Part shown: piece after piece, positions 1-64,000 of the stretch
Layout of the letters: every line of letters begins with the position of its first letter
How positions within the stretch are numbered: the first letter of the stretch is position 1
Assembly: GCA_009746045.1 (NCBI GenBank)
Contig: RPFO01001034.1
Location: forward strand, 402,001 to 466,000
Direction: 5' to 3'
DNA from: Mesostigma viride
Taxonomy: Eukaryota > Streptophyta > Mesostigmatophyceae > Mesostigmatales > Mesostigmataceae
DNA: 64,000 bases
The notes under the pieces: model-generated
What the model was told of the DNA's origin: nothing
The model's input: the letters and a program-made list of their open reading frames with translations, nothing else
Databases searched by the model: none
Translations under genes and position numbers: made by a program

Positions 1-1
1 C

Positions 2-2177
2 TCTTCCATTGCCTCAAAGTTCGCGGTTACCAAGCCCCGATCGGTTAGGAGCGCGCTGCCAAAGCCCGCAGTTAGCCTAGATGCAGGGCTGCGGTCATCC
101 CTCCCCGCCAAGAAGAAGAAGCTGTCGGCTCCTAAACTCGAGCGCGCCGGTTCGTGTACAGTTAGGGCGATGGCCGAGGGTGCGGCTACCGCTACCGCTA
201 CGGATGGTTCTTGGATCCCAGTGCTGGCGCTAGAGGGGTTGCCTCGTGGTGAGCGACGCATTGTCTCTGCCGGGGGCTTCACCATGATCCTTTTCTGGTA
301 CAAGAATGAGATCGTTGCCGTAGAAAACCGCTCTCCAGCGGAGGGTGCTTATTCCGAGGGATTTAAGAATGCCAGGTTGACTCAGGAAGGCGGTATTCGC
401 TGCCCTGTGTCCGACAGCGTGTTTGACCTGAAGACTGGAGAGGTCGTGGAATGGTGAGGGCCAGCTGCATTGCGGACGGATTCGACATGCATCAATGTTT
501 ACCGCGCGCTCTCGAGAGTCTTGTATTTTCGTGGAGAACTATTCGCATTAGGTCTATAATTGTAGATTCAGGAATAGCTGTTTAAGCATACTTTGTCTCC
601 GCAGATAATTTCTCTGATATTTCTTCCTTGCCGAATGATTCCCGTTTTGCGTCAGAGCCTGATTATTCAAGATTTTCTGGCTAATTATATTTTCAAATGT
701 GTAACAACATTTTCGGCCCCACAAAAATTTTGATGCCATATTTTTGACGCCAGGTTCCCGAACAACGCGGTGATGCGGGCGATCACGCCGAAGGACGGCG
801 TGAAGCTCAATGTTTTCCCCGTCAAGGTGGACCCCGAGAAGATCTCTGTCCTCGTGAGCCAGACGGTGACCAGCATGGGCGGCGGTACGTTCAGTCCTGG
901 CCTCGGCCTAGGGTCCACGCAGGTGACCTCTGAGGGGGTGGGATCGTGATTTCTAGGTTACTCGATTGAGTTGGAACAAGTGCATGGTATAGCCTTCGTG
1001 CACTTGCTGTGGAGCTCTGCTGTCTCTCATTTACTTAGCTCATATTCCAAGTACCTAAGTAGCAAGTCGATGTAATAAAACTTGTGCGACGACGTATCTA
1101 AACTCTCCTATTAGAGCAGTCCTGCCCGTCTGGCATTCCCTCTGTTGCCACCGTCAAAACCTTACCAAGCAACTCCCAAACATGTGGTGCTGTGGATTGG
1201 CAAATATACCTTGGTATTATCCATTTGCTCGTCTAAATCCTTCAAAGTCTCACTGCGATTTCTTGTTCACTGCCTTCGCTGTTCTTCACTTCCTGCCACC
1301 AAGCTGACTCCCGACACCCGATGCTGCTTTGCTGATCTTCATGAACTGTTTTTTTTCTCTTGAACGCGTACCTTTGTGACTTGTTCCCGCGTTTCCAGAT
1401 GGCCGCGCGCTGACCCGCATTACATGCCTCCCCCTTGTTCCCATGAACCTGTGCCCTTGTCTGTCCAGATGGCGGCGCGCTGACCAGCATCGACAAGAAC
1501 AACGTGTTTTCTGTGGAGTCGTCCGTCTACGTCGATGACGAGTCGGGGCTGGGCGGGTCGGCCGACCTTGCAGGCAGCGCGGGATATGTGAGTCAGCGAA
1601 CGGATGAAATAATTTATCAAAACAAAATTATGAAAGGCAATTTCAATGGGGAAACACTTCAGCGGGGCCTTGTGCGGGATGTATGAGTACAAAGTGAGGA
1701 CGCTAACAAATCTCCATGATAGAAATAGGGGCCTGACCCTATCTGGTCTTTTTGTCCCCATGAAGTGGTACACTTTCCTCGCAAATACCCCAATTGTTAA
1801 CCATCTGGCTCGTGAAACCCATGAAGTAGTTGTTTGTGTAAGGTTGGATCAGGTAATGGCCTTTCGCTGCTGTCGCTTGCTGTGTAGCCATGCTTTACAA
1901 CCAGGTGTGCAAAGCTCCTGCAAGCAACTGCCACAACAGGGCTGTCATGCATATCCCCACACCTTGCCTGGTCGGACATTCTTTCTCTTGCCTTTTGCTC
2001 CTGGCTCTTGACGATCTAGTTCCATTATGGCTCTTGCCTCTTGCGCCACCCACCCACCCACCTCGGTGCCTTGAAAAAAATTAATTAATAAAATAATTCC
2101 AGGTGGCGCTCGGCCTGTTTGCGATCTTCATGATCGTGTGGCTGGGAGCGGGCGCGCCCACGTCGCTGCCCCAGTAA
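2..2177 (+). CDS. PSB33: PSB33-like thylakoid protein with degenerate Rieske fold (5' partial)
   Basis: Exons by GT-AG and frame: 2-453, 754-884, 1469-1587, 2103-2177 (stop TAA). The frame is open to the left edge, so the true start lies outside. Before the internal ATG at 170 it encodes about 56 Ser/Ala/Lys/Arg-rich residues ending CTVRAMA, which reads as a chloroplast transit peptide. The mature part (WIPVLALEGLPRGERRI, then RSPAEGAYSEGFKNARLTQ) resembles plant PSB33/LIL8, a green-lineage protein that supports PSII-LHCII organisation. The Rieske ligand motifs are missing: RSPAEGA stands where C-x-H is expected and CPVSDS where CPxHG is expected, so no 2Fe-2S cluster is predicted, as known for PSB33. 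The last exon encodes one hydrophobic helix (VALGLFAIFMIVWLG) and a short tail. Exon phases agree at every junction. Family assignment is from remembered similarity. Confidence 0.85.
1399..1420 (+). repeat. Acceptor echo of PSB33 exon 3 in its upstream intron
   Basis: TTTCCAG followed by ATGGCCGCGCGCTGACCCGC nearly repeats the true exon 3 start at 1469-1490 (ATGGCGGCGCGCTGACCAGC), 70 bp downstream. Both copies carry their own pyrimidine tract and AG. The copy has 2 mismatches in 22 nt. It is either a cryptic or alternative acceptor, or the scar of a tandem duplication. Confidence 0.7.
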
Positions 2178-3321
2178 ACCAGTCGACCATCATGGCTTCT
2201 CAAGGCACCCCCCTGTCATACGCATGTTGGTCCAAACATGGATGTTCTACGTTGACTGGACTAGTGGCCAACGCCCAGAAACCAGTAAAAGTTGACGGGA
2301 CAATTGCCAACGCCCAAGAGTATACACGTTGATGAACCAAGTCGTTTGATCTGGGCGGTCAAATTACGATTGGCAGCCATTACAAGCCAAGAGCCCTAGA
2401 GGGTCTATGCAGCGAACCAGCAAAACTCCTGGCTGGTGGGCCCTTCAGCTCATCTTCCCTGACAGTCAGTGAAGTCGAGCAGCTGGGAAGGGGTCGTTGT
2501 CATACTTCCCTTGTTATGCCAAGTTCGATGCGTGCCGCTGGTGCCACTGGGTGAGTGTGTGGACTGCAGAGCCTCTGAGGCACCCTTGGCAAGCGGCAGG
2601 AGCCTGCAGGCATGCACCAATGAGAGGCACTGCGCTCCAAATGCTGCGGTGGCGAATGCTGGGGTGGCACGAGGCAAAGAATCAAGGCACAGTCATGCTA
2701 CGTCATGCGTGTATGCCTGGTATCAATGAGACAACCAGCCAGTGTGCCAGTATGCGTGCTCTGGTCATGTCCACCTGAGAAGGTGGTGGGGTGGACACAG
2801 GCAGTCACAAACGTCACTTGCTCCAAACGAGGAAGAAGAACAAGAAAGAGGAGGAAGAAGAAGAAAATTGCAAGCCAGGTCAAAGCCTGGTTGCCTGCCC
2901 ATCAAGGGAAGGGGGGGCTGCTTTTTTTTTTTGGAGTGGAGCAGTGTATGCAATGCCAAGTGAATGCCAGATGGGCAGCAGGAATCCTGGCTCACATGGC
3001 CATGTCTGTCATGCAGAGCTTATATCCGCCTTCTGGCCTATCAATGAGGCAAGTAGTGCAGGCCTGAAATTGCGTAGTCTGAGCAGAGATGGCTGATGTT
3101 GGGAACCATAGTTAAAAGGGGTGCAAATGCCCCAGAAACTCCCTTTGTAGAGAAGCTTGCAGGGATCCTAAAATGATGACAATTATAGGTGTAGCGTCCA
3201 GGTTTGGGCATGCCTTTTCATTCTTTATCTAATCACTAGTGTGAGCCACTTATAAATAAATATCGACTTTTTTGTCTGTACATGTGCCATTTCCTGTCCA
3301 CAGTGGGCCAACCATTGCAGT
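2178..3321. other. Intergenic, no gene recognised
   Basis: This is the 3' flank of the PSB33-like gene. Short open frames on both strands have no recognisable motifs and overlap each other. A purine-rich run lies at about 2830-2870 and a poly-T stretch at about 2921. I see no RNA gene. Confidence 0.6.
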
Positions 3322-3621
3322 GTGTAGGTGCACTTCGCATGTGCACCCAGAGCAGGTGTAGTTTACACCCTACCCTTGCAAGAAGTAGCAAAGAGTGCAT
3401 TAATGAACCATATGCCCCTGCTGTTAGATAGATGTAGTATGTAGCCGATGTAGATAGATTAGACCGGTAGGACTGTTTGCACCCATCCATCCATCCATCC
3501 ATCGGGGTTAATGCTCCGTGACTCCCCAACGGGAGCACGAGTCTAATTAATTAATTAATTAATTAATTAATATGCCCCTTCTCAGGCATATGAGCTACAT
3601 GTACTCCCAACGGAGTTATCA
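3322..3621 (+). mobile_element. ORF1-element 3' UTR remnant, split by a LINE insertion
   Basis: The two halves (3322-3418 and 3570-3621) match the 3' UTR of the ORF1-only elements at 41575-41813 (+), 52140-52422, 53733-54010 and 61436-61700 (minus). Shared landmarks are AGAGCAGGTGTAGTTTACA, CTACCCTTGCAAGAAGTAGC and the terminal TACTCCCAACGGAGTTAT hairpin. The halves are separated by a short RT1 tail insertion. Confidence 0.75.
3419..3569 (+). mobile_element. 5'-truncated RT1 LINE (3' UTR only) with 9-bp TSD
   Basis: It contains only the RT1 3' UTR: TGTTAGATAGATGTAGTATG, a short CCAT run, then the terminal hairpin GCTCCGTGACTCCCCAACGG and an ATTA repeat tail. It is flanked by ATATGCCCC at 3410-3418 and 3570-3578, a target-site duplication. 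It therefore inserted into the older ORF1-element 3' UTR by target-primed reverse transcription. Confidence 0.8.
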
Positions 3622-3777
3622 AGGAGACAACCAGCGCAGGCCAGAAATCGGGAGAATCCGGACCACGGTAGCTCGAGCCTGCCGTTATATTGTCCGCGTG
3701 TTCGAGTCGTTCAGGATGATGAAGATGAATGGTAATGGAAATGTGTAGCCTTGTGCATTGAAATTATGGCTGGCTTA
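3622..3777 (+). repeat. Interspersed repeat, GGAGACAACCAGCGCAGGCC family
   Basis: The best copies share about 130 bp with 39347-39500 and 45650-45714 (minus strand). Shorter copies that start at the same point lie at 13967, 21505, 43645, 44584 and 52020. This copy contains GTTCGAGTC, which fits the Pol III B-box consensus, and TAGCTCGAG about 30 nt upstream, a weak A-box match. No reading frame is conserved. It may be a SINE-like element, but copies are anchored at the 5' end and vary at the 3' end. Confidence 0.6.
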
Positions 3778-4612
3778 CGTGTAGATGCTAGGCAGCCTGC
3801 TCCCCAGCTGCGAGGCCGATGTGGACCATCGCATCTCCCTCGCCTGGCACGCTTTACGCCAGTACCGGGCCCTGTGGCGCAAGCCCCTGGGCAAGATCGA
3901 GAAACAGGACCTGTTCAAGGTCCTCGTCCTTCCTGTTCTCACGTATGGGGCCGAGACGTGGACCCTCACCGCCGACCTGGCCCGCAAGCTGCACGGCGCG
4001 GTCACCAGCATGCTGCGTTCCATTTTCAGAGTAGGATATGCTGCTCACGTCCGCAATGAGGACCTGTACCAGGGCATGCCCTATATCACCAGCACCATTA
4101 AGCAACGACGCCTGCAGCTCGATTGTAGGGCACCTAGCTCGCACCAACCAGGTAGACACCTCACGTGGCCCCCCCGCAGGACTGCGACCAGCCCAGCCTG
4201 GCCGGCACCTCCTGACGTGGGCTGGGCCCAGTGATGTTAGACGCCGCAAGGCCCGCACCTTCAAAGAACAGCTAGTAGAGGACATGGGGGGCCTAGGCCT
4301 CTCCGTGATTTGGAAGAAGATGATGGACAAGGCCAAGTGGGCCCAGGTCATAGAGGACAACGAGCCCCCCCCTGTGGGGAAGCGCCCGCGTGTGCAATCC
4401 CGTGGGAGGCACGCCAGATAGCTCCCCTAGGGCAGCGTGCGGCTGCCTAGATAGATGTTGTAGTTAGCATGCTCTTAGATAGAGGTAGTATTTAGCCGAT
4501 GTAGATAGATTAGACCGGTAGGACTGTTTGCACCCATCCATCCATCCATCCATCCATCGGGGTTAATGCTCCGCGACTCCCCAACGGGAGCACGAGTCTA
4601 ATTAATTAATTA
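3778..4612 (+). pseudogene. RT1 non-LTR retrotransposon fragment (C-terminal RT region and 3' end)
   Basis: It begins within the reverse transcriptase at the LLGSLLPSCE motif, runs through VLTYGAETWTLTADLARKL and FRVGYAAHVRNEDLYQGMPY, then changes frame near 4120 and ends with GKRPRVQSRGRHAR. The 3' UTR, CCAT run, hairpin and ATTA tail follow. Reading-frame breaks make it dead. It is nearly identical to the copies at 5300-7604. Confidence 0.85.
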
Positions 4613-4680
4613 ATGGGGGGCCTAGGCCTCTCCGTGATTTGGAAGAAGATGATGGACAAGGCCAAGTGGGCCCAGGTCAT
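4613..4680 (+). mobile_element. RT1 sliver starting at the ATGGGGGGCC breakpoint
   Basis: It directly abuts the preceding ATTA tail and starts at the same nucleotide as the fragment at 7606. It encodes GGLGLSVIWKKMMDKAKWAQV and is then interrupted by the RT2 insertion. Confidence 0.7.
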
Positions 4681-4690
4681 ACGTGTAGAG

Positions 4691-5057
4691 CTGGCCCCGA
4701 GGGCATTCCCAAAAGGGTAGGGAAACCTGTCACGAACTACATCCAGATGTTGCTGGACGACCTAGTGGTCCCAACCCAGTTTGAGCACCGCATCCACTCT
4801 CTCTCCCGTCTTTGGACTGCCATGCAGGACAAGACGCGGTGGAAGAAGATTGTTAAGGCGCACACGCCCGACCCTGTGGGCAAGCCCCCTCCCCCCAAGC
4901 GGAGGAGGCGTTTTGATGAGTAGTGTAGTTAGGATTTTCTAGATAGCTTAGAGTTAGGATCGTTCGATCACGCGGCTTCCTCCACCCCATCCATCATGGA
5001 ATATGTGCTACATGATCTCCCCACGGAGGCATGTTATAATTTAATTTTTCAATTTTT
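4691..5057 (+). mobile_element. RT2 LINE 3' end insertion with 10-bp TSD
   Basis: It encodes the C terminus of a second LINE family (KRVGKPVTNYIQMLLDDLVV, ending GKPPPPKRRRRFDE), a 3' UTR, the hairpin GATCTCCCCACGGAGGCATG and an AATTT-rich tail. ACGTGTAGAG flanks it at 4681-4690 and 5058-5067. The basic KRRRRFDE tail resembles a nuclear localisation signal. Other copies lie at 39618-39992, 52423-53059 and 58465-58820 (all minus) and about 44060-44290 (+). Confidence 0.85.
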
Positions 5058-5067
5058 ACGTGTAGAG

Positions 5068-5299
5068 CGACTAGATGACCTAGACGGTGGGGCCGGAAAT
5101 AGCATGCTTGATCAGGGCGTGTGTTTCGAGCCTAACTGGCCGGGAGTGTCTAGCACTTGGTGAGCACCATTGCTGCGATCGCTCTCCCACCATTATTACC
5201 TGATCTGTGTGTGCGAGGTGCCTGGCTAGGCCCAGGCGCCTGTGCCTAATATTATGGGAAGCATATGGTAAATCAGCATACAAATCCTCATGGCTAATG
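5068..5299. other. Unassigned repeat-derived spacer
   Basis: It shares a block around GACCTAGACGG and TGATCAGGG with 44300-44345, which also follows an RT2-type tail. No coding content is recognised. Confidence 0.4.
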
Positions 5300-6473
5300 T
5301 GCAGGCTAAATGGTATACGGCTTCCGTTCAGGTCGCAACACAGTACAGGCGCTCTTCGCTACTCGCCGACTGGTGGAGGAACTGCAACGCCTTCAGCCTG
5401 GTGAGTCCCCTTTGCACCTTGTGCTGGTGGACTTCATCAAAGCCTTCGATTCGGTTTTCTGGCCAGCGCTTTGGGACATCCTCGAGCTGTTCCGGATCCC
5501 CCGCCCCCTTGTTGCTGTCATCCGCAACCTGTACGAAGGGTCCACCACTTCGGTGCGCACTTCTTACGGGACCACGCCACCATGCCCTTTACAGAAGGGT
5601 GTGTGGCAGGGCTGCGTGCTGTCGCCCTACCTGTTCATTATTGTGGTGGAATACGTAATGATTCAGGCGCACAAGCGATTTGCCCGCATCGTGGGTAGGG
5701 AACCAGGGGTGCAGGTTGCTAACAAATTCTGGCATGGCGGTGCGGACATGGAGATTCGGCTGGCAGACATCATCTACGCAGACGACACCACCCTCTTCGA
5801 GGACACGGAGCACGTGCAGACATGGCTTGACTGCCTGGCTCTCGAGGCCCGTGCAGTGGGGCTTGAGGTCAGCAAGAAGACAGAGGCCCTGGCGGTTGGG
5901 CTCACCCACTCACCGCCACCCCTCTATCTCCTCGACGGCTCTCGAGTCCTGTATCGGGACCGTGTTAAGCTGCTGGGCAGCCTGCTCCCCAGCTGCGAGG
6001 TTGACCACCGCATCTCCCTCGCCTGGCACGCTTTACGCCAGTACCGGGCCCTGTGGCGCAAGCCCCTGGGCAAGATCGAGAAACAGGACCTGTTCAAGGT
6101 CCTCGTCCTTCCTGTTCTCACGTATGGGGCCGAGACGTGGACCCTCACCGCCGACCTGGCCCGCAAGCTGGACGGCGCGGTCACCAACATGCTGCGTTCC
6201 ATTTTCAGAGTAGGATATGCTGCTCATGTCCGCAATGAGGACCTGTACCAGGGCATGCCCTATATCACCAGCACCATTAAGCAGCGGCGCCTGCAGCTCG
6301 TAGGGCAAGTAGCTCGCACCAACCAGGTAGACACCTCACGTGGCCCCCCCGCAGGACTGCGACCAGCTCACTCCTGGCCGGCACCTCCTGACGTGGGCCG
6401 GGCCCCCTAATTAATGTTAGACGCCGCAAGGCCCGCACCTTCAAAGAACAGCTAGTAGAGGACATGGGGGGCC
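5300..6473 (+). pseudogene. RT1 reverse transcriptase, longest copy (366 aa, 5' truncated)
   Basis: One frame from about 5310 to 6410 encodes a non-LTR reverse transcriptase core. GFRSGRN is at residues 4-10, the motif A region LVDFIKAFDS at 39-48, QGCVLSP at 100-106, the catalytic YADD at 156-159, LLGSLLPSC further on, and LTYGAETW near the C terminus. Endonuclease and RT domains 0-1 are absent, so it is 5' truncated. After a frame change the sequence continues to 6473 and jumps at ATGGGGGGCC into the next copy. The clade (L1, RTE or RandI-like) was not determined. Confidence 0.9.
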
Positions 6474-7605
6474 AGGCGCGCAAGCGATTTGCCCGCATCG
6501 TGGGCAGGGAACCAGGAGTGCAGGTTGCTAACAAATTCTGGCATGGCGGTGCGGACACGGAGATTCGGCTGGCAGACATCATCTACGCAGACGACACCAC
6601 CCTCTTCGAGGACACTGAGCACGTGCAGACATGGCTTGACTGCCTGGCTCTCGAGGCCCGTGCAGTGGGGCTTGAGGTCAGCAAGAAGACAGAGGCCCTG
6701 GCGGTTGGGCTCACTGAACTCACCGCCGCCCCTCTATCTCCTAGACGGCTCTCGAGTCCTGTATCGGGACCGCGTTAAGCTGCTGGGCAGCCTGCTCCCC
6801 AGCTGCGAGGTCGATGTGGACCATCGCATCTCCCTCGCCTGGCACGCTTTACGCCAGTACCGGGCCCTGTGGCGCAAGCCCCTGGGCAAGATCGAGAAAC
6901 AGGACCTGTTCAAGGTCCTCGTCCTTCCTGTTCTCACGTATGGGGCCGAGACGTGGACCCTCACCGCCGACCTGGCCCGCAAGCTGGACGGCGCGGTCGC
7001 CAGCATGCTGCGTTCCATTTTCAGAGTAGGATATGCTGCTCATGTCCGCAATGAGGACCTGTACCAGGGCATGCCCTATATCACCAGCGCACCATTAAGC
7101 AGCGACGCCTGCAGCTCGATTGTAGGGCACCTAGCTCGCACCAACCAGGTAGATACCTCACGTGGCCCCCCCGCAGGACTGCGACCAGCCCAGCCTGGCC
7201 GGCACCTCCTGACGTGGGCCGGGCCCAGTGATGTTAGACGCCGCAAGGCCCGCACCTTCAAAGAACAGCTAGTAGAGGACATGGGGGGCCTAGGCCTCTC
7301 TGTGATTTGGAAGAAGATGATGGACAAGGCCAAGTGGGCCCAGGTCATAGAGGACAACGAGCCCCCCCCAGTGGGGAAGCGCCTGCTTGTGCAATCCCGT
7401 GGGAGGCACGCCAGATAGCTCCCCTAGGGCAGCGTGCGGCTGTCTAGATAGATGTTGTAGTTAGAATGCTGTTAGATAGATGTAGTATGTAGCCGATGTA
7501 GATAGATTAGACCGGTAGGACTGTTTGCACCCATCCATCCATCCATCCATCGGGGTTAATGCTCCGTGACTCCCCAACGGGAGCACGAGTCTAATTAATT
7601 AATTA
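6474..7605 (+). pseudogene. RT1 fragment, second tandem copy with 3' UTR and tail
   Basis: It starts internally at the equivalent of 5663 (AGGCGCGCAAGCGATTTGCC), keeps IIYADDTTLFEDT, LTYGAETWTL and the C terminus ending GKRLLVQSRGRHAR at 7418, then has the full 3' UTR, CCAT run, hairpin and ATTA tail. A frame change near 6720 separates the YADD block from the rest. Confidence 0.85.
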
Positions 7606-7910
7606 ATGGGGGGCCTAGGCCTCTCCGTGATTTGGAAGAAGATGATGGACAAGGCCAAGTGGGCCCAGGTCATAGAGGACAACGAGCCCCCCCCTGTGGG
7701 GAAGCGCCCGCGTGTGCAAGCCCGTGGGAGGCACGCCAGTGCTGTATAGATAGATGTTGTAGTTAGTAATGCTGTTAGATAGATGTCGTAGGTAGCTGAT
7801 GTAGATAGCTTAGACCGGTAGGACTGTTTGCACCCACCCATCCATCCATCGGGGTAAATGCTCCGTGACTCCCCAACGGGAGCACGAGTCTAATTAATTA
7901 ATTAATTAAA
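7606..7910 (+). mobile_element. RT1 3'-end sliver with hairpin and tail
   Basis: It starts at ATGGGGGGCCTAGGCC, the same breakpoint as 4613, directly after the previous ATTA tail. It runs through the C-terminal codons and 3' UTR to a hairpin and ATTAATTAA tail at about 7891-7910. Confidence 0.8.
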
Positions 7911-8791
7911 TGGTATATTGAGCACACTACGCAGCATCTTGGTGACCGCACCGTCGAGTTGCTGCTCCAGCTGCTGTGTCAGCGTCCACATCTCGGCTCC
8001 ATAGGTCAGGGTCGTCAGGATGACGACCTTGAAGAGGTCGCGTTTGACAGTCCGGGGCAGGGCGGGGTTGCTCCACCAGCGACGGTGCTCGTGGAGCTGT
8101 CAGTGCCCAGGCCATACCAATCCGGGTCGTCATGTCGTCCTCGCAGTCGGGGAGCCAGCTGCCGAGCAGCTTGAAGCGACGGGAAGCAGGGAAGGGCACT
8201 GGGGTGTCGTCTTACAGGCGGAGCTCAGGGGGGGGGGGCGGCCAGGCCGAGGGCCATGGCTTCCGTTTTGGGGCTGATTTAGAGACCTGAACAGCCCGGG
8301 CCTCGATGGCCAGGCAGTCTAACCAAAGTTGGGCAGAATCCGGCTGCTCAATGAGCGTGATGTCGTCGGCATAAATGAGCTCAGCGAGCAAATTCCGCTT
8401 GTTGGTCAGCCCCACTTCCCCGGGCTCGTTCTGAATCTCGAGGCCAGGGGCACGGCCAGCAATGCTAGCAAAGCGGGCACGTGCTTGGCGCATGCACAAC
8501 AGAATCCACTACAATAATGAACAGTTACGGTGACAGGACGCAGCCCTGCCAGACTCCTGTCTGCAGTGGACATGGCGGGGTAGTGCCACATGTGTTGAGT
8601 GCGCACCGAGGTGGTCGACCCCTCATACAGCGAGTGGATGACAGCCATCAGGGGGGTGGGGACGCGAGCGCGGGCGAGAACGGCCCAAAGAGCGTCCCAG
8701 AGAACAGAGTCGAATGCCTTGATATTAAGTCGACGAAGATTAAGATGGCGGGAAACTCACCAGGCTGCAGGAGGGCGATCTTCTCAATGAG
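7911..8791 (-). pseudogene. RT3 LINE fragment, C-proximal RT part
   Basis: Minus-strand frames encode DIKAFDSVLWDALWAVLAR, VIHSLYEGSTTSVRT, ELIYADDITLIEQPDSAQLW, FKLLGSWLPDCEDD and LDGAVTKMLRS. It is a third, diverged LINE family with several frameshifts. The upstream half lies at 10783-11420; the two were one element before the ORF1-only element inserted at TTCTCAATGAG. Confidence 0.8.
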
Positions 8792-10771
8792 CAGCGGGTT
8801 TGGCAATGGCTGATTTTGGGTAGGCAAATGGCTGACGGCGGTATGGCTGACGGCGGAGCTCAGATCTTTTGCGTCTGAGCCCCAAATTCGGTCAGACCAT
8901 TTGCATTCGATGCGCTTTTTTCAGACGCACACGCCAGTATAATCGGTTACGGCTGAAACGCAGTATTGCCAAAGTTACGCACGTGACCAGCTATGACGAC
9001 TACCAAAGCAAAACGAGGGCTGGAAAAGGAGCTGGCACAGCTTCCCAGCGCCCAGCCCAACCCTCTCGCCCTCGCCATTGTTCAGCCGACAGGCTTACCC
9101 GCCAAACCCTCGCCAAGCGCCTCGCCTGAACCCAAGAAACCATGCCACGATCGCCACAAATGGAGCCAATACTTGCCCGGCGACGGAATGTTCTCCCTCG
9201 TCGAGTGGCAGAGACTGTCGCCGCAGGAATGCGTCGAGGTTCTCGAGTTCCTCGTACAGGAACGGAAGCTCTTCGTGACCCTGAAGGGGGGGCGGCTATC
9301 GACTACCGCGACACGTCCTGGCTCTACACCTTTGACGAACCAAGCCAACGCCTGTTTATCTTGACCAGCCACTACCAGCGCTGCGTCGGCGACATCACCA
9401 GAGCGATCAACGCCAGCCTCGCACAGCCGGCTGCCCCATAGGCTCCCTCCCTCTGCAAGGATGACATCCGCGCAGTGCTGGAGGAGCACGTGACCTGGCC
9501 GCTGGCCGAGAAGCTGACATCGCTGAACACCACGCTCAACACGGTGGAAGCCCGGGTCTCCAACGTGGAAACCAAGGTCGTCCACAAGCTACAACCCCAG
9601 TTCACGGCGCTACACACCGCGGCGCAGGCTTCGGAAACGCATGCTGCACTTGTCTCTCGCCTTAACCAGGTGGAGGGCAAGTGTGGCGTGCTCCTGAAGA
9701 AGCTTGAGGCCATCACCGCCCACACCGAGGCCCTGGCCACACAGGTCCCCAAGATAGCGGAGCAGACGGCCACCATTGCATCCCAGCCACCCCGGCAGGA
9801 TGCTGGCGACCTCCCGCCGCTCTCCTACGCGGACCTGCTGCGGTCAGCGACCGCCTCCACCACCGACGCCATCGCCACAAAGCTCCAGGAGCTGGAGGAC
9901 CACCGCCAGGCCCAGCAACGGGAGGTCACCGACCGCGCTCGCCGCGAGTGCCGAGTGGTGCTACGTCGCTTCCCCCAGAAGCCAGGTGAGACGTCAACCT
10001 CTCTTGCTGACGAGCTCAAGAACCAGCTTCTTACCCTCATGGGCCTGGTAGGTGAGGTAGAACTGCGTGGGTGCCACCGCCTTCCCCACTCACGGGACAA
10101 GGCGGCTCCCCCACCAGTCCTACTCACCTTCCCCTCCCCTGAGGATAAGCAGCGGTTCCTCTCTCGTCGCAAGCGGTTGCACGACCTCACCTGGACGCTG
10201 GATGACGACCTCACCCCCGCTCAGCAACAGCAGCGACGCGACCTGTGGCCGGAATACCTCCGCCATAAGCAGGACCCCCAGAAGCCCAAGGTGTACTGGA
10301 GGGGCGGGGACCTGATGATCAACCACAAGATGTGGACGCCCCCAGCGGGCTAGAATAGCCCTAGCTTGTAACCATTGGCGTCACTGCCGCTAAGGCAGCC
10401 ATGCCTAGAATGTTGCCTAGCTGTGCCAACACACCTAGTCACGTGCCGCCAACGCACGGTACACAACCAGCCATAGCCTTAGCCTAGTCCTAGTACAGCC
10501 ATGCTACGCCCTGGCTATGTTCAGATTACTTGCCCACGCTCCTTGCTATGATATGCTCACATGGGTCTTATTGCACCCACAGTTTGCCGGATCCTTAGCC
10601 TGTCCTTTTAGCTAGCCGTGCCCGATTGCAGCTGTGGCATGCCTTTGGCATGAAGGAGACTGGGGGTCTCTGCCCTTTCTCCTGTAGTGCACACACAGGG
10701 ATTAAAAGCACTTCGGTGCTCCGTGACTCCCCAACGGGAGCACGAGTTTAATTAATTAATTAATTAATTAA
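8792..10771 (+). mobile_element. Full-length ORF1-only non-LTR element with 11-bp TSD
   Basis: It is bounded by perfect TTCTCAATGAG duplications at 8781-8791 and 10772-10782 and inserted inside the RT3 reverse transcriptase. The 5' UTR carries repeated ATGGCTGACGGCGG and a block (GAGCCCCAAATTC) shared with the ORF1 elements at 57.3 and 41.8 kb. One ORF1-type protein follows. The 3' UTR ends in the hairpin GCTCCGTGACTCCCCAACGG and a TTAA-rich tail. It contains no endonuclease or RT, so it must have moved in trans, like HAL1. Confidence 0.85.
8993..10353 (+). pseudogene. ORF1p-like RNA-binding protein with coiled coil, RRM-like and C-terminal domains
   Basis: It starts MTTTKAKRGLEKELAQLPSA, passes a Pro/Ser-rich linker and a conserved N-terminal segment (SLVEWQRLSPQECVEVLEFL), then has a frameshift at the G run near 9285 and an in-frame TAG at 9439-9441. 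From 9475 it is open to 10353: a long heptad-rich coiled coil (LNTTLNTVEARVSNVETKV), an RRM-like stretch (CRVVLRRFPQKPGE ... APPPVLLTF) and a C-terminal domain (WTLDDDLTPAQQQQRRDLWP ... VYWRGGDLMINHK). The order matches L1 ORF1p (Transposase_22 type). The two lesions indicate a dead copy. A family search would settle the clade. Confidence 0.75.
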
Positions 10772-10782
10772 TTCTCAATGAG

Positions 10783-11420
10783 GCGGCGCGCGGCAAAGAT
10801 GGCCATGACGGTGTTGCAACCAGGCCGGAACCCCGGCCAGTTGGCTTTCTCCCAAGTGACGGTCGAGAGCAGAACGAAGGCGGTTGAGGATCATGCGCAT
10901 GAACAACTTGAGCGCGGCGCTCTGGATGCAGACTCCTCGGTAGTTGGCGGGGTCGTCAGTTTTGACAACCTTTGTTTTTGTAGAGCATCACCCGGAAGCT
11001 GTGTTGCCATTCAGGGATAGGCGGGGCATCAGCCAGCAGAAGCCGGTTGCAGACGCCGAGCAGAAACTGTGTGAGCGCCGCCAGTTTAACCACTGGTGCG
11101 GGGAGCTGGTCGGGGCGATCGAACGGCAGCGCGTAGAAGCGGAGCTGGCGGGCGGCGGTGAATAACTCGGTCCCCGTGAACGGCGGCAGCTCGTCAGGGT
11201 CGGCCAGGGGCTCCGAAAGAAGGGGGTACATGTAGTCTGACTCGGCGGCGGGTGGCGTGGGCGGGGCCGTGACACCCGACGGCGGTGCCTGACGGGCGGC
11301 CGCCAACGGACCAAGCGGCGGGGGGGACTGGTGGGCACCAAGCAGCTGAGACTGGGAGGAGTACTTACCAGAGGTTCAGCTGCTGTTGTGGCAAACCCGG
11401 CACCGTACACAGGCATCATG
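10783..11420 (-). pseudogene. RT3 LINE fragment, RT domains 0-1
   Basis: Minus-strand frames encode FRVMLYKNKGCQN followed, after a frame change, by DDPANYRGVCIQSAALKLFM and RMILNRL, the KxGD...NYRPI-type start of a non-LTR reverse transcriptase. Upstream (DELPPFTGTELFTAARQLRF) is the linker before the RT. It continues into 7911-8791. Confidence 0.75.
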
Positions 11421-11425
11421 TGGCA

Positions 11426-11441
11426 TTACATTAATTAATTA
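11426..11441. mobile_element. Tail-only retro-insertion with 11-bp TSD
   Basis: TTACATTAATTAATTA sits between perfect direct repeats ATCATGTGGCA at 11415-11425 and 11442-11452. This looks like a target-primed event that copied only the microsatellite tail. Confidence 0.55.
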
Positions 11442-11452
11442 ATCATGTGGCA

Positions 11453-12485
11453 GCATCATGAGGATTGAGGCATACAATACCAGCGAGCTGTCTGCCACTG
11501 CTGCGCAATCCCTTTCCATGACAGGCCTTCACCCAATACCGTTAAAAAGAGGCCTGCATGGCTTCCTAGCAGCCCATGAAAACATCCTGGGTAGAGAGCA
11601 CCGAGGTCTCCTCGTTTCTGTACACCCATGCAACTTCCCTTGCTGCCCCACCCTAGGGGGGATGTCAAGGAGACAACCATGTGCTTGGGAAAGGAAAAAA
11701 AATAGCCCACATGAAAAGAACTACGCGCCCCCCTGTCTTTGCGCCAAAAAATCGTTACCGTACACCGAACCCTAAGCAACAAATGTCAGCATCAACACTG
11801 GGCCCTCGCATTTGCACTCTATGCGCTGGGGTACTGCTGCCTCTGGGAGTTAACCCGGAAGGCCAACAACACTTAATATTTTTAATACCACCGCTGCCCC
11901 ATGCCACTTGGCTTGTGGCCCAAATGCTGCCCTGGTTATGGTTCAGACGTGGCTGGAACCTGCCTGCTCTAGGGAGGGCCCGTTCTGACAAACCACGGCT
12001 CCTAGGGGACACCACAGGCCACACAGAAAACCTGGCTGTTCACAAATCCGGTGCTCCGCTCACTGTTGCGAAGACGCTTGGCCATGAACAGAGCTGCCGT
12101 CACGCAAGAGATCTGGAGGTGCTGCAATAGGAGACCTGCTGCGAGGACAGCTGGCAGCTTTAGGATACCCCTGCGGCTATCTACCAGGGCTGCTGACCAT
12201 CTACGGCTCCTGCAGCCATGTACAATTGTGACCTGAAGGCCATGCACGAGATGACCACTGCTGCTGCTTTATGACACCGCTGATGCAGGGCAAGCTGATC
12301 ATCGGAAACCACTGCCCGCTTACAACCCGGCAGGCCACTTCAAAGTCATGTTCCCCGCATCGAAGTCATCTTATTTCCCAGGTAATAGATCGCAGACCCG
12401 CTGGCCGCTTACGGCACCTGCTGCCGCTCTCACAGGACTTGGCCACCTGGGAGATCTGCAGCCACCCACGAGGCCAGGTGGCGCG
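11453..12485. other. 3' flank of Fd-GOGAT, no gene recognised
   Basis: Only short unsupported frames are present. An echo of the Fd-GOGAT 3' coding end (GAGACCTGCTGCGAGGA) occurs at about 12131-12147, against the real copy at 12490-12506. Confidence 0.55.
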
Positions 12486-15400
12486 TTACGAGACCTGCTG
12501 CGAGGAGAGCACGGCGGAGAAGTCCGGGTTGGCCTCGGGCGAGTTGGCCTCGCTGGGCGGAACCAGCTGCCAGAAGCGGCCCAGCTCGGTAGACCAGTTG
12601 TCCAGGATGAAGCGGCCCTTGGCGCTGCCGGTCTTCTCCACGTGTGCCAGGATCAGCTGCTTGAGCTGCTGCTCGCCGGCCGCCGTCTCCACGCGCTTCA
12701 TCGCCACAATCTCCTTGTTGACCTTCTCCGGGAACGTGCCGGCCTCGTCATAGAAGTAGGCCAGCCCGCCCGTCATGCCGGCCGCGACGTTTCGGCCCAC
12801 CCTGCAGGGTGGAGAAATTTGCGGCGCCGAAGGGGTGCGGCAGGGGCGGGTCAATTGGTGCAAAAGGCGTGCAGCGTACGGGCAGAACAAGAACAACCGA
12901 CTCAAGACTTGGCGACGTTGACCCATGGAGAAGACCACATACAAGCACATAGCGACTCGCGCACACGTGGGAGGGAACTGGTGACATGACAATTAATTGA
13001 TATATTTTCACCTTTGCGGCGTGCCAAATCAGGATATATTAGCCACCCAGCCCCGTTGGGGAGCCACGGCGCATACATGACAATGACAGTCGCATGATCT
13101 ACAAATACCGGCCATCATCGCCACTGTTCCAGGCTCCTTGAGAAGAGAAGAGAATGGTCCACGCAAAAGTAAAAAGGAATGGTGCACGAAAAGGAGAAAA
13201 ACGTAGTCCACGTAAAAGAGAAAAGAATGGTCCACGTACTTGCCCAGCACCACCACGCATCCCCCCGTCATGTACTCGCAGCAGTGGTCGCCCGTGCCCT
13301 CCACGACCGCGTCCGCCACTGAGTTGCGCACGGCAAACCGCTCGCCCGCCTGCCCGCACACGAGCATGCGGCCCCCCGTCGCGCCGTAGAGGCACGTGTT
13401 GCCGATGATGGTCGCGGTCGATGCCTCAAACGTGGCCTTGGGGCTGGGCACAATCACAATCTCACCACCCGCCATGCCCTGGACGGCGGAAGCACGCAGG
13501 AAAGCAAACAGGCAACACAAAAGGCAACCAAAAGAAGGCAACCAAGAAGAAGCAAGGGAAGTAACGAGTCAGAAGGACTCTGCAAGAGAGGGGAGCGCGC
13601 CATTCCCTGCTCAGGCCGGGAAAGGAGTGACCAGCCAACACACCCAAGCATACAACCAAGGAAAGACGGGGGGCGAGGAAAGAGTCTAACTTCCGTGAAA
13701 GTACCACCACACTCTCCCCCCCCAACCCCCACGCCCTGGGGAGCACAAGCAACCACGGAAAGCAAGCAGAGGGTGGCCAGAAGAATGAGAAGCCCACGGT
13801 GACTTGCCGAGGATGCGTGGGGTCTGATCGCCTCCATCCTGCAGGCGAGCGGACAGCGCAAAGAGCCTGCTAAGTGGGTCACGAACCGGATACACAATCG
13901 ATTCGCTTGCGCACGTTGCCGACATTGTCATCGGCCTTACCCACCACTAGTGTGTCCAGTACTAATGCGACAACCCGCGCAGGCCAGAAATCCAGTAAAT
14001 TTGCTACTAGCAAAAATACACATTTACTATCTACACCGGCATTGAGTGCCTCACCTTGCCGACGTAGTCGTTGGCCTCGCCCACCAGCCGCAGGTTCATG
14101 CCCTTGGTGTTGAAGGATCCAAACGACTGGCCTGCGCTGCCGTTGAAGCTGTGGGCAAGCAGATGGTTGGGCAGGCAACGAGAACCACCGCCAGCACATC
14201 ACGGCGCGGCATGAACATGCAATGCGGTCAGATATGATAATTGTTTCTCTTGAGTGGCCTTTTGCGGACAATTGTGGCAGTGTAGCACCTATTTTGTTGA
14301 TTTGTGGCCGTGCCACACACTTTGGCACGAAACCCTGGAAAAGGGTTTAAATCGTGATGCGGAGGTTGATGCCATCCCAGTAGCATGAGGCCCCTTTGCT
14401 AGCCGCCCAATCATAGCTGGCGGCACACCACGACAGCGATGTTCCAGTAATCATGGGCGCATTCACTTGAGATCGAAACCACCATCGCAGGCACCACCTT
14501 TGCAGGCACCACCTTCCCGAACACCACCTTCCCAGACACCAAGGCTAAGGCCACCAACCCACATGATACTTACGTGGAGTATAACCCTCACCTCAAATGG
14601 GATATACTACACGGCCCACCAACTCACGTGAGGTCCAGCTGCCCCGCGAAGTTCTCGCCGTACTTCTTGGCGATGTGGTAGGCGATGCGCGCGCCCACAC
14701 ACCGGTCCACATTGACGATTGTCTGCGTGCTGCTGTAGCTGCCCTCCGACGCGATCGCCTCGCGCAGCTGCACAGCAAGGGATACAAAAATACATACATG
14801 TCGTGCCCGAGGGGATGTTACTCTTAAGGTTTCATTAAGAACGTGATCGCCTCGCGCACTGGGCGGAATTAGTCAAGAGAGCACAAACGCAACGTGGCGC
14901 GCTAATTAAGAAAAGTTCGCTCCACCAGTATTGCACGCCGACCCCTTGCGAAGCAAGATAGGGTACGAACAAAAAGTAGGGTACAAACAGAGGTTCAATT
15001 GTCTTGTGATCGCCTCGTGCATCTGCTCAGGACAATGATGTTGTGGTCCCGCATCAATTTCTCTTTGTGTGCACCATGCCGCTGGTATGTCACAAACGAT
15101 AGCCATTCCTCCAAGCAAAAAGACAATCCCTATAATCAAGGAACAAGACTAGAGGTCATTAACCCCATATACTACTAACCCCACATACTCCCCCACCCTC
15201 ATCCACCCACCTTGGCGTCCTGCAGCATCTGCTCGTCCAGCGTGAACCCGTTCGTGTGCACCGGCTGCTTCCGCCGCTGCGTGCTCGTCATTGTCGTCGT
15301 GTCCTTGACCGGCTCAGTCATGAACCGCAGGTCCAGGCCGGCAGTCTTGGCCAGGGTGACGTCCTTGCGCGGCCGCAGCAGGTCGTTCCGGCCGATGATC

Positions 15401-16972
15401 TCATCCAGGGACTTGCACCCCAGGGACGCCAGGGTGATCCGGACCTCCTCGGCGACGTACTGGAAGAAATTGACCAGGTCCGAGGGGACACCGGGGAAGC
15501 GGGCGCGCAGCTCCTCGCGCTGGGAGGCCACCCCCACCGGGCAGTTGTTGGTGTGGCACACGCGCGCCATGATGCAACCGGTGGCGATCATCGCGACCGA
15601 CCCAAACCCATACTCGTCGGCGCCCAGCGCGGCGGCGGTGATGATGTCGACGCCGGACTTGAAGCCTCCGTCCACGCGCAGGACGACGCGGTCACGCAGC
15701 TCATTCTGGACCAGGGCCTGAGGGAGTGAAGGGAAGGATGCGCATCCAAGCGGGACAGGGGACAAGAATAAGAAACTTGGGGTGCGCGGCTCGTTCTGGC
15801 CCAAGGCCTGTAAAGAGGCAAAAGATATTGTTTGGGACTAAACAAGGAAAGGCAATGACAGGAAAGCTGTTACTATTATCCCCCCCCCCCTCCTCACCTT
15901 GTGTGACTCGATCAAGCCCAGCTCCCACGGTCCACCCGCGTGCTTGATGGAGCTGATGGGGCTCGCGCCCGTGCCGCCATCATGCCCCGAGACCTGGATG
16001 ATGTCTGCGTTGGCCTTGGCCACGCCGCTCGCGACGGTGCCGATGCCCACCTCCGCGACCAGCTTGACCGAGACCTTGGCCTCCGCGTTCACCTGGTGCA
16101 AGTCCCAGATGAGCTGCGCGAGGTCCTCGATCGAGTAGATGTCGTGGTGGGGCGGCGGCGAGATGAGCGTGACTCCCGGCTTGGAGTTGCGCAGCCCGCC
16201 GATGTACGGGGAGACCTTGGTCCCTGGCAGCTGGCCACCCTCCCCGGGCTTGGCGCCCTGGGCGATCTTGATCTCGAGCTGCTCCGCGTTGGCAAGGAAG
16301 CTCGGGGTCACGCCGAAGCGGCCGGACGCGACCTGCTTGATCTTGGAGTTGGCCGTGTCGCCGTTCTTGAGGCCCTTCACGTAGGGCAGCGTCTTGGACA
16401 GGCCGTTCTCATCCACGTCCGTCAGCTGCGCACGAGGAAACGCACAAGGCAGCATGGTGATATAAATAAAGCACCATGTTACTACCCACAGCATGTTACT
16501 AACCAAAGCAAGCAAAATAAGCTATGGAAAGTAAGGGAAGGAAGACATCCTTGCCAGCATGTCAACAAGATGGGGCATGCCCAGACACAAGAAAAGCGGC
16601 AATACTCTTATTAAATTTCTTAACAGGCAACCACATAATTTACAGTACACATAAACTACAACGTGACGCGCCAAGGAAACAGCATCTTAACTGTTGACAA
16701 ACTGCCCAGGGCAGTGTAGGAACCTTTCCTTCCTCTTTCCCCCCTCCCTTTTCCCCTTTCTTCTTTTCCATTACGTACTTGCGCAATCGCATTTTGAGAA
16801 CCCTGCGTGAACAGAACCTGTTACAAAATAACGCGCTTCATTCGTTAACTACAGCACTGATAATGAGCCCCCCCCCCTCCCTCCCCCCCCCCTGTTTTCT
16901 TTCTTACACGGACAATGGACACCCGCCCCTCACCTTGATGAAGCGCGAGGGGTCCTCTCCGCCCTCGCCCGA

Positions 16973-17005
<33 letters not shown>

Positions 17006-18428
17006 CGCGATGCTCTCGTGGCACTCCCTGGAGATGGCCCCCAGGGACATGCCACCCGTCGCAAACCGCTCCATGATGGCCGACACCGGCTCCACCTGGT
17101 CCAGCGGGATGGGCGCCCCCTTGGGGGCCACCTCGAGCAGGTCGCGCAGGACCGAAGTCGGGCGCGTCTTGAGGTACTCCGAGTAGTAGGCAAACGCCTC
17201 GGGCTCATTCCCGCGCACCGCCTTGTGGAGCAGCTTGGTCATCTCAGGGTTGTTCCCGTGGTGCTCGCCGCCGGGGCGAGACTGGATGAAGCCAAAGTTC
17301 TCCAGCTTCTTGCGCTCCTCCTGGGTGGTGTGTGTGTGTGTGTGTGTGTGGGTGGGGGCGTGTGAGGTAAATTACGTCAAGTGACATTAGATGAGTAAAT
17401 AACCACATTTGTTGCGCTCCTCCTGAGGGATAGTAGGGGGGGGTGATGTACATCACATCAAATGACACATGAGGTACGTTTCATAAAGTGACATACTCCA
17501 GTAAAGAACAACAATTGTTGCGCCATTCCTGGGAAAAGAGGGGTTCATGAGATAAATTTATTGCCGGATTTGCGGGTACACAAGGGGGGGGGGGGGGGGG
17601 GGGGGCGGACAGGAGGCGGAAGGGGTGGATGTAGGAAGTAACCGGGGATGCGAGGACAATGGGAGCTCGAGTTTGTAGAAAACACAGTGAGTGCACAAAC
17701 TAAAATGGCCTCAAGAACTCCTTCAATTATTTGACCACCTCAAAACCCCTTTGATCAACCTTGATTTGATTTTTAAAAAACACTGACAACCGAGTCCAGC
17801 AGCTTGGTTTAAGCCAACAAAGCACAGGGAAAAACCCCTACCTGGCCTACAGAAATAACCCCTACCCTACCTGAACGACCCAATCGCCACCGTACACCAC
17901 CCACCGATACCCAGACCACCCAGAGATCATCACCACACCAACCACCTGAACTGGCCCAACCATAAACCTTCCTGCTTCTCCCTACCTGGCCCAACAACCT
18001 CTTTCCAATCACCCCCCTCTCCCTACCTGGCCGGCATCCAGCGGCGCGTATCCCGTGCGCCAGAAGTTCAACGCCTCTGCCTCCAACTCATCCAGCGTCA
18101 ACCCCCCGATCCTCGACGGGGTGCCGCGGAAGCCCAGGTCGATCACGTCCGGCCCGAGGCCATACGCCTCAAAGATCTGGGCGCCCGAATATGAGGACAG
18201 CAGGCAGATGCCCATCTTGGACAGGATCTTGAGGACACCCTTCTCGAGCGCCTTCTTCAGGTTGCGCTGCGCGCCGCGGCGCGACGTCACCGGCGCCTTG
18301 CCGCGCTGCATCATCTGCTTCACCTTGGGGTTGGCGGCCCACTGGCGGCACGTCTCCAGCGCCAGGTAGGGGCACACCGCGCTGAATGGGTGGGTGGTGG
18401 GTGAGTAATGCGGGTGGGGCGGTGGGGA

Positions 18429-18474
<46 letters not shown>

Positions 18475-21400
18475 TTTTTTTTTGGGGGGGGGAGGCAAGG
18501 GGGAGCCACGGAGAGAAGGGGAGCCCGAGGTACATGGGTGTTAGTCCATTTAATGACTATAGATAATTTAGACTTGGTACACACTCGGGCCGACCGTACA
18601 TGAACCCCCGTTCTACAGCACGACAGCCATCCATGGATATCTGCTGCATGAATTCATTCAAAGATGACCGCGGCATGGTTCCCAGTTCCCACCGAATAGC
18701 ATCAGCTATGTTCATCCCTAAACCCTAAACCCTAAACCCCCGCTTCCCCCCCCCCCCCCCCTTCCCTGACCTGGCTGCCTTTCCCTTCTCCTCCCAGCCT
18801 CGCCTAGCTGCTTTCCCCCTCTCCTTCCGCCCTCACCTGGCGCCGTATCCGATGAGGCACGCCACGTGGTGCGTGCTGAAGGCGGTGGCCGTGTCGACCA
18901 CGATGGACGCCTGCAGCCGCTTGCCATTGGCGATCAGGTGGTGGTGGACCGCGCCCACCGCCAGCAGCGCGGGGATGCACGGCGTGTTCAGGTCCTGCCG
19001 CGCGACATGGGGAGAGGGGGGAACAGAATTACAGGGATAAGCAGGAAAATAAGGCATGTCCAGGGGTTTAGGGTTTAGGGTTTGGCAGTATGCACGCTAA
19101 AACCTAAACGGAGATAAGCAGGAAAATAAGGGGATAAGGCATGTCCAGGGGTGGAAGCAAGTACAAGGGCAACCGCTGACAAATGCGACCAAAATGCCAA
19201 CGACAACCCCAACCAGAAGCAACTTACCACACGCCTCCTTTCACGCGCCCTCCCCACACTCAGGTCCATTAACTCACTCACCCGTCCATGCCCCCCATCC
19301 CGCTGTTGTCAACCTTTGTTGTCACTCCACTCACCCTGGGCTTTCCACCCCTCCACATCACGCACCTGTTCATACTCCCAATCCACTTTCCACTTGTCTT
19401 TGCATTTCTCACAATCCCCCTGGGCTCTGGGACACCTAGCATGGCCCCGCTCACCCTACACTCCACCCACCCACCCACCCACCCACCCACCCACCCACCC
19501 ACCCACCCACCCCCACCCACCCACCCACCCACCCACCCACCCACCCACCCACCCACCCACCCACCCACCCACCCACCCACCCACCCACCCATCCACTCAC
19601 CCTGGGCTCGCGGTCAGACAGCACGATGCAGTGCGTGCCCTCGGCCACCGCCGCGTCCACCTTGGCCAGCAGCGCCTGCACCGCTTTGGCCAGGTCGCCC
19701 TTGCTTCCGCCCGCCCCCGTCCTATGATACGAGAGACCCAGGCGGCTGCTCTTGAGGATGGGGTTGGCCATGATCCAGTCGACGTCCGTCTCATAGAGGA
19801 CAGGGGACTTGAGGTGGACCTGGCGCGCGTCCTCGGGTTTGAGGTCGAGCAGGTTGCCACGCGGGCCGAGCGCGATGTCGAGTGACATGACGAGGCCCTC
19901 GCGCAGCGGGTCAATGGCGGGGTTGGTGACCTGGCCCATGGAGGGGGATAGAACAGATGGGAGATTCGGTGGGGGGAGAGAATGGGAATTGTGTGGGGTG
20001 GGTGGGGGAGGGCGAGGACAAGGTCGTCAAAGGGCGGGGGAGAGGGGGGTTGCTGACCTGGCGATTAGACGGGGAGAGGGAATGGAGAAAGGAAAGGCAG
20101 TCCATAGGCCAACTTAGGAGGCGGGTACTACAATATAAGGCAGCGATACTAAATAAAGGTATGGATGTAAAATATGATAGACGGCAACGATACTAAATAA
20201 AGGTATGGATGTAAAACATGATAGAAAATGTGTCACGTGTGGATTACCGGCGCAAACCACATTTCAAGTAAATGACACGAGTGATGAGACCCACTCGACT
20301 GTCTCGAGACATTCTACACCCCTCGTGCCCATGCGGTTCCCGCATGAGCATACTCGAGGCATTCTACACCCCTCGTGCCCATGCGGTTCCCGCATGAGCA
20401 TACTGATTCATTTACAAACGATCCAAACGCCAACCACAACCACCCGCCTGATCAGGGATTCTTCAGGGTCCACAAACACCCGCCCGTTTAGAGATTCTTC
20501 TGGGTCAAGTCCTCGCACCACCACCACCCACCTGCGCGAACCGCTGCTTGAAGTAGTCGTACAGCGAGTGCGGGCGCTCGGATAGCACGGCAATCGGCGT
20601 GTCGTCGCCCATGCAGAACGTGGGCTCCACTCCCGTCGCACCCATGCTCTCGATGATCATCTGGACGTCCTCCGACGAGTAGCCAAACGCGCTGGAGAAA
20701 TCGGCCGCAGATAGATAGATACAGAACACGACAAGATAAGATAAAAAAAGATAAACTAAATAAGATAGATGGATACAGAACACAACAAGACATATATGTT
20801 TGTTGAGAATGTCACCACAACAATGTATACAAGACACACAACAAGATATATAAGTGTAGCCGTGTTAACATGTAGGAGTCTTAGCATGTATCACACATGG
20901 TCGCTGCACATGGCGATGCAACAACAAATCCTCTTTATACAACGACAAAAGCGCAGCCTGCATAACACTAGGAAGCTAAGATGTGTGCATACACACCTGT
21001 CCTTCCTAGGCGTGAAACAACAGGAGAGCAGCAGGAATACAACAATGTTTATCCCCTACTGACCCCCCCCCCCCCCTTTGGCCCAGCTCTATTTCCTCCA
21101 CACCGTTTCCTTCTACATCCACCGTTAATCACACCCACTCTATCCCAACCACAACCCTGCAAGCCGCCGCATCCCTTGGACTCCCCCAATATCGCTTGCC
21201 ACCGCTCGTCCTCTCCCCCTTGCCCCTCCACAGACACCCACCTCTGCGCGGCCAGCAGCTCGCTGGGGCTGAGCATCAGCTCGCGCGAGAGCAGGATGTC
21301 CGGCATGTCGCTGCGGTACTTGGCGTTCCAGCCCTTGTAGTTGGCGCGCGAGGCAACCTCCTTCTTGATGTCCACGTTGCGCAGGATCTGGCGGCGGGGA

Positions 21401-24400
21401 AAGACAAAATGATCAAGGACGAGAGAGATGCGGCAGGGTGAGACAGGGATGAAAGACCCCACACATGCCACCATTTCCACGCTGCGGAATACATAATATA
21501 TACTATCAAAGAGACAACCAGCGCAGGCCAGAAATCTGGAAGAATCTGGACCATATACCATATACCATATACCATATACCATATACCATATACCATATAC
21601 TATATCGTATATATGATGTATCATATATCTCTGCTCTGGGGGCTGTGGAAGGGAGAAACGGCAAAGGAAGGAATGGATACACCTAGAAGGATGACGAAGG
21701 AGGTGACCGATGTGCCCTGGGTAAAGGGGCGAGTAGGGCCTGTGGACAGGCACGACGGAAGGAGAGTGGGTAGAGGCATTTGAACACGATAATAACCCCT
21801 TCACCCTAAAACATCCGACCCACCTTGCCTAAGTACACGTGCACAAAATATACTATTAAATGAAAACCATAACAAGCTATTTGTACTCACTACGACTTCA
21901 GACCCACCTTGCCCGAGTCCAGGTGGACGGAGATCATCATGCCGGGCCCGAGCCGGCTCTTGCTCACGATGCTGGCCTCGTCCATCGGGATGACCCCGAC
22001 CTCAGACGCGATGAACAGGGTGCCGTCGCTCGTCTCCCACACGCGCGCAGGGCGCAGGCCGTTGCGGTCGAGAGCACAGCCGATCGTCTCGCCGTCGCTA
22101 AACACGAGCAGGGCGGGGCCATCCCACGCCTCCATGTGGCCACCCATGTACTCGTAGAAGTCAATCACCTGGGGGTGGGGAAGAGGGAGGAACCGAGGAG
22201 AAGAGGGGGGGGGGGGGGGGGGGGGGCGGGAAGGAACCGAGATAGAAACAAAAAATTAAAAAGAAGGAAAAAAAAAAAAAAAAGGAACCGAGATAGGAGC
22301 AGGGAAGGATTAAGTCAACCGTTAGGGGGGAGGGGATGTCGGTGAAAACATCCTAGAAGCAAAAATGGAGGGAGGGAGGGAGGGAGGGAGGGAGGGAGGG
22401 AGGGAGGGAGGGAGGGAGGGAGGGAGGGAGGGAGGGAGGGAGGGAGGGAGGGAGGGAGGGAGGGAGGGAGGGAGGGAGGGAGGGAGGGAGGGAGGGAGGG
22501 AGGGAGGGAGGCAGGGAGGCAGGGAGGGAGGGAGGGAGGGAGGGAGGGAGGGAGGGAGGGAGGGAGGGAGGGAGGGAGGGAGGGAGGGAGGGGCAAATGG
22601 GGGAAGTGAGGAAGGAAGGAGCAGGGGGAGGATGGGGGGGGGGGGGCGGGGGAAGGAGGACGGGAAAAGGGGGAAGTAGGGGAGGCAGTGAAGCAAACGG
22701 AAGGGAAGAGCAAGGGAGGGGAAAAGCTAATCAGCTAGGGGGTCAGTGGCTCCAGCATGTACCATGCAGTTTGAACATGTGCCTTAAGCTCCCCCACAGG
22801 GGAATGTGGGCAGATTGAAGATGTCGAATAGTTAACAAATCATGGCGCTAGAAACCATGAAACATGCCGCTAGCTAGAAAAACTGCTTTTTTGTCCAAAG
22901 AGCCGTCCCATCACCCGACCCACCTCCGGATACGTGGCGTCCAGCGTCGGGTGGTTGCGGTAGGCCTCGGGGACCAGGATCATGAGCGCCTCCTCGAGTG
23001 GCCGCCCGCTCTTCACCAGGATCTCGGCCACGTTGTCCAAGTTGGCGCTGTCCGACTTGGCAAAGTCGGCGTAAGGCTTGAGAGACTGCTCGCGCCCGTG
23101 CCATACCTCGGACCGCATCGACTCCCCGCGGCAGGACATCCAGTTGAGGTTGCCCTGCAGCGTGTTGATCTCGCCGTTGTGGCCCAGCATGCGCATGGGC
23201 TGTGCGAGCGGCCACTTGGGGTTGGTGTTCGTGCTGAACCGGCGGTGGTAGATCGCCCAGTTGGTCGTGAAGTCCTCGTCCTGGAACAGAAGGGACATGA
23301 TAAGAGGTAGCCATGCAATCCTTGGTAAGTGTGTGAAACTGTTGACTGCGTGAGGAGGGTTTTGTCCTGGCGATACCCGCCGGTTCGAAGGATACGAGCG
23401 ATAACAAAGGCAAGGCCAGGGCATACTTCGCATTAAGAGCGCATCCACCCACACATAACCCCACTTTGCTTGAGCACCATTCACTCCCTCTTCCCCCACC
23501 TTGAGGTCCAGGTAAAAGTTGCCGAGCGCCGATGCCTGCAGCATGCCCTTGTAGACGACGCTGCGGTTGGAGAAGGAGCAGAAGTAGAGGTCATCCCCCC
23601 ACGGCTGCGCGCGCGCCTTCTCCTCGATGAGCTTGCGCGTGAGGAACAGGTGCCTCTCCCGCGCCTTAATGCCAGTCGTACTCTCCTCATCGGCCACGTC
23701 CATGATCACCTGCTCGATCTTGGGCTGCGTGGCGGCGGCCATCTTGCCCACGACGGCATTGTTCACGGGCACCGTGCGCCAGCCGAGCACCTTAATGCCC
23801 TCGCCCGCGATCACCTCGTTGATGACTGCAGTAGGGACGGGAGAGGGGCGAGGTAGATAAAGGTGGATTTTGTGAGGAAGGGAAGGCGGCTGGGGAGGAA
23901 GGAGAAAGCGAGAGGGAGAAGGGGCGGGAGGGGGGGGGGAGAGAACTACAAACCAGTACAACGTAATCCATCACACAGATAAACAACATTCGGACACATA
24001 ATTTTCTTTGCGTGATCAACACGAATAATAGTAATAATAATAATAATAATATTATTAATATAAATCTTCATCAAGTGAAGCTGCTGTCATCAAGAGCCTG
24101 TCGCCCTTAGTAACCAACATAAATAGCTATATCAATGGGCCCATCGCACTGCTTGAAACTGCTACGGATACAATCTTTGTATTTGTACTCCTAATCTGCC
24201 ACTCCACGTACGCTTGCGTGCGGCGTCGGCCTTGGCATCGTCCCTCGGCAGGAAGACCATGCCCACACCCACGTTGTTCTCGTTGAGCGGTGGCAGCCCC
24301 TTGTCGCGCGCCCAGGCCTGCAGCAGCCGCCACGGCACCGCGGTCATGACGCCCGCGCCGTCGCCCGACGCGTTGTCGGCGCACGAACCCCCGCGGTGCT

Positions 24401-26064
24401 CCATGCAGCCGAGCGCGGTGAGCGCCTGCTGCAGGATCTTGTGCGTGCGCTGGCTGTCGGTGCGGGCGAGCACGCCGACACCGCACGCGCCGTGCTCCGA
24501 CAGGATCGTCTCCAGGTCCGCCACCTGGCAGCACAAGGCGCATAATGAGGGGGGGGGGGGGGGAGTAGGGATTGTAAGTTCAGGTATCCAAGGGAGCCAG
24601 CTGGGAGGGGAGGGGGGGAGATAAGGGAGGGAGATAAGTAGGGATTATAAGTAGGGATAGTAGGGAGTCAGTAGGAATAGAAATGGGATTCAAAGGTGTA
24701 CTAAAAAGGAATAGCATAGCGAATTGCTTCCGTACTTCACCACAGGGATTTCCTACCAAGGATTGGGTGGGGCGATGACTAAAAACGTATGTAGGGAGTC
24801 GATTCGGGAAGCAAGCAGGGAATAGAGTAGGGAATCTGCCCGATCCAGGGAGGGAAAGATAACATGACCAGCAAGTACGTCCAATATGCCCCAAAACTTC
24901 AAGAACAACAAAAATGCTTCAAAAGCATTGATTCCTGATAACATCCCATCAGTTGTACTATCGCACAAGGGAATTTATCATTACTTGAAAACCCACTCTG
25001 GTGCCACACGCTTGAGAGGGCCGCATGCAAGAATGGGCAAAACAATTACAACAAAAAGAAGACTACATACTTGAAAGGTAGGTCATGCATCAATGTCTAA
25101 TAAGAGGCCAACACAGCAATTACTGTCTACACTTGCGAGAACGACACATACAGACTTTTCATTTCAGGACAACGGCTCCATGGAGATCCACACCTCATCG
25201 TACCACATGATCAATCACACCTAGGAATTGTACTGATCTATACTTTTTATTTTGATTTATACCTTGGCTTGTCAACAAACGTCTATCACTGGCTGTGGAG
25301 CATATCAATGGCTATCTCGTATCCACGGAACTTGAAAATCGATAGAGCAACAGACACGCCGAAGTTTTCTAGCCACGCTTGCTTTCACTAGCAGTCTTGT
25401 CAAGTGACAAAGACACGCTTATGCGGCAGCGTGAGCTAACCGCTTCGTTGTAAATCATGCGTCCCGGGTAGATATGGGCATACAAGCGCGGAAATAACGA
25501 CCACGCATAGCGTTCAAGGTACATTTGAGGCCGGAAGGGGGGAGGCAATCTGAGGCCGGGATGTAAAATAACAAAAAGCGACGTATACTAATAAAAACCA
25601 TCAAAAGACGGCGATTCCCCGTAAATTGCAGGAATCGACCTTATCCGCGAATAAATTTGTGTGATGAATACGTGTATCCAGGAATTAAGATAATCGAGTC
25701 GCCTAAACGCTTTTCAGGAACGGGCTTGGTGTGAAGGACAGCAATTTACGCCAAAAAATGTATAAAGCGCAGCGAAGGCGTCGTCGCGTACCTCGCACAC
25801 CCTCGGAGACTCGGGCGGAGACAGGGTCGCACATGCTTCAGAGTAGGGCCTACATGACAGCTTTAGGAAAGGCGAGTAAGACTTCGAGACCGCCTCTACA
25901 CGGGCCCCAAGAAATGACGACGCCAACGAGGTTTTCCTGGCCGAGCATCCCACCCCGCGCAGCGCTTTGACCGGCTGCGCGACACGCTTAGCCTGCGGTT
26001 GATAATGGGCGGACACGCGGAGCAGGCCGGCAGGCAACACACAATGCTGCAACGCAGCCGCCAT
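12486..26064 (-). CDS. GLU1: Ferredoxin-dependent glutamate synthase, plastid (17 exons)
   Basis: Exons 5'->3' on the minus strand: 26064-25792, 24524-24212, 23825-23500, 23280-22924, 22168-21908, 21387-21242, 20691-20532, 19930-19601, 18994-18837, 18381-18027, 17320-16934, 16425-15898, 15717-15211, 14767-14628, 14148-14055, 13478-13240, 12801-12486. All have GT-AG and compatible phases, giving 1,629 aa, the usual size. It converts glutamine plus 2-oxoglutarate to two glutamates with reduced ferredoxin in the chloroplast stroma. Exon 1 encodes a transit peptide ([13 protein letters not shown]...). Mature Cys105 in [10 protein letters not shown] is the glutaminase nucleophile. The 3Fe-4S cysteines 1246, 1252 and 1257 are in [12 protein letters not shown]. 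The C-terminal domain ends ...VLSSQQVS with no NADH-GOGAT beta subunit, so the ferredoxin type is favoured. Start alternatives are 26064 or 26100. Confidence 0.95.
13146..13238 (-). repeat. Donor-proximal tandem repeat in the last Fd-GOGAT intron
   Basis: From the donor GTACGTGGACCATTCTTTTC onward, a unit of about 30 nt (ACGTGGACCATTCTTTTCTC) recurs about four times with changes. The repeat begins at the splice site itself. Confidence 0.6.
13911..13960 (-). repeat. Donor echo of the Fd-GOGAT exon ending at 14055
   Basis: The minus strand reads [12 protein letters not shown], mirroring the exon end [11 protein letters not shown], about 130 bp into the following intron. A neighbouring GGAGACAACC-family fragment (13967-13992) lies between. 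Confidence 0.65.
14841..14862 (-). repeat. Acceptor echo 1 of the Fd-GOGAT exon starting at 14767
   Basis: The minus strand reads CCCAG then TGCGCGAGGCGATCACG, against the true GCAG then CTGCGCGAGGCGATCGCG. It lies in the upstream intron, about 90 bp from the real acceptor. Confidence 0.65.
15004..15030 (-). repeat. Acceptor echo 2 of the Fd-GOGAT exon starting at 14767
   Basis: The minus strand reads CTGAGCAG then ATGCACGAGGCGATCACAAG, encoding MHEAIT, against LREAIA in the real exon. It retains a usable AG. Confidence 0.65.
15783..15807 (-). repeat. Acceptor echo of the Fd-GOGAT exon starting at 15717
   Basis: After TTTACAG the minus strand reads GCCTTGGGCCAGAACGAGCC (ALGQNEPR), against the real GCCCTGGTCCAGAATGAGCT (ALVQNELR). 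It lies 90 bp upstream in the 180-bp intron. Confidence 0.75.
17404..17528 (-). repeat. Two acceptor echoes of the Fd-GOGAT exon starting at 17320
   Basis: The minus strand has CTCAG|GAGGAGCGCAACAAATG (start 17422) and CCCAG|GAATGGCGCAACAATTG (start 17528). The real exon begins CCCAG|GAGGAGCGCAAGAAGC. Surrounding intron sequence is also repeated at about 100-bp spacing. Confidence 0.7.
17833..17992 (-). repeat. Donor echoes of the Fd-GOGAT exon ending at 18027
   Basis: The real junction GGCCAG|GTAGGGAG recurs at about 17980-17992 (GGGCCAGGTAGGGAG) and about 17838-17850 (GGCCAGGTAGGGGT). These are short matches, so support is weaker than for the acceptor echoes. Confidence 0.5.
18430..18472. 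repeat. (ATT)n microsatellite in an Fd-GOGAT intron
   Basis: About 14 ATT units followed by T and G runs. Confidence 0.9.
18714..18737. repeat. Interstitial telomere-type CCCTAAA repeats
   Basis: Three CCCTAAA units lie in the intron downstream of the exon 18837-18994. An inverted set (TTTAGGG) lies at 19066-19086 in the next intron. Plant-type telomere sequence supports a green-lineage host. Confidence 0.8.
19066..19086. repeat. Interstitial telomere-type TTTAGGG repeats
   Basis: GGTTTAGGGTTTAGGGTTTG in the intron upstream of exon 18837-18994, opposite in orientation to the set at 18714-18737. Confidence 0.8.
19462..19592. repeat. (CCCA)n microsatellite in an Fd-GOGAT intron
   Basis: About 130 bp of CCCA ending next to the donor of exon 19601-19930. 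On the transcribed strand it is (TGGG)n, which can form G-quadruplexes. Confidence 0.9.
20046..20062 (-). repeat. Acceptor echo of the Fd-GOGAT exon starting at 19930
   Basis: The minus strand reads CGCCAG|GTCAGCAACCCCC (VSNP), against the real GGCCAG|GTCACCAACCCC (VTNP), 127 bp upstream in the intron. Confidence 0.6.
20304..20403. repeat. 50-bp direct tandem duplication
   Basis: Two 50-bp units at 20304-20353 and 20354-20403 (CGAGRCATTCTACACCCCTC ...) differ at about one position. They lie inside an Fd-GOGAT intron. Confidence 0.9.
21505..21552 (+). repeat. GGAGACAACC-family fragment running into a CATATAC array
   Basis: The first 45 nt of the repeat family (GAGACAACCAGCGCAGGCC, GAAATCTGGAAGAATCTGG) pass directly into (CATATAC)n at 21547-21601, so the 3' end is variable or replaced by microsatellite. 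Confidence 0.7.
21547..21601. repeat. (CATATAC)n minisatellite
   Basis: About seven 7-bp units in an Fd-GOGAT intron. Confidence 0.9.
21824..21842 (-). repeat. Donor echo of the Fd-GOGAT exon ending at 21908
   Basis: The minus strand reads GTACTTAGGCAAG|GTGGGTCGG, against the real GGACTCGGGCAAG|GTGGGTCTG, 84 bp into the intron. Confidence 0.65.
22366..22591. repeat. (GGGA)n microsatellite, about 225 bp
   Basis: Almost pure GGGA/GAGG repeat with two GGCA interruptions, in an Fd-GOGAT intron. It is polypyrimidine on the coding strand. Every open frame across it is low complexity. Confidence 0.95.
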
Positions 26065-26100
26065 CCTCGGCACCGCTAGTCGGCACTGCCTGTTCGACAC

Positions 26101-27131
26101 AAAAAAGGCTCTCGCCTTCTATCTTTATTATCGACTGCGTGAAAAGCGGAACTGGCCCTAGCTGGCCGACTGGTCCAGTGGTCGCACGCGCGCAGAGGCC
26201 AATGTCCGCCTCAGCTTCATCTTCAGGCTTCCCCACGTCAGGTTTGCGGTTGGTGATCAACCGCTAAACTTCAGTTACAAGCGCCTTTTGGACTTCGAAT
26301 TAAACTGCCGGCTGCCACGTTAGCGCTGCCCCTAGCGCCCCTATGTAGCCGACTGGCGGGTGTCGCCTGCCGATGCGCCGCAAAATTGGACGAATCCGGA
26401 ATGGACCAGCTTGGCGGTTACAAACGTCCTAGGACGGGAAGTATTCTGAATGTGAGGTCGCAAAGCGAAGGCCGTGCTTCTACGCACGTTGAGTTGCATT
26501 TCGTAATCTGCTACTTGTTGCCCATGTGCGGATGTGTGTTCATAACTAACTAAATCGGTGCCACGAAACTACCGTCCATGATCTCTGGACGGCAAAGAGC
26601 AAAGTCAGCTGCCGGTATTTTTTGTGTTAATTCTGGAATCTGATGCAACCGTTTTATTCTTCTACTTGCGAATGCCCCATGGAGTTTTGCTGCCATCCCC
26701 CGCTATGGACGTTCCCTTTTTGCCCTCTTTCTTGAAATCTTTCATGTCAATTCTCACGCTTGAACACAATACCGGCGAGCACGCAGAAAACTGGTTTTGC
26801 AGGCATTTGATAGTCCCTTCGATGGCGTTTAGATGCAGTGGAGTGGACAGGAATAGCCTTTTTTTTATTGCTGAGATGTTCATATTAAACTTGCTGTGCT
26901 GAGCAACAAGCTATTTAGGGGTAGGTTATTGATTGCATGAACTTTTTTGCGTTTATACGGCAGCACTTTGTGTTACTTTGGCCATTACATAGTCATCTTT
27001 CTTACAGCCGCCTGTGGAAGTGCCCCTTGCCTGCCGGCAATTTATGCACCGGCCATGCAATTTGCTCGTGCAGGGCCGAAGTATTGGCTAACTCTGTACA
27101 GTTTATACAGCGGTAATCGCGTCGTGCTGCG
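26101..27131. promoter_or_regulatory. Divergent intergenic region between Fd-GOGAT and WDR70-type gene
   Basis: About 1 kb separates the two divergent coding starts and must hold both promoters. No TATA box, operator or conserved motif stands out. The only coding-like frames are short and unsupported. Confidence 0.45.
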
Positions 27132-30100
27132 ATGTCTGACGACGACGAAGAGCTGGTATGCTTATAATCATAATTGTTTTTGTGAATAATGACGTCAAAT
27201 TAGGGTGACGCTGGTATAGCTGCTGTCTGCACCTTCTGAAGTTTGGATTAATTTTCTTGTAGAAAGCAAGTCGTTTTATTTTCCCTGTTCAGGAGCTCTT
27301 TCCCGTTAAGGAGCTCTGTTAGTCCACTTCCGACGTTCTGATTGTCTAAAGTCCGCTACCTTTGGTTTGAAACTTTGGTGCCCGATGTATACATATCCAG
27401 CGCGAGCTACGAAAAGCGAGGTCCGCGCAGAGAGGCGGCGAGAATGCAGGTGGGCTGTACTTTTTGCCTGGCCCCGATACGGTTGCATCCGTGCACTGCC
27501 AATTCCCGTACGTTTCTTCATAGCAAGCTAGTTTGTCTCTCTGTTCTACGATAGCTGGTTGATGCGGTGCAGGGACGGCCTGCTGCATCTCGAGTTGGTA
27601 TATGTTGGCTTATTAATTAATTAATTAGTCTCGTGTCCCCGTATACGTTGGCTAGAATACTACAGTATATACTTGGAATCCAACCACTTAACACTCACTT
27701 GTGCTTGCCTCGTGGCTGCCTTGTAAAGCGGTGGTGTGATTGTCCTGAAAGTTGCCCTGGTCCCACTTAGCTGGTGAGTCCACCACTACATCTCATCATC
27801 TGGTGCCAGACGGATGCATAAACACTCACTCACTTGTGCTTGCCTTATGCTTGCCTCCCACACAGCTGGCGTGTCCGCCACTACATCTCATCAGCTCGTG
27901 CCAGAGGGAGGCATACCTGAATCAGCCACCTTAGCGTTAACCAGCGACCTTAGAGTCAAGAAGCCACCTTAGAGTTAATCAGCCACCTTTGAGTGAGTAA
28001 GCCACGTTCGAGTCAATTAGCCACCTTTGAGTTGATCAGCCATCATACGGTTTCTCAGCGATGTCTGCTTCATCTCAGCACTGTCCCCCCTCACGCACAG
28101 TAGTCGGGTTCACCCAGCATGCTACAGTTTGGTTGTGGCGAACCCTAGCGTTTCAGGTGCCCGATTAGCTGCACTGTTCAACGATGCCGAACGGTTGTCA
28201 CTTGTCAAAGTATGTGGGTTGCGGCTGGCATGAACACCGTAGTGCTTGACAGGGCGTCCTGAATACAGTGCCATTATTGGCATGGGTTAAAATGGTTTGT
28301 GGACCATTCATCCATTGACGAACTTGTTTGACCTGCATGTGTAACTGGTTGTGCCCCCTCCAGAGCCTGCGTCCACACATCCTACTCTCGCTCATTGTTG
28401 GTTCAAACGCCCCTTGGAACCCACCATCACCTCGATTGCTTCGTTACAACCATGCTTAAACCAGACTCTCCAAATGAGAAGGCTACCGGACTCTTCAAGT
28501 AAGAAGGGAACCAGACTATCTTAATGAGAAGGGTACCAGACTCTCTAAATAAGGAGGCTACCAGACTCTCTAAGTAAGAAGGCTAGCAGACTCTCAAAAT
28601 AAGGAGGCTATCAGACTCTCTAAATAAGAAGGCCACCAGACTCTCTAAGTAAGAAGGCTACCAGACTCTCTTAATAAGAAGGCTACCACACTCTCTAAAT
28701 GAGAAGGCTACCAGACTCTCTTAATAAGAAGGCTACCAGACTCTCTAAATAAGGAGGCTATCCGACTCTCTAACAAGAAGGCTACCAGACTCTCTAAATT
28801 AGAAGGCTACCAGACTCTCTAAATAAGAAGGCTTCCAGACTCTCTAAATAAGAAGGCTACCTGATGGTGATATTTTTTTATGTGCTCGTTGTTACGTGGC
28901 TATTGATTTCGTTTCTTGGTCGGTCTGTCATCTCCCGACCCGCGCCCCCCCGCCCCCCCCTCCCCCCCGTCTCTCCTTTTATCGGCTGCGACATTTGTTC
29001 GGCAACATCACCTCTTGTCGGTCCTGGACAGGACCCTCAGCTTCGTCCAGGGAGTCCCTGCTTGAGCGTCAGAGGCGGATGCAAGCACTGGTGGGTTGCT
29101 GTTGTTAGTAATAGTTTAGTGGCACCTGTTGATGGAGGACAAGCTCGGTGGGTGGCTGATGCTGGTGGCACCTGTGGATGGAGCGTGCGAGCGCGGTGGG
29201 TGGCAGGTGTTTGTGGCACCTGTTGGGGGAGGACAGGCACGGATGCGTCGGTAGAATTATCGGCACTAGCCTTGTGGCTCGTGCACTCGTGTAGGACAGC
29301 AGCTATTTGTAAGGTGCTCGTAAATTTCCAGTGCATGATTGGGCAAAGAACGTGCTAATCGTTCCTGTGTGTGTGCCAGAGGTGGGGAAGTGCTTGTAAA
29401 GCAGCGAGTAACTGGCAGGCATGGGGTCGGCTCTTAAGCTACCTTTTTTGTACGTGGTTGCCTTAACTACCTTCATCTCCTTGACTACCTGTTTTCTATC
29501 TACCTCGTTTCTGTCTACCTCTTTTCTGTCTACCTCTTTTCTATCTACCTCGTTTTTATCTACCTCGTTTCTATTTACCTCTTTGATACGTCATGTTTTC
29601 TCATATTGTGTTGCCTCCTCGCTGGCTTAGGCATGGCAGTGAGGCACTGACAGCTGTGCAAGTGTCGAGGTCGCAAAATGCCTGTCCAAACCATGCCTTG
29701 AGAGGCGCAACATTTTCATGCCTGACTCGTTGTTTCTGGATGACTTGTTGCCTTGCCTTGCCTGCCTTGTTTCACATGGCCTTGCCTTGCCCCCCCTGTT
29801 TTACCTTTGCCTTGCCTTGCCTGGCTCGCTCGCTGGATGACATCGCTGCGGGATGGATGGCATCGTCCAGGCGCAGCGGGATTCGTCCTTCTTCGCAGGG
29901 CCAGCCGCGGGCCAGCCGGGGGGCAAGGGCGGGGGACCGACGTGTGCCCAGCCTTCCTCAAGGGCCGGTGCACGTGGTGGCAGTGATGACGATGAGGATG
30001 CTGGGCCGGCCACTGTGGATGACGATGATGACGACGATGATGTAAGTGTGCTTCGGAGGTGGATGGCCATCCTTTCACACTAATGCTTTCACACTACTGG

Positions 30101-33100
30101 GTCTTTTATCAACTTGCCCCTGGTAGGGTTCTCTTTTCTTTTGCAGAATTCTTTTTTAATTAATGGGGCAGTAGAACATATTGTAGCGATGGTACCTAAA
30201 TGGATAGAATGTGTAGGGAGTGGGGGCGGGTGGTAAGGGAAGGAGATGACCTCCTATATTTTGTGTATGGAATTGTGTTTGGTTTGGGGGGTGCTTTCTC
30301 CTGGGGTCTGACCTGCCGCCAACGGCGGCGCATCAGACCTCTGACGCGGGCCCAAAACCCTTACTGGAAGGACTGATCCACCCCGCCTAAGGTTTGGTCT
30401 TCCGCGTCCTCACATCCGGTTATAGGTCTCCTTCACAGGCTATATGAGAGGATACCCACAGACAGCGGGTTACCCGCTGGCCTGAGCTTTCAATAGATAC
30501 TACCAGTGGTACTAGTATGAACGCTATCAATCATGTTTTTAATAGTTATTAACATTTTTGGTCTCTTCTTAGCTAGTTTACTTTTATTTATTTTGAGTAT
30601 CTTCTTTTGATTTCCCTTACTTCTCCCTCACCCTCGTGTCCCACCCTCACATTGATCCCATGCACTATCCACCTCCCAGGGGCCCCCGCTACCGCCACTT
30701 TCAAGGGGCAAGGACGACGACGACTTTGAAGACGAGCGGTTCGATGGCCTGCGTGGCCACTTCCCGATGGCCTTTGGCAAGTCCAAGGCCGCACCCCCGC
30801 CGGTGCTACCCATCCATGTCCATGAGAAAACCAAGCGGGTCGAAGAGAAAGCAATGCGGATAGCAGGAGCGAGCACGGCCCTCGGAGGTGATGCGGCTAA
30901 TGGTGGGCCACCGGTCACGACTAAATTGATAGGGGCAGCTCTTGGAGGTTTGTCCAATGATGCAAATAGCCAAAAGCTGTCGTCTGCGCCCCCGGCGGGG
31001 CCCGGTGTCCAAAGAGGGGTCGCTGCGAGGCCCTTCATCGGTCTCAAGGCAGCGCCAGCTGGAGCTGAACCACCTTTTGGCTCACCAGAATCAGTCGGGC
31101 CGCCTCGCCCCCCTTCAGGGAATGACCTGAGAGAGAGCTCCTTGGAGGTAGGGCCGCCCCGGCCCCCCCAGGGTGTTGCTGCAGAGGTCGACGATGACGA
31201 TGAGCCCGATATAGGCCCCCCCCGGCCCCCTCCTGGCAAGGAGGATTCTCCGGATATTGGCCCCCCCAGACCCCCCCTTGGAGGAGGGGAGAGGGAGGCA
31301 TCGCCGGATATCGGGCCGCCGCGCCCTCCAGGGGGTTCTGGTTCCGGTTCGCCAGAAGTGGAGATAGGACCGCCTCGGCCCAAGCGGAGGGCGGTGTCTG
31401 ATGGCCAGGCGGACGGGAGGAGTGATGAGGATGGGGGTGCCGATGGGCATGATAGTGATGATGATGACGATGACGATGATGCCGACGAGGAAAGGCTGGA
31501 GAGCGACCCCTACCGCATGCCGCTGGGTCACGAGATTGTGCTCAAGGGGCATCGGAAAGTGGTCACGGCCGTGGCCGTGGATCCCTCAGGGGCACGCGTG
31601 ATCACGGGGTCGACGGACTACACGCTGCGCATGTACGACTTTGGGGGGATGGACGCGCGGTTGAAGTCGTTCCGCCAGCTGGAGCCCTTTGAGGCGCATC
31701 CGATTCGGGGCATCAGCTGGTCGCCCACGGGGGATCGCTTCCTTGTGGTCAGCGGGTCGGCGAAGCTAAAGGTGGGGTTGCAATGAATTGAATACCCTCT
31801 TTCTGATCTAATTGTGTGCCATGTTGTCTAGGGATCGCTTTGCTTGTTGTCCAATACTCTGTAATGCTGTCTAGAAATTTCTTCCTGGCGGCCCGTGGGT
31901 CGGCCAAGTGGCAGGTGGGTCACTTTAGAAAAGATGGGAACGGTTTCCCTGTTAGAAGCCGTTCCATACCATTTAGGTTGATATTCCTCGCTGTCAGTGG
32001 GTCGGCGAAGGTGCAGGTGGGGGGGAACATGAAACTTTGGAGAACCATTTTCCATCCGTGATGGTCTATTATTGACATTTTTTCTTCTTCTTCTTCTTCT
32101 TCTTCTTCTTCTTCTTCTTCTTCTTCTTCTTCTTCTTCTTCTTCTTCTTCTTCTTCTTCTTCTTCTTCTTCTTCTTCTTCTTCTTCTTCTTCTTCTTCTT
32201 CTTCTTCTTCTTCTTCTTCTTCTTCTTCTTCTTCTTCTTCTTCTTCTTCTTCTTCTTCTTCTTCTTCTTCTCATTATTCTTCTTCTTATTGTTATCATTA
32301 TTATTATTGTTATTATTCCGATGGTTGCGTGTACGTTGTGGTTAAAGGTAGGGACGTCAATGGGCCATGTTCCTGGCAGTCCGATGGTTGCGTTTGTCAA
32401 GGGGGGGGGGGGGGGGGGGGGGGGGGGGTTCTCCCCTGTGTCAAGTTGTACGCCAGGACTGTCCAGTTGTATGCACCAGTTGTAATGATATGCTCTCGGC
32501 GGTCGGATGGTTGGCGATGGTCATGTGTGGCACTTTGAAAGGGGTACTATCTCTTACGATGGTAGAGGTAAGGACAGGGCGTGGCGCCTGGGGCATGACC
32601 GGGACGATTGTGCTGGTTTCCCTACCCAGCCCACACCACCTGCTTTCTATTAGTTGTTGCCATGCCGTCCGCCAGGTGTTTGACCGTGACGGTTTCCGGC
32701 CGGGACAATCATAATAATCACATACTTGTTGTTATTTGTGTGTATGCCGTTGTGTGGATTGTGTGCCATACCCCAGGTGTTTAACCGTGACGGCTGCGAG
32801 CTTAGACTGTACACTATGATGATTATGTATTTGTGGGTGTCGCCCGTGCTGTCCACCAGGTGTTTGACCGTGACGGCTGCGAGCTCGGAGAGTCCCTCCG
32901 CGGCGACATGTACCTGCGCGACGCCAAGAACACAAAGGGCCACATCACGGGCGTGACCGCTGGCTGCTGGCACCCCAAGGACAAAGAGACCTTTCTGTCG
33001 TCGTCCGAGGACGGCACTCTGCGCGTGTGGAACGCGGAGACATTCACAAAGGGGCAGGCGCACGTGATCAAACCCAAGCTGCCGCGCCCGGGCCGTGTCG

Positions 33101-36100
33101 CGGTGACCACGTGCAGTTATAGTCCGGACGGGAAGCTGCTGGGGGGGGCGCTGCAGGACGGCTCACTGCAGGTGTGTGTGTGTTTGGGGTGGCTTTTGTT
33201 TTTCTAAATTGAAAGGGTTTGGGCAGCTCACTGTTTCTGGCAGTCACCTCGCACTGTCTTCCAAGGAACGGTCTCGGAAGGGTTGGCGCCATGGTGTGTG
33301 TGCTGTTGCCTCAAGTGTGCTGTCGCCTCTGGCTTCCCTGGGTGTCTGCTGCCTGCCCCTTTCGTATCTATTTGGGTGCGCCGCAGTGTCCTACCATGTG
33401 CGCCATGGTTTTGTTTGGATAACCGACGGCGATGCCTTCCTCATTTCCTGCTTGACTTCCTGCATGTGGTTGACGTTGCTGGAGTGCAACAAGGAAAATT
33501 TTCCAGCTGGAAACTCGGGATAAGACAGAGGGTCTCGATGTTTGCAAATTTTAATAAAGAAATGTCTTCGGGGCAATGAAACACGCCGCTTGGAAAGGGG
33601 CTTCAGCTGATCCTGTCCACCTCTCTGCGCATTCTATGGCTTTCGCTGGTTTCCCTGGTACTGCCGGGATGTTTCCCTGGGTATTGTCCCCTCCACCCCT
33701 CCTCCCCTCCACCCCTCCTCCCCTCCACCCCTCCTCCCCTCCACCCCTCCACCCCTCCTCCCCTCCTCCCCTCCTCCCTCCTCCCCTCCTCCCCCTCCCC
33801 TCCTCCCCTCCTCCCCTCCTCCCCTCCTCCCCTCCTCCCCTCCTCCCCTCCTCCCCTCCTCCCCTCCTCCCTCCTCCCCTCCTCCCCTCCTCCCCTCCTC
33901 CCCTCCTCCCTCCTCCCCTCCTCCCCTCCTCCCTCCTCCCCTCCTCCCCTCCTCCCCTCCTCCCTCCTCCCTCCTCCCCTCCCCCCTCCTCCCTCCCCTC
34001 CTCCCCCTCCTCTCCCCTCCTCCCCTCCTCCCTCCTCCCTCCTCCCCTCCTCCCCTCCTCCCCTCCTCCCTCCTCCCCTCCTCCCCTCCTCCCCTCCTCC
34101 CCTCCTCCCTCCTCCTCCTCCCCTCCTCCCCTCCTCCCCTCCTCCCCTCCTCCCCTCCTCCCCTCCTCCCCTCCTCCCCTCCTCCCCTCCTCCCCTCCTC
34201 CCTCCTCCCCTCCTCCCCTCCTCCCCTCCTCCCCTCCTCCCCTCCTCCCCTCCTCCCTCCTCCCTCCTCCCCTCCTCCCTCCTCCCCTCCTCCCCTCCTC
34301 CCCTCCTCCCCTCCTCCCCTCCTCCCCTCCTCCCCCTCCCCTCCTCCCCCCCTCCCCCCCTCCCCCCCCCCCTCCCCTCCCCCTCCCCCCCCCTCACCCC
34401 CTCCCCCCCCACGCCTCCCCCCCTCCCCCCTCCCCCCTCCCCCCTCCCCCCCTCCCCTCCCCCCTCCCCCTCCCCCTCCCCCCCTCCCCCTCCCTCCCCC
34501 TCCCCCCTCCCCCTCCCCCCCTCCCCCCTCCCCCCCCCTCCCCCCTCCCCCCTCCCCCTCCCCCTCCCCCCCTCCCCCTCCCCCCTCCCCCCTCCCCCCC
34601 TCCCCCCCTCCCCCCCTCCCCCCTCCCCCTCCCTCCCCCTCCCCCCCTCCCCCCTCCCCCTCCCCTCCCCCCTCCCCCCCTCCCCTCCCCTCCCCTCCCC
34701 TGTCCGTCTCCCTCCTCCCTCCTCCCTCCTCCCCTCCTCCCTCCTCCCCTCCTCCCTCCTCCCTCCTCCCTCCTCCCCTCCTCCCCCTCCCCTCCTCCCC
34801 TCCTCCCCTCCTCCCCTTGCCCTCGTATGGCATGTGCCAGGTCTGGGCCAACCGCAGCTATTTCGGTGGCCGCCCCGACCACTACCTGGAGGATGCCAAC
34901 ACGCCGGGGGAAGACACCTCGTGCATCTGCTTCTCGGAGGACGGCCACACGGTGTTGACGCGCTGCACTGATGGAGTCATGAAGGTGAGGGCTAGCGCCC
35001 CTTAGTAGAATGATAGGACATAGAGCAATGATAGCATATAGAGCTTACCACAACGCATCGAAGGCCTCATGAGGGTGGTTAGTATCCTTTGGATGATCAC
35101 TATGCACAAGACCTCACCCTCTGTGCCCCCTTTGTGCCCACCGCCACCCCCACCCCACCCCCACCCCCACCCCCACCCCCACCCCACCCACCCCCCACCC
35201 CCACCCCCACCCCCACCCCACCCCACCCCCACCCCCACCCACCCCCACCCCCACCCCACCCCCACCCCCACCCCCACCCCCACCCCCACCCCCACCCCAC
35301 CCCCACCCCCACCCCCACCCCACCCCCACCCCCACCCCCACCCCCACCCCCACCCCCACCCCCACCCCACCCCCACCCCCACCCCACCCCCACCCCCACC
35401 CCCACCCCCACCCCCACCCCCCCCACCCACCCCCACCCCCCCCCACCCTCACCCCCACCCCACCCCCACCCCCAACCCCAACCCCACCCCCACCCCCAAC
35501 CCCAACCCCAACCCCAACCCCACCCCATTCCATGCCTACCCAACACCGATTCCACCTCACCTGCCCTTTCCTTTGTGCCATAACAATCCATTTATGCACT
35601 CAAAATATGCACTGCATCAAACCCCATGCACTGCATCAAACATGCATTCAAACGTGCCCTCCATCAAACACGCACTCAAACATGCCCTCCATCCAACATG
35701 CACTCAAACATGTCCTCCCTGTGACTCCACCCACCACACCACACTCCAGATCTGGGACCTGCGTGCCTTCAAGTCCCCCGTCAAGCTCTTCGAGGGCATC
35801 CCTACGCGCTACCCTCAGAGCAATGTCTGCTTCAGCCCCGGCGAGCGGCTCATCGCGGTGCCCGCGTCGGCCGACAAGAGCAAGGACGAGGGGGGTGCGC
35901 TCGTCCTGTTTGACCGCGACAGCCTCTCCTTCGTGCGGCGCGTCGGGTTCTCCGAGGGCAGTGCGGTGTGCGCCAGCTGGCACGCAGGCATCAACCAGGT
36001 GCGCTCCCCAAAAAGAAAGGGATTCTAAGAAAGGGTTTCTGAGAAAGGGTTTCTAAGAAAGGGTTTCTAAGAAAGGGTTTTGAAGTGCTAACCGTGCAGG

Positions 36101-39100
36101 ATTAGCGAGGGTGCGTCGAGTGAGACCTGGACGTGTCTGCTCGAAAGGGTTACGCATAGAATAAAAAGGGTTTATAACTAAAAGGGTTATAACTAGAAGG
36201 GTTATAACCCTTGTAACTAGAAGGGTTATAACTATAAGGGTTATGACTAGAAAGGGTTTTGCATAGATAGAATAGATCCAGAATGGGTCTACCCAAAGAC
36301 ACCCCCCCACCCCCCACCCCCCCACCCCCGCACCGCCATGATAATATATCATCTAAGCTTTGATGGTAATGCTTTCTTACCAACCCCTCGTCACCCCACC
36401 TCTGCCTCGTTATTTGCTTCTTTAGTATTTCCGTCTAGCTACGTACTTGAGTATTTCCGTTGCCTCGCTCACTTTTCCCATCTCCCTGACGCCACAAGCT
36501 TCAATTTCCGCAACTACCCTCCTGTATATCATTAGTTAGGAGTCTGTCTCCATGTTCCCCCCTTGAAGCTTCCGTACCCCATCAAAAGTGCATAGACGGA
36601 ATCGTGTGGATACCCTACCCCATGGCCTTCTCACACCCACCTGCCGCGACCCACCTCCACCCTTCACACACCCCAACCGGTTCCCCCTCCCCCCCCCCCC
36701 CCCCCCCCCCGCTTCCTCCCCCCTCCCCCCCACACCTTCGCCCCTTCCCCTGTTCCCCCGCTCCCCCCTTCCCCTCGTCCCCCCTTCACCCCTTCACCCC
36801 CCCCAGATCTTTGTTGGCGTGGGCACCAAGAAGTATGGTGCGACGCACGTTTTGTACGACCCCACCTGCAGCCAGCGGGGCGCGCTCCTGTGCATGGCGC
36901 GCGCGCCCCGCAAAGACGACCCGATGGACGTGGACGTGCGCCCCGTCATCCACAACCCGCACGCACTGCCTCTCTTCCGGGAGGAGCCGAGCCGGAAGAG
37001 ATCGAGGGAGAAGGCGAGGGCGGACCCCATCAAGTCGCGGCGGCCAGAGCTACCGGTCAAGGGCCAGGGCAAGGGAGGGCGCGTGGGCGTGGCAAAGGGC
37101 ACGCTGCTCACGCAGTATTTGCTCAAGGTTTGCTGTTTACAAGCTCAGTGTGGGTTTGCTGTTTACAAGCTTAGTGTGGGTTTGCTGTTTACAAGCTTAG
37201 TGTGGGTTTGCCATCTTAGGTTTTACCATCTTAGTGTGGGTTCGCTGTTTACAAGCTTAATGTAGGTTTGCTGTTTACAAGCTCAGTGCGGGTTCGCTGT
37301 TTACAAGCTTAGTGTGCTTAGTGTGAGGTTAGTGAAGGTGGTTGGGACTAGAATAGAATATGATAAGAGAATAAGAATAGAAATGTTTCATGATAAGACT
37401 AGAAAGGCTTCATGGAATGACCCATGGCGGGTGCATAGGTGCTCACACAGTTCCTGCTCTCAAGGGGGAGGGTGAAGGGTTCATGATGGCGATGATGGCT
37501 GAATGGCCTTTTGGCATGGCTTGCTGAACGTGCGTGGGGGTGAGCTCTCTGTGCAGTTCAGGTTTGACCAAAGGGGATAGTTGCATTGTCTCGTGTCGGA
37601 TTGTTTAGTGTAGGTTTGACCAAAGGGGGGGGAAGGTAGCATTGTCTCGTGTCGGATTGCTCGAATTTGGGGGATCATTAGGTAGGAGAGCATTAGGAGT
37701 TGCCCCCCTGTACTTGTGAATGACTTTTCTACTTTTGCATGTTATCTGCGTCATGTCGACGCTATCCCAACACGAGGCCGGCATCATTCTAACAATGCTG
37801 ACCCAGTTCTACCACCATGCAAACAAAGTGCTGACCCAGTGCAAACAAAATGCGAACACAGTTCTACCACGATGCTGCCACAATGCTAACCCAGTGCTAA
37901 CCCCATGCAAACACGATGCAAAGATAGTGCCACCATTTAGCATGATGCTAATGCGAACGCAACGCTGACACAACGCTGATGACACACGATGATGCCCACA
38001 TGACGACATGATGCGGTGCGTGGCGTGCCCCCCCAGGAGGTGGGCATGGTGCGCGACCCCTCGCTGGAGGAGGACCCTCGCGAGGCGCTGCTCAAGCACG
38101 CGGAGGCGGCCGCCAACAACCCGCAGTTCTTCGGCACCGCGTACATGCACACGCAGCCCACGGTGAGTGTTGAGCGGTTTCGCCCCTGCTGGGCGTGATG
38201 ACAGATTCAACGTTTGGAGTGGTGATATGACGCGCTGGTTGTCTCGTTGACACGATGCGAGTGTGAGGTGACACGGACGCTGGTTTGGGACCACCAAATT
38301 GCGCAGTTCGCGGTGAGTGATTAGGTCTTTGGCAATTAATGGTAGAAATCAAATTCGATGATTTGTTGTCATGTGTGCAAAGCATGGGCTGGACAGGGAA
38401 AGCCAATCACCGGGCTTCTGGTGTGGGCATTATGTGGGCATATTATGTTTGGGCGTAGGATGTTACCTCTACATCGTACACTGGTGGGGAGTATACCTCT
38501 ACATCCTATCAATAAGACAACTAATGGTATGGCCCTATGACATGGCCGTGTGGGTCTACAGTGTGTTTTAATAGCATTGTGTTTAGATGTATAGTGTACA
38601 AGGGGGAGCCCTGCGGCCTGAATCGGGGGGCTATGGCGTGTTGGCGCAAAGTGAGTTTGCATTTGTTTGGAACTGCAAGCATGCCTGCGCAGCACATCGG
38701 GAGTGAACATGAACACGGTATGCGCTGGCAATCCCACTTTGTTGTGAATGGCGTACTGGCATGGTGCTCGTCAGGCTTCATGCACTTGTAAGAGCCAAAA
38801 ATGCATGTCTGAGGCTTGGTGTGTATGTACCCTTCCTCACGTGGAAGGGGACAGTACTTTGGAGCCAGTGCAGTTATGCACTACACACCCAATTGGATTT
38901 GTCAGTATAATTAATTAACTAAAAAATTAAACACGTGCTCCCGTTGGGGAGTCACGGTAGAGTATTGCGAGAAACCCGGTAATATTAAGCAAGACAATGC
39001 CTGCTCGTTGTTCAACATTTAGAAGTGCTCAATCTCTAATCTGTCAGCAGCATGTCATTAATCTGTCAGTAGCATGTAATTAACCTGTCAGTAGCATGTC

Positions 39101-39248
39101 ATTTCCCAAGCTTCCTCTGGGGTTGCCGAAGGCGTCATGTTGTGCTTTTAATAAGCACGCGACTGCATGTTATGTTGTGCTGATTTACTTTCTTGTTTCC
39201 CCGCAGCCAATATTCCAAGAAGAGGAGGAGGAAGAAGAACGGCCGTAA
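27132..39248 (+). CDS. WDR70: WD40-repeat protein, WDR70 type (9 exons)
   Basis: Exons: 27132-27155 (tentative, MSDDDEEL), 29871-30041, 30680-31771, 32860-33171, 34841-34984, 35750-35998, 36807-37127, 38037-38162, 39207-39248 (TAA). All joins are phase 0, GT-AG; about 826 aa. The N-terminal half is acidic, with GPPLPP and six GPPRP-type motifs like those of WDR70. WD40 blades begin at [20 protein letters not shown] and continue through [20 protein letters not shown] and [15 protein letters not shown] to the last blade. The C-terminal WDR70 signatures are [40 protein letters not shown] and [16 protein letters not shown]70 proteins are nuclear and linked to the CRL4-DDB1 ubiquitin ligase and DNA repair. 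If the first exon is wrong, translation could start at 29853. Introns hold extreme simple repeats. Confidence 0.92.
27611..27643 (-). mobile_element. Minimal LINE-tail insertion (33 bp) with short TSD
   Basis: The insert is an ATTA tail plus ACGAGAC, the last bases of the family 1 3' end, between GTTGGCT copies (27604-27610 and 27647-27653; 10 bp with one mismatch). It lies in the tentative first intron of the WDR70-type gene. Confidence 0.5.
27920..28040. repeat. About 20-bp tandem repeat (AGCCACCTTAGAGTTAATC)
   Basis: Five or six diverged units in the tentative first intron of the WDR70-type gene. Confidence 0.7.
28455..28862. repeat. 25-bp tandem repeat (GAAGGCTACCAGACTCTCTA)
   Basis: About 16 units of roughly 25 bp with small variations (TAAATAA, TAAGTAA, TTAATAA spacers). 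Units are contiguous with no unique spacers, so this is a minisatellite. Confidence 0.9.
29470..29585. repeat. 15-bp pyrimidine-rich tandem repeat (TCTACCTCTTTTCTA)
   Basis: About seven units, about 290 bp upstream of the exon at 29871. Confidence 0.8.
31882..31914 (+). repeat. Donor echo 1 of the WDR70 exon ending at 31771
   Basis: 33 nt, gap-free, aligned to 31739-31771 and ending in CAG|GTGGGT. It encodes [11 protein letters not shown], against the real [11 protein letters not shown]. Confidence 0.8.
31984..32016 (+). repeat. Donor echo 2 of the WDR70 exon ending at 31771
   Basis: 33 nt, gap-free, ending CAG|GTGGGG. It encodes [11 protein letters not shown]. It is closer to the real exon end than echo 1. 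Confidence 0.8.
32082..32271. repeat. (TTC)n/(GAA)n triplet tract, about 190 bp
   Basis: About 63 almost pure TTC units on the transcript strand of WDR70 intron 3. GAA/TTC tracts of this length form triplexes in other systems. Open frames across it are poly-Leu, poly-Ser or poly-Arg and not genes. Confidence 0.95.
32401..32428. repeat. Poly-G run (28 bp)
   Basis: 28 consecutive G on the coding strand of WDR70 intron 3; its length is likely uncertain in any assembly. Confidence 0.9.
32676..32703 (+). repeat. Acceptor echo 1 of the WDR70 exon starting at 32860
   Basis: GCCAG then GTGTTTGACCGTGACGG, encoding [10 protein letters not shown], against the real [10 protein letters not shown]. Confidence 0.8.
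32777..32806 (+). repeat. Acceptor echo 2 of the WDR70 exon starting at 32860
   Basis: CCCCAG then GTGTTTAACCGTGACGGCTG, encoding [10 protein letters not shown]. Flanking ATAAT and TTGTGTG blocks repeat with the same spacing, so the unit is about 85-100 bp. Confidence 0.8.
33688..34820. repeat. Polypyrimidine tract (CTCCTCCC/CCCCCT), about 1.1 kb
   Basis: It occupies most of WDR70 intron 4 and ends about 20 nt before the acceptor at 34840. It is nearly free of A and G for over 1 kb. Long open frames on both strands are low complexity. Confidence 0.95.
35140..35525. repeat. (CCCCCA)n minisatellite, about 385 bp
   Basis: Irregular CCCCCA/CCCCA array in WDR70 intron 5, G-quadruplex-prone on the opposite strand. 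Confidence 0.95.
36010..36260. repeat. AAAGGGTTTCTAAG and AAGGGTTATAACTAG repeats after a WDR70 donor
   Basis: Two short-period arrays start within about 15 nt of the donor at 35999. Confidence 0.75.
37122..37320. repeat. 25-bp donor-anchored tandem repeat in WDR70 intron 7
   Basis: Unit GGTTTGCTGTTTACAAGCTT plus AGTGTG, about seven copies. The first copy is the real donor (AAG|GTTTGCTG) and later units retain GG|GTTTGCTG. Confidence 0.8.
38908..38966 (-). mobile_element. LINE 3' end stub (hairpin plus tail)
   Basis: On the minus strand, GTGACTCCCCAACGGGAGCA is followed by a TTAA-rich tail, the family 1 terminal hairpin with almost no body. It lies in the last intron of the WDR70-type gene. 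Confidence 0.65.
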
Positions 39249-39346
39249 GACCATCCTGTCAAGCACAGCGCATTGGGGACGGGCACGCAAGCACAAATAC
39301 CAGGGTTGTGGTTAATTACTGGCACGATTTTTTGAGCAACTGTATC

Positions 39347-39500
39347 GAAGAGACAACCAGCGCAGGCCAGAAATCTGGAAGAATCCGGACCATGGTAGCT
39401 CGAGCCTGCTGTTATCTTATTCGCGTTTGTCGAGTCGTTAAGGATGATGAATTTTAAATGGAGATGGATATGTGTAACCGTGGACATTAGAAATTATGGC
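39347..39500 (+). repeat. GGAGACAACC-family repeat, second long copy
   Basis: It aligns with 3622-3777 through GAGCCTGCTGTTATC and GAGTCGTTAAGGATGATGA. It begins about 100 bp after the WDR70-type stop codon. Confidence 0.65.
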
Positions 39501-39539
39501 TGGCTAATGGTAATCGCATGTATTAGGATATGTTTGTAT

Positions 39540-40140
39540 AAGGATATGCCTCGCATTTCCGATGAGATTGCATGGGCAGCGTAGAATAGCATTTGTAGGC
39601 CATCTTGTCTGAACCATTAAAATTAAATTATAACATGCCTTCGTTGGGAGATCATGTAGCACATATTCCTTGATGTATGGGTGGGGTGGAAGGAGCCGCG
39701 TAATCGAACTAACCTAACTCTAATCTAGCTAGTCTAGAAAAGTCCTAACTACCCTACTCATCAAAACGCCTCCTCCGCTTGGGGGGAGGTGGTTTGCCCA
39801 CAGGGTCGGGCGTGTGAGCCTTGACAATCCTCTGCCACCGCGTCTTGTTCTGCATGGCGGTCCAAAGAAGGGAGAGAGAGTGGATGCGGTATTCAAACTG
39901 GGCTGGGACCAGTAGGTCATCCAGCAACATCTGTACGTAGTTCGTGACATGTTTCCCTACCTTTTTGGCAATGCCCTTGGGGCCAGGCCAGGTCTGAACC
40001 ATGCAGTCAGGTAGACACCGCCCTTGGTCTGGCCGGCCCCCAGCGGCTTGGCCAGCCAGGGCGGCATATCCTGACGTGGCCTGGCCCCAAGGACAAACTG
40101 GCCCAAGAGGGTTAATCTGGCGGCTCTGGAGGCTCGAGGC
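39540..40140 (+). pseudogene. RT2 LINE fragment (plus strand) split by a minus-strand RT2 insertion
   Basis: The left piece encodes MPRISDEI and RRIAFVGHL; the right piece (40003 on) encodes VDTALGLAGPQRLGQPGRHI and LTWPGPKD. Together they match the continuous RT2 sequence seen at 52.5-53.0 kb. Confidence 0.75.
39618..39992 (-). mobile_element. RT2 3' end insertion with 10-bp TSD
   Basis: The minus strand encodes VGKHVTNYVQMLLDDLLVPA through KRRRRFDE, then a 3' UTR, hairpin and TTTAAT-rich tail. It is flanked by TCTGAACCAT at 39608-39617 and 39993-40002. Confidence 0.85.
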
Positions 40141-40592
40141 CCAGCAATGGCGGTAGCATATGTGTTATGTGCAGTGCAGTTTGCATATACATGACTCATG
40201 TCTCAATCTGCATGGTGAACTGGCATGTGCACATCATTCTAATAAATTGTTGTTTTAAACAATTGCATGCATGCTGCTTGGTCTTTTGATGTAACCTATG
40301 CTTATGAGGTTTAATAACCAGTCGTCAACAATGGACACCATGTCTGTTTCATAGTGCCATTTGTAGATAAGTGTTTATATGGCCCCAAGAAGAGTGGCAG
40401 GTACTCCAGGGCTGCCACTGTATTGGGGCCATATAATAAACACAGTGTTCCCATGCACTGCTGAGCAGTGTCAACCCATGTATCATGTGTAATTTGGTGT
40501 CAGAAACATGTGGACTGCTTGAATTTATATCAAAATGCATGAAACAACCCCAAAAACGATGAAATCCAGTGGTCGCGTGTAATCACGTATTA
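40141..40592. other. No gene recognised
   Basis: AT-richer spacer between the RT2 debris and a TIR element; only short unsupported frames. Confidence 0.5.
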
Positions 40593-41502
40593 CAGTCATT
40601 CCCGCGTTAAGTTGCGTTTCTTAAGGTTGCGTTCCCGCGTTAAGTTGCGGCGCCGAAGTTTGGGGGGCGACCGCAACTTAAGCATGGGGGCCATCGCAAC
40701 TTAACGCGGTAATGACTCAATTTGTAGGTGTCAGGCCATTTTTGGCCGCGCAGGGGGCCATTTTTTGCCAAGTCCGGACCCGCTACGTGATTTTAGGCGG
40801 CAAAATACGCAAGCCCCACTCGCGCGCAAATTTCCCCGCCTGCTGGCCGTTAAGGTGAAAAGCGCGAATGCAACCTTACAAATTCAGTTTTGCAGCCTGC
40901 GGGCTGCGGTACATAAGAATCCACGACCATGCAGGGTCTGTAATTGAGACATCTTGCAGGAAATAATTACCACCATCATCGATCATGCCGAATGCACCAC
41001 AGAAGGGCGGCAAAGACAAGGTCGTTGAGGCCACAGGCAGTCTCGCTGCCTGTGGCCTCCATGCTGTTATTATAGCGGGTGTTCACATGCAGGCCATTGA
41101 CAGTAAATGAAGCTTCCCTCACGACTGTTCCCATGTTTTGTCACAGTCAAACGTGTGAAGCCGGTCGGCAATTAAGTAACCCGCCAAAAAGAGAGCCGAA
41201 GTCAGAGGGTAAAAACACACATTATTTTGTGGTATAAAACGCAGGCACTCACTGCGTGGCTGCCCTCGGCGTGTTTTGCTGCCCGCCTTTGTCCAAAATA
41301 TCTGACCTGGAAAATGGACTTTGGCCGGCTTTGACGCTGCAGCTGGATCGGGCTTGACGAGAGCTGTCGAATGCCGTATAGAAGTCCGTCAGAGGAGGAG
41401 GTGGTCGGCTGCTAGCCTATTTCTACCGTTAAGTTGCGTTCCCGCGTTAAGTTTCGGCGCAAAGTTTTAGGGGGCGATCGCAACTTAACGCGGGAATGAC
41501 TG
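40593..41502. mobile_element. Non-autonomous TIR DNA transposon, pogo/Tigger-like ends, TA target duplication
   Basis: A perfect 24-bp terminal inverted repeat begins CAGTCATTCCCGCGTTAAGT (40593-40616) and ends as its complement at 41479-41502, flanked by TA. CAG ends and TA duplication fit the Tc1/mariner superfamily, pogo/Tigger branch. Each end also contains an inner inverted copy of the repeat (about 40680-40725 and 41424-41450), so each terminus can fold back. No transposase is present; the only suggestive frame is MPNAPQKGGKDKVVEATGS at 40986. Confidence 0.8.
41027..41059. repeat. 14-bp perfect hairpin inside the TIR element
   Basis: GAGGCCACAGGCAG, a 5-nt loop, then CTGCCTGTGGCCTC. 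It is unrelated to the terminal repeats. Confidence 0.85.
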
Positions 41503-41574
41503 TATACCGTATCATACATTATAAGTACCCCCCGCGTATAACCGCGTATTACGTCAGTATAATGGAACTCTGCC

Positions 41575-41813
41575 TAGCCTTTGTATAGCCATGATGATCT
41601 CAGTTCCACCCCGTGCCAGGCCCCCCTAATTGAGCTCTGGAAGGTCATATGGTGGTGCAGGTGCCTTTGTGCACCTAGAGCAGGTGTAGTTTACATCCTA
41701 CCCTTGCAGGAAGTAGCCCAGAATGTACGCCATACGCCCCTTCTCAGGGATATGTGCTACATGTACTCCCAATGGAGTTATGTTCCTAGGTAATTAATTA
41801 ATTATTTAATTCA
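41575..41813 (+). mobile_element. ORF1-element 3' UTR fragment with tail
   Basis: It matches the minus-strand 3' UTRs at 52140-52422 and 53733-54010 (TTGTATAGCCATGATGATCT, AGAGCAGGTGTAGTTTACAT, TACTCCCAATGGAGTTATG) and ends in a TAATTAATTAATTA tail. Confidence 0.75.
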
Positions 41814-41818
41814 GTCCT

Positions 41819-43600
41819 CCACGAGATAGCCATGGCTGATGGCAGCGCCCATTACTTTCAGGTTTGGGCACCAAATGTTGCCGCAACTACATCACAATCG
41901 CTTCGTCTTTCTAAGAAACACACGCTGATATATTTTCCCGAATTAATTACGCAATATATTTTATGGCAAGCAAACGCACCTCGACGCAGCGCAGTCTGGC
42001 GGCTGCACTGAGCCATGAAGCTACGCCTGTGCACAGCAACGCCCCCTGGTCTATAGATCGAAGGCAGCGGTGCCACTATAACCATGCAAGCCTTAGTGGT
42101 TTAGGCATCTCCTCCTGCGGCCTCGCCATCAGCATCACCTGAGCCCAAACGCAGTCGCCCCGCAGTGCCCCATCCGAGCTGCGGGACGAGCACGTACGAC
42201 TAATTTGACGTCGACCAGCCCGGATTCTTTCAACAGCGCCCCCCCGACTGAGAACTCCTGATCGACGCACGTGTTCTACTATATATGGGTCGGAGGCCTC
42301 GCTTCTTGCACTATGCAAGCACTTCCGCCACCAGCTCATCATCCGTGAGCCTAGCTGGAGGGCTCTCCTTTGCTTCGGTTGCATACTTCGGCCTGCATAC
42401 TTACACTCGCCCTTACGTACTTCAGATCTGCGTCCTACTCTCCCTGTCCTGCACAGCTAGCACACTGACGTGTCATTGTCCAGAGCTCTGGGCACCCCAC
42501 CACCACCACCGTTGTAATCCCACCACCACCACCACCACCACCACCACCACCACCACCACCACCACCACCACCACCACCACCACCACCACCACCACCGCCG
42601 TGACAGAAGCCAACTTCCGCTCCCTCCAAGTAATGATCGAGGCCTTCAAGCAGCACGTGACCCCCCCCCCCGGCTGCAGATCGGTGGCAGCCATGAGAGC
42701 TGCGGCGCTGGCCGCCGAGCTCCCCCTTCTCTCCACCACCTCCACCGCCACCTCCATCTGACCCTCCTCGCCTTCATGCACCTCGACCCAATTAAAGCCA
42801 CCACCACCACCACCGATGCCATCACCGCCCATGCGTTCCTCGACATCGACCAGCGCCTCGATCAAGGACAACGCCATCGCCATTGAGTGTCTGCAAAACA
42901 CCGCGGGCCTCACCGCTCAGCCTATGCGTGAAGGACATTGCCGCCAGGCCAGCCCCTGCTGGCCCAGCCGGCGATGCACCTCCTCGACCCAGACCTGGGC
43001 AGCCATGCTGCCTGAACCACACCACCGCCACCTCCTCCGCCATCGCCGCCCAGCTCAAGAAACAGACGCTTGACCTCCGCAAGGAGTCCGAGCTCGGCGT
43101 ACTTGTAAGCGCAGCCATAACGTCATCGTCAAGCACTTCGCCCAGCTGCCAGGTGAGAACTCCGAGTCCCTGGCCACGGCGTTTGAGGACAAATTCCTTG
43201 CCTCCATGGCCCACACATTGGCCAGCTCAAGCTGGAGGCTATATCCGCCTTCCCCGCTCGCGGGATAATGCCGGCTGGACCGCCCCCACTGCTGCTCACC
43301 TTTGAGTACATGGCGGACAAGCTGCTGTTCCTCAAGCGTCGCGCAAGCGGCTCGTGGGGACCTCCTACACGCTGGACGACGACTTGACCCTGGCGTGGCA
43401 ACAACTTACAACGGCGACGAGAGCTACGGCCGACGTCCTACCTCCAGCTCCGGCGGACACTCAGCAGGGAAGAAGCCGGTATCAAGTACTGCAGGGGCGG
43501 CCGGGCGGTCATCTACGTCGACCACAAGCCCTGGCAGGCGCCCCCCGCCGCCCCACTGGCAACCCCAGCCTATGTAGGGGACTACAGCAGAAGTGTTGAA
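41819..43600 (+). pseudogene. Degenerate ORF1-only element
   Basis: It starts at the family's 5' end (CCACGAGATAGCCATGGCTG), has the conserved 5' UTR and MASKRTSTQRSLAAALSHEA, then breaks frame repeatedly. A (CCA)n run lies at 42497-42596. Recognisable ORF1 pieces follow: FKQHVTPPPGC, the RRM-like region and VIYVDHKPWQAPPA near 43510-43545. Frameshifts are numerous. Confidence 0.75.
42497..42596. repeat. (CCA)n trinucleotide tract inside the ORF1 pseudogene
   Basis: About 25-30 CCA units, expanded where other copies have no such tract. Confidence 0.9.
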
Positions 43601-44059
43601 TAGTAAGGCTTAATAGTGACGTGGCCATGCCCATGTATCTTGAAAGGAGACAACCAGCGCTTCACGCAGGGGGCGCACGCCTGGCGCGTATGCCTATGAT
43701 GGGCCTCACACCAGATATGCATTAGCCATGCTTTGCCCATGCAGAGAGTTACTCTCTCCTCGGAGACGTACGGCAGTAGTCAATCCGCAGGTGGAGGTTA
43801 TTGCCCCTGAGGATAGCCGCTACATGCACTACCGCCTTGTCTGCCATTACAGTTGCGGACAGCTCAGATGAGGATTATATCCCCCTCCAGTGACTTTATG
43901 GTTCCCAAGGGGCATGATGCAGACGATATTTGAAACTTTCGTGCAAGCTTTCGTGTAATTGTTTTCTGTAATGAGACGCACAGTACTCCGTGGCATGCCC
44001 ATGCATGCGCATGACATGCAAGTACTTACTTACTTAAGTACTAATGAGATGGCAGACCA

Positions 44060-44290
44060 TTGTCCAGGCCCCCACACGCCAGCCCCTGTGGGCAAGCCCC
44101 CTCCCCCAGGAGGAAGGGGCGCTTTACTGAGTAGATTAGCTAGGATTTTTGTATAGCATAGATTAGAGTTAGCTTAGTTTTTCACGGCCAGCTCCGCTCC
44201 CCCCCACTCATCAGCGGCCATTGAATACATGCTACATGACCTCGCAACGGAGTCATGTACGTTAAATAATTTAGTTCATAAAAAAAAAGT
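44060..44290 (+). mobile_element. Diverged RT2 3' end
   Basis: PAPVGKPPPPGGRGAL-type C-terminal codons, a 3' UTR, hairpin CATGACCTCGCAACGGAGTC and an A/T tail. It is more diverged than the other RT2 ends. Confidence 0.65.
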
Positions 44291-45079
44291 TCATCGAGAC
44301 CTAGACGGCGTAGCTAAAAACAACCTCGAGCGCGTGATCAGGGCAGTTGTTCCTAGCGGCTAGGCGGTATACACCTAAATGCTGGTCCCTGGCATCCCAC
44401 AAAACTATTAATTATCCAGCTGCAAAGAAGGTCAGCTGCATGAAAGTCATTGTATAGTAATATCATAATTGTGCACATGTAGTTTTCATCGAATATTTGT
44501 GTTTTGCAATAAACTTGCCGAATTAATTCACAATGTCAACAACAATCACGCGTTACTTTATTTGGATTTGCATGTAATTACTATCAAGGAGACAACCAGC
44601 GCATGCCAGAAATCGGGAGAATCTACTATTATTGTTTCTGCCAAGTCACACGCGTATGTAATTGCAACAGGCGCATATCCATGGTGAGGAGGCAGAACTC
44701 ATGCCGCACACAACCGTGCCTATTGGCATGCATAAACTAGACGCCCATGGGACTGTGGTGACCAGGCCAGTGCCCCATTCACTCTCGATATCTCATGCCC
44801 CATGCGGCATATTTTTTAGACACCTATAAGTACATCAAGCCAAACTACAGGACCATTTTGAAGGTGGGCTCACGGTGGCCACACACAGCCACCGGGAAAC
44901 CAGCCTCATGCCACGCCGTGCACCTCTGGTTGATGGCCCCCCAGGTCGAGAAAAGCGGACCCCTACCCCATTGACAGAAGTTGCCTTCAAAGCGGTAGGG
45001 TTGAGGGTCACTTTTGCAACCTGGACCCCCAGTCTGCAGCGATTATAGGCTCTCTCACTAAAATATAGACGCTCTCCTA

Positions 45080-47148
45080 CTATGGCGGCGGCAGCTCCTT
45101 CCTGAACGTCTGGATATCGATGCAGACCTGGCTGACCGTCTTCTTGTGCCTGTCCTGGTAATCCTGCCAGTACTTGGTCGTCTCCTCCCATATCTGCTCG
45201 GGCGTGCCCCTGGGAGAGTCTTTCACAATGACGGCCCCCCCCTCCCCCGCCTCCGCCATGTACCCATCCCGTAGTGCCCTGTACAGAACGTTCATCTTCC
45301 AAAAGAAGGCCTTGTTGGCTTTTCCGGGCCGCCACGCTTTGCACCCGTGGACGTCTTCGAGGTGAGATATCGATGGCCCCCCGGTGATGCCCACCCTGCC
45401 GCCATTAAGGATGGCCGAGCGTTGAGAATGACCAAGCAGTGCACATTCAACACGAGAACACGTATCAATGAGTACACGTACACCTATACTCTAGTTGACG
45501 CCCTTCTTAACCGTACAGTGTACATTAGGGAAGGCCGACTGAAGAAGTGTGGTCGCAGGGAATGATAGGTCACGGATGTGACGTTGGCGGCACAACTGAT
45601 GCAGAAAATAGAAACAACCTTGGAGAATAAATATACCATATATAAGATAACGGCAGGCTCGAGCTACCATGGTCCGGATTCTCCCGATTTCTGGCCTGCG
45701 CTGGTTGTCTCCTGGATATATGCCCTAGGTGCCATTCCTGCCCACCATTAATTATTCACCGTCATGAGAGGGCAATACAATCATGCAGAACATAGAGGTT
45801 AGAAGTAAAATGGTCGCCGCATTCGATGCGCGCGCTTGCCGCAAACTACCGATGCCATGAAGCCAGATTCAACAGGAAAAGGTTGCAAAATACAACACAC
45901 CCTGAAGTCTGAACCTTAACCCAAAAGGATACGTCCCATACAATACCGCAAATTCTCAAGCCCTATCTAGAACCTGCTAGCAATCACCACGAAAACAGAA
46001 GCGGATTCGCATAAAGGATACCGTGGCAGCTTATTCCATGCACGCACCAAACGAACAAGCCATTGGGAGGATCATACAAGTCCTTCTCTATTTTTGGCTC
46101 GTATTCCTCATTTATACTTCATGACCCTATTTCCCACCTGCATTCCTTGCTCCCATTCCTCCCGCGTCGTCCTGGATCTTATTCCCCACCGTCTCTCGCC
46201 GCTCATTAGGGCTTGATAGGACCTTAACTGGGACACTGACGCCGTCACGAGATTCGAAAATTTAACTTTCTTCGTCACCTGTACTCCTGGCTCCCTACAT
46301 ATTTATCTATTCCCACTTGTATTGTCTATTTATTCGTCACCTGTACTCCTGGCTCCCTACATATTTATCTATTCCCACTTGTATTGTCTACTTATTCGTC
46401 ACCTGTACTCCTGGCTCCGCTCGGTGATGGTCCGACACCGCCCCGAATACTGCAATTTGTAGACGTAGCCGGGTCGATTCTCGCACAGACCACACCCTGG
46501 CGCGAGCGGCTCCACATCACCCACCGGGGCCGCGTTGACAAAATTCGTGAACGCTCCCGCCCCCATCGCCCCCAACCCCGGCCCGACGCCCCCTGGCCCC
46601 AGCTGGGCATCCCCCCTGGATGGCCCTATTCGGGCCAGCGGCGCGCGGGCTACCGCGGTCGGTGCGCCCGGATCTCCGAAGGGAGGCAGGGTGCTTGCCA
46701 GCGGGTGACTCGGTGCATTTGCCGTGGGGCCAGCAGTCACAAGGCTGCTTATTAATGCTTGACTTGGGGCACTCGTCGTGGGGCCACTTGTCGAAGGTTG
46801 GGTGGCTGTGTTCGTCGCAGGGCCAGAGCCGCCCGCAGGAGCCTGGGTCGGCGCGTTCGGCATGTTCAGCAGGGACTGCACGACTTGGGACTCGATGAGC
46901 CGGTCCGCGTGGGTGCGCGCCACCATGCCCGTGATGACCGCGTTCAGGCGCCGGTCCATGGACTCTAGCCGCTGAACCAGGTCCTGGTGGATGTCGCTTA
47001 TGCGCTGCCCCAGCGAGTCGACCGCCGCCTGGAGGTTTCGTATATCCTTCTGTGAATTGTCCATGGGAGCGCTCAGCTGTACGCCGTCCCGCCCGTGCAT
47101 GTGTCGCCGCCGAGTTTTGCGCCCAAGGATGCGCGGGGAGTCCGCAGC
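45080..47148 (-). CDS. GCR1_C-domain DNA-binding protein (5' end unresolved)
   Basis: Two exons are supported, 47148-46403 and 45395-45080 (TAG), with compatible phase (split AG|G codon). The first begins after CTTTCTTTGCAG and encodes a basic stretch, then a coiled coil (DIRNLQAAVDSLGQRISDIH ... ESMDRRLNAVITGM) and a Pro/Thr/Ser-rich linker. The splice joins RTITERSQEYR to VGITGGPSISHLEDVHGCKA and WRPGKANKAFFWKMNVLYRA. That fits the GCR1_C pattern (TV..W.EY.vG..GgPSI..Le...g..WR....e..ff..R..iy..i). GCR1_C domains occur in fungal activators and in algal Crypton/Ndc10-like mobile genes, so host factor versus transposon-derived is open. Further 5' exons, if any, were not found. Confidence 0.6.
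45650..45714 (-). repeat. GGAGACAACC-family repeat in the GCR1_C-gene intron
   Basis: Reverse-strand copy from CAGGAGACAACCAGCGCAGG to GAGCCTGCCGTTATCTTAT. Confidence 0.7.
46273..46415 (-). repeat. 71-bp tandem repeat carrying the GCR1_C-gene donor
   Basis: The minus strand repeats GAGCCAGGAGTACAG|GTGACGAATAA twice more downstream of the true exon end at 46403, each with a filler of about 45 bp (GACAATACAAGTGGGAATAG ...). It gives three potential donors in one array. Confidence 0.8.
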
Positions 47149-48641
47149 CTGCAAAGAAAGAGGCCCCCGCTGCCGCGCGCCCGCCCCATACAATTGGAAT
47201 TCAATAAAAAACACCATCAACGAGTAACCATGAGCCAAGGTGCGGGTATTACAGAAGAAACGTAGACAAAAAGCGGGCAAGTGGCGAAATTGGCTGCGAA
47301 TTCTTGCATGCGCCTGGTTTCAAACGTCCGGTAGCATGAACGTACCTCGGTCTTTATGGCACGAGCACACTGCTGTCCGTGGGTTATAACCCTTTCACAC
47401 GACTAAACGAATCTCTCAACTTGTTAAAGGCGCGCGCCGGCAACCGGAAATCCTCTTTCCCTGTTACAACATGAAATTTGAATCATATAACCATTTGCAT
47501 TTAGATTGTTTCATGATTCATCCCGCATGGCACACGAAGATTAAATGGCAGATCCAACACTTCTCTGGATAATATCTAGGGGAAACAGCTATCTATTCGT
47601 TTAATTTGAATTAAGCCGTGCAAGCAAGGTCGTAACTCTTGACTGGTAACGACAGCGCACATTTTGTACCATGAGGTACCATGCACAAGCCTCGGCCAGG
47701 CTCGTGTAACACATCAATGGATGATAGACCCTCGGGTAAACTGTAGGTCAACCGTTAGCGAGTTGTAAACTACGTGGTCATCGAGTTTTGCGGCGGCGAC
47801 TGGCGAGGGGCCAGCCCGTCCATTTCGATTACTGGAGCACTGGGCAGTGGCCAGTGGCCAGTTGTGGGCAAACTGGGAATGACGCCTGACGGTGCCTCAT
47901 GGCATCGACCAACAAGGTGCCTTTGCCCGCATTCGCATCAAGTACTGTATGACGCGGCGTCTGTGTCATCTGTTAGTACCCATCTGCTAGTATTGCTACA
48001 CGCTAAGTAGTAACTAGTAAGTACGTCTAGTCGTCTACCGTCAAAGGGGGTCAGCACTCAGCCGTCAGTGGAGAGCACCTGTCGGCTGTCAGTGGTCACT
48101 TTTCACTTTCCAGTTTACGCGTGGGCGTGGCACACTGCGACAGTGCGATGATTCCTCATTTCCTTGACGCCGCGCCATGCGCCATGACTGCGCCATGGCA
48201 CCTTGGCAATTCTGTCTGCGTGCACAATGTTTACGTACAGCGCGCACAGTAGGTGTTTTCACTTGATCGTTTTGTCGAAGGCTACGCTGAGGCGGGCACA
48301 CTGCACAGCCCCCATCGCGCTCACAATCCATATATTCCCTTCGACTTTGTCCTGCAGTGCCAAGCTCTTCGCTAACATTTACCCAGCGGCCGGCATAATC
48401 GGACCGTTTTGCGCCTCCACGCATGTGTTGGCGTGAAAAATTAATGCAGGCTGTGTGATATGACCAGGATTATCTATCCTTGCCACTCGTAGATTGTTTA
48501 CACTAAAAGAAAGAGTTAGGCTGCCGAAGACGGGCGCTGGAAACTTATAGGGCTGCACCGTACCATCAACCCATTCAGATTGTACGCTTACCCACGGACG
48601 TATAAAGTGCATATTGGCTTTAGTGGCGTCTAGTGATCAAT
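47149..48641. promoter_or_regulatory. Divergent intergenic region upstream of mL53
   Basis: No convincing exon. TATAAA at 48601-48606 lies 36 nt before the mL53 ATG, an unusually close TATA-like box. It could also hold undetected 5' exons of the GCR1_C gene. Confidence 0.4.
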
Positions 48642-50820
48642 ATGTTGCGACGGCTCGCCAAGGTGCGGGTGGAATTTTTCCCGTTTGACACGCGGACGAC
48701 TGGGGTGAGGTACGTCTGCCAAGTTGTCTGCTGGTCGTACGTGGTATCTAAAATTTTCGTTGTACACTTGAGCTGTAAGGGCCCATTTTCAGTAGTTCTT
48801 GCCGGTAACTGTTGCTGCTATGTTGTTTGCAGGGAATTGTGGTTTCAGCTCAACTCCAAAAAGTCCGTTGCATCCAATCCGAAATGCGAGCTTGGAGTGC
48901 TCGTGCGAGGAAGAGACGCTATGTACAAGCCGCCCCAAGTGTTTGTCACATACAGTAAGTTCTACTACTTCTCCATGTCGTGGCAACCCGAAGCGGGTGT
49001 GGACATTTCATGTTTCCTTGACCAGTCAGTGAACCTTCGTTCCCACGACATTGTAGCTGATTGCGTTCGCGTCGCGCCGTGGCTGTGCAACCTTTGTCCT
49101 GTGCATATCTCAAAGCAGCTGGTCTTTGCATGCAGCCTGCGGTAGTTTCTACATGTGGGCCTTTATTCATGACTTCAAGTTTGAACTTTGAACTTACTCT
49201 GCACTCTTTTTCTTTTTCCTGCCTTTCTATCGCTGCCCTTTCATTTCATTTTTTTCTCCACTCCACTCCTCAGCGGACGGCACGGAGCAAGTCATCGATG
49301 CGTCCACTCTGAGCGTCGATGGCATCAAGAAGGAGATCGATGTACGTGCCAGCAGCTGGCCATGATGTGTGGCCTCATGTTGTGGCTGCACGCGCGCTAG
49401 TGTGACGGTGCCAGCATGATATAATTGCCACCATGCCTTCATCAAGAAGGAGATCGACGTACATGCCAGCACATGCACACGAGGATGCTGGCCCGACCAC
49501 TGTGGTGATGTCTAATGGACACCGCTGCCAGCCCTACCCACCCACCCACCCACCCACCCACCCACCCACACCCACCCACCCACCCACCCACCCACCCACC
49601 CACCCACCCACCCACCCACCCACCCACCCACCCACCCACCCACCCACCCACCCACCCACCCACCCACCCACCCACCCACCCACCCACCCACCCACCCACC
49701 CACCCACCCACCCACCCACTCACCCACCCACACGCCCCCACCCCCACACACTCCCCCCCACACACACACCACCACCACCACCACCACACACACACACACA
49801 CAACCCAACCCAGCGCAACCCAACCCAACCCAACCCAACCCAACCCAACCCAACCCAACCCAAGAATTAGGGAACCCGACCCCAAATCCTAACTGGCCTT
49901 AAGCAACATGGTCCGAGTTGCCTTGCGGTGCGATGGAACCCAAACCAAAGCTTAGCCAGCCCACCCCATGGATTTTCCTCGGTGCGGTTCGGATTTGTGA
50001 CGGATGCCAGGCACTTGAACGGCTTCACAAAGCAACCCTCTTGCGAAGATGTTGTTGTCTATCTTCTTCCAACATGTTGCGAAGCCGAAGTCAGGCTGTG
50101 GCACGGCTGCTTTTTCCCCCGCATGCCTCCCTCTCCATCCGCAGTCTTCGATCGCGGTGCTTGTTTTAGTTGAACTTCGTAGTAACATTCTTAGTCAGAT
50201 TTCTGATACATGATGCGCGGAAAGCTGGGCTTGGAGCAGGTTTTTGGCTTATATTTGATATCCTTGCACATATGCGTGGTCAATACAACTGCTTGCGTCT
50301 GCAACTCAACCACGACAAGTTGGCCGGGACGCAGTGATAATTTTGCCGGTGCCAATATCACTGTACCGTACTTTTTTGGGGGGGGTACGAATATCACTTA
50401 TTTTATTTTCATTTCTACATGGAACTCTTTTTATTAGTAGCATGGGTCATGGCGTCACACTAACTTCCACCGCCTGATGCACAGGTGAAGCGCAACAAGC
50501 TGACCTGGAAGTGGTCTTATCTTACTGTGTTTCATGTATACAATGTCCATTACAGCTGCTTGCACATGCAGATCAGCCGCAACGAGCTGGACCCGGACGA
50601 CGTGATCGCTTGCTTGCTTGTATCGTAAACTATGTGCATCTTTCGCATGCCTGCGTATCCACATCCAACCGCACAGATCAAGCGCAACAAGCTGGACCTG
50701 GATGAGGTGATCACTGACGGCGGCGGCAAGTGGGAGTTTTGCGACGCGGCGTCGGTGCAGATGGAGCGCATGCGGCGCGCGATGGCCAAGGCAGAGAAGA
50801 AGGCTCAGAAGCTGAGGTAG
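48642..50820 (+). CDS. MRPL53: Mitochondrial large-subunit ribosomal protein mL53 (4 exons)
   Basis: Exons 48642-48709, 48833-48954, 49274-49341, 50677-50820 (TAG). Phases 2, 1 and 0 match, giving 133 aa. The start MLRRLAKVRVEFFPFDTRTT resembles plant mL53 (MLK.LSKV.IEFN..D), followed by SNPKCELGVLVRGRD, the PPQVFVTYTDGTEQVIDAST strand/turn of the thioredoxin-like L51/S25/CI-B8 fold, and a C-terminal extension (GGGKWEF then a basic helix). The product sits in the mitochondrial 54S-type subunit. No clear presequence is seen, which is usual for this family. Intron 3 (1.3 kb) contains a CCCA array and four exon-edge echoes. Confidence 0.88.
49441..49458 (+). repeat. Donor echo of mL53 exon 3
   Basis: ATCAAGAAGGAGATCGAC|GTACATGCCAGCA, against the real ATCAAGAAGGAGATCGAT|GTACGTGCCAGCA at 49324-49341. 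Coding and intron bases beyond the splice site are both duplicated. Confidence 0.85.
49537..49733. repeat. (CCCA)n microsatellite, about 195 bp, followed by (CCCAA)n
   Basis: In mL53 intron 3; continues with CA/ACC repeats and CCCAA units at 49800-49862. Confidence 0.95.
50485..50607 (+). repeat. Two acceptor echoes of mL53 exon 4
   Basis: At 50485, after CACAG, the frame reads VKRNKLTWKW; at 50572, after TGCAG, it reads ISRNELDPDDVIA. The real exon at 50677 reads IKRNKLDLDEVIT. A weaker third copy is at about 50300-50340. Confidence 0.85.
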
Positions 50821-52127
50821 CCAGCCGGCACGGCAAGGGGCGTCCTAATAGACTCCAAGCTGCGGTAGCGTGCGCGGAAGGGGTTGGTTTCCTATACGAC
50901 GGCTGCCACAGCTGCGGTGTCAGCACCTGAGGCAAGGGGCGCAAGATTACAGCGGGAGTGGCATGCGCCGAAGCTGCGGCTGCTGAGGCAGCCGGCCTGA
51001 GGCAAGGTTCGCGGTCGCCAGAGCATAAACTGCAGCAGCAGGAGTTGCGGTGGCGGGCATGAAGCAAGTACAGAGTTGCGAGGGTAGGAAACGCTGCGGT
51101 GGCCAGCACAGGGTTGCGATAGCAGGCGCACGCGCTGTGGTGAGACAGTTCCAGCATCCAGTGCCAGGGACGGTGCGTGGGTGGGGACGGTGCATCGGGG
51201 GGAACGGTGTGTGGGTGGGAACGGCGCAAGACCCCAGCAAGTTTCCACTCATGGCAAGCGCAAGAGAAAGGCAAGGCCAAATGGGGCGCAATGCCTAATG
51301 CGACACAAGGCCATCTGGGGAGCGCGGCAGGGCCAAATTGTGGGGAGCAAAGGCCAGGCTGGAAGCAAGGCCAAGAAGAGAGCATGCGGTCCTGCGTGAG
51401 TGTGAGGCCTTGACGCAGCTGATAGCATTTCATGGCAACCAGCTTCAAAGGATGATATGAGGGCAAGGATGTTTGGATGGATTTAGGAGGCCTGGATGGG
51501 GATAGTTGTCTCACTTGGTAGAGCCGACCAGCGAGCCCTGTTGCAGCCGTTGTGGCGGTTACCCTGGGTTCAGGGGACTTGCCTGCATGCATGCTCGACC
51601 AATCCGCATCATCTGCATGGCATCGCATCTGATGTCCGATGCTGCGCAGAGACAATCCTGTCCTTGCCCGCATATCACTGCCAAAGCACAGCTATCGGTG
51701 ACTCGTGTCGCCACAGTAATGCAGCCTGTACGGCACGTGTCGCCTGAGAGTCGTCGCGAGACCCCACGACCCGGCCTGCGTTGGTCTTTCAAATTCAGCC
51801 TTGTGGACCTCACTTCAACCACAAGGCCCGGCCTTGATAATCTACCCTTGTGACTGCGCACGTCACCTCCAGCAATACTGTTTCCCGTGCAGCAGAGGTC
51901 ACCTGCAGTACCCGAGCTGTGCTTTTCCTCCGCGGGTATTCCTTGAAGCAGTAGAAATGCCGACCAGCAGCATCCGCCAGCACAGGCTTGGCATTACTAT
52001 GGTAGAGTGACCACGATGTCCATAGACAACCAGCACAGGCATGGCATCGCGAGGGTCTAAACCATGGGAATTCTGTCAAGCCCGCCTCTTTACTAGCCAC
52101 GTCACTGACTTGTTCTAGTTCGGTGTG
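50821..52127. other. 3' flank of mL53, no gene recognised
   Basis: GC-rich sequence with internal imperfect repeats (GCTGCGGT-type). A long minus-strand open frame has no recognisable domains and is compositionally biased. A short GGAGACAACC-family fragment lies at 52020-52080. Confidence 0.5.
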
Positions 52128-52422
52128 ATGGCCGGCATTGAATTGAATTGAATTGAATTGAATTGTAACATAACTCCGTTGGGAGTATATGTAGCACATA
52201 GCCCAGAGAAGGGGCATATGGCCTATCATACATTCTAAGCTACTTCTTGCAAGGGTGGGAATGTAAACAACACTTGCTCTAGGTGCACTAGGGCACCTGC
52301 ACCACCCAGAGTTTCAGGCAACACCCAGCGAAGGGGAGCCTGTCATAGGTGGGGAAGATCATCATGGCTATACAAGAGCTAGGACATGGCTTCTCTACAG
52401 AGAGCATCTCTCTGCATGGCAT

Positions 52423-53059
52423 TAAATTAAATTAAATTAAATTATAACATGCCTCCGTGGGGGGGTCATGTAGCACATATTTCATGATGGATGGGGTGGA
52501 GGAAGCCGCGTGATCGAACTATCCTAACTCTATCTAGAAAATCCTAACTGCACTACTCATCAAAACGCCTCCTCCGCTTGGGGGGAGGTGGCTTGCCCAC
52601 AGGGTCGGGCGTGTGCGCCTTGACAATCTTCTTCCACCGCGTCTTGTCCTGCATGGCAGTCCAAAGACGGGAGAGAGAGTGGATGCGGTGCTCAAACTGG
52701 GCTGGGACCACTAGGTCGTCCAGCAACATCTGAACGTAGTTCGTGACAGGTTTCCCTACCCTTTTGGGAATGTCCTTGGGGCCAGGCCAGGTCAGAATGT
52801 GCCGCCCTGGCTGTCCAAGCCGCTGGGGGCCGGCCAGACCGAGGGTGGTGTCGACCTGGCTGGTGCGTGCAAGGTGTCCTACAAATGCTATCCTACGCTG
52901 CCTAATCTCGTCCGAAACACGAGGCATGCCATGATACAAAGACTCGGATGACGGACGCTCGGAAAAACCTACATTAAGGACCTGTCGGAGCATCCTGTAA
53001 ACTGTGCCGTCGAGCCGAGCTGCCAGTTTGGGTGGGAGGGCATAGCATAGCATGGCATA
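52423..53059 (-). mobile_element. RT2 fragment inserted in the element A 3' UTR
   Basis: 171-codon frame from KLAARLDGTVYRMLRQVLNV through GMPRVSDEIRQRRIAFVGHL to GKPPPPKRRRRFDE (stop at 52553), then a 3' UTR and an (AAATT)n tail. The empty site is preserved in element B at 54001-54030 (GCATGGCATAGCATGGCG). The right border is blurred by a GCATGGCATA expansion. Confidence 0.85.
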
Positions 53060-53565
53060 GCATGGCATAGCATGGCGAAATTCTTAATGCAACATCCATG
53101 GGTCCCGTTATAGGCAGGGCTTGGCTAAATTCTGTAGACAACATCCATGGGGGCCATTATGGGCGCACATGCGCGTGGGCCACATGCTAGGCTAAGCTTG
53201 ACTAATCTACACTACTGGTATGAATTCCCTAGTCTGAGGTGGCAGGAGGGGGCTGCCAGGGCTTGTGGTCAACGTGGATGACCGCCCCCCTCCAGTATAC
53301 CGGCTTCCCCCCTGCGCTGTGCCGGAGCTGAAGGTAGGTCGGCCATAGCTCGCGTCGCCGCTGTTGCTGGGCCAGGGTCAAGTCGTCGTCCAGCGTGAAG
53401 CGAGTCCTCGAGAGCTTCTTGCGGCACGACAGCTTGTCCGCCATGTACTTAAAGGTGAGGAGCACGGGTGCCGGGCCAGCCTTCCCCCGCGCGCGGGGGA
53501 GGCGGACAGCCGACATGTCCAGCTCACCAGTGAGTAGCATGGGGGCAAGAATGTCGCGCTTAAAT

Positions 53566-53732
53566 TCTGATCAGACACTCCGCAAAGGTGAAAACCTTTG
53601 CGTTCAGTGCCAGGCCGCGGAAAACGCGGAAAACGCGATCTGCAAATGAATCCGACCGGAATCGAACTGGGGACCTCTCGCACCAATTTTGCTGACTATA
53701 GGACGGACGTCTCCGGATACCATGGCATGAAT
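53566..53732 (-). mobile_element. tRNA-derived SINE candidate with 10-bp TSD
   Basis: The minus strand has TATAGTCAGCAAAATTGG (A-box-like) and GGTCCCCAGTTCGATTCC (a B-box match to GWTCRANNC), but too few bases between them for an anticodon arm. A body of about 80 nt follows, ending in a hairpin (CGCAAAGGT, TTTC loop, ACCTTTGCG). GCGCTTAAAT at 53556-53565 and 57402-57411 is the duplication, with element B nested at its 5' end. A related unit is at 62605-62748. Confidence 0.65.
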
Positions 53733-56700
53733 GAATTGAATTGAATTGAATTGTAACATAACTCCGTTGGGAGTATATGTAGCACATAGCCCAGAGAAGG
53801 GGCATATGGCCTATCATACATTCTAAGCTACTTCCTGCAAGGGTGGGAATGTAAACAACACTTGCTCTAGGTGCACTAGGGCACCTGCACCACCCAGAGT
53901 TTCAGGCAACACCCAGCGAAGGGGAGCCTGTCATAGGTGGGGAAGATCATCATGGCTATACAAGAGCTAGGACATGGCTTCTCTACAGAGAGCATCTCTC
54001 TGCATGGCATAGCATGGCGAAATTCTTAATGCAACATCCATGGGGGTCCCGTTATAGGCAGGGCTTGGCTAAATCCTGTAGACAACATCCATGGGGGCCA
54101 TTATGGGCGCACATGCGCGTGGGCCACATGCTAGGCTAAGCCTGACTAATCTACACTACTGGTATGAATTCCCTAGTCTGGGGTGGCAGGAGGGGGCTGC
54201 CAGGGCTTGTGGTCAACGTGGATGACCGCCCCCCTCCAGTATACCGGCTTCCCCCCTGCGCTGTGCCGGAGCTGAAGGTAGGCCGGCCATAGCTCGCGTC
54301 GCCGCTGTTGCTGGGCCAGGGTCAAGTCGTCGTCCAGCGTGAAGCGAGTCCTCGAGAGCTTCTTGCGGCATTTAAGGAACGACAGCTTGTCCGCCATGTA
54401 CTTAAAGGTGAGGAGCACGGGTGCCGGGCCAGCCTTCCCCCGCGCGGGGGAGGCGGACAGCCGACATGTCCAGCTCACCAGTGAGTAGCATGGGGGCAAG
54501 AATGTCGCGCTTAAATGCCTCAAGAAGGGTCGTGGAGGTCTCACCTGCCGGCTGGTCGAAGTGCTTGACGATGACATTGTGGCTGCGCCGGGCGATGTCG
54601 GTTTCCTCGCGAAGGTCGAGGGCTTGTTGCTTGAGTTGTGCCGAGATGGTGGAGGTGGTGGAGGTGGTGTGCTGCTTAAGCAAGTCCGCCCAGGTGGAGG
54701 GAGCATCGCCGGCCGGGCCAGCAGACGCCGGCTGGGCGGCGATGTCCTTCACCGCCTGGGCGGTGAGGCCGGCGGTGTCATGCAAGCTCTCAAGGGCGTT
54801 GGCGGTGGCTTGAAGGCGTTGGTCGAGGTCGAGGAGCTGGGCTTTGATGTCGGCAGTGGAGGCGGAAATGGCAGTGGAGGTGGAGGCGGCAGCGGCGGAA
54901 ATGTGAGGAAGTTCAGCAGCCAGCGTGCCACCCATTGCTGCGACGTCAGCAGCAAGGGGGGTCACGTGCTGCTGAAAGGCTTCCGTGAGGATGGAACGGA
55001 GGGTGGGGGCGGAGATGGATGGAGCCCAGATCTCGTCGTCAGAGCGCTCGAGAAGGGAGTTGAGGATGGTGTGCTGGAGCTGGGGGCGGGGGCAGCCAAG
55101 CAGGGCGCCGTGGGTTTGCCAGCGGCTGCCGTTGCTGCCGATGAGGCGACCTTGGTCGTAAAGATGGAGGCACAGGTCGTAAAGCGAGGCGTAGTCCCCG
55201 TAGAAGATGCAGTCCATAGCATCGTAAGGAGACAGGTTGTTCCAGTCGTGATCATCGACCTTGAAAGGGTGGGGCCGAAAGCGCGGTTCCGAGGGGCGGG
55301 ACCATCCTGTTTTGTCGGCTGGGCGGGTGCGTTTCGGGTCAGGCGATGCCGATGGCGAGGCATTAACTCGTCGTCTGTCCCTGGTCCTCTACGGAGGACT
55401 GAGTTCAACTCAGTCCTCTCTAGAGGACCGAGTTTTTGGGTTTCGTAGAAAATTCGCCCCGGTCAGAATGTTTGACAAAAAAAATTTCTCAAAATTTATT
55501 CAAATACTACGTGAAAAGATCTTTCTTGGACATATTTTTGGGATTTTTTTGGATTTGGTATGCGCGGCTAACTGTACGGTCAAAGTACAGGTGGTAAGGG
55601 TACTTTCCCACGTGAAACGCGAGTTCCGGAAATGCACGACCTAGCCATGGCGGCTCGCGCCCATGCATGCAGTTTACGTTTTCGGACGAGTTAGCCGTCC
55701 AAACTCAGGAAATAGATTGAACATGCCCTAAAGATGATATAAATCAATTTTTAGCTCGCGGGGATGCGATTTACCTGGTGTCGGCACTGTTCTTGCTGGA
55801 AAAAACTGCGATAAGGCAGGTCGACGGAATTGATGACTGCGCTTGCTTTCCGGCGCAATTTCAATGGCTGATAGGTTTCTTTCTACATTTTAACATGAAT
55901 TGTATTAGAATATATTGAGTGACAGTATAGATTTGATGATCTCGACCATTCTGTCACGTCATGGTCTATGTGCCGCAAAGTGCCACTTTTGCGGGCACCG
56001 CCTGGGCCAAGGTAACGCCAGCCGTGCCAGGTAAAGCCGGATAATCGTTGCCTCTTCGTTTCTTGATGTTCTTACATGAGTTTAAGCTTGCGAGGCGTTG
56101 TCAGGTTCAAGTCTTGATGCTCTTTCTTGACCGTTGCCTGCCCCTCTCTAAAACCCCCTTTTCAGAGGATGTTAGCAGGCATTTGCCTTAACCCAGTGTA
56201 GTTGTGCAGGGTTTTAGGAGCTGTGCAGGTTTAAACACCTTCATAGATGTTAGTTATTCTTTTGCTACGTTCATACTGCATGATTGTGTGGCCACGGGCT
56301 GCGTCAAGGGTGCATTCAAGCTTTTACGGGTGAGTGAAAAGTCTTGGTGACAAACCACTGCCATCATGTGCCAGCAACTATGTTGGCCACATCATGGCAA
56401 GGCAAAACAGTTATAGCCATATCTATTGTTGTTTGAAACAATGGAAATATGCTTAACCTACCCATTATATTGGTGGTTGACACTTATAACATAACCCTTT
56501 GTTGGTAGGTATCCAAGCCCATTCCCTACATGCATGCATAGGCTCTCACTACATGATAAGGTATGATATACCTGAAGTATGATGATGCAAGTGTGTTGTC
56601 CTGTAATGCTTGAAGGGAAATGAGTTGATTGGGATGGTTGGTGGCCACGGTGATGTAGTATGACCGCACTTACATGCTAGCAAAGTTAGCAAAAGCCCCA

Positions 56701-57387
56701 TTCCTCTCCTGAGGACTGAGAGTTTTTGAATTGTTTCAGGCAGTTGCAGTGGCCAAATGGAGCCCAGTTTTTTGCCACGCTTCAAGAACTATGTTGTTTA
56801 CATGCCTATATTTTTTCTTCATGCACCAGGATTTGATTGAATTTTTCCCACTCGTTCTTATCCCGAAAAATGCAAATTCGCGAGGGGCGCCCAACGTCCG
56901 TGTAATTTTTAGGTGTTCGGGTCAAGTTTTCACATATGCAGTATTTTTGCCAACAAAATGATATCTAGTACACCCCAGATCCACATCAAAACATTTGGGA
57001 TGGACTCCCCACCTAGTCGCTACACGCGGTTGAAAATTGTCAACTCAGTCCTCCTGTGAGGACTGAGTTGGGACAGACGACGAGTTAAGCCCGGGAGGTT
57101 GCTGGGTGGCCACCAGTGCACGACTAGTGTCACCGCTGTCTACCGGACCTGATGGCGAAGCTGCAGCCGCAGCTGCCGCATTTTCATGGGCGAGCGCATC
57201 CGCCAAACTGCGTTGCGTCAAAGGACGTTTGCTCGTCATATATTGCGTGTTAGATTCGGAAAATTATATCAGCATGTGCGTCTTAGAAAGACGAAGCGAT
57301 AGTGATATTCACAGCTGAATTTGGGGCTCAAACGTGAAAGTTATGAGCTCCGCCGTCAGCCATGGCTACCTCGTGGCTCGTGGCTCG
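53733..57387 (-). mobile_element. Element B: ORF1-only element, TSD TACCATGGCAT(G)AAT, split by a TIR transposon
   Basis: Own sequence is 53733-55361 plus 57089-57387 (about 1.93 kb). The (AATTG)n tail is at 53733-53752. Flanks are TACCATGGCATGAAT (53718-53732) and TACCATGGCATAAT (57388-57401). The protein starts MTSKRPLTQRSLADALAHEN, passes CIFYGDYASLYDLCLHLYDQ, a coiled coil and NVIVKHFDQPAGE; a 2-bp loss in the GCGCGC run near 54440 shifts the frame before TRFTLDDDLTLAQQQ. It ends at 54173. Confidence 0.85.
55362..57088. mobile_element. 1.7-kb TIR DNA element inside element B
   Basis: Perfect 19-bp inverted ends: TTAACTCGTCGTCTGTCCC (55363-55381) and its complement at 57070-57088. Subterminal palindromes occur at both ends, built on GGACTGAGTT/AACTCAGTCC. 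Comparison with element A suggests a GC dinucleotide target duplication; TTAA (piggyBac style) is less likely because the empty site lacks it. The inside is AT-rich with no recognisable transposase, so it is non-autonomous. Confidence 0.75.
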
Positions 57388-58464
57388 TACCATGGCATAA
57401 TGCGCTTAAATGCCTCAAGAAGGCTCGTGGAGGTCTCACCTGCCGGCTGGTCGAAGTGCTTGACGATGACATTGTGGCTGCGCCGGGCGATGTCGGCTTC
57501 CTCGCGAAGGTCGAGGGCTTGTTGCTTGAGTTGTGCCGAGATGGTGGAGGTGGTGGAGGTGGTGTGCTGCTTAAGCAAGTCCGCCCAGGTGGAGGGAGCA
57601 TCGCCGGCCGAGCCAGCAGACGCCGGCTGGGCGGCGATGTCCTTTACCGCCTGGGCGGTGAGGCCGGCGGTGTCATGCAAGCTCTCAAGGGCGTTGGCAG
57701 TGGCTTGAAGGCGGTGATCGAGGTCGAGGAGCTGGGCTTTGATGTCGGCAGTGGAGGCGGAAATGGCAGTGGAGGTGGAGGCGGCGGCGGTGGAAATGTG
57801 AGGAAGTTCAGCAGTCAGCGTGCCGCCGATTGCTGCTATGTCGGCAGCAAGGGGGGTCACGTGCTGCTGAAAGGCTTCCGTGAGGATGGAGCGGAGTGTG
57901 GGGGCGGAAAGGGGTGAAGCCCAGATCTCGGCGTCAGAGCGCTGGAGAAGGGAGTTGAGGATGGCGTGCTGGAGACGGGGGCGGTAGCCGCCGACCAGAT
58001 GGTAGACGTTGCCCACGCGGCTGCCGTCCGGGGCGAGGAGGCGGTTGGTGGAGAAGAGATGGAGGCACAGGTCGTTAAGCGAAGCGTAATCCCCGAAGAA
58101 GATGCAGCGCATAGCATCGGTCGGAGAAATGGTGGCCCAGTCGTAATCTGCGACCTTGAAAGGCCGGGGACGAAAGCTCGGTTCTGGGTATGAAGACCCT
58201 TCTGTGGCGTCGGCTGGGCGGGTGCGCTTGGGGTCAGGCGATGCAGATGGCGAGGCCCGGGGGGTTGCTGGACGACCACCAGTGCACGACTAGTGTCATC
58301 GCCGCCTGCCGGACCTGATGGCGAAGCTGCAGCCGGAGCTGCAGGCGTATTGTCATTGCCGAGCGCAGCCGCCAGGCTGCGTTGCGTCGAGGCGCGTTTG
58401 GTCGCCATATATTGCGTTTTAGATTCGGAAAATTATATCAGCATGTGCGTCTTAGAAAGACGAA

Positions 58465-58820
58465 AAATTAAATTAAATTAAATTAAATTATAACATGCCT
58501 CCGTGGGGAGGTCATGTAGCACATATTTCATGATGGATGGGGTGGAGGAAGCCGCGTGATCGAACTATCCTAACTCTATCTAGAAAATCCTAACTGCACT
58601 ACTCATCATCAAAACGCCTCCTCCGCTTGGGGGGAGGTGGCTTGCCCACAGGGTCGGGCGTGTGCGCCTTGACAATCTTCTTCCACCGCGTCCTGTCCTG
58701 CATGGCAGTCCAAAGACGGGAGAGAGAGTGGATGCGGTGCTCAAACTGGGCTGGGACCACTAGGTCGTCCAGCAACATCTGAACGTAGTTCGTGACAGGT
58801 TTCCCTACCCTTTTGGGAAT
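58465..58820 (-). mobile_element. RT2 3' end in the element A 5' UTR, 10-bp TSD
   Basis: C-terminal frame KRVGKPVTNYVQMLLDDLVV to KRRRRFDDE, 3' UTR and (AAATT)n tail, between perfect GAAAGACGAA copies (58455-58464 and 58821-58830). Confidence 0.9.
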
Positions 58821-58916
58821 GAAAGACGAAGCGATAGTGATATTCACGGCTAAATTCGGTGCTCAAACGTGAAAGTTATGAGCTCCGACAGCCATGGCTA
58901 CCTCGTGGCCGGAATT

Positions 58917-59180
58917 TCGCGGTTCCAAAACCTGCTGGGCATTCAGGGGACGTGGCGCGCCGAATATTTTCCGCGCCAAAAAATTCGCGGTACCGTCCGT
59001 ACGGTGTATAATGTGTGCCCGGACCGCTCAACCCTCGCGGAAGTGGCCATGGCGGCATGCCTTTATGCAATATTAATCGATATGGCATCTAAAAAGCTAG
59101 AAAAAATGCTTGAATTTCGCAGAAGATTAGTTGATGACCTCATTGCGTGGCGGAAAGTTTACGGTTTGCAATATCGCTAA
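58917..59180 (+). CDS. Hypothetical small ORF, possibly split by element A
   Basis: Right of the element A target site an open frame reads SRFQNLLGIQGTWRAEYFPR ... ASKKLEKMLEFRRRLVDD, ending AWRKVYGLQYR* at 59180. Left of the element, ATGGCCGGC at 52128 is in the same frame, so before insertion an ORF of about 91 codons would have existed. No family is recognised, and it may be chance. Confidence 0.3.
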   Translation, partial: SRFQNLLGIQGTWRAEYFPRQKIRGTVRTVYNVCPDRSTLAEVAMAACLYAILIDMASKKLEKMLEFRRRLVDDLIAWRKVYGLQYR

Positions 59181-60715
59181 TTTCTCGAACGGCTACGGGC
59201 GCGGGGGTCCAGGATATAATTTCTCTTGCGGATCATGAAATTTAATGCAGGTTTACGGCAGCTATTGTGAGGCAACGTAGGCTCTAAAGAGCGATTATGA
59301 AGCTAACTTAATGGTGTTGTCGAGTTTGTGCCGAAGCTTCCCGGTTTCTTTTACATTTCCGGCATTCAAGGTAAGAACCTACGCAGGCCTGCGCATGTCG
59401 CCTTCGACGTATTCACGGAAGGCGCACCTTCCTTGTTCGCCTGATCAATGGATGATGTCTTTTATTGTTCGAGCTTGCGTGCCAGTTTATGCATGAAACA
59501 TTTCCACGCAGGCAGGTGCATTAACGTCGGCCTTTCGCCTTTTTTTCGGGCAGTTTCCCTGCAGGAAGCGCTCCATTTCTTTCGGTTGCATCGTCAGATT
59601 CCTAGCTATTTCGTACAATTTCGTGTAGTTTGTGGCTGGCATGCTAAATGCGCCGAGGTCAAGTTGTTGGTAATGTGTTGACATTTGTTTTCCATAATCC
59701 TTTGGACGTGACCTTGCTCAGACGCTTTGTTATGTGCCGGATCTGACACGCCTGTTTTAGAACGACATCCGGCATGTGCCTAGAGGCTAACAAGCTGGCA
59801 TCAGCTTCTTAGCAAATTGCCCTATTGGAAAGGAAGGTGAGAGTGGTTCTTTTGCTGGCCATACTGCATGAGTGGCATTGCATTAGATAGGTGTTTCCAT
59901 TGCTTTCCTTGAGCTATAACCATTAAGACTTCCCTGCTATGTGTGCAGCAAGGCAAGCTGGATAGGATGTGAATGCTTGGCATACAACATGTATGATTTG
60001 CTGCCAAGTTTGCAGGCTGCAGTTGCCTCTATTGCTTGGGCAGTCTTTCTAAGGTTTTTACACGTATACTTGCTGAGTTCTTGGCATAAATTTACATGGT
60101 AACCTTGGGCTGAGCTTAGTGTATGCTCTCTTGGTGCGTGTATGCCTAGCGATGGTGTTGCTATGCGCACGCTGGCAAGGCTGGCCATGCTGAGGGCAGG
60201 GGAGGGCAGATGAGGTGCCTAGCCTTTTCTTATGTTGTGTGATCGAGTTGGGCATGTTTTTTGGCTTCTTGGATGGAAAACATGATGCCTAGGTGGCCTT
60301 ATACACAGAAAAACCTCATTTAGCGTATGTTCAGGTTTTAGCACGCAAACGCAATAACTTGAGCTAGACTTGTCGGAATGACCTGGGACTTGGACCACTG
60401 CTGTCCCCCTGTTAGCCGGATTTTCGCTACATTTTGTTGCCTAATCTGAAGTGTTTATGACATGTTTATTCCCAATGTCCGGTAAAAAAAGGGTACTTTT
60501 GCGGGGAAATTAATAACTGTTCAAGGTTTTGTCATTTTCATGATGTAAATAGCTCAGCAAGCTACAAACTCAGGGAACTATAGACGCTACATTTTTTTTT
60601 GCCAACAAATGAGTGCATGGGCTGGGGCATACATAGCCCTAATTAGCGTCCTTTTCGATTTATAGCGCTATATTGGCGTATATGTGGGGGTAGTACCCCC
60701 AACAAGTGCATGGAC
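59181..60715. other. No gene recognised
   Basis: AT-richer intergenic sequence with short unsupported frames; no repeat or RNA gene identified. Confidence 0.5.
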
Positions 60716-60724
60716 AACTCACTA

Positions 60725-61302
60725 ATTAATTAATTAATTAGACTCATGCTCCCGTTGGGGAGTCACGGAGCATTAACCCCGATGAATGGATGGATGGGTG
60801 CACACATTCCTACCGGTCTAATCTATCTACATTGGCTACATACTACATCTATCTAACAACATTCTATCTACATCATCTATCTAGGCAGCCGCACGCTGCC
60901 CTAGGGGGAGCTATCTAGCGTGCCTCCCGCGGGATTGCACACGCGGGCGCTTCCCCACTGGGGGGGGCTCGTTGTCCTCTATGACCTGGGCCCACTTGGC
61001 CTTGTCCATCATCTTCTTCCAAATCACGGAGAGGCCTAGGCCCCCCATGTCCTCTACTAGCTGTTCTTTGAAGGTGCGGGCCTTGCGGCGTCTAACATCA
61101 CTGGGCCCAGCCCACGTCAGGAGGTGCCGGCCAGGCTGGGCTGGTCGCAGTCCTGCGGGGGGGCCACGTGAGGTGTCTACCTGGTTGGTGCGAGCTAGGT
61201 GCCCTACTAGCTGCAGGCGGCGTTGCTTAATTGTGCTGGTGATATAGGGCATGCCCTGGTACAGGTCCTCATTGCGGACATGAGCAGCATATCCTACTCT
61301 GA
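60725..61302 (-). mobile_element. RT1 3' end insertion with 9-bp TSD
   Basis: The minus strand encodes FRVGYAAHVRNEDLYQGMPY through GKRPRVQSRGRHAR (stop 60911), 3' UTR, hairpin and ATTA tail. AACTCACTA flanks it at 60716-60724 and 61303-61311. Confidence 0.9.
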
Positions 61303-61414
61303 AACTCACTAGAGATGTTATTTAGTGCCCCCAATCATAATTTAGCATGGTGCAACTGAAATTCAAGTGATATTAGCATGGGTCAAGTTTTAAGGTTTTT
61401 GGGGTGCCACCTCC

Positions 61415-62480
61415 CCTTAATTAATTAATTAATTATCAACATCACTCCGTTGGGAGTAGATGTAGCACATAGCCCTGAGAAGGGGCATATGGCTTTTAAT
61501 ACATTCTAGGCTACTTCATGCAAGGGTGGGAATGTAAGCTACCCCTGCTCTAGGTGCACCAGGGCACCCGCACCCTCATGGTCTATCACGCTATGCCCGG
61601 GTAAGGGGGGAGCATGCCTGTGAGGGGGAAGATCATCATGGCTATACAAAAACTAGAGCGTGGCGTCTCAGCAGAGAGCAGCTCTCTGCATGGGCACAGC
61701 ATTACTAAATAAAACTAGGCATCGTCTGGAGTGTGGCTCATCATAGGCACACATGTACATGATTACATAAAGCGCGTGGCTTAGCTGGAATAGGGCCTCT
61801 AGGAGGCGTACATGTACATGGCCACGGTCTATCTATTCTACACTACTACTGCTGTATTCCCCTAAGCTGGGGCTTCTGGAGTCGCTGGGGCCGCGGGGGT
61901 CGCCTGCCAGGGCTTGTGGCCGACGTAGATGGCCGCCCCCTTCCAGTACACCGGCTGCCCCGCCTTGGTCTGCCGGAGCTGGTGGTAGGTCGGCCATAGC
62001 TCCCGTCGCCGTTGTTGCTGCGCCAGGGTCAAGTCGTCATCAAGGGTGAAGAGAGTCTTCTCGAGCCGCTTGCGGCGTCTGAGAAAAGAAATCTTGTCCG
62101 CCGGGGTCTTAAAGGTGAGAAGGAGCGGGGGCGGCCCTGCCTTACCCCGCGCGCGGGGAAGGCGGTGGGCGGCCAGCTCGATCTCACCAGTAAGGCCCAT
62201 GCGATCAAGGATTTCTCTCTCAAAAGCACGCGCAAGCTTCTCGGAATTCTCACCTTCCTCCATCTTGAGGTTCTTGACAATGACGTTGAGGCTGCGCTTG
62301 GCGAGCTCGGCCTCCTCGCGGAGGTCAAGCGTCTGCCGTTGAAGCTGGGCTGCGACGGCGGAGGTGGTGGAGGTGGTGTGTTGCTTAAGCATGTCCGCCC
62401 AGGTGGTGATGGGAGGAGCATCGCCGGTCAGGCCAGCCGGGGCGGGCTTGGCGGCAATGTCCTTCACTGCTGGGCATGGC
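61415..62480 (-). mobile_element. ORF1-only element, 5' truncated, intact C-terminal ORF
   Basis: The frame from about 62478 (VKDIAAKPAPAGLTGDAPP) to 61862 is open without lesions: coiled coil, RRM-like NVIVKNLKMEEGENSEKLAR, then KTLFTLDDDLTLAQQQRRRE and VYWKGAAIYVGHKPW. The 3' UTR, hairpin ACTCCGTTGGGAGT and ATTA tail follow to 61415. It is more diverged from elements A and B than they are from each other. Confidence 0.8.
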
Positions 62481-62604
62481 CTGTTATTTTGAGGTGAGAC
62501 AACAACTGTTTGGTCGACGCACGGCGCCACATTTGGGTCATTGTTAACCAGTTCACAAGATGATCTCAAGATGATCTCGATCTGCAGTTAGCTGCAATCC
62601 ATTG

Positions 62605-62748
62605 TCGTCAGAAAGCAACAAACGTGAAAACGCTAGCTGCCGGCAAATGTGAGATTCCGCGGAACACAGAAAGTAAGAAAGCCTAGAAGCTACCAGCAAG
62701 GAATTGAACATAGGACCTTCGGCATGATTTCGCGAATACATCTTTGCT
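62605..62748 (-). mobile_element. Second SINE-like unit with a B box
   Basis: The minus strand reads GAAGGTCCTATGTTCAATTC (B box GTTCAATTC), then TTCCGCGG and GTTTTCACGTTTG, in the same order as the SINE at 53566-53732 (TTCCGCGG, GTTTTCACCTTTG). The A box is weak. Confidence 0.4.
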
Positions 62749-63433
62749 TGCAGCATGAATTGAATGTGGCAAAATAATCGGCTCTGTCTTTTAATCTGAA
62801 GTGAGATAACTCTTTTGACACAATCACCTGTTTTAGTGAGTCAACCTAAAATAGATCCGTTGCGTGCATGTGGCAGAGTGATATCGAGGCCTGTACGTGT
62901 ATCTTACTAGTTGGCTTGAATGATGGCAGCTGGCTGAGGTAACAAACACCTGCACAATATGCATAGGGTGACACGCTTGTAATTCAATGGGACACTTCTC
63001 ACTTCATGAGAGTATACATGTATACATGCTATGAACATGCAATGCAAGTGCCGGAGTTGCTTGCTGGACAAAGCTTCTTCGTCATTTCAACATCAATACT
63101 AGTTATTAAATTATGCACTAGTTACAGTTGCTCGCTCCCCACAGGCGCGGCTGTCTCCCCACGTTTCGCTCCAGCAAGGCACGTTTGGCACCCAGGATCA
63201 GGCCGGTCCCACCCAACCGCAGCGATCCTAGCCATATTATTCTTGGCGGTCTGCCCTGCAAGCTTGGAGAGACCAGCTTCCCTTTCGACCCTATGATCAA
63301 GTGTGCGCCTTGTTTGGTACAGTCCCCTCACTGGCCAGGTGGCATCGCACAGTGCCACCGACACCGGCTCAGGCAGGACTGGCTGGCTGGCGTGCGACGT
63401 TTCCCGCGCAGAAAAGAACAGAAAAAAAAGAAT
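62749..63433. other. 3' flank of RPL11, no gene recognised
   Basis: Short unsupported frames only. Confidence 0.5.
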
Positions 63434-63620
63434 TTAGTTGGGCTTGTTGAGCACGATGCCCTCGTACTTGGCCTGGAACCACTTGATCACGTCCTCCTTG
63501 GTGATCTTGTGCTGCAGGCCCACGTGGCTGGTCGCCCTCCGCCGGCGGGCGACACGGAACCCTGGCCGCTCCAGCACGACGTAGAAGTCCATGCCGTAGA
63601 TACCCGTGGAGGGGTCGTAC
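63434..63620 (-). CDS. RPL11: 60S ribosomal protein uL5 (RPL11), last exon, partial
   Basis: The acceptor TGCCAG precedes 63620; the exon reads (K)[20 protein letters not shown], then [20 protein letters not shown] and KPN, stop TAA at 63434-63436. This matches the C terminus of eukaryotic uL5 (GIYGLDFYVVL.RPG ... WFQ.KYDGI). uL5 belongs to the 5S RNP of the cytosolic large subunit. 63621-64000 is intron, and the upstream exons lie beyond the right edge. Confidence 0.93.
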
Positions 63621-64000
63621 CTGGCAGTAACAGTCATTATGATATGATAGGGTTGGTGGGGGCAATGATGGTTGGTGGTAATGATGTTGGTTGTGGTGGT
63701 AATAACAGTGATTGGTAGTGAAAGGGAGGGGAGGGAGGGGAGGGCGAGGGCAAGGGGGGGAGGGGGGCAGGGCAAGGAGCCAGAAGGACAACAAGCAAAA
63801 GAAGACTATGATCAGTTATACCATGCCCACCGAGCAATCTATCCTGGGTGCAGCAGAGCCAGTCCAAGATTACACAACACACAGAACCCTACAAAAAAAG
63901 GTCATCCTTCCTACTATCTAGCAATCTAGTGGGAATTTCGGGCCTGAGTTAACAACTGAATTAATAGCAACATGCTTTCACACTTTAAAAACGCTGCTTT

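Follow-up and report, generated by a model that had tools for sequence, protein, structure and literature searches.

Copies of splice junctions within introns of WDR70 and a glutamate synthase gene, probably left by local duplication

Genes and predicted introns of the window

The window, i.e., the whole 64,000-nt stretch that was analyzed, is eukaryotic DNA rich in simple repeats. Its source may be a green-lineage organism, probably an alga. Three genes were identified in it. WDR70 lies on the forward strand, and the frame of its exon 2 matched PDB chain 6zym_p, WD repeat-containing protein 70 (E = 1.4e-26). The glutamate synthase gene GltB lies on the reverse strand; one exon peptide matched 1llw, a ferredoxin-dependent glutamate synthase (E = 4.8e-9), and going by this best match GltB is of the ferredoxin type. 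RPL11 was recognized by PDB matches of its last exon, the best of which we take to be plant ribosomes.

29853..38162, +, WDR70 gene
29853-30041, 30680-31771, 32860-33171, 34841-34984, 35750-35998, 36807-37127 and 38037-38162, +, WDR70 exons, from GT/AG borders and open frame
12486..24524, −, GltB gene
63434-63622, RPL11 last exon

Introns were predicted from GT/AG borders and open reading frame, which gave 6 putative introns for WDR70 and 14 for GltB with usable edges. The annotation leaves out at least one uncertain GltB intron between 21238 and 20690, as well as the 3′ end of WDR70, the 5′ end of GltB and the upstream part of RPL11.

Two further features of the window were noted. The frames at 5310–6410 and other stretches at 3.7–10 kb and 39–64 kb, partly repeated, presumably encode reverse transcriptase and gag-like products of non-LTR retrotransposons. 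A 24-nt sequence, GACAACCMGCGCAKGCCAGAAATC, occurs six times, at 3626, 13969, 21513, 39352 and 44591 (+) and at 45686 (−). One end of these copies is constant and the extension is variable, resembling the shared end of truncated mobile elements.

Cognate junction copies in two genes

A sequence-only reading of this DNA had described a WDR70 intron that carries two copies of the end of its upstream exon and two copies of the start of its downstream exon. The intron spans 31772–32859. It had been numbered as intron 3; by the exon model it is intron 2, if a 5′ UTR intron is absent. Both donor-edge copies were recovered gap-free by blastn and alignment at 31882–31914 and 31984–32016, and both acceptor-edge copies were found ahead of the real exon at 32676 and 32777. 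GT or AG is retained in all four. Such copies are referred to as echoes below.

31739..31777, +, real donor edge of WDR70 exon 2: last 33 nt of the exon plus GTGGGG
31882..31920, +, donor echo 1, GT at 31915; 72% identical to the real edge, 82% to echo 2
31984..32022, +, donor echo 2, GT at 32017; 82% identical to the real edge (32/39, no gap, E = 1.4e-4)
32660..32692, +, acceptor echo 1, exon-like from 32676; 91% (30/33, E = 9e-7), exon part 17/17
32764..32802, +, acceptor echo 2, exon-like from 32777; 97% over 32773-32802 (29/30, E = 8e-8)
32844..32885, +, real acceptor edge of WDR70 exon 3, exon start at 32860 (blastn, exon model)

The two donor echoes also matched each other in blastn (echo 1 versus 31984–32021: 82%, 31/38, E = 4.9e-4). 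When 29400–38700 was searched by blastn at E = 0.5, the echoes were the sole direct repeats shared by exon and intron, besides a tandem array that starts at 37126 and overlaps two exon bases. The remaining matches were acidic repeats between exons, GA-rich stretches on opposite strands, palindromes and tandem arrays within introns. Part of exon 2 (31731–31753) also seemed, by eye, to recur at 31829–31851, downstream of the real donor and ahead of donor echo 1. The WDR70 introns also contain extremely long arrays of TTC and of TCCCCTCC, at 32082–32287 and 33687–34817.

The peptides GSAK and VF[DN]RDG can indeed be read in the copies, but the conservation of peptide that had been claimed for them was not borne out. 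Over 11 echoes, the differences between exon and echo were spread over the three codon positions as 18/86, 14/85 and 19/81, with no bias. The copies thus show similarity of DNA and are not evidence of protein conservation, and on these even counts conservation at the protein level was not supported (echo extents were set by eye).

GltB carries echoes as well:

21818..21844, −, intron 4 donor echo; real donor after 21908; score 29 versus a column maximum of 20
20046..20062, −, intron 5 acceptor echo; real exon start 19930; 16/17, score 29
19326..19342, −, intron 6 donor echo; real donor after 19601; 17/17 identical
17977..17991, −, intron 8 donor echo; real donor after 18027; 15/15 identical
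17409..17425, −, intron 8 acceptor echo 1; real exon start 17320; 16/17, score 29
17470..17531, −, another unit of the intron 8 array; includes acceptor copy 3, resembling exon from 17528
15785..15810, −, intron 10 acceptor echo; real exon start 15717; 22/26, score 32
15008..15030, −, intron 11 acceptor echo 1; real exon start 14767; score 31
14841..14861, −, intron 11 acceptor echo 2; exon-only score 31; CAG retained if one exon base is deleted
13912..13946, −, intron 13 donor echo; real donor after 14055; 28/35, score 35
13722..13739, −, intron 13 acceptor echo; real exon start 13478; score 21, below the 99th percentile of 21.2
12090..12151, −, copy of the GltB coding end in the 3′ flank; 74% over 62 nt to 12452-12510, E = 3e-4; score 40, null maximum 23

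Intron 8 holds three acceptor copies in a row, and 17363–17425 matched 17470–17531 at 75% over 63 nt (blastn E = 3e-4). Telomere-like CCCTAAA repeats in opposite orientations (18716–18740 and 19063–19083) flank the GltB exon 18994–18837.

For a test of generality, simple repeats were masked and the 50 nt around each junction were compared with the cognate intron and with each of the other 19; the 380 non-cognate junction–intron pairs of each junction type formed the null. Ten of the 40 junctions exceeded the 99th percentile of this null, where 0.4 were expected, and nine exceeded its maximum. Five of 20 donors passed the percentile (WDR70 intron 2; GltB introns 4, 6, 8 and 13), four of them also the maximum, and five of 20 acceptors passed both (WDR70 intron 2; GltB introns 5, 8, 10 and 11). 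The summed cognate scores were 390 for donors versus 298 (sd 9.5) and 412 for acceptors versus 300 (sd 9.2), in both cases beyond all 7324 derangements. With exon-interior queries as the control, 11/40 junctions were at the floor of p = 0.005; having no splice consensus, these queries were not retained as the principal control.

At least one cognate echo is thus borne by 8/20 introns in two genes, and 12/20 have none at this cut. The expectation of similar patterns in other genes was borne out for one more gene, the minus-strand glutamate synthase, which supports a process that reaches beyond a single gene. Three control edges, namely the RPL11 stop, the last RPL11 acceptor (whose intron is cut by the window end) and the WDR70 start, gave no echo above the null.

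Local duplication across the exon–intron border

The echoes are direct copies running across the junction. They include no more than about 33 nt of exon sequence, and their distance from the real edge is 41–266 nt. With one donor and one acceptor window masked (19/20 of each retained), direct matches were found for 14/38 junction windows and inverted matches for 1/38; for intron interior windows, the numbers were 102/319 and 10/319. Snap-back repair, which yields inverted copies, was rejected on the scarcity of such copies. In a sliding scan with a 30-nt window (score of at least 21), junction-centered windows matched the intron for 10/20 donors and 6/20 acceptors. Exon windows centered 45–150 nt from the edge did so in 3/320 cases, a count in which some windows of short exons may fall outside the exon. 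This near-absence of matches from the exon interior disfavors a displaced copy-and-paste of random nearby DNA.

Within the introns, 216/635 interior windows matched, a number inflated by the WDR70 tandem arrays. Local direct repeats are generally common in these introns, and the echoes therefore appear as the edge of a general tendency. In GltB, matches may still be more frequent at junctions than in the intron interior (10/26 versus 28/165 windows, p = 0.017; at a stricter cut 7/26 versus 22/165, p = 0.08), possibly because the exon, which does not drift, keeps its copies recognizable for longer. Tandem arrays were also seen to start right at two donors, at 37126–37316 in WDR70 intron 6 and at 13143–13238 in GltB intron 14, with units of 26 and 24 nt.

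In our view, the echoes are probably remnants of short direct duplications that occurred locally, across the junctions of introns prone to such rearrangement. In the mechanism that we propose, a local direct duplication of the tandem type, sometimes with extra DNA between the copies, would straddle the exon–intron border. The outermost donor, or the acceptor adjacent to the exon, would stay in use and the message would be unaltered, so that the allele would survive with a second copy of the junction left within the intron. Duplications that disturb the exon deeper in would be lost. Repeated rounds would lengthen the intron and line up two or three copies of its junction. What we infer here is that splicing uses the outer sites, that the mutations arise in this way and that most inner copies are neutral. 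The distances agree with duplication, as they are not multiples of 3 in 9/13 echoes, which is the chance rate. The repeated duplication of both splice junctions put forward by the sequence-only reading is supported, and of its two options, growth of introns or maintenance of spare junctions, growth is favored.

The copied coding end of GltB sits about 360 nt into the 3′ flank. It would be a stop codon, an edge that is not a splice site, and so hints that echoes may be a by-product of the duplications. The case is not clean, because the copied stretch has CAG|GT and a further exon is possible.

A contiguous tandem duplication also copies the DNA between the junction copies, and homology of the spacers was therefore examined in 17 pairs. 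Four pairs gave p < 0.05, one of them of low complexity (GltB intron 6); a fifth gave 0.053, and 12 showed nothing. Unit-wide homology was seen in few arrays: the acceptor of GltB intron 8 (p = 0.003), the acceptor of GltB intron 13 on the intron side (p = 0.010) and WDR70 acceptor echo 1 versus echo 2 (p = 0.03). All 17 combined gave p = 6.5e-4, with pairs that are partly dependent and the low-complexity one included. When 40-nt flanks were compared, the intron sides of 3/13 echoes and the exon sides of 11/13 were at the floor of p = 0.05.

Simulation of contiguous tandem duplication followed by neutral decay predicted spacer homology in 98–100% of cases at 10% divergence or less, in 57–93% at 18% and in 12–56% at 25%. 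The mean divergence of 11 echoes was 51/252 sites (20%), with extents set by eye. Two little-diverged echoes, WDR70 32777 and the GltB intron 8 donor, gave spacer p values of 0.47 and 0.98, and both were at the floor in the 40-nt test. Little-diverged echoes do fall short of the simulated spacer homology; for the others, a shortfall is uncertain. Any shortfall may come from extra DNA between the copies, from spacers that change faster than simulated or from echoes that are kept; the echoes seem better preserved than the spacers. Exon overhang was at most one-third of the copy distance in 14/14 pairs, with extents set by eye, which is not a uniform distribution. Such overhangs are better explained by short copies with intervening sequence than by long units lying end to end.

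Competing explanations and known systems

The alternative that survives best, although we hold it to be unlikely, is that the echoes began as duplications and may have been kept as working alternative or decoy sites, giving messages targeted to NMD or buffering loss of the main site. Exon-only searches gave 12 cognate matches (1.4 expected). Three of these, at score 20 and without GT/AG, are near chance and were not counted. The other nine, with scores above 20, all retain GT/AG, one only when a 1-nt deletion is allowed; in simulation, the neutral expectation for such retention was 0.018–0.028 at 18–20% divergence. Six donor echoes scored at the 96th–100th percentile of 753 intron GT decoys and eight acceptor echoes at the 87th–100th percentile of 460 AG decoys, scores like those of real sites. 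In three introns (WDR70 intron 2; GltB introns 8 and 11), the real acceptor is outscored by one or more of its echoes. The apparently better preservation of echo edges than of spacers points the same way.

The reading frames were also considered. Read in the exon frame, 7/8 acceptor echoes reach a stop after 11–93 codons, and use of the GltB intron 10 acceptor echo would add 30 codons in frame; both points count in favor of kept sites. Read-through past the real donors meets a stop within 4–7 codons in four echo introns and after 49 in GltB intron 6. For WDR70, the donor side stops at 4 codons, 32676 at 12, and 32777 stays unbroken for 59 codons, out of frame. Against working sites stand the lack of a codon-position signal, the lack of a frame preference in the distances and the 12/20 introns without an echo at the cut used. 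High scores are, moreover, expected for copies of real sites, and the sample is small.

A bolder proposal is that, in this lineage, intact spare copies of splice junctions, exon edge included, might arise by local duplication and then be held by selection or conversion. Many introns would then contain a standing stock of near-perfect alternative junctions. To us, this is improbable.

Gene conversion between the exon edge and the inner copy could preserve echoes while the spacers drift. It would account for some echoes that are highly identical without spacer homology, but the mean divergence given above is unlike that of a homogenized pair, and conversion tracts this short, ending at a junction, would be unusual. 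We regard this explanation as very unlikely. We give equally little credence to insertions with target-site duplication, by mobile DNA or introner-like elements, which would separate two copies of a junction. The copies are short, the DNA between them is mostly unrelated, and the donor spacer of GltB intron 13 holds one copy of the 24-nt piece GACAACCMGCGCAKGCCAGAAATC, present at five other sites of the window. Against this, blastn of 14 spacers with the window (E = 0.1) revealed no family, the other matches being low-complexity ones of the intron 6 spacer and one of 14 nt. The lengths of the copies vary widely, and the 24-nt piece lies clear of the ends of the copies. No single mobile family was seen among the 14 spacers within the window. 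Introners are recognized by similar sequence at several intron sites; the 14 spacers were dissimilar within the window.

Recursive splicing, with echoes as ratchet points between splicing steps, is highly improbable. After the copied exon, 5/6 donor echoes read AG|GT or GG|GT, and both acceptor echoes of WDR70 have CAG|GTGTTT; however, it is the copied exon and not a pyrimidine tract that precedes the donor echoes, and on inspection GT follows acceptor echoes only in WDR70 and GltB intron 5. A ratchet point would combine a pyrimidine tract, AG and a regenerated donor at one place, a pattern that neither the donor echoes nor the other acceptor echoes show on inspection. Least credible of all is that chance similarity or assembly error produced the echoes: the introns are repetitive, but the non-cognate controls and derangements contradict chance and refute it for the strong cases (the weakest being the two shortest donor echoes, identical over 15 and 17 nt), and most copies are diverged, so they are not a repeated read.

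Local duplication thus remains the preferred reading. If the pattern is genome-wide, it would provide a countable record of intron lengthening at the edges and of the material from which duplication could create introns, a route of intron gain often argued from single cases. The spliceosome would have to bypass nearby sites whose signal and exon edge match those of the real sites and of which some score higher. The echoes show how introns can lengthen and near-perfect false splice sites can accumulate, most likely via local duplications at the exon–intron border.

Among the papers listed by a few narrow literature searches, no title or abstract opening described introns with many such junction copies. 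Stwintrons (PMC8469720) likewise have extra donor and acceptor elements in one intervening sequence. They are nested working introns, mutually similar in that paper, whereas no nested pair is shown here. Intronic minisatellite-like arrays share with the echoes their local direct repeats of two or three units, and in WDR70 intron 6 and GltB intron 14 arrays start at or near donors. Unlike such arrays, the echoes are few, diverged and mostly without unit-wide homology.

The AGGT exon duplication model (Rogers 1989, via PMC4974935) and the novel Drosophila introns of PMC2891723 resemble the present case in that tandem duplication gives a spare GT and AG. As we understand the AGGT model from the citing text, a copy of the downstream exon lies at the start of the intron and a copy of the upstream exon at its end; here, donor copies follow the donor and acceptor copies precede the acceptor.

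The closest known case appears to be potato RdRp (PMC4974935), in which a local direct duplication made a new intron and exon; an 83-bp tandem duplication within an intron of the same gene is also described. As in potato RdRp, the direct duplications proposed here would span an existing junction and pass on its splice signals. In contrast to that case, we infer no new intron: the copy is buried in the old one, and such copies occur in many introns of two genes.
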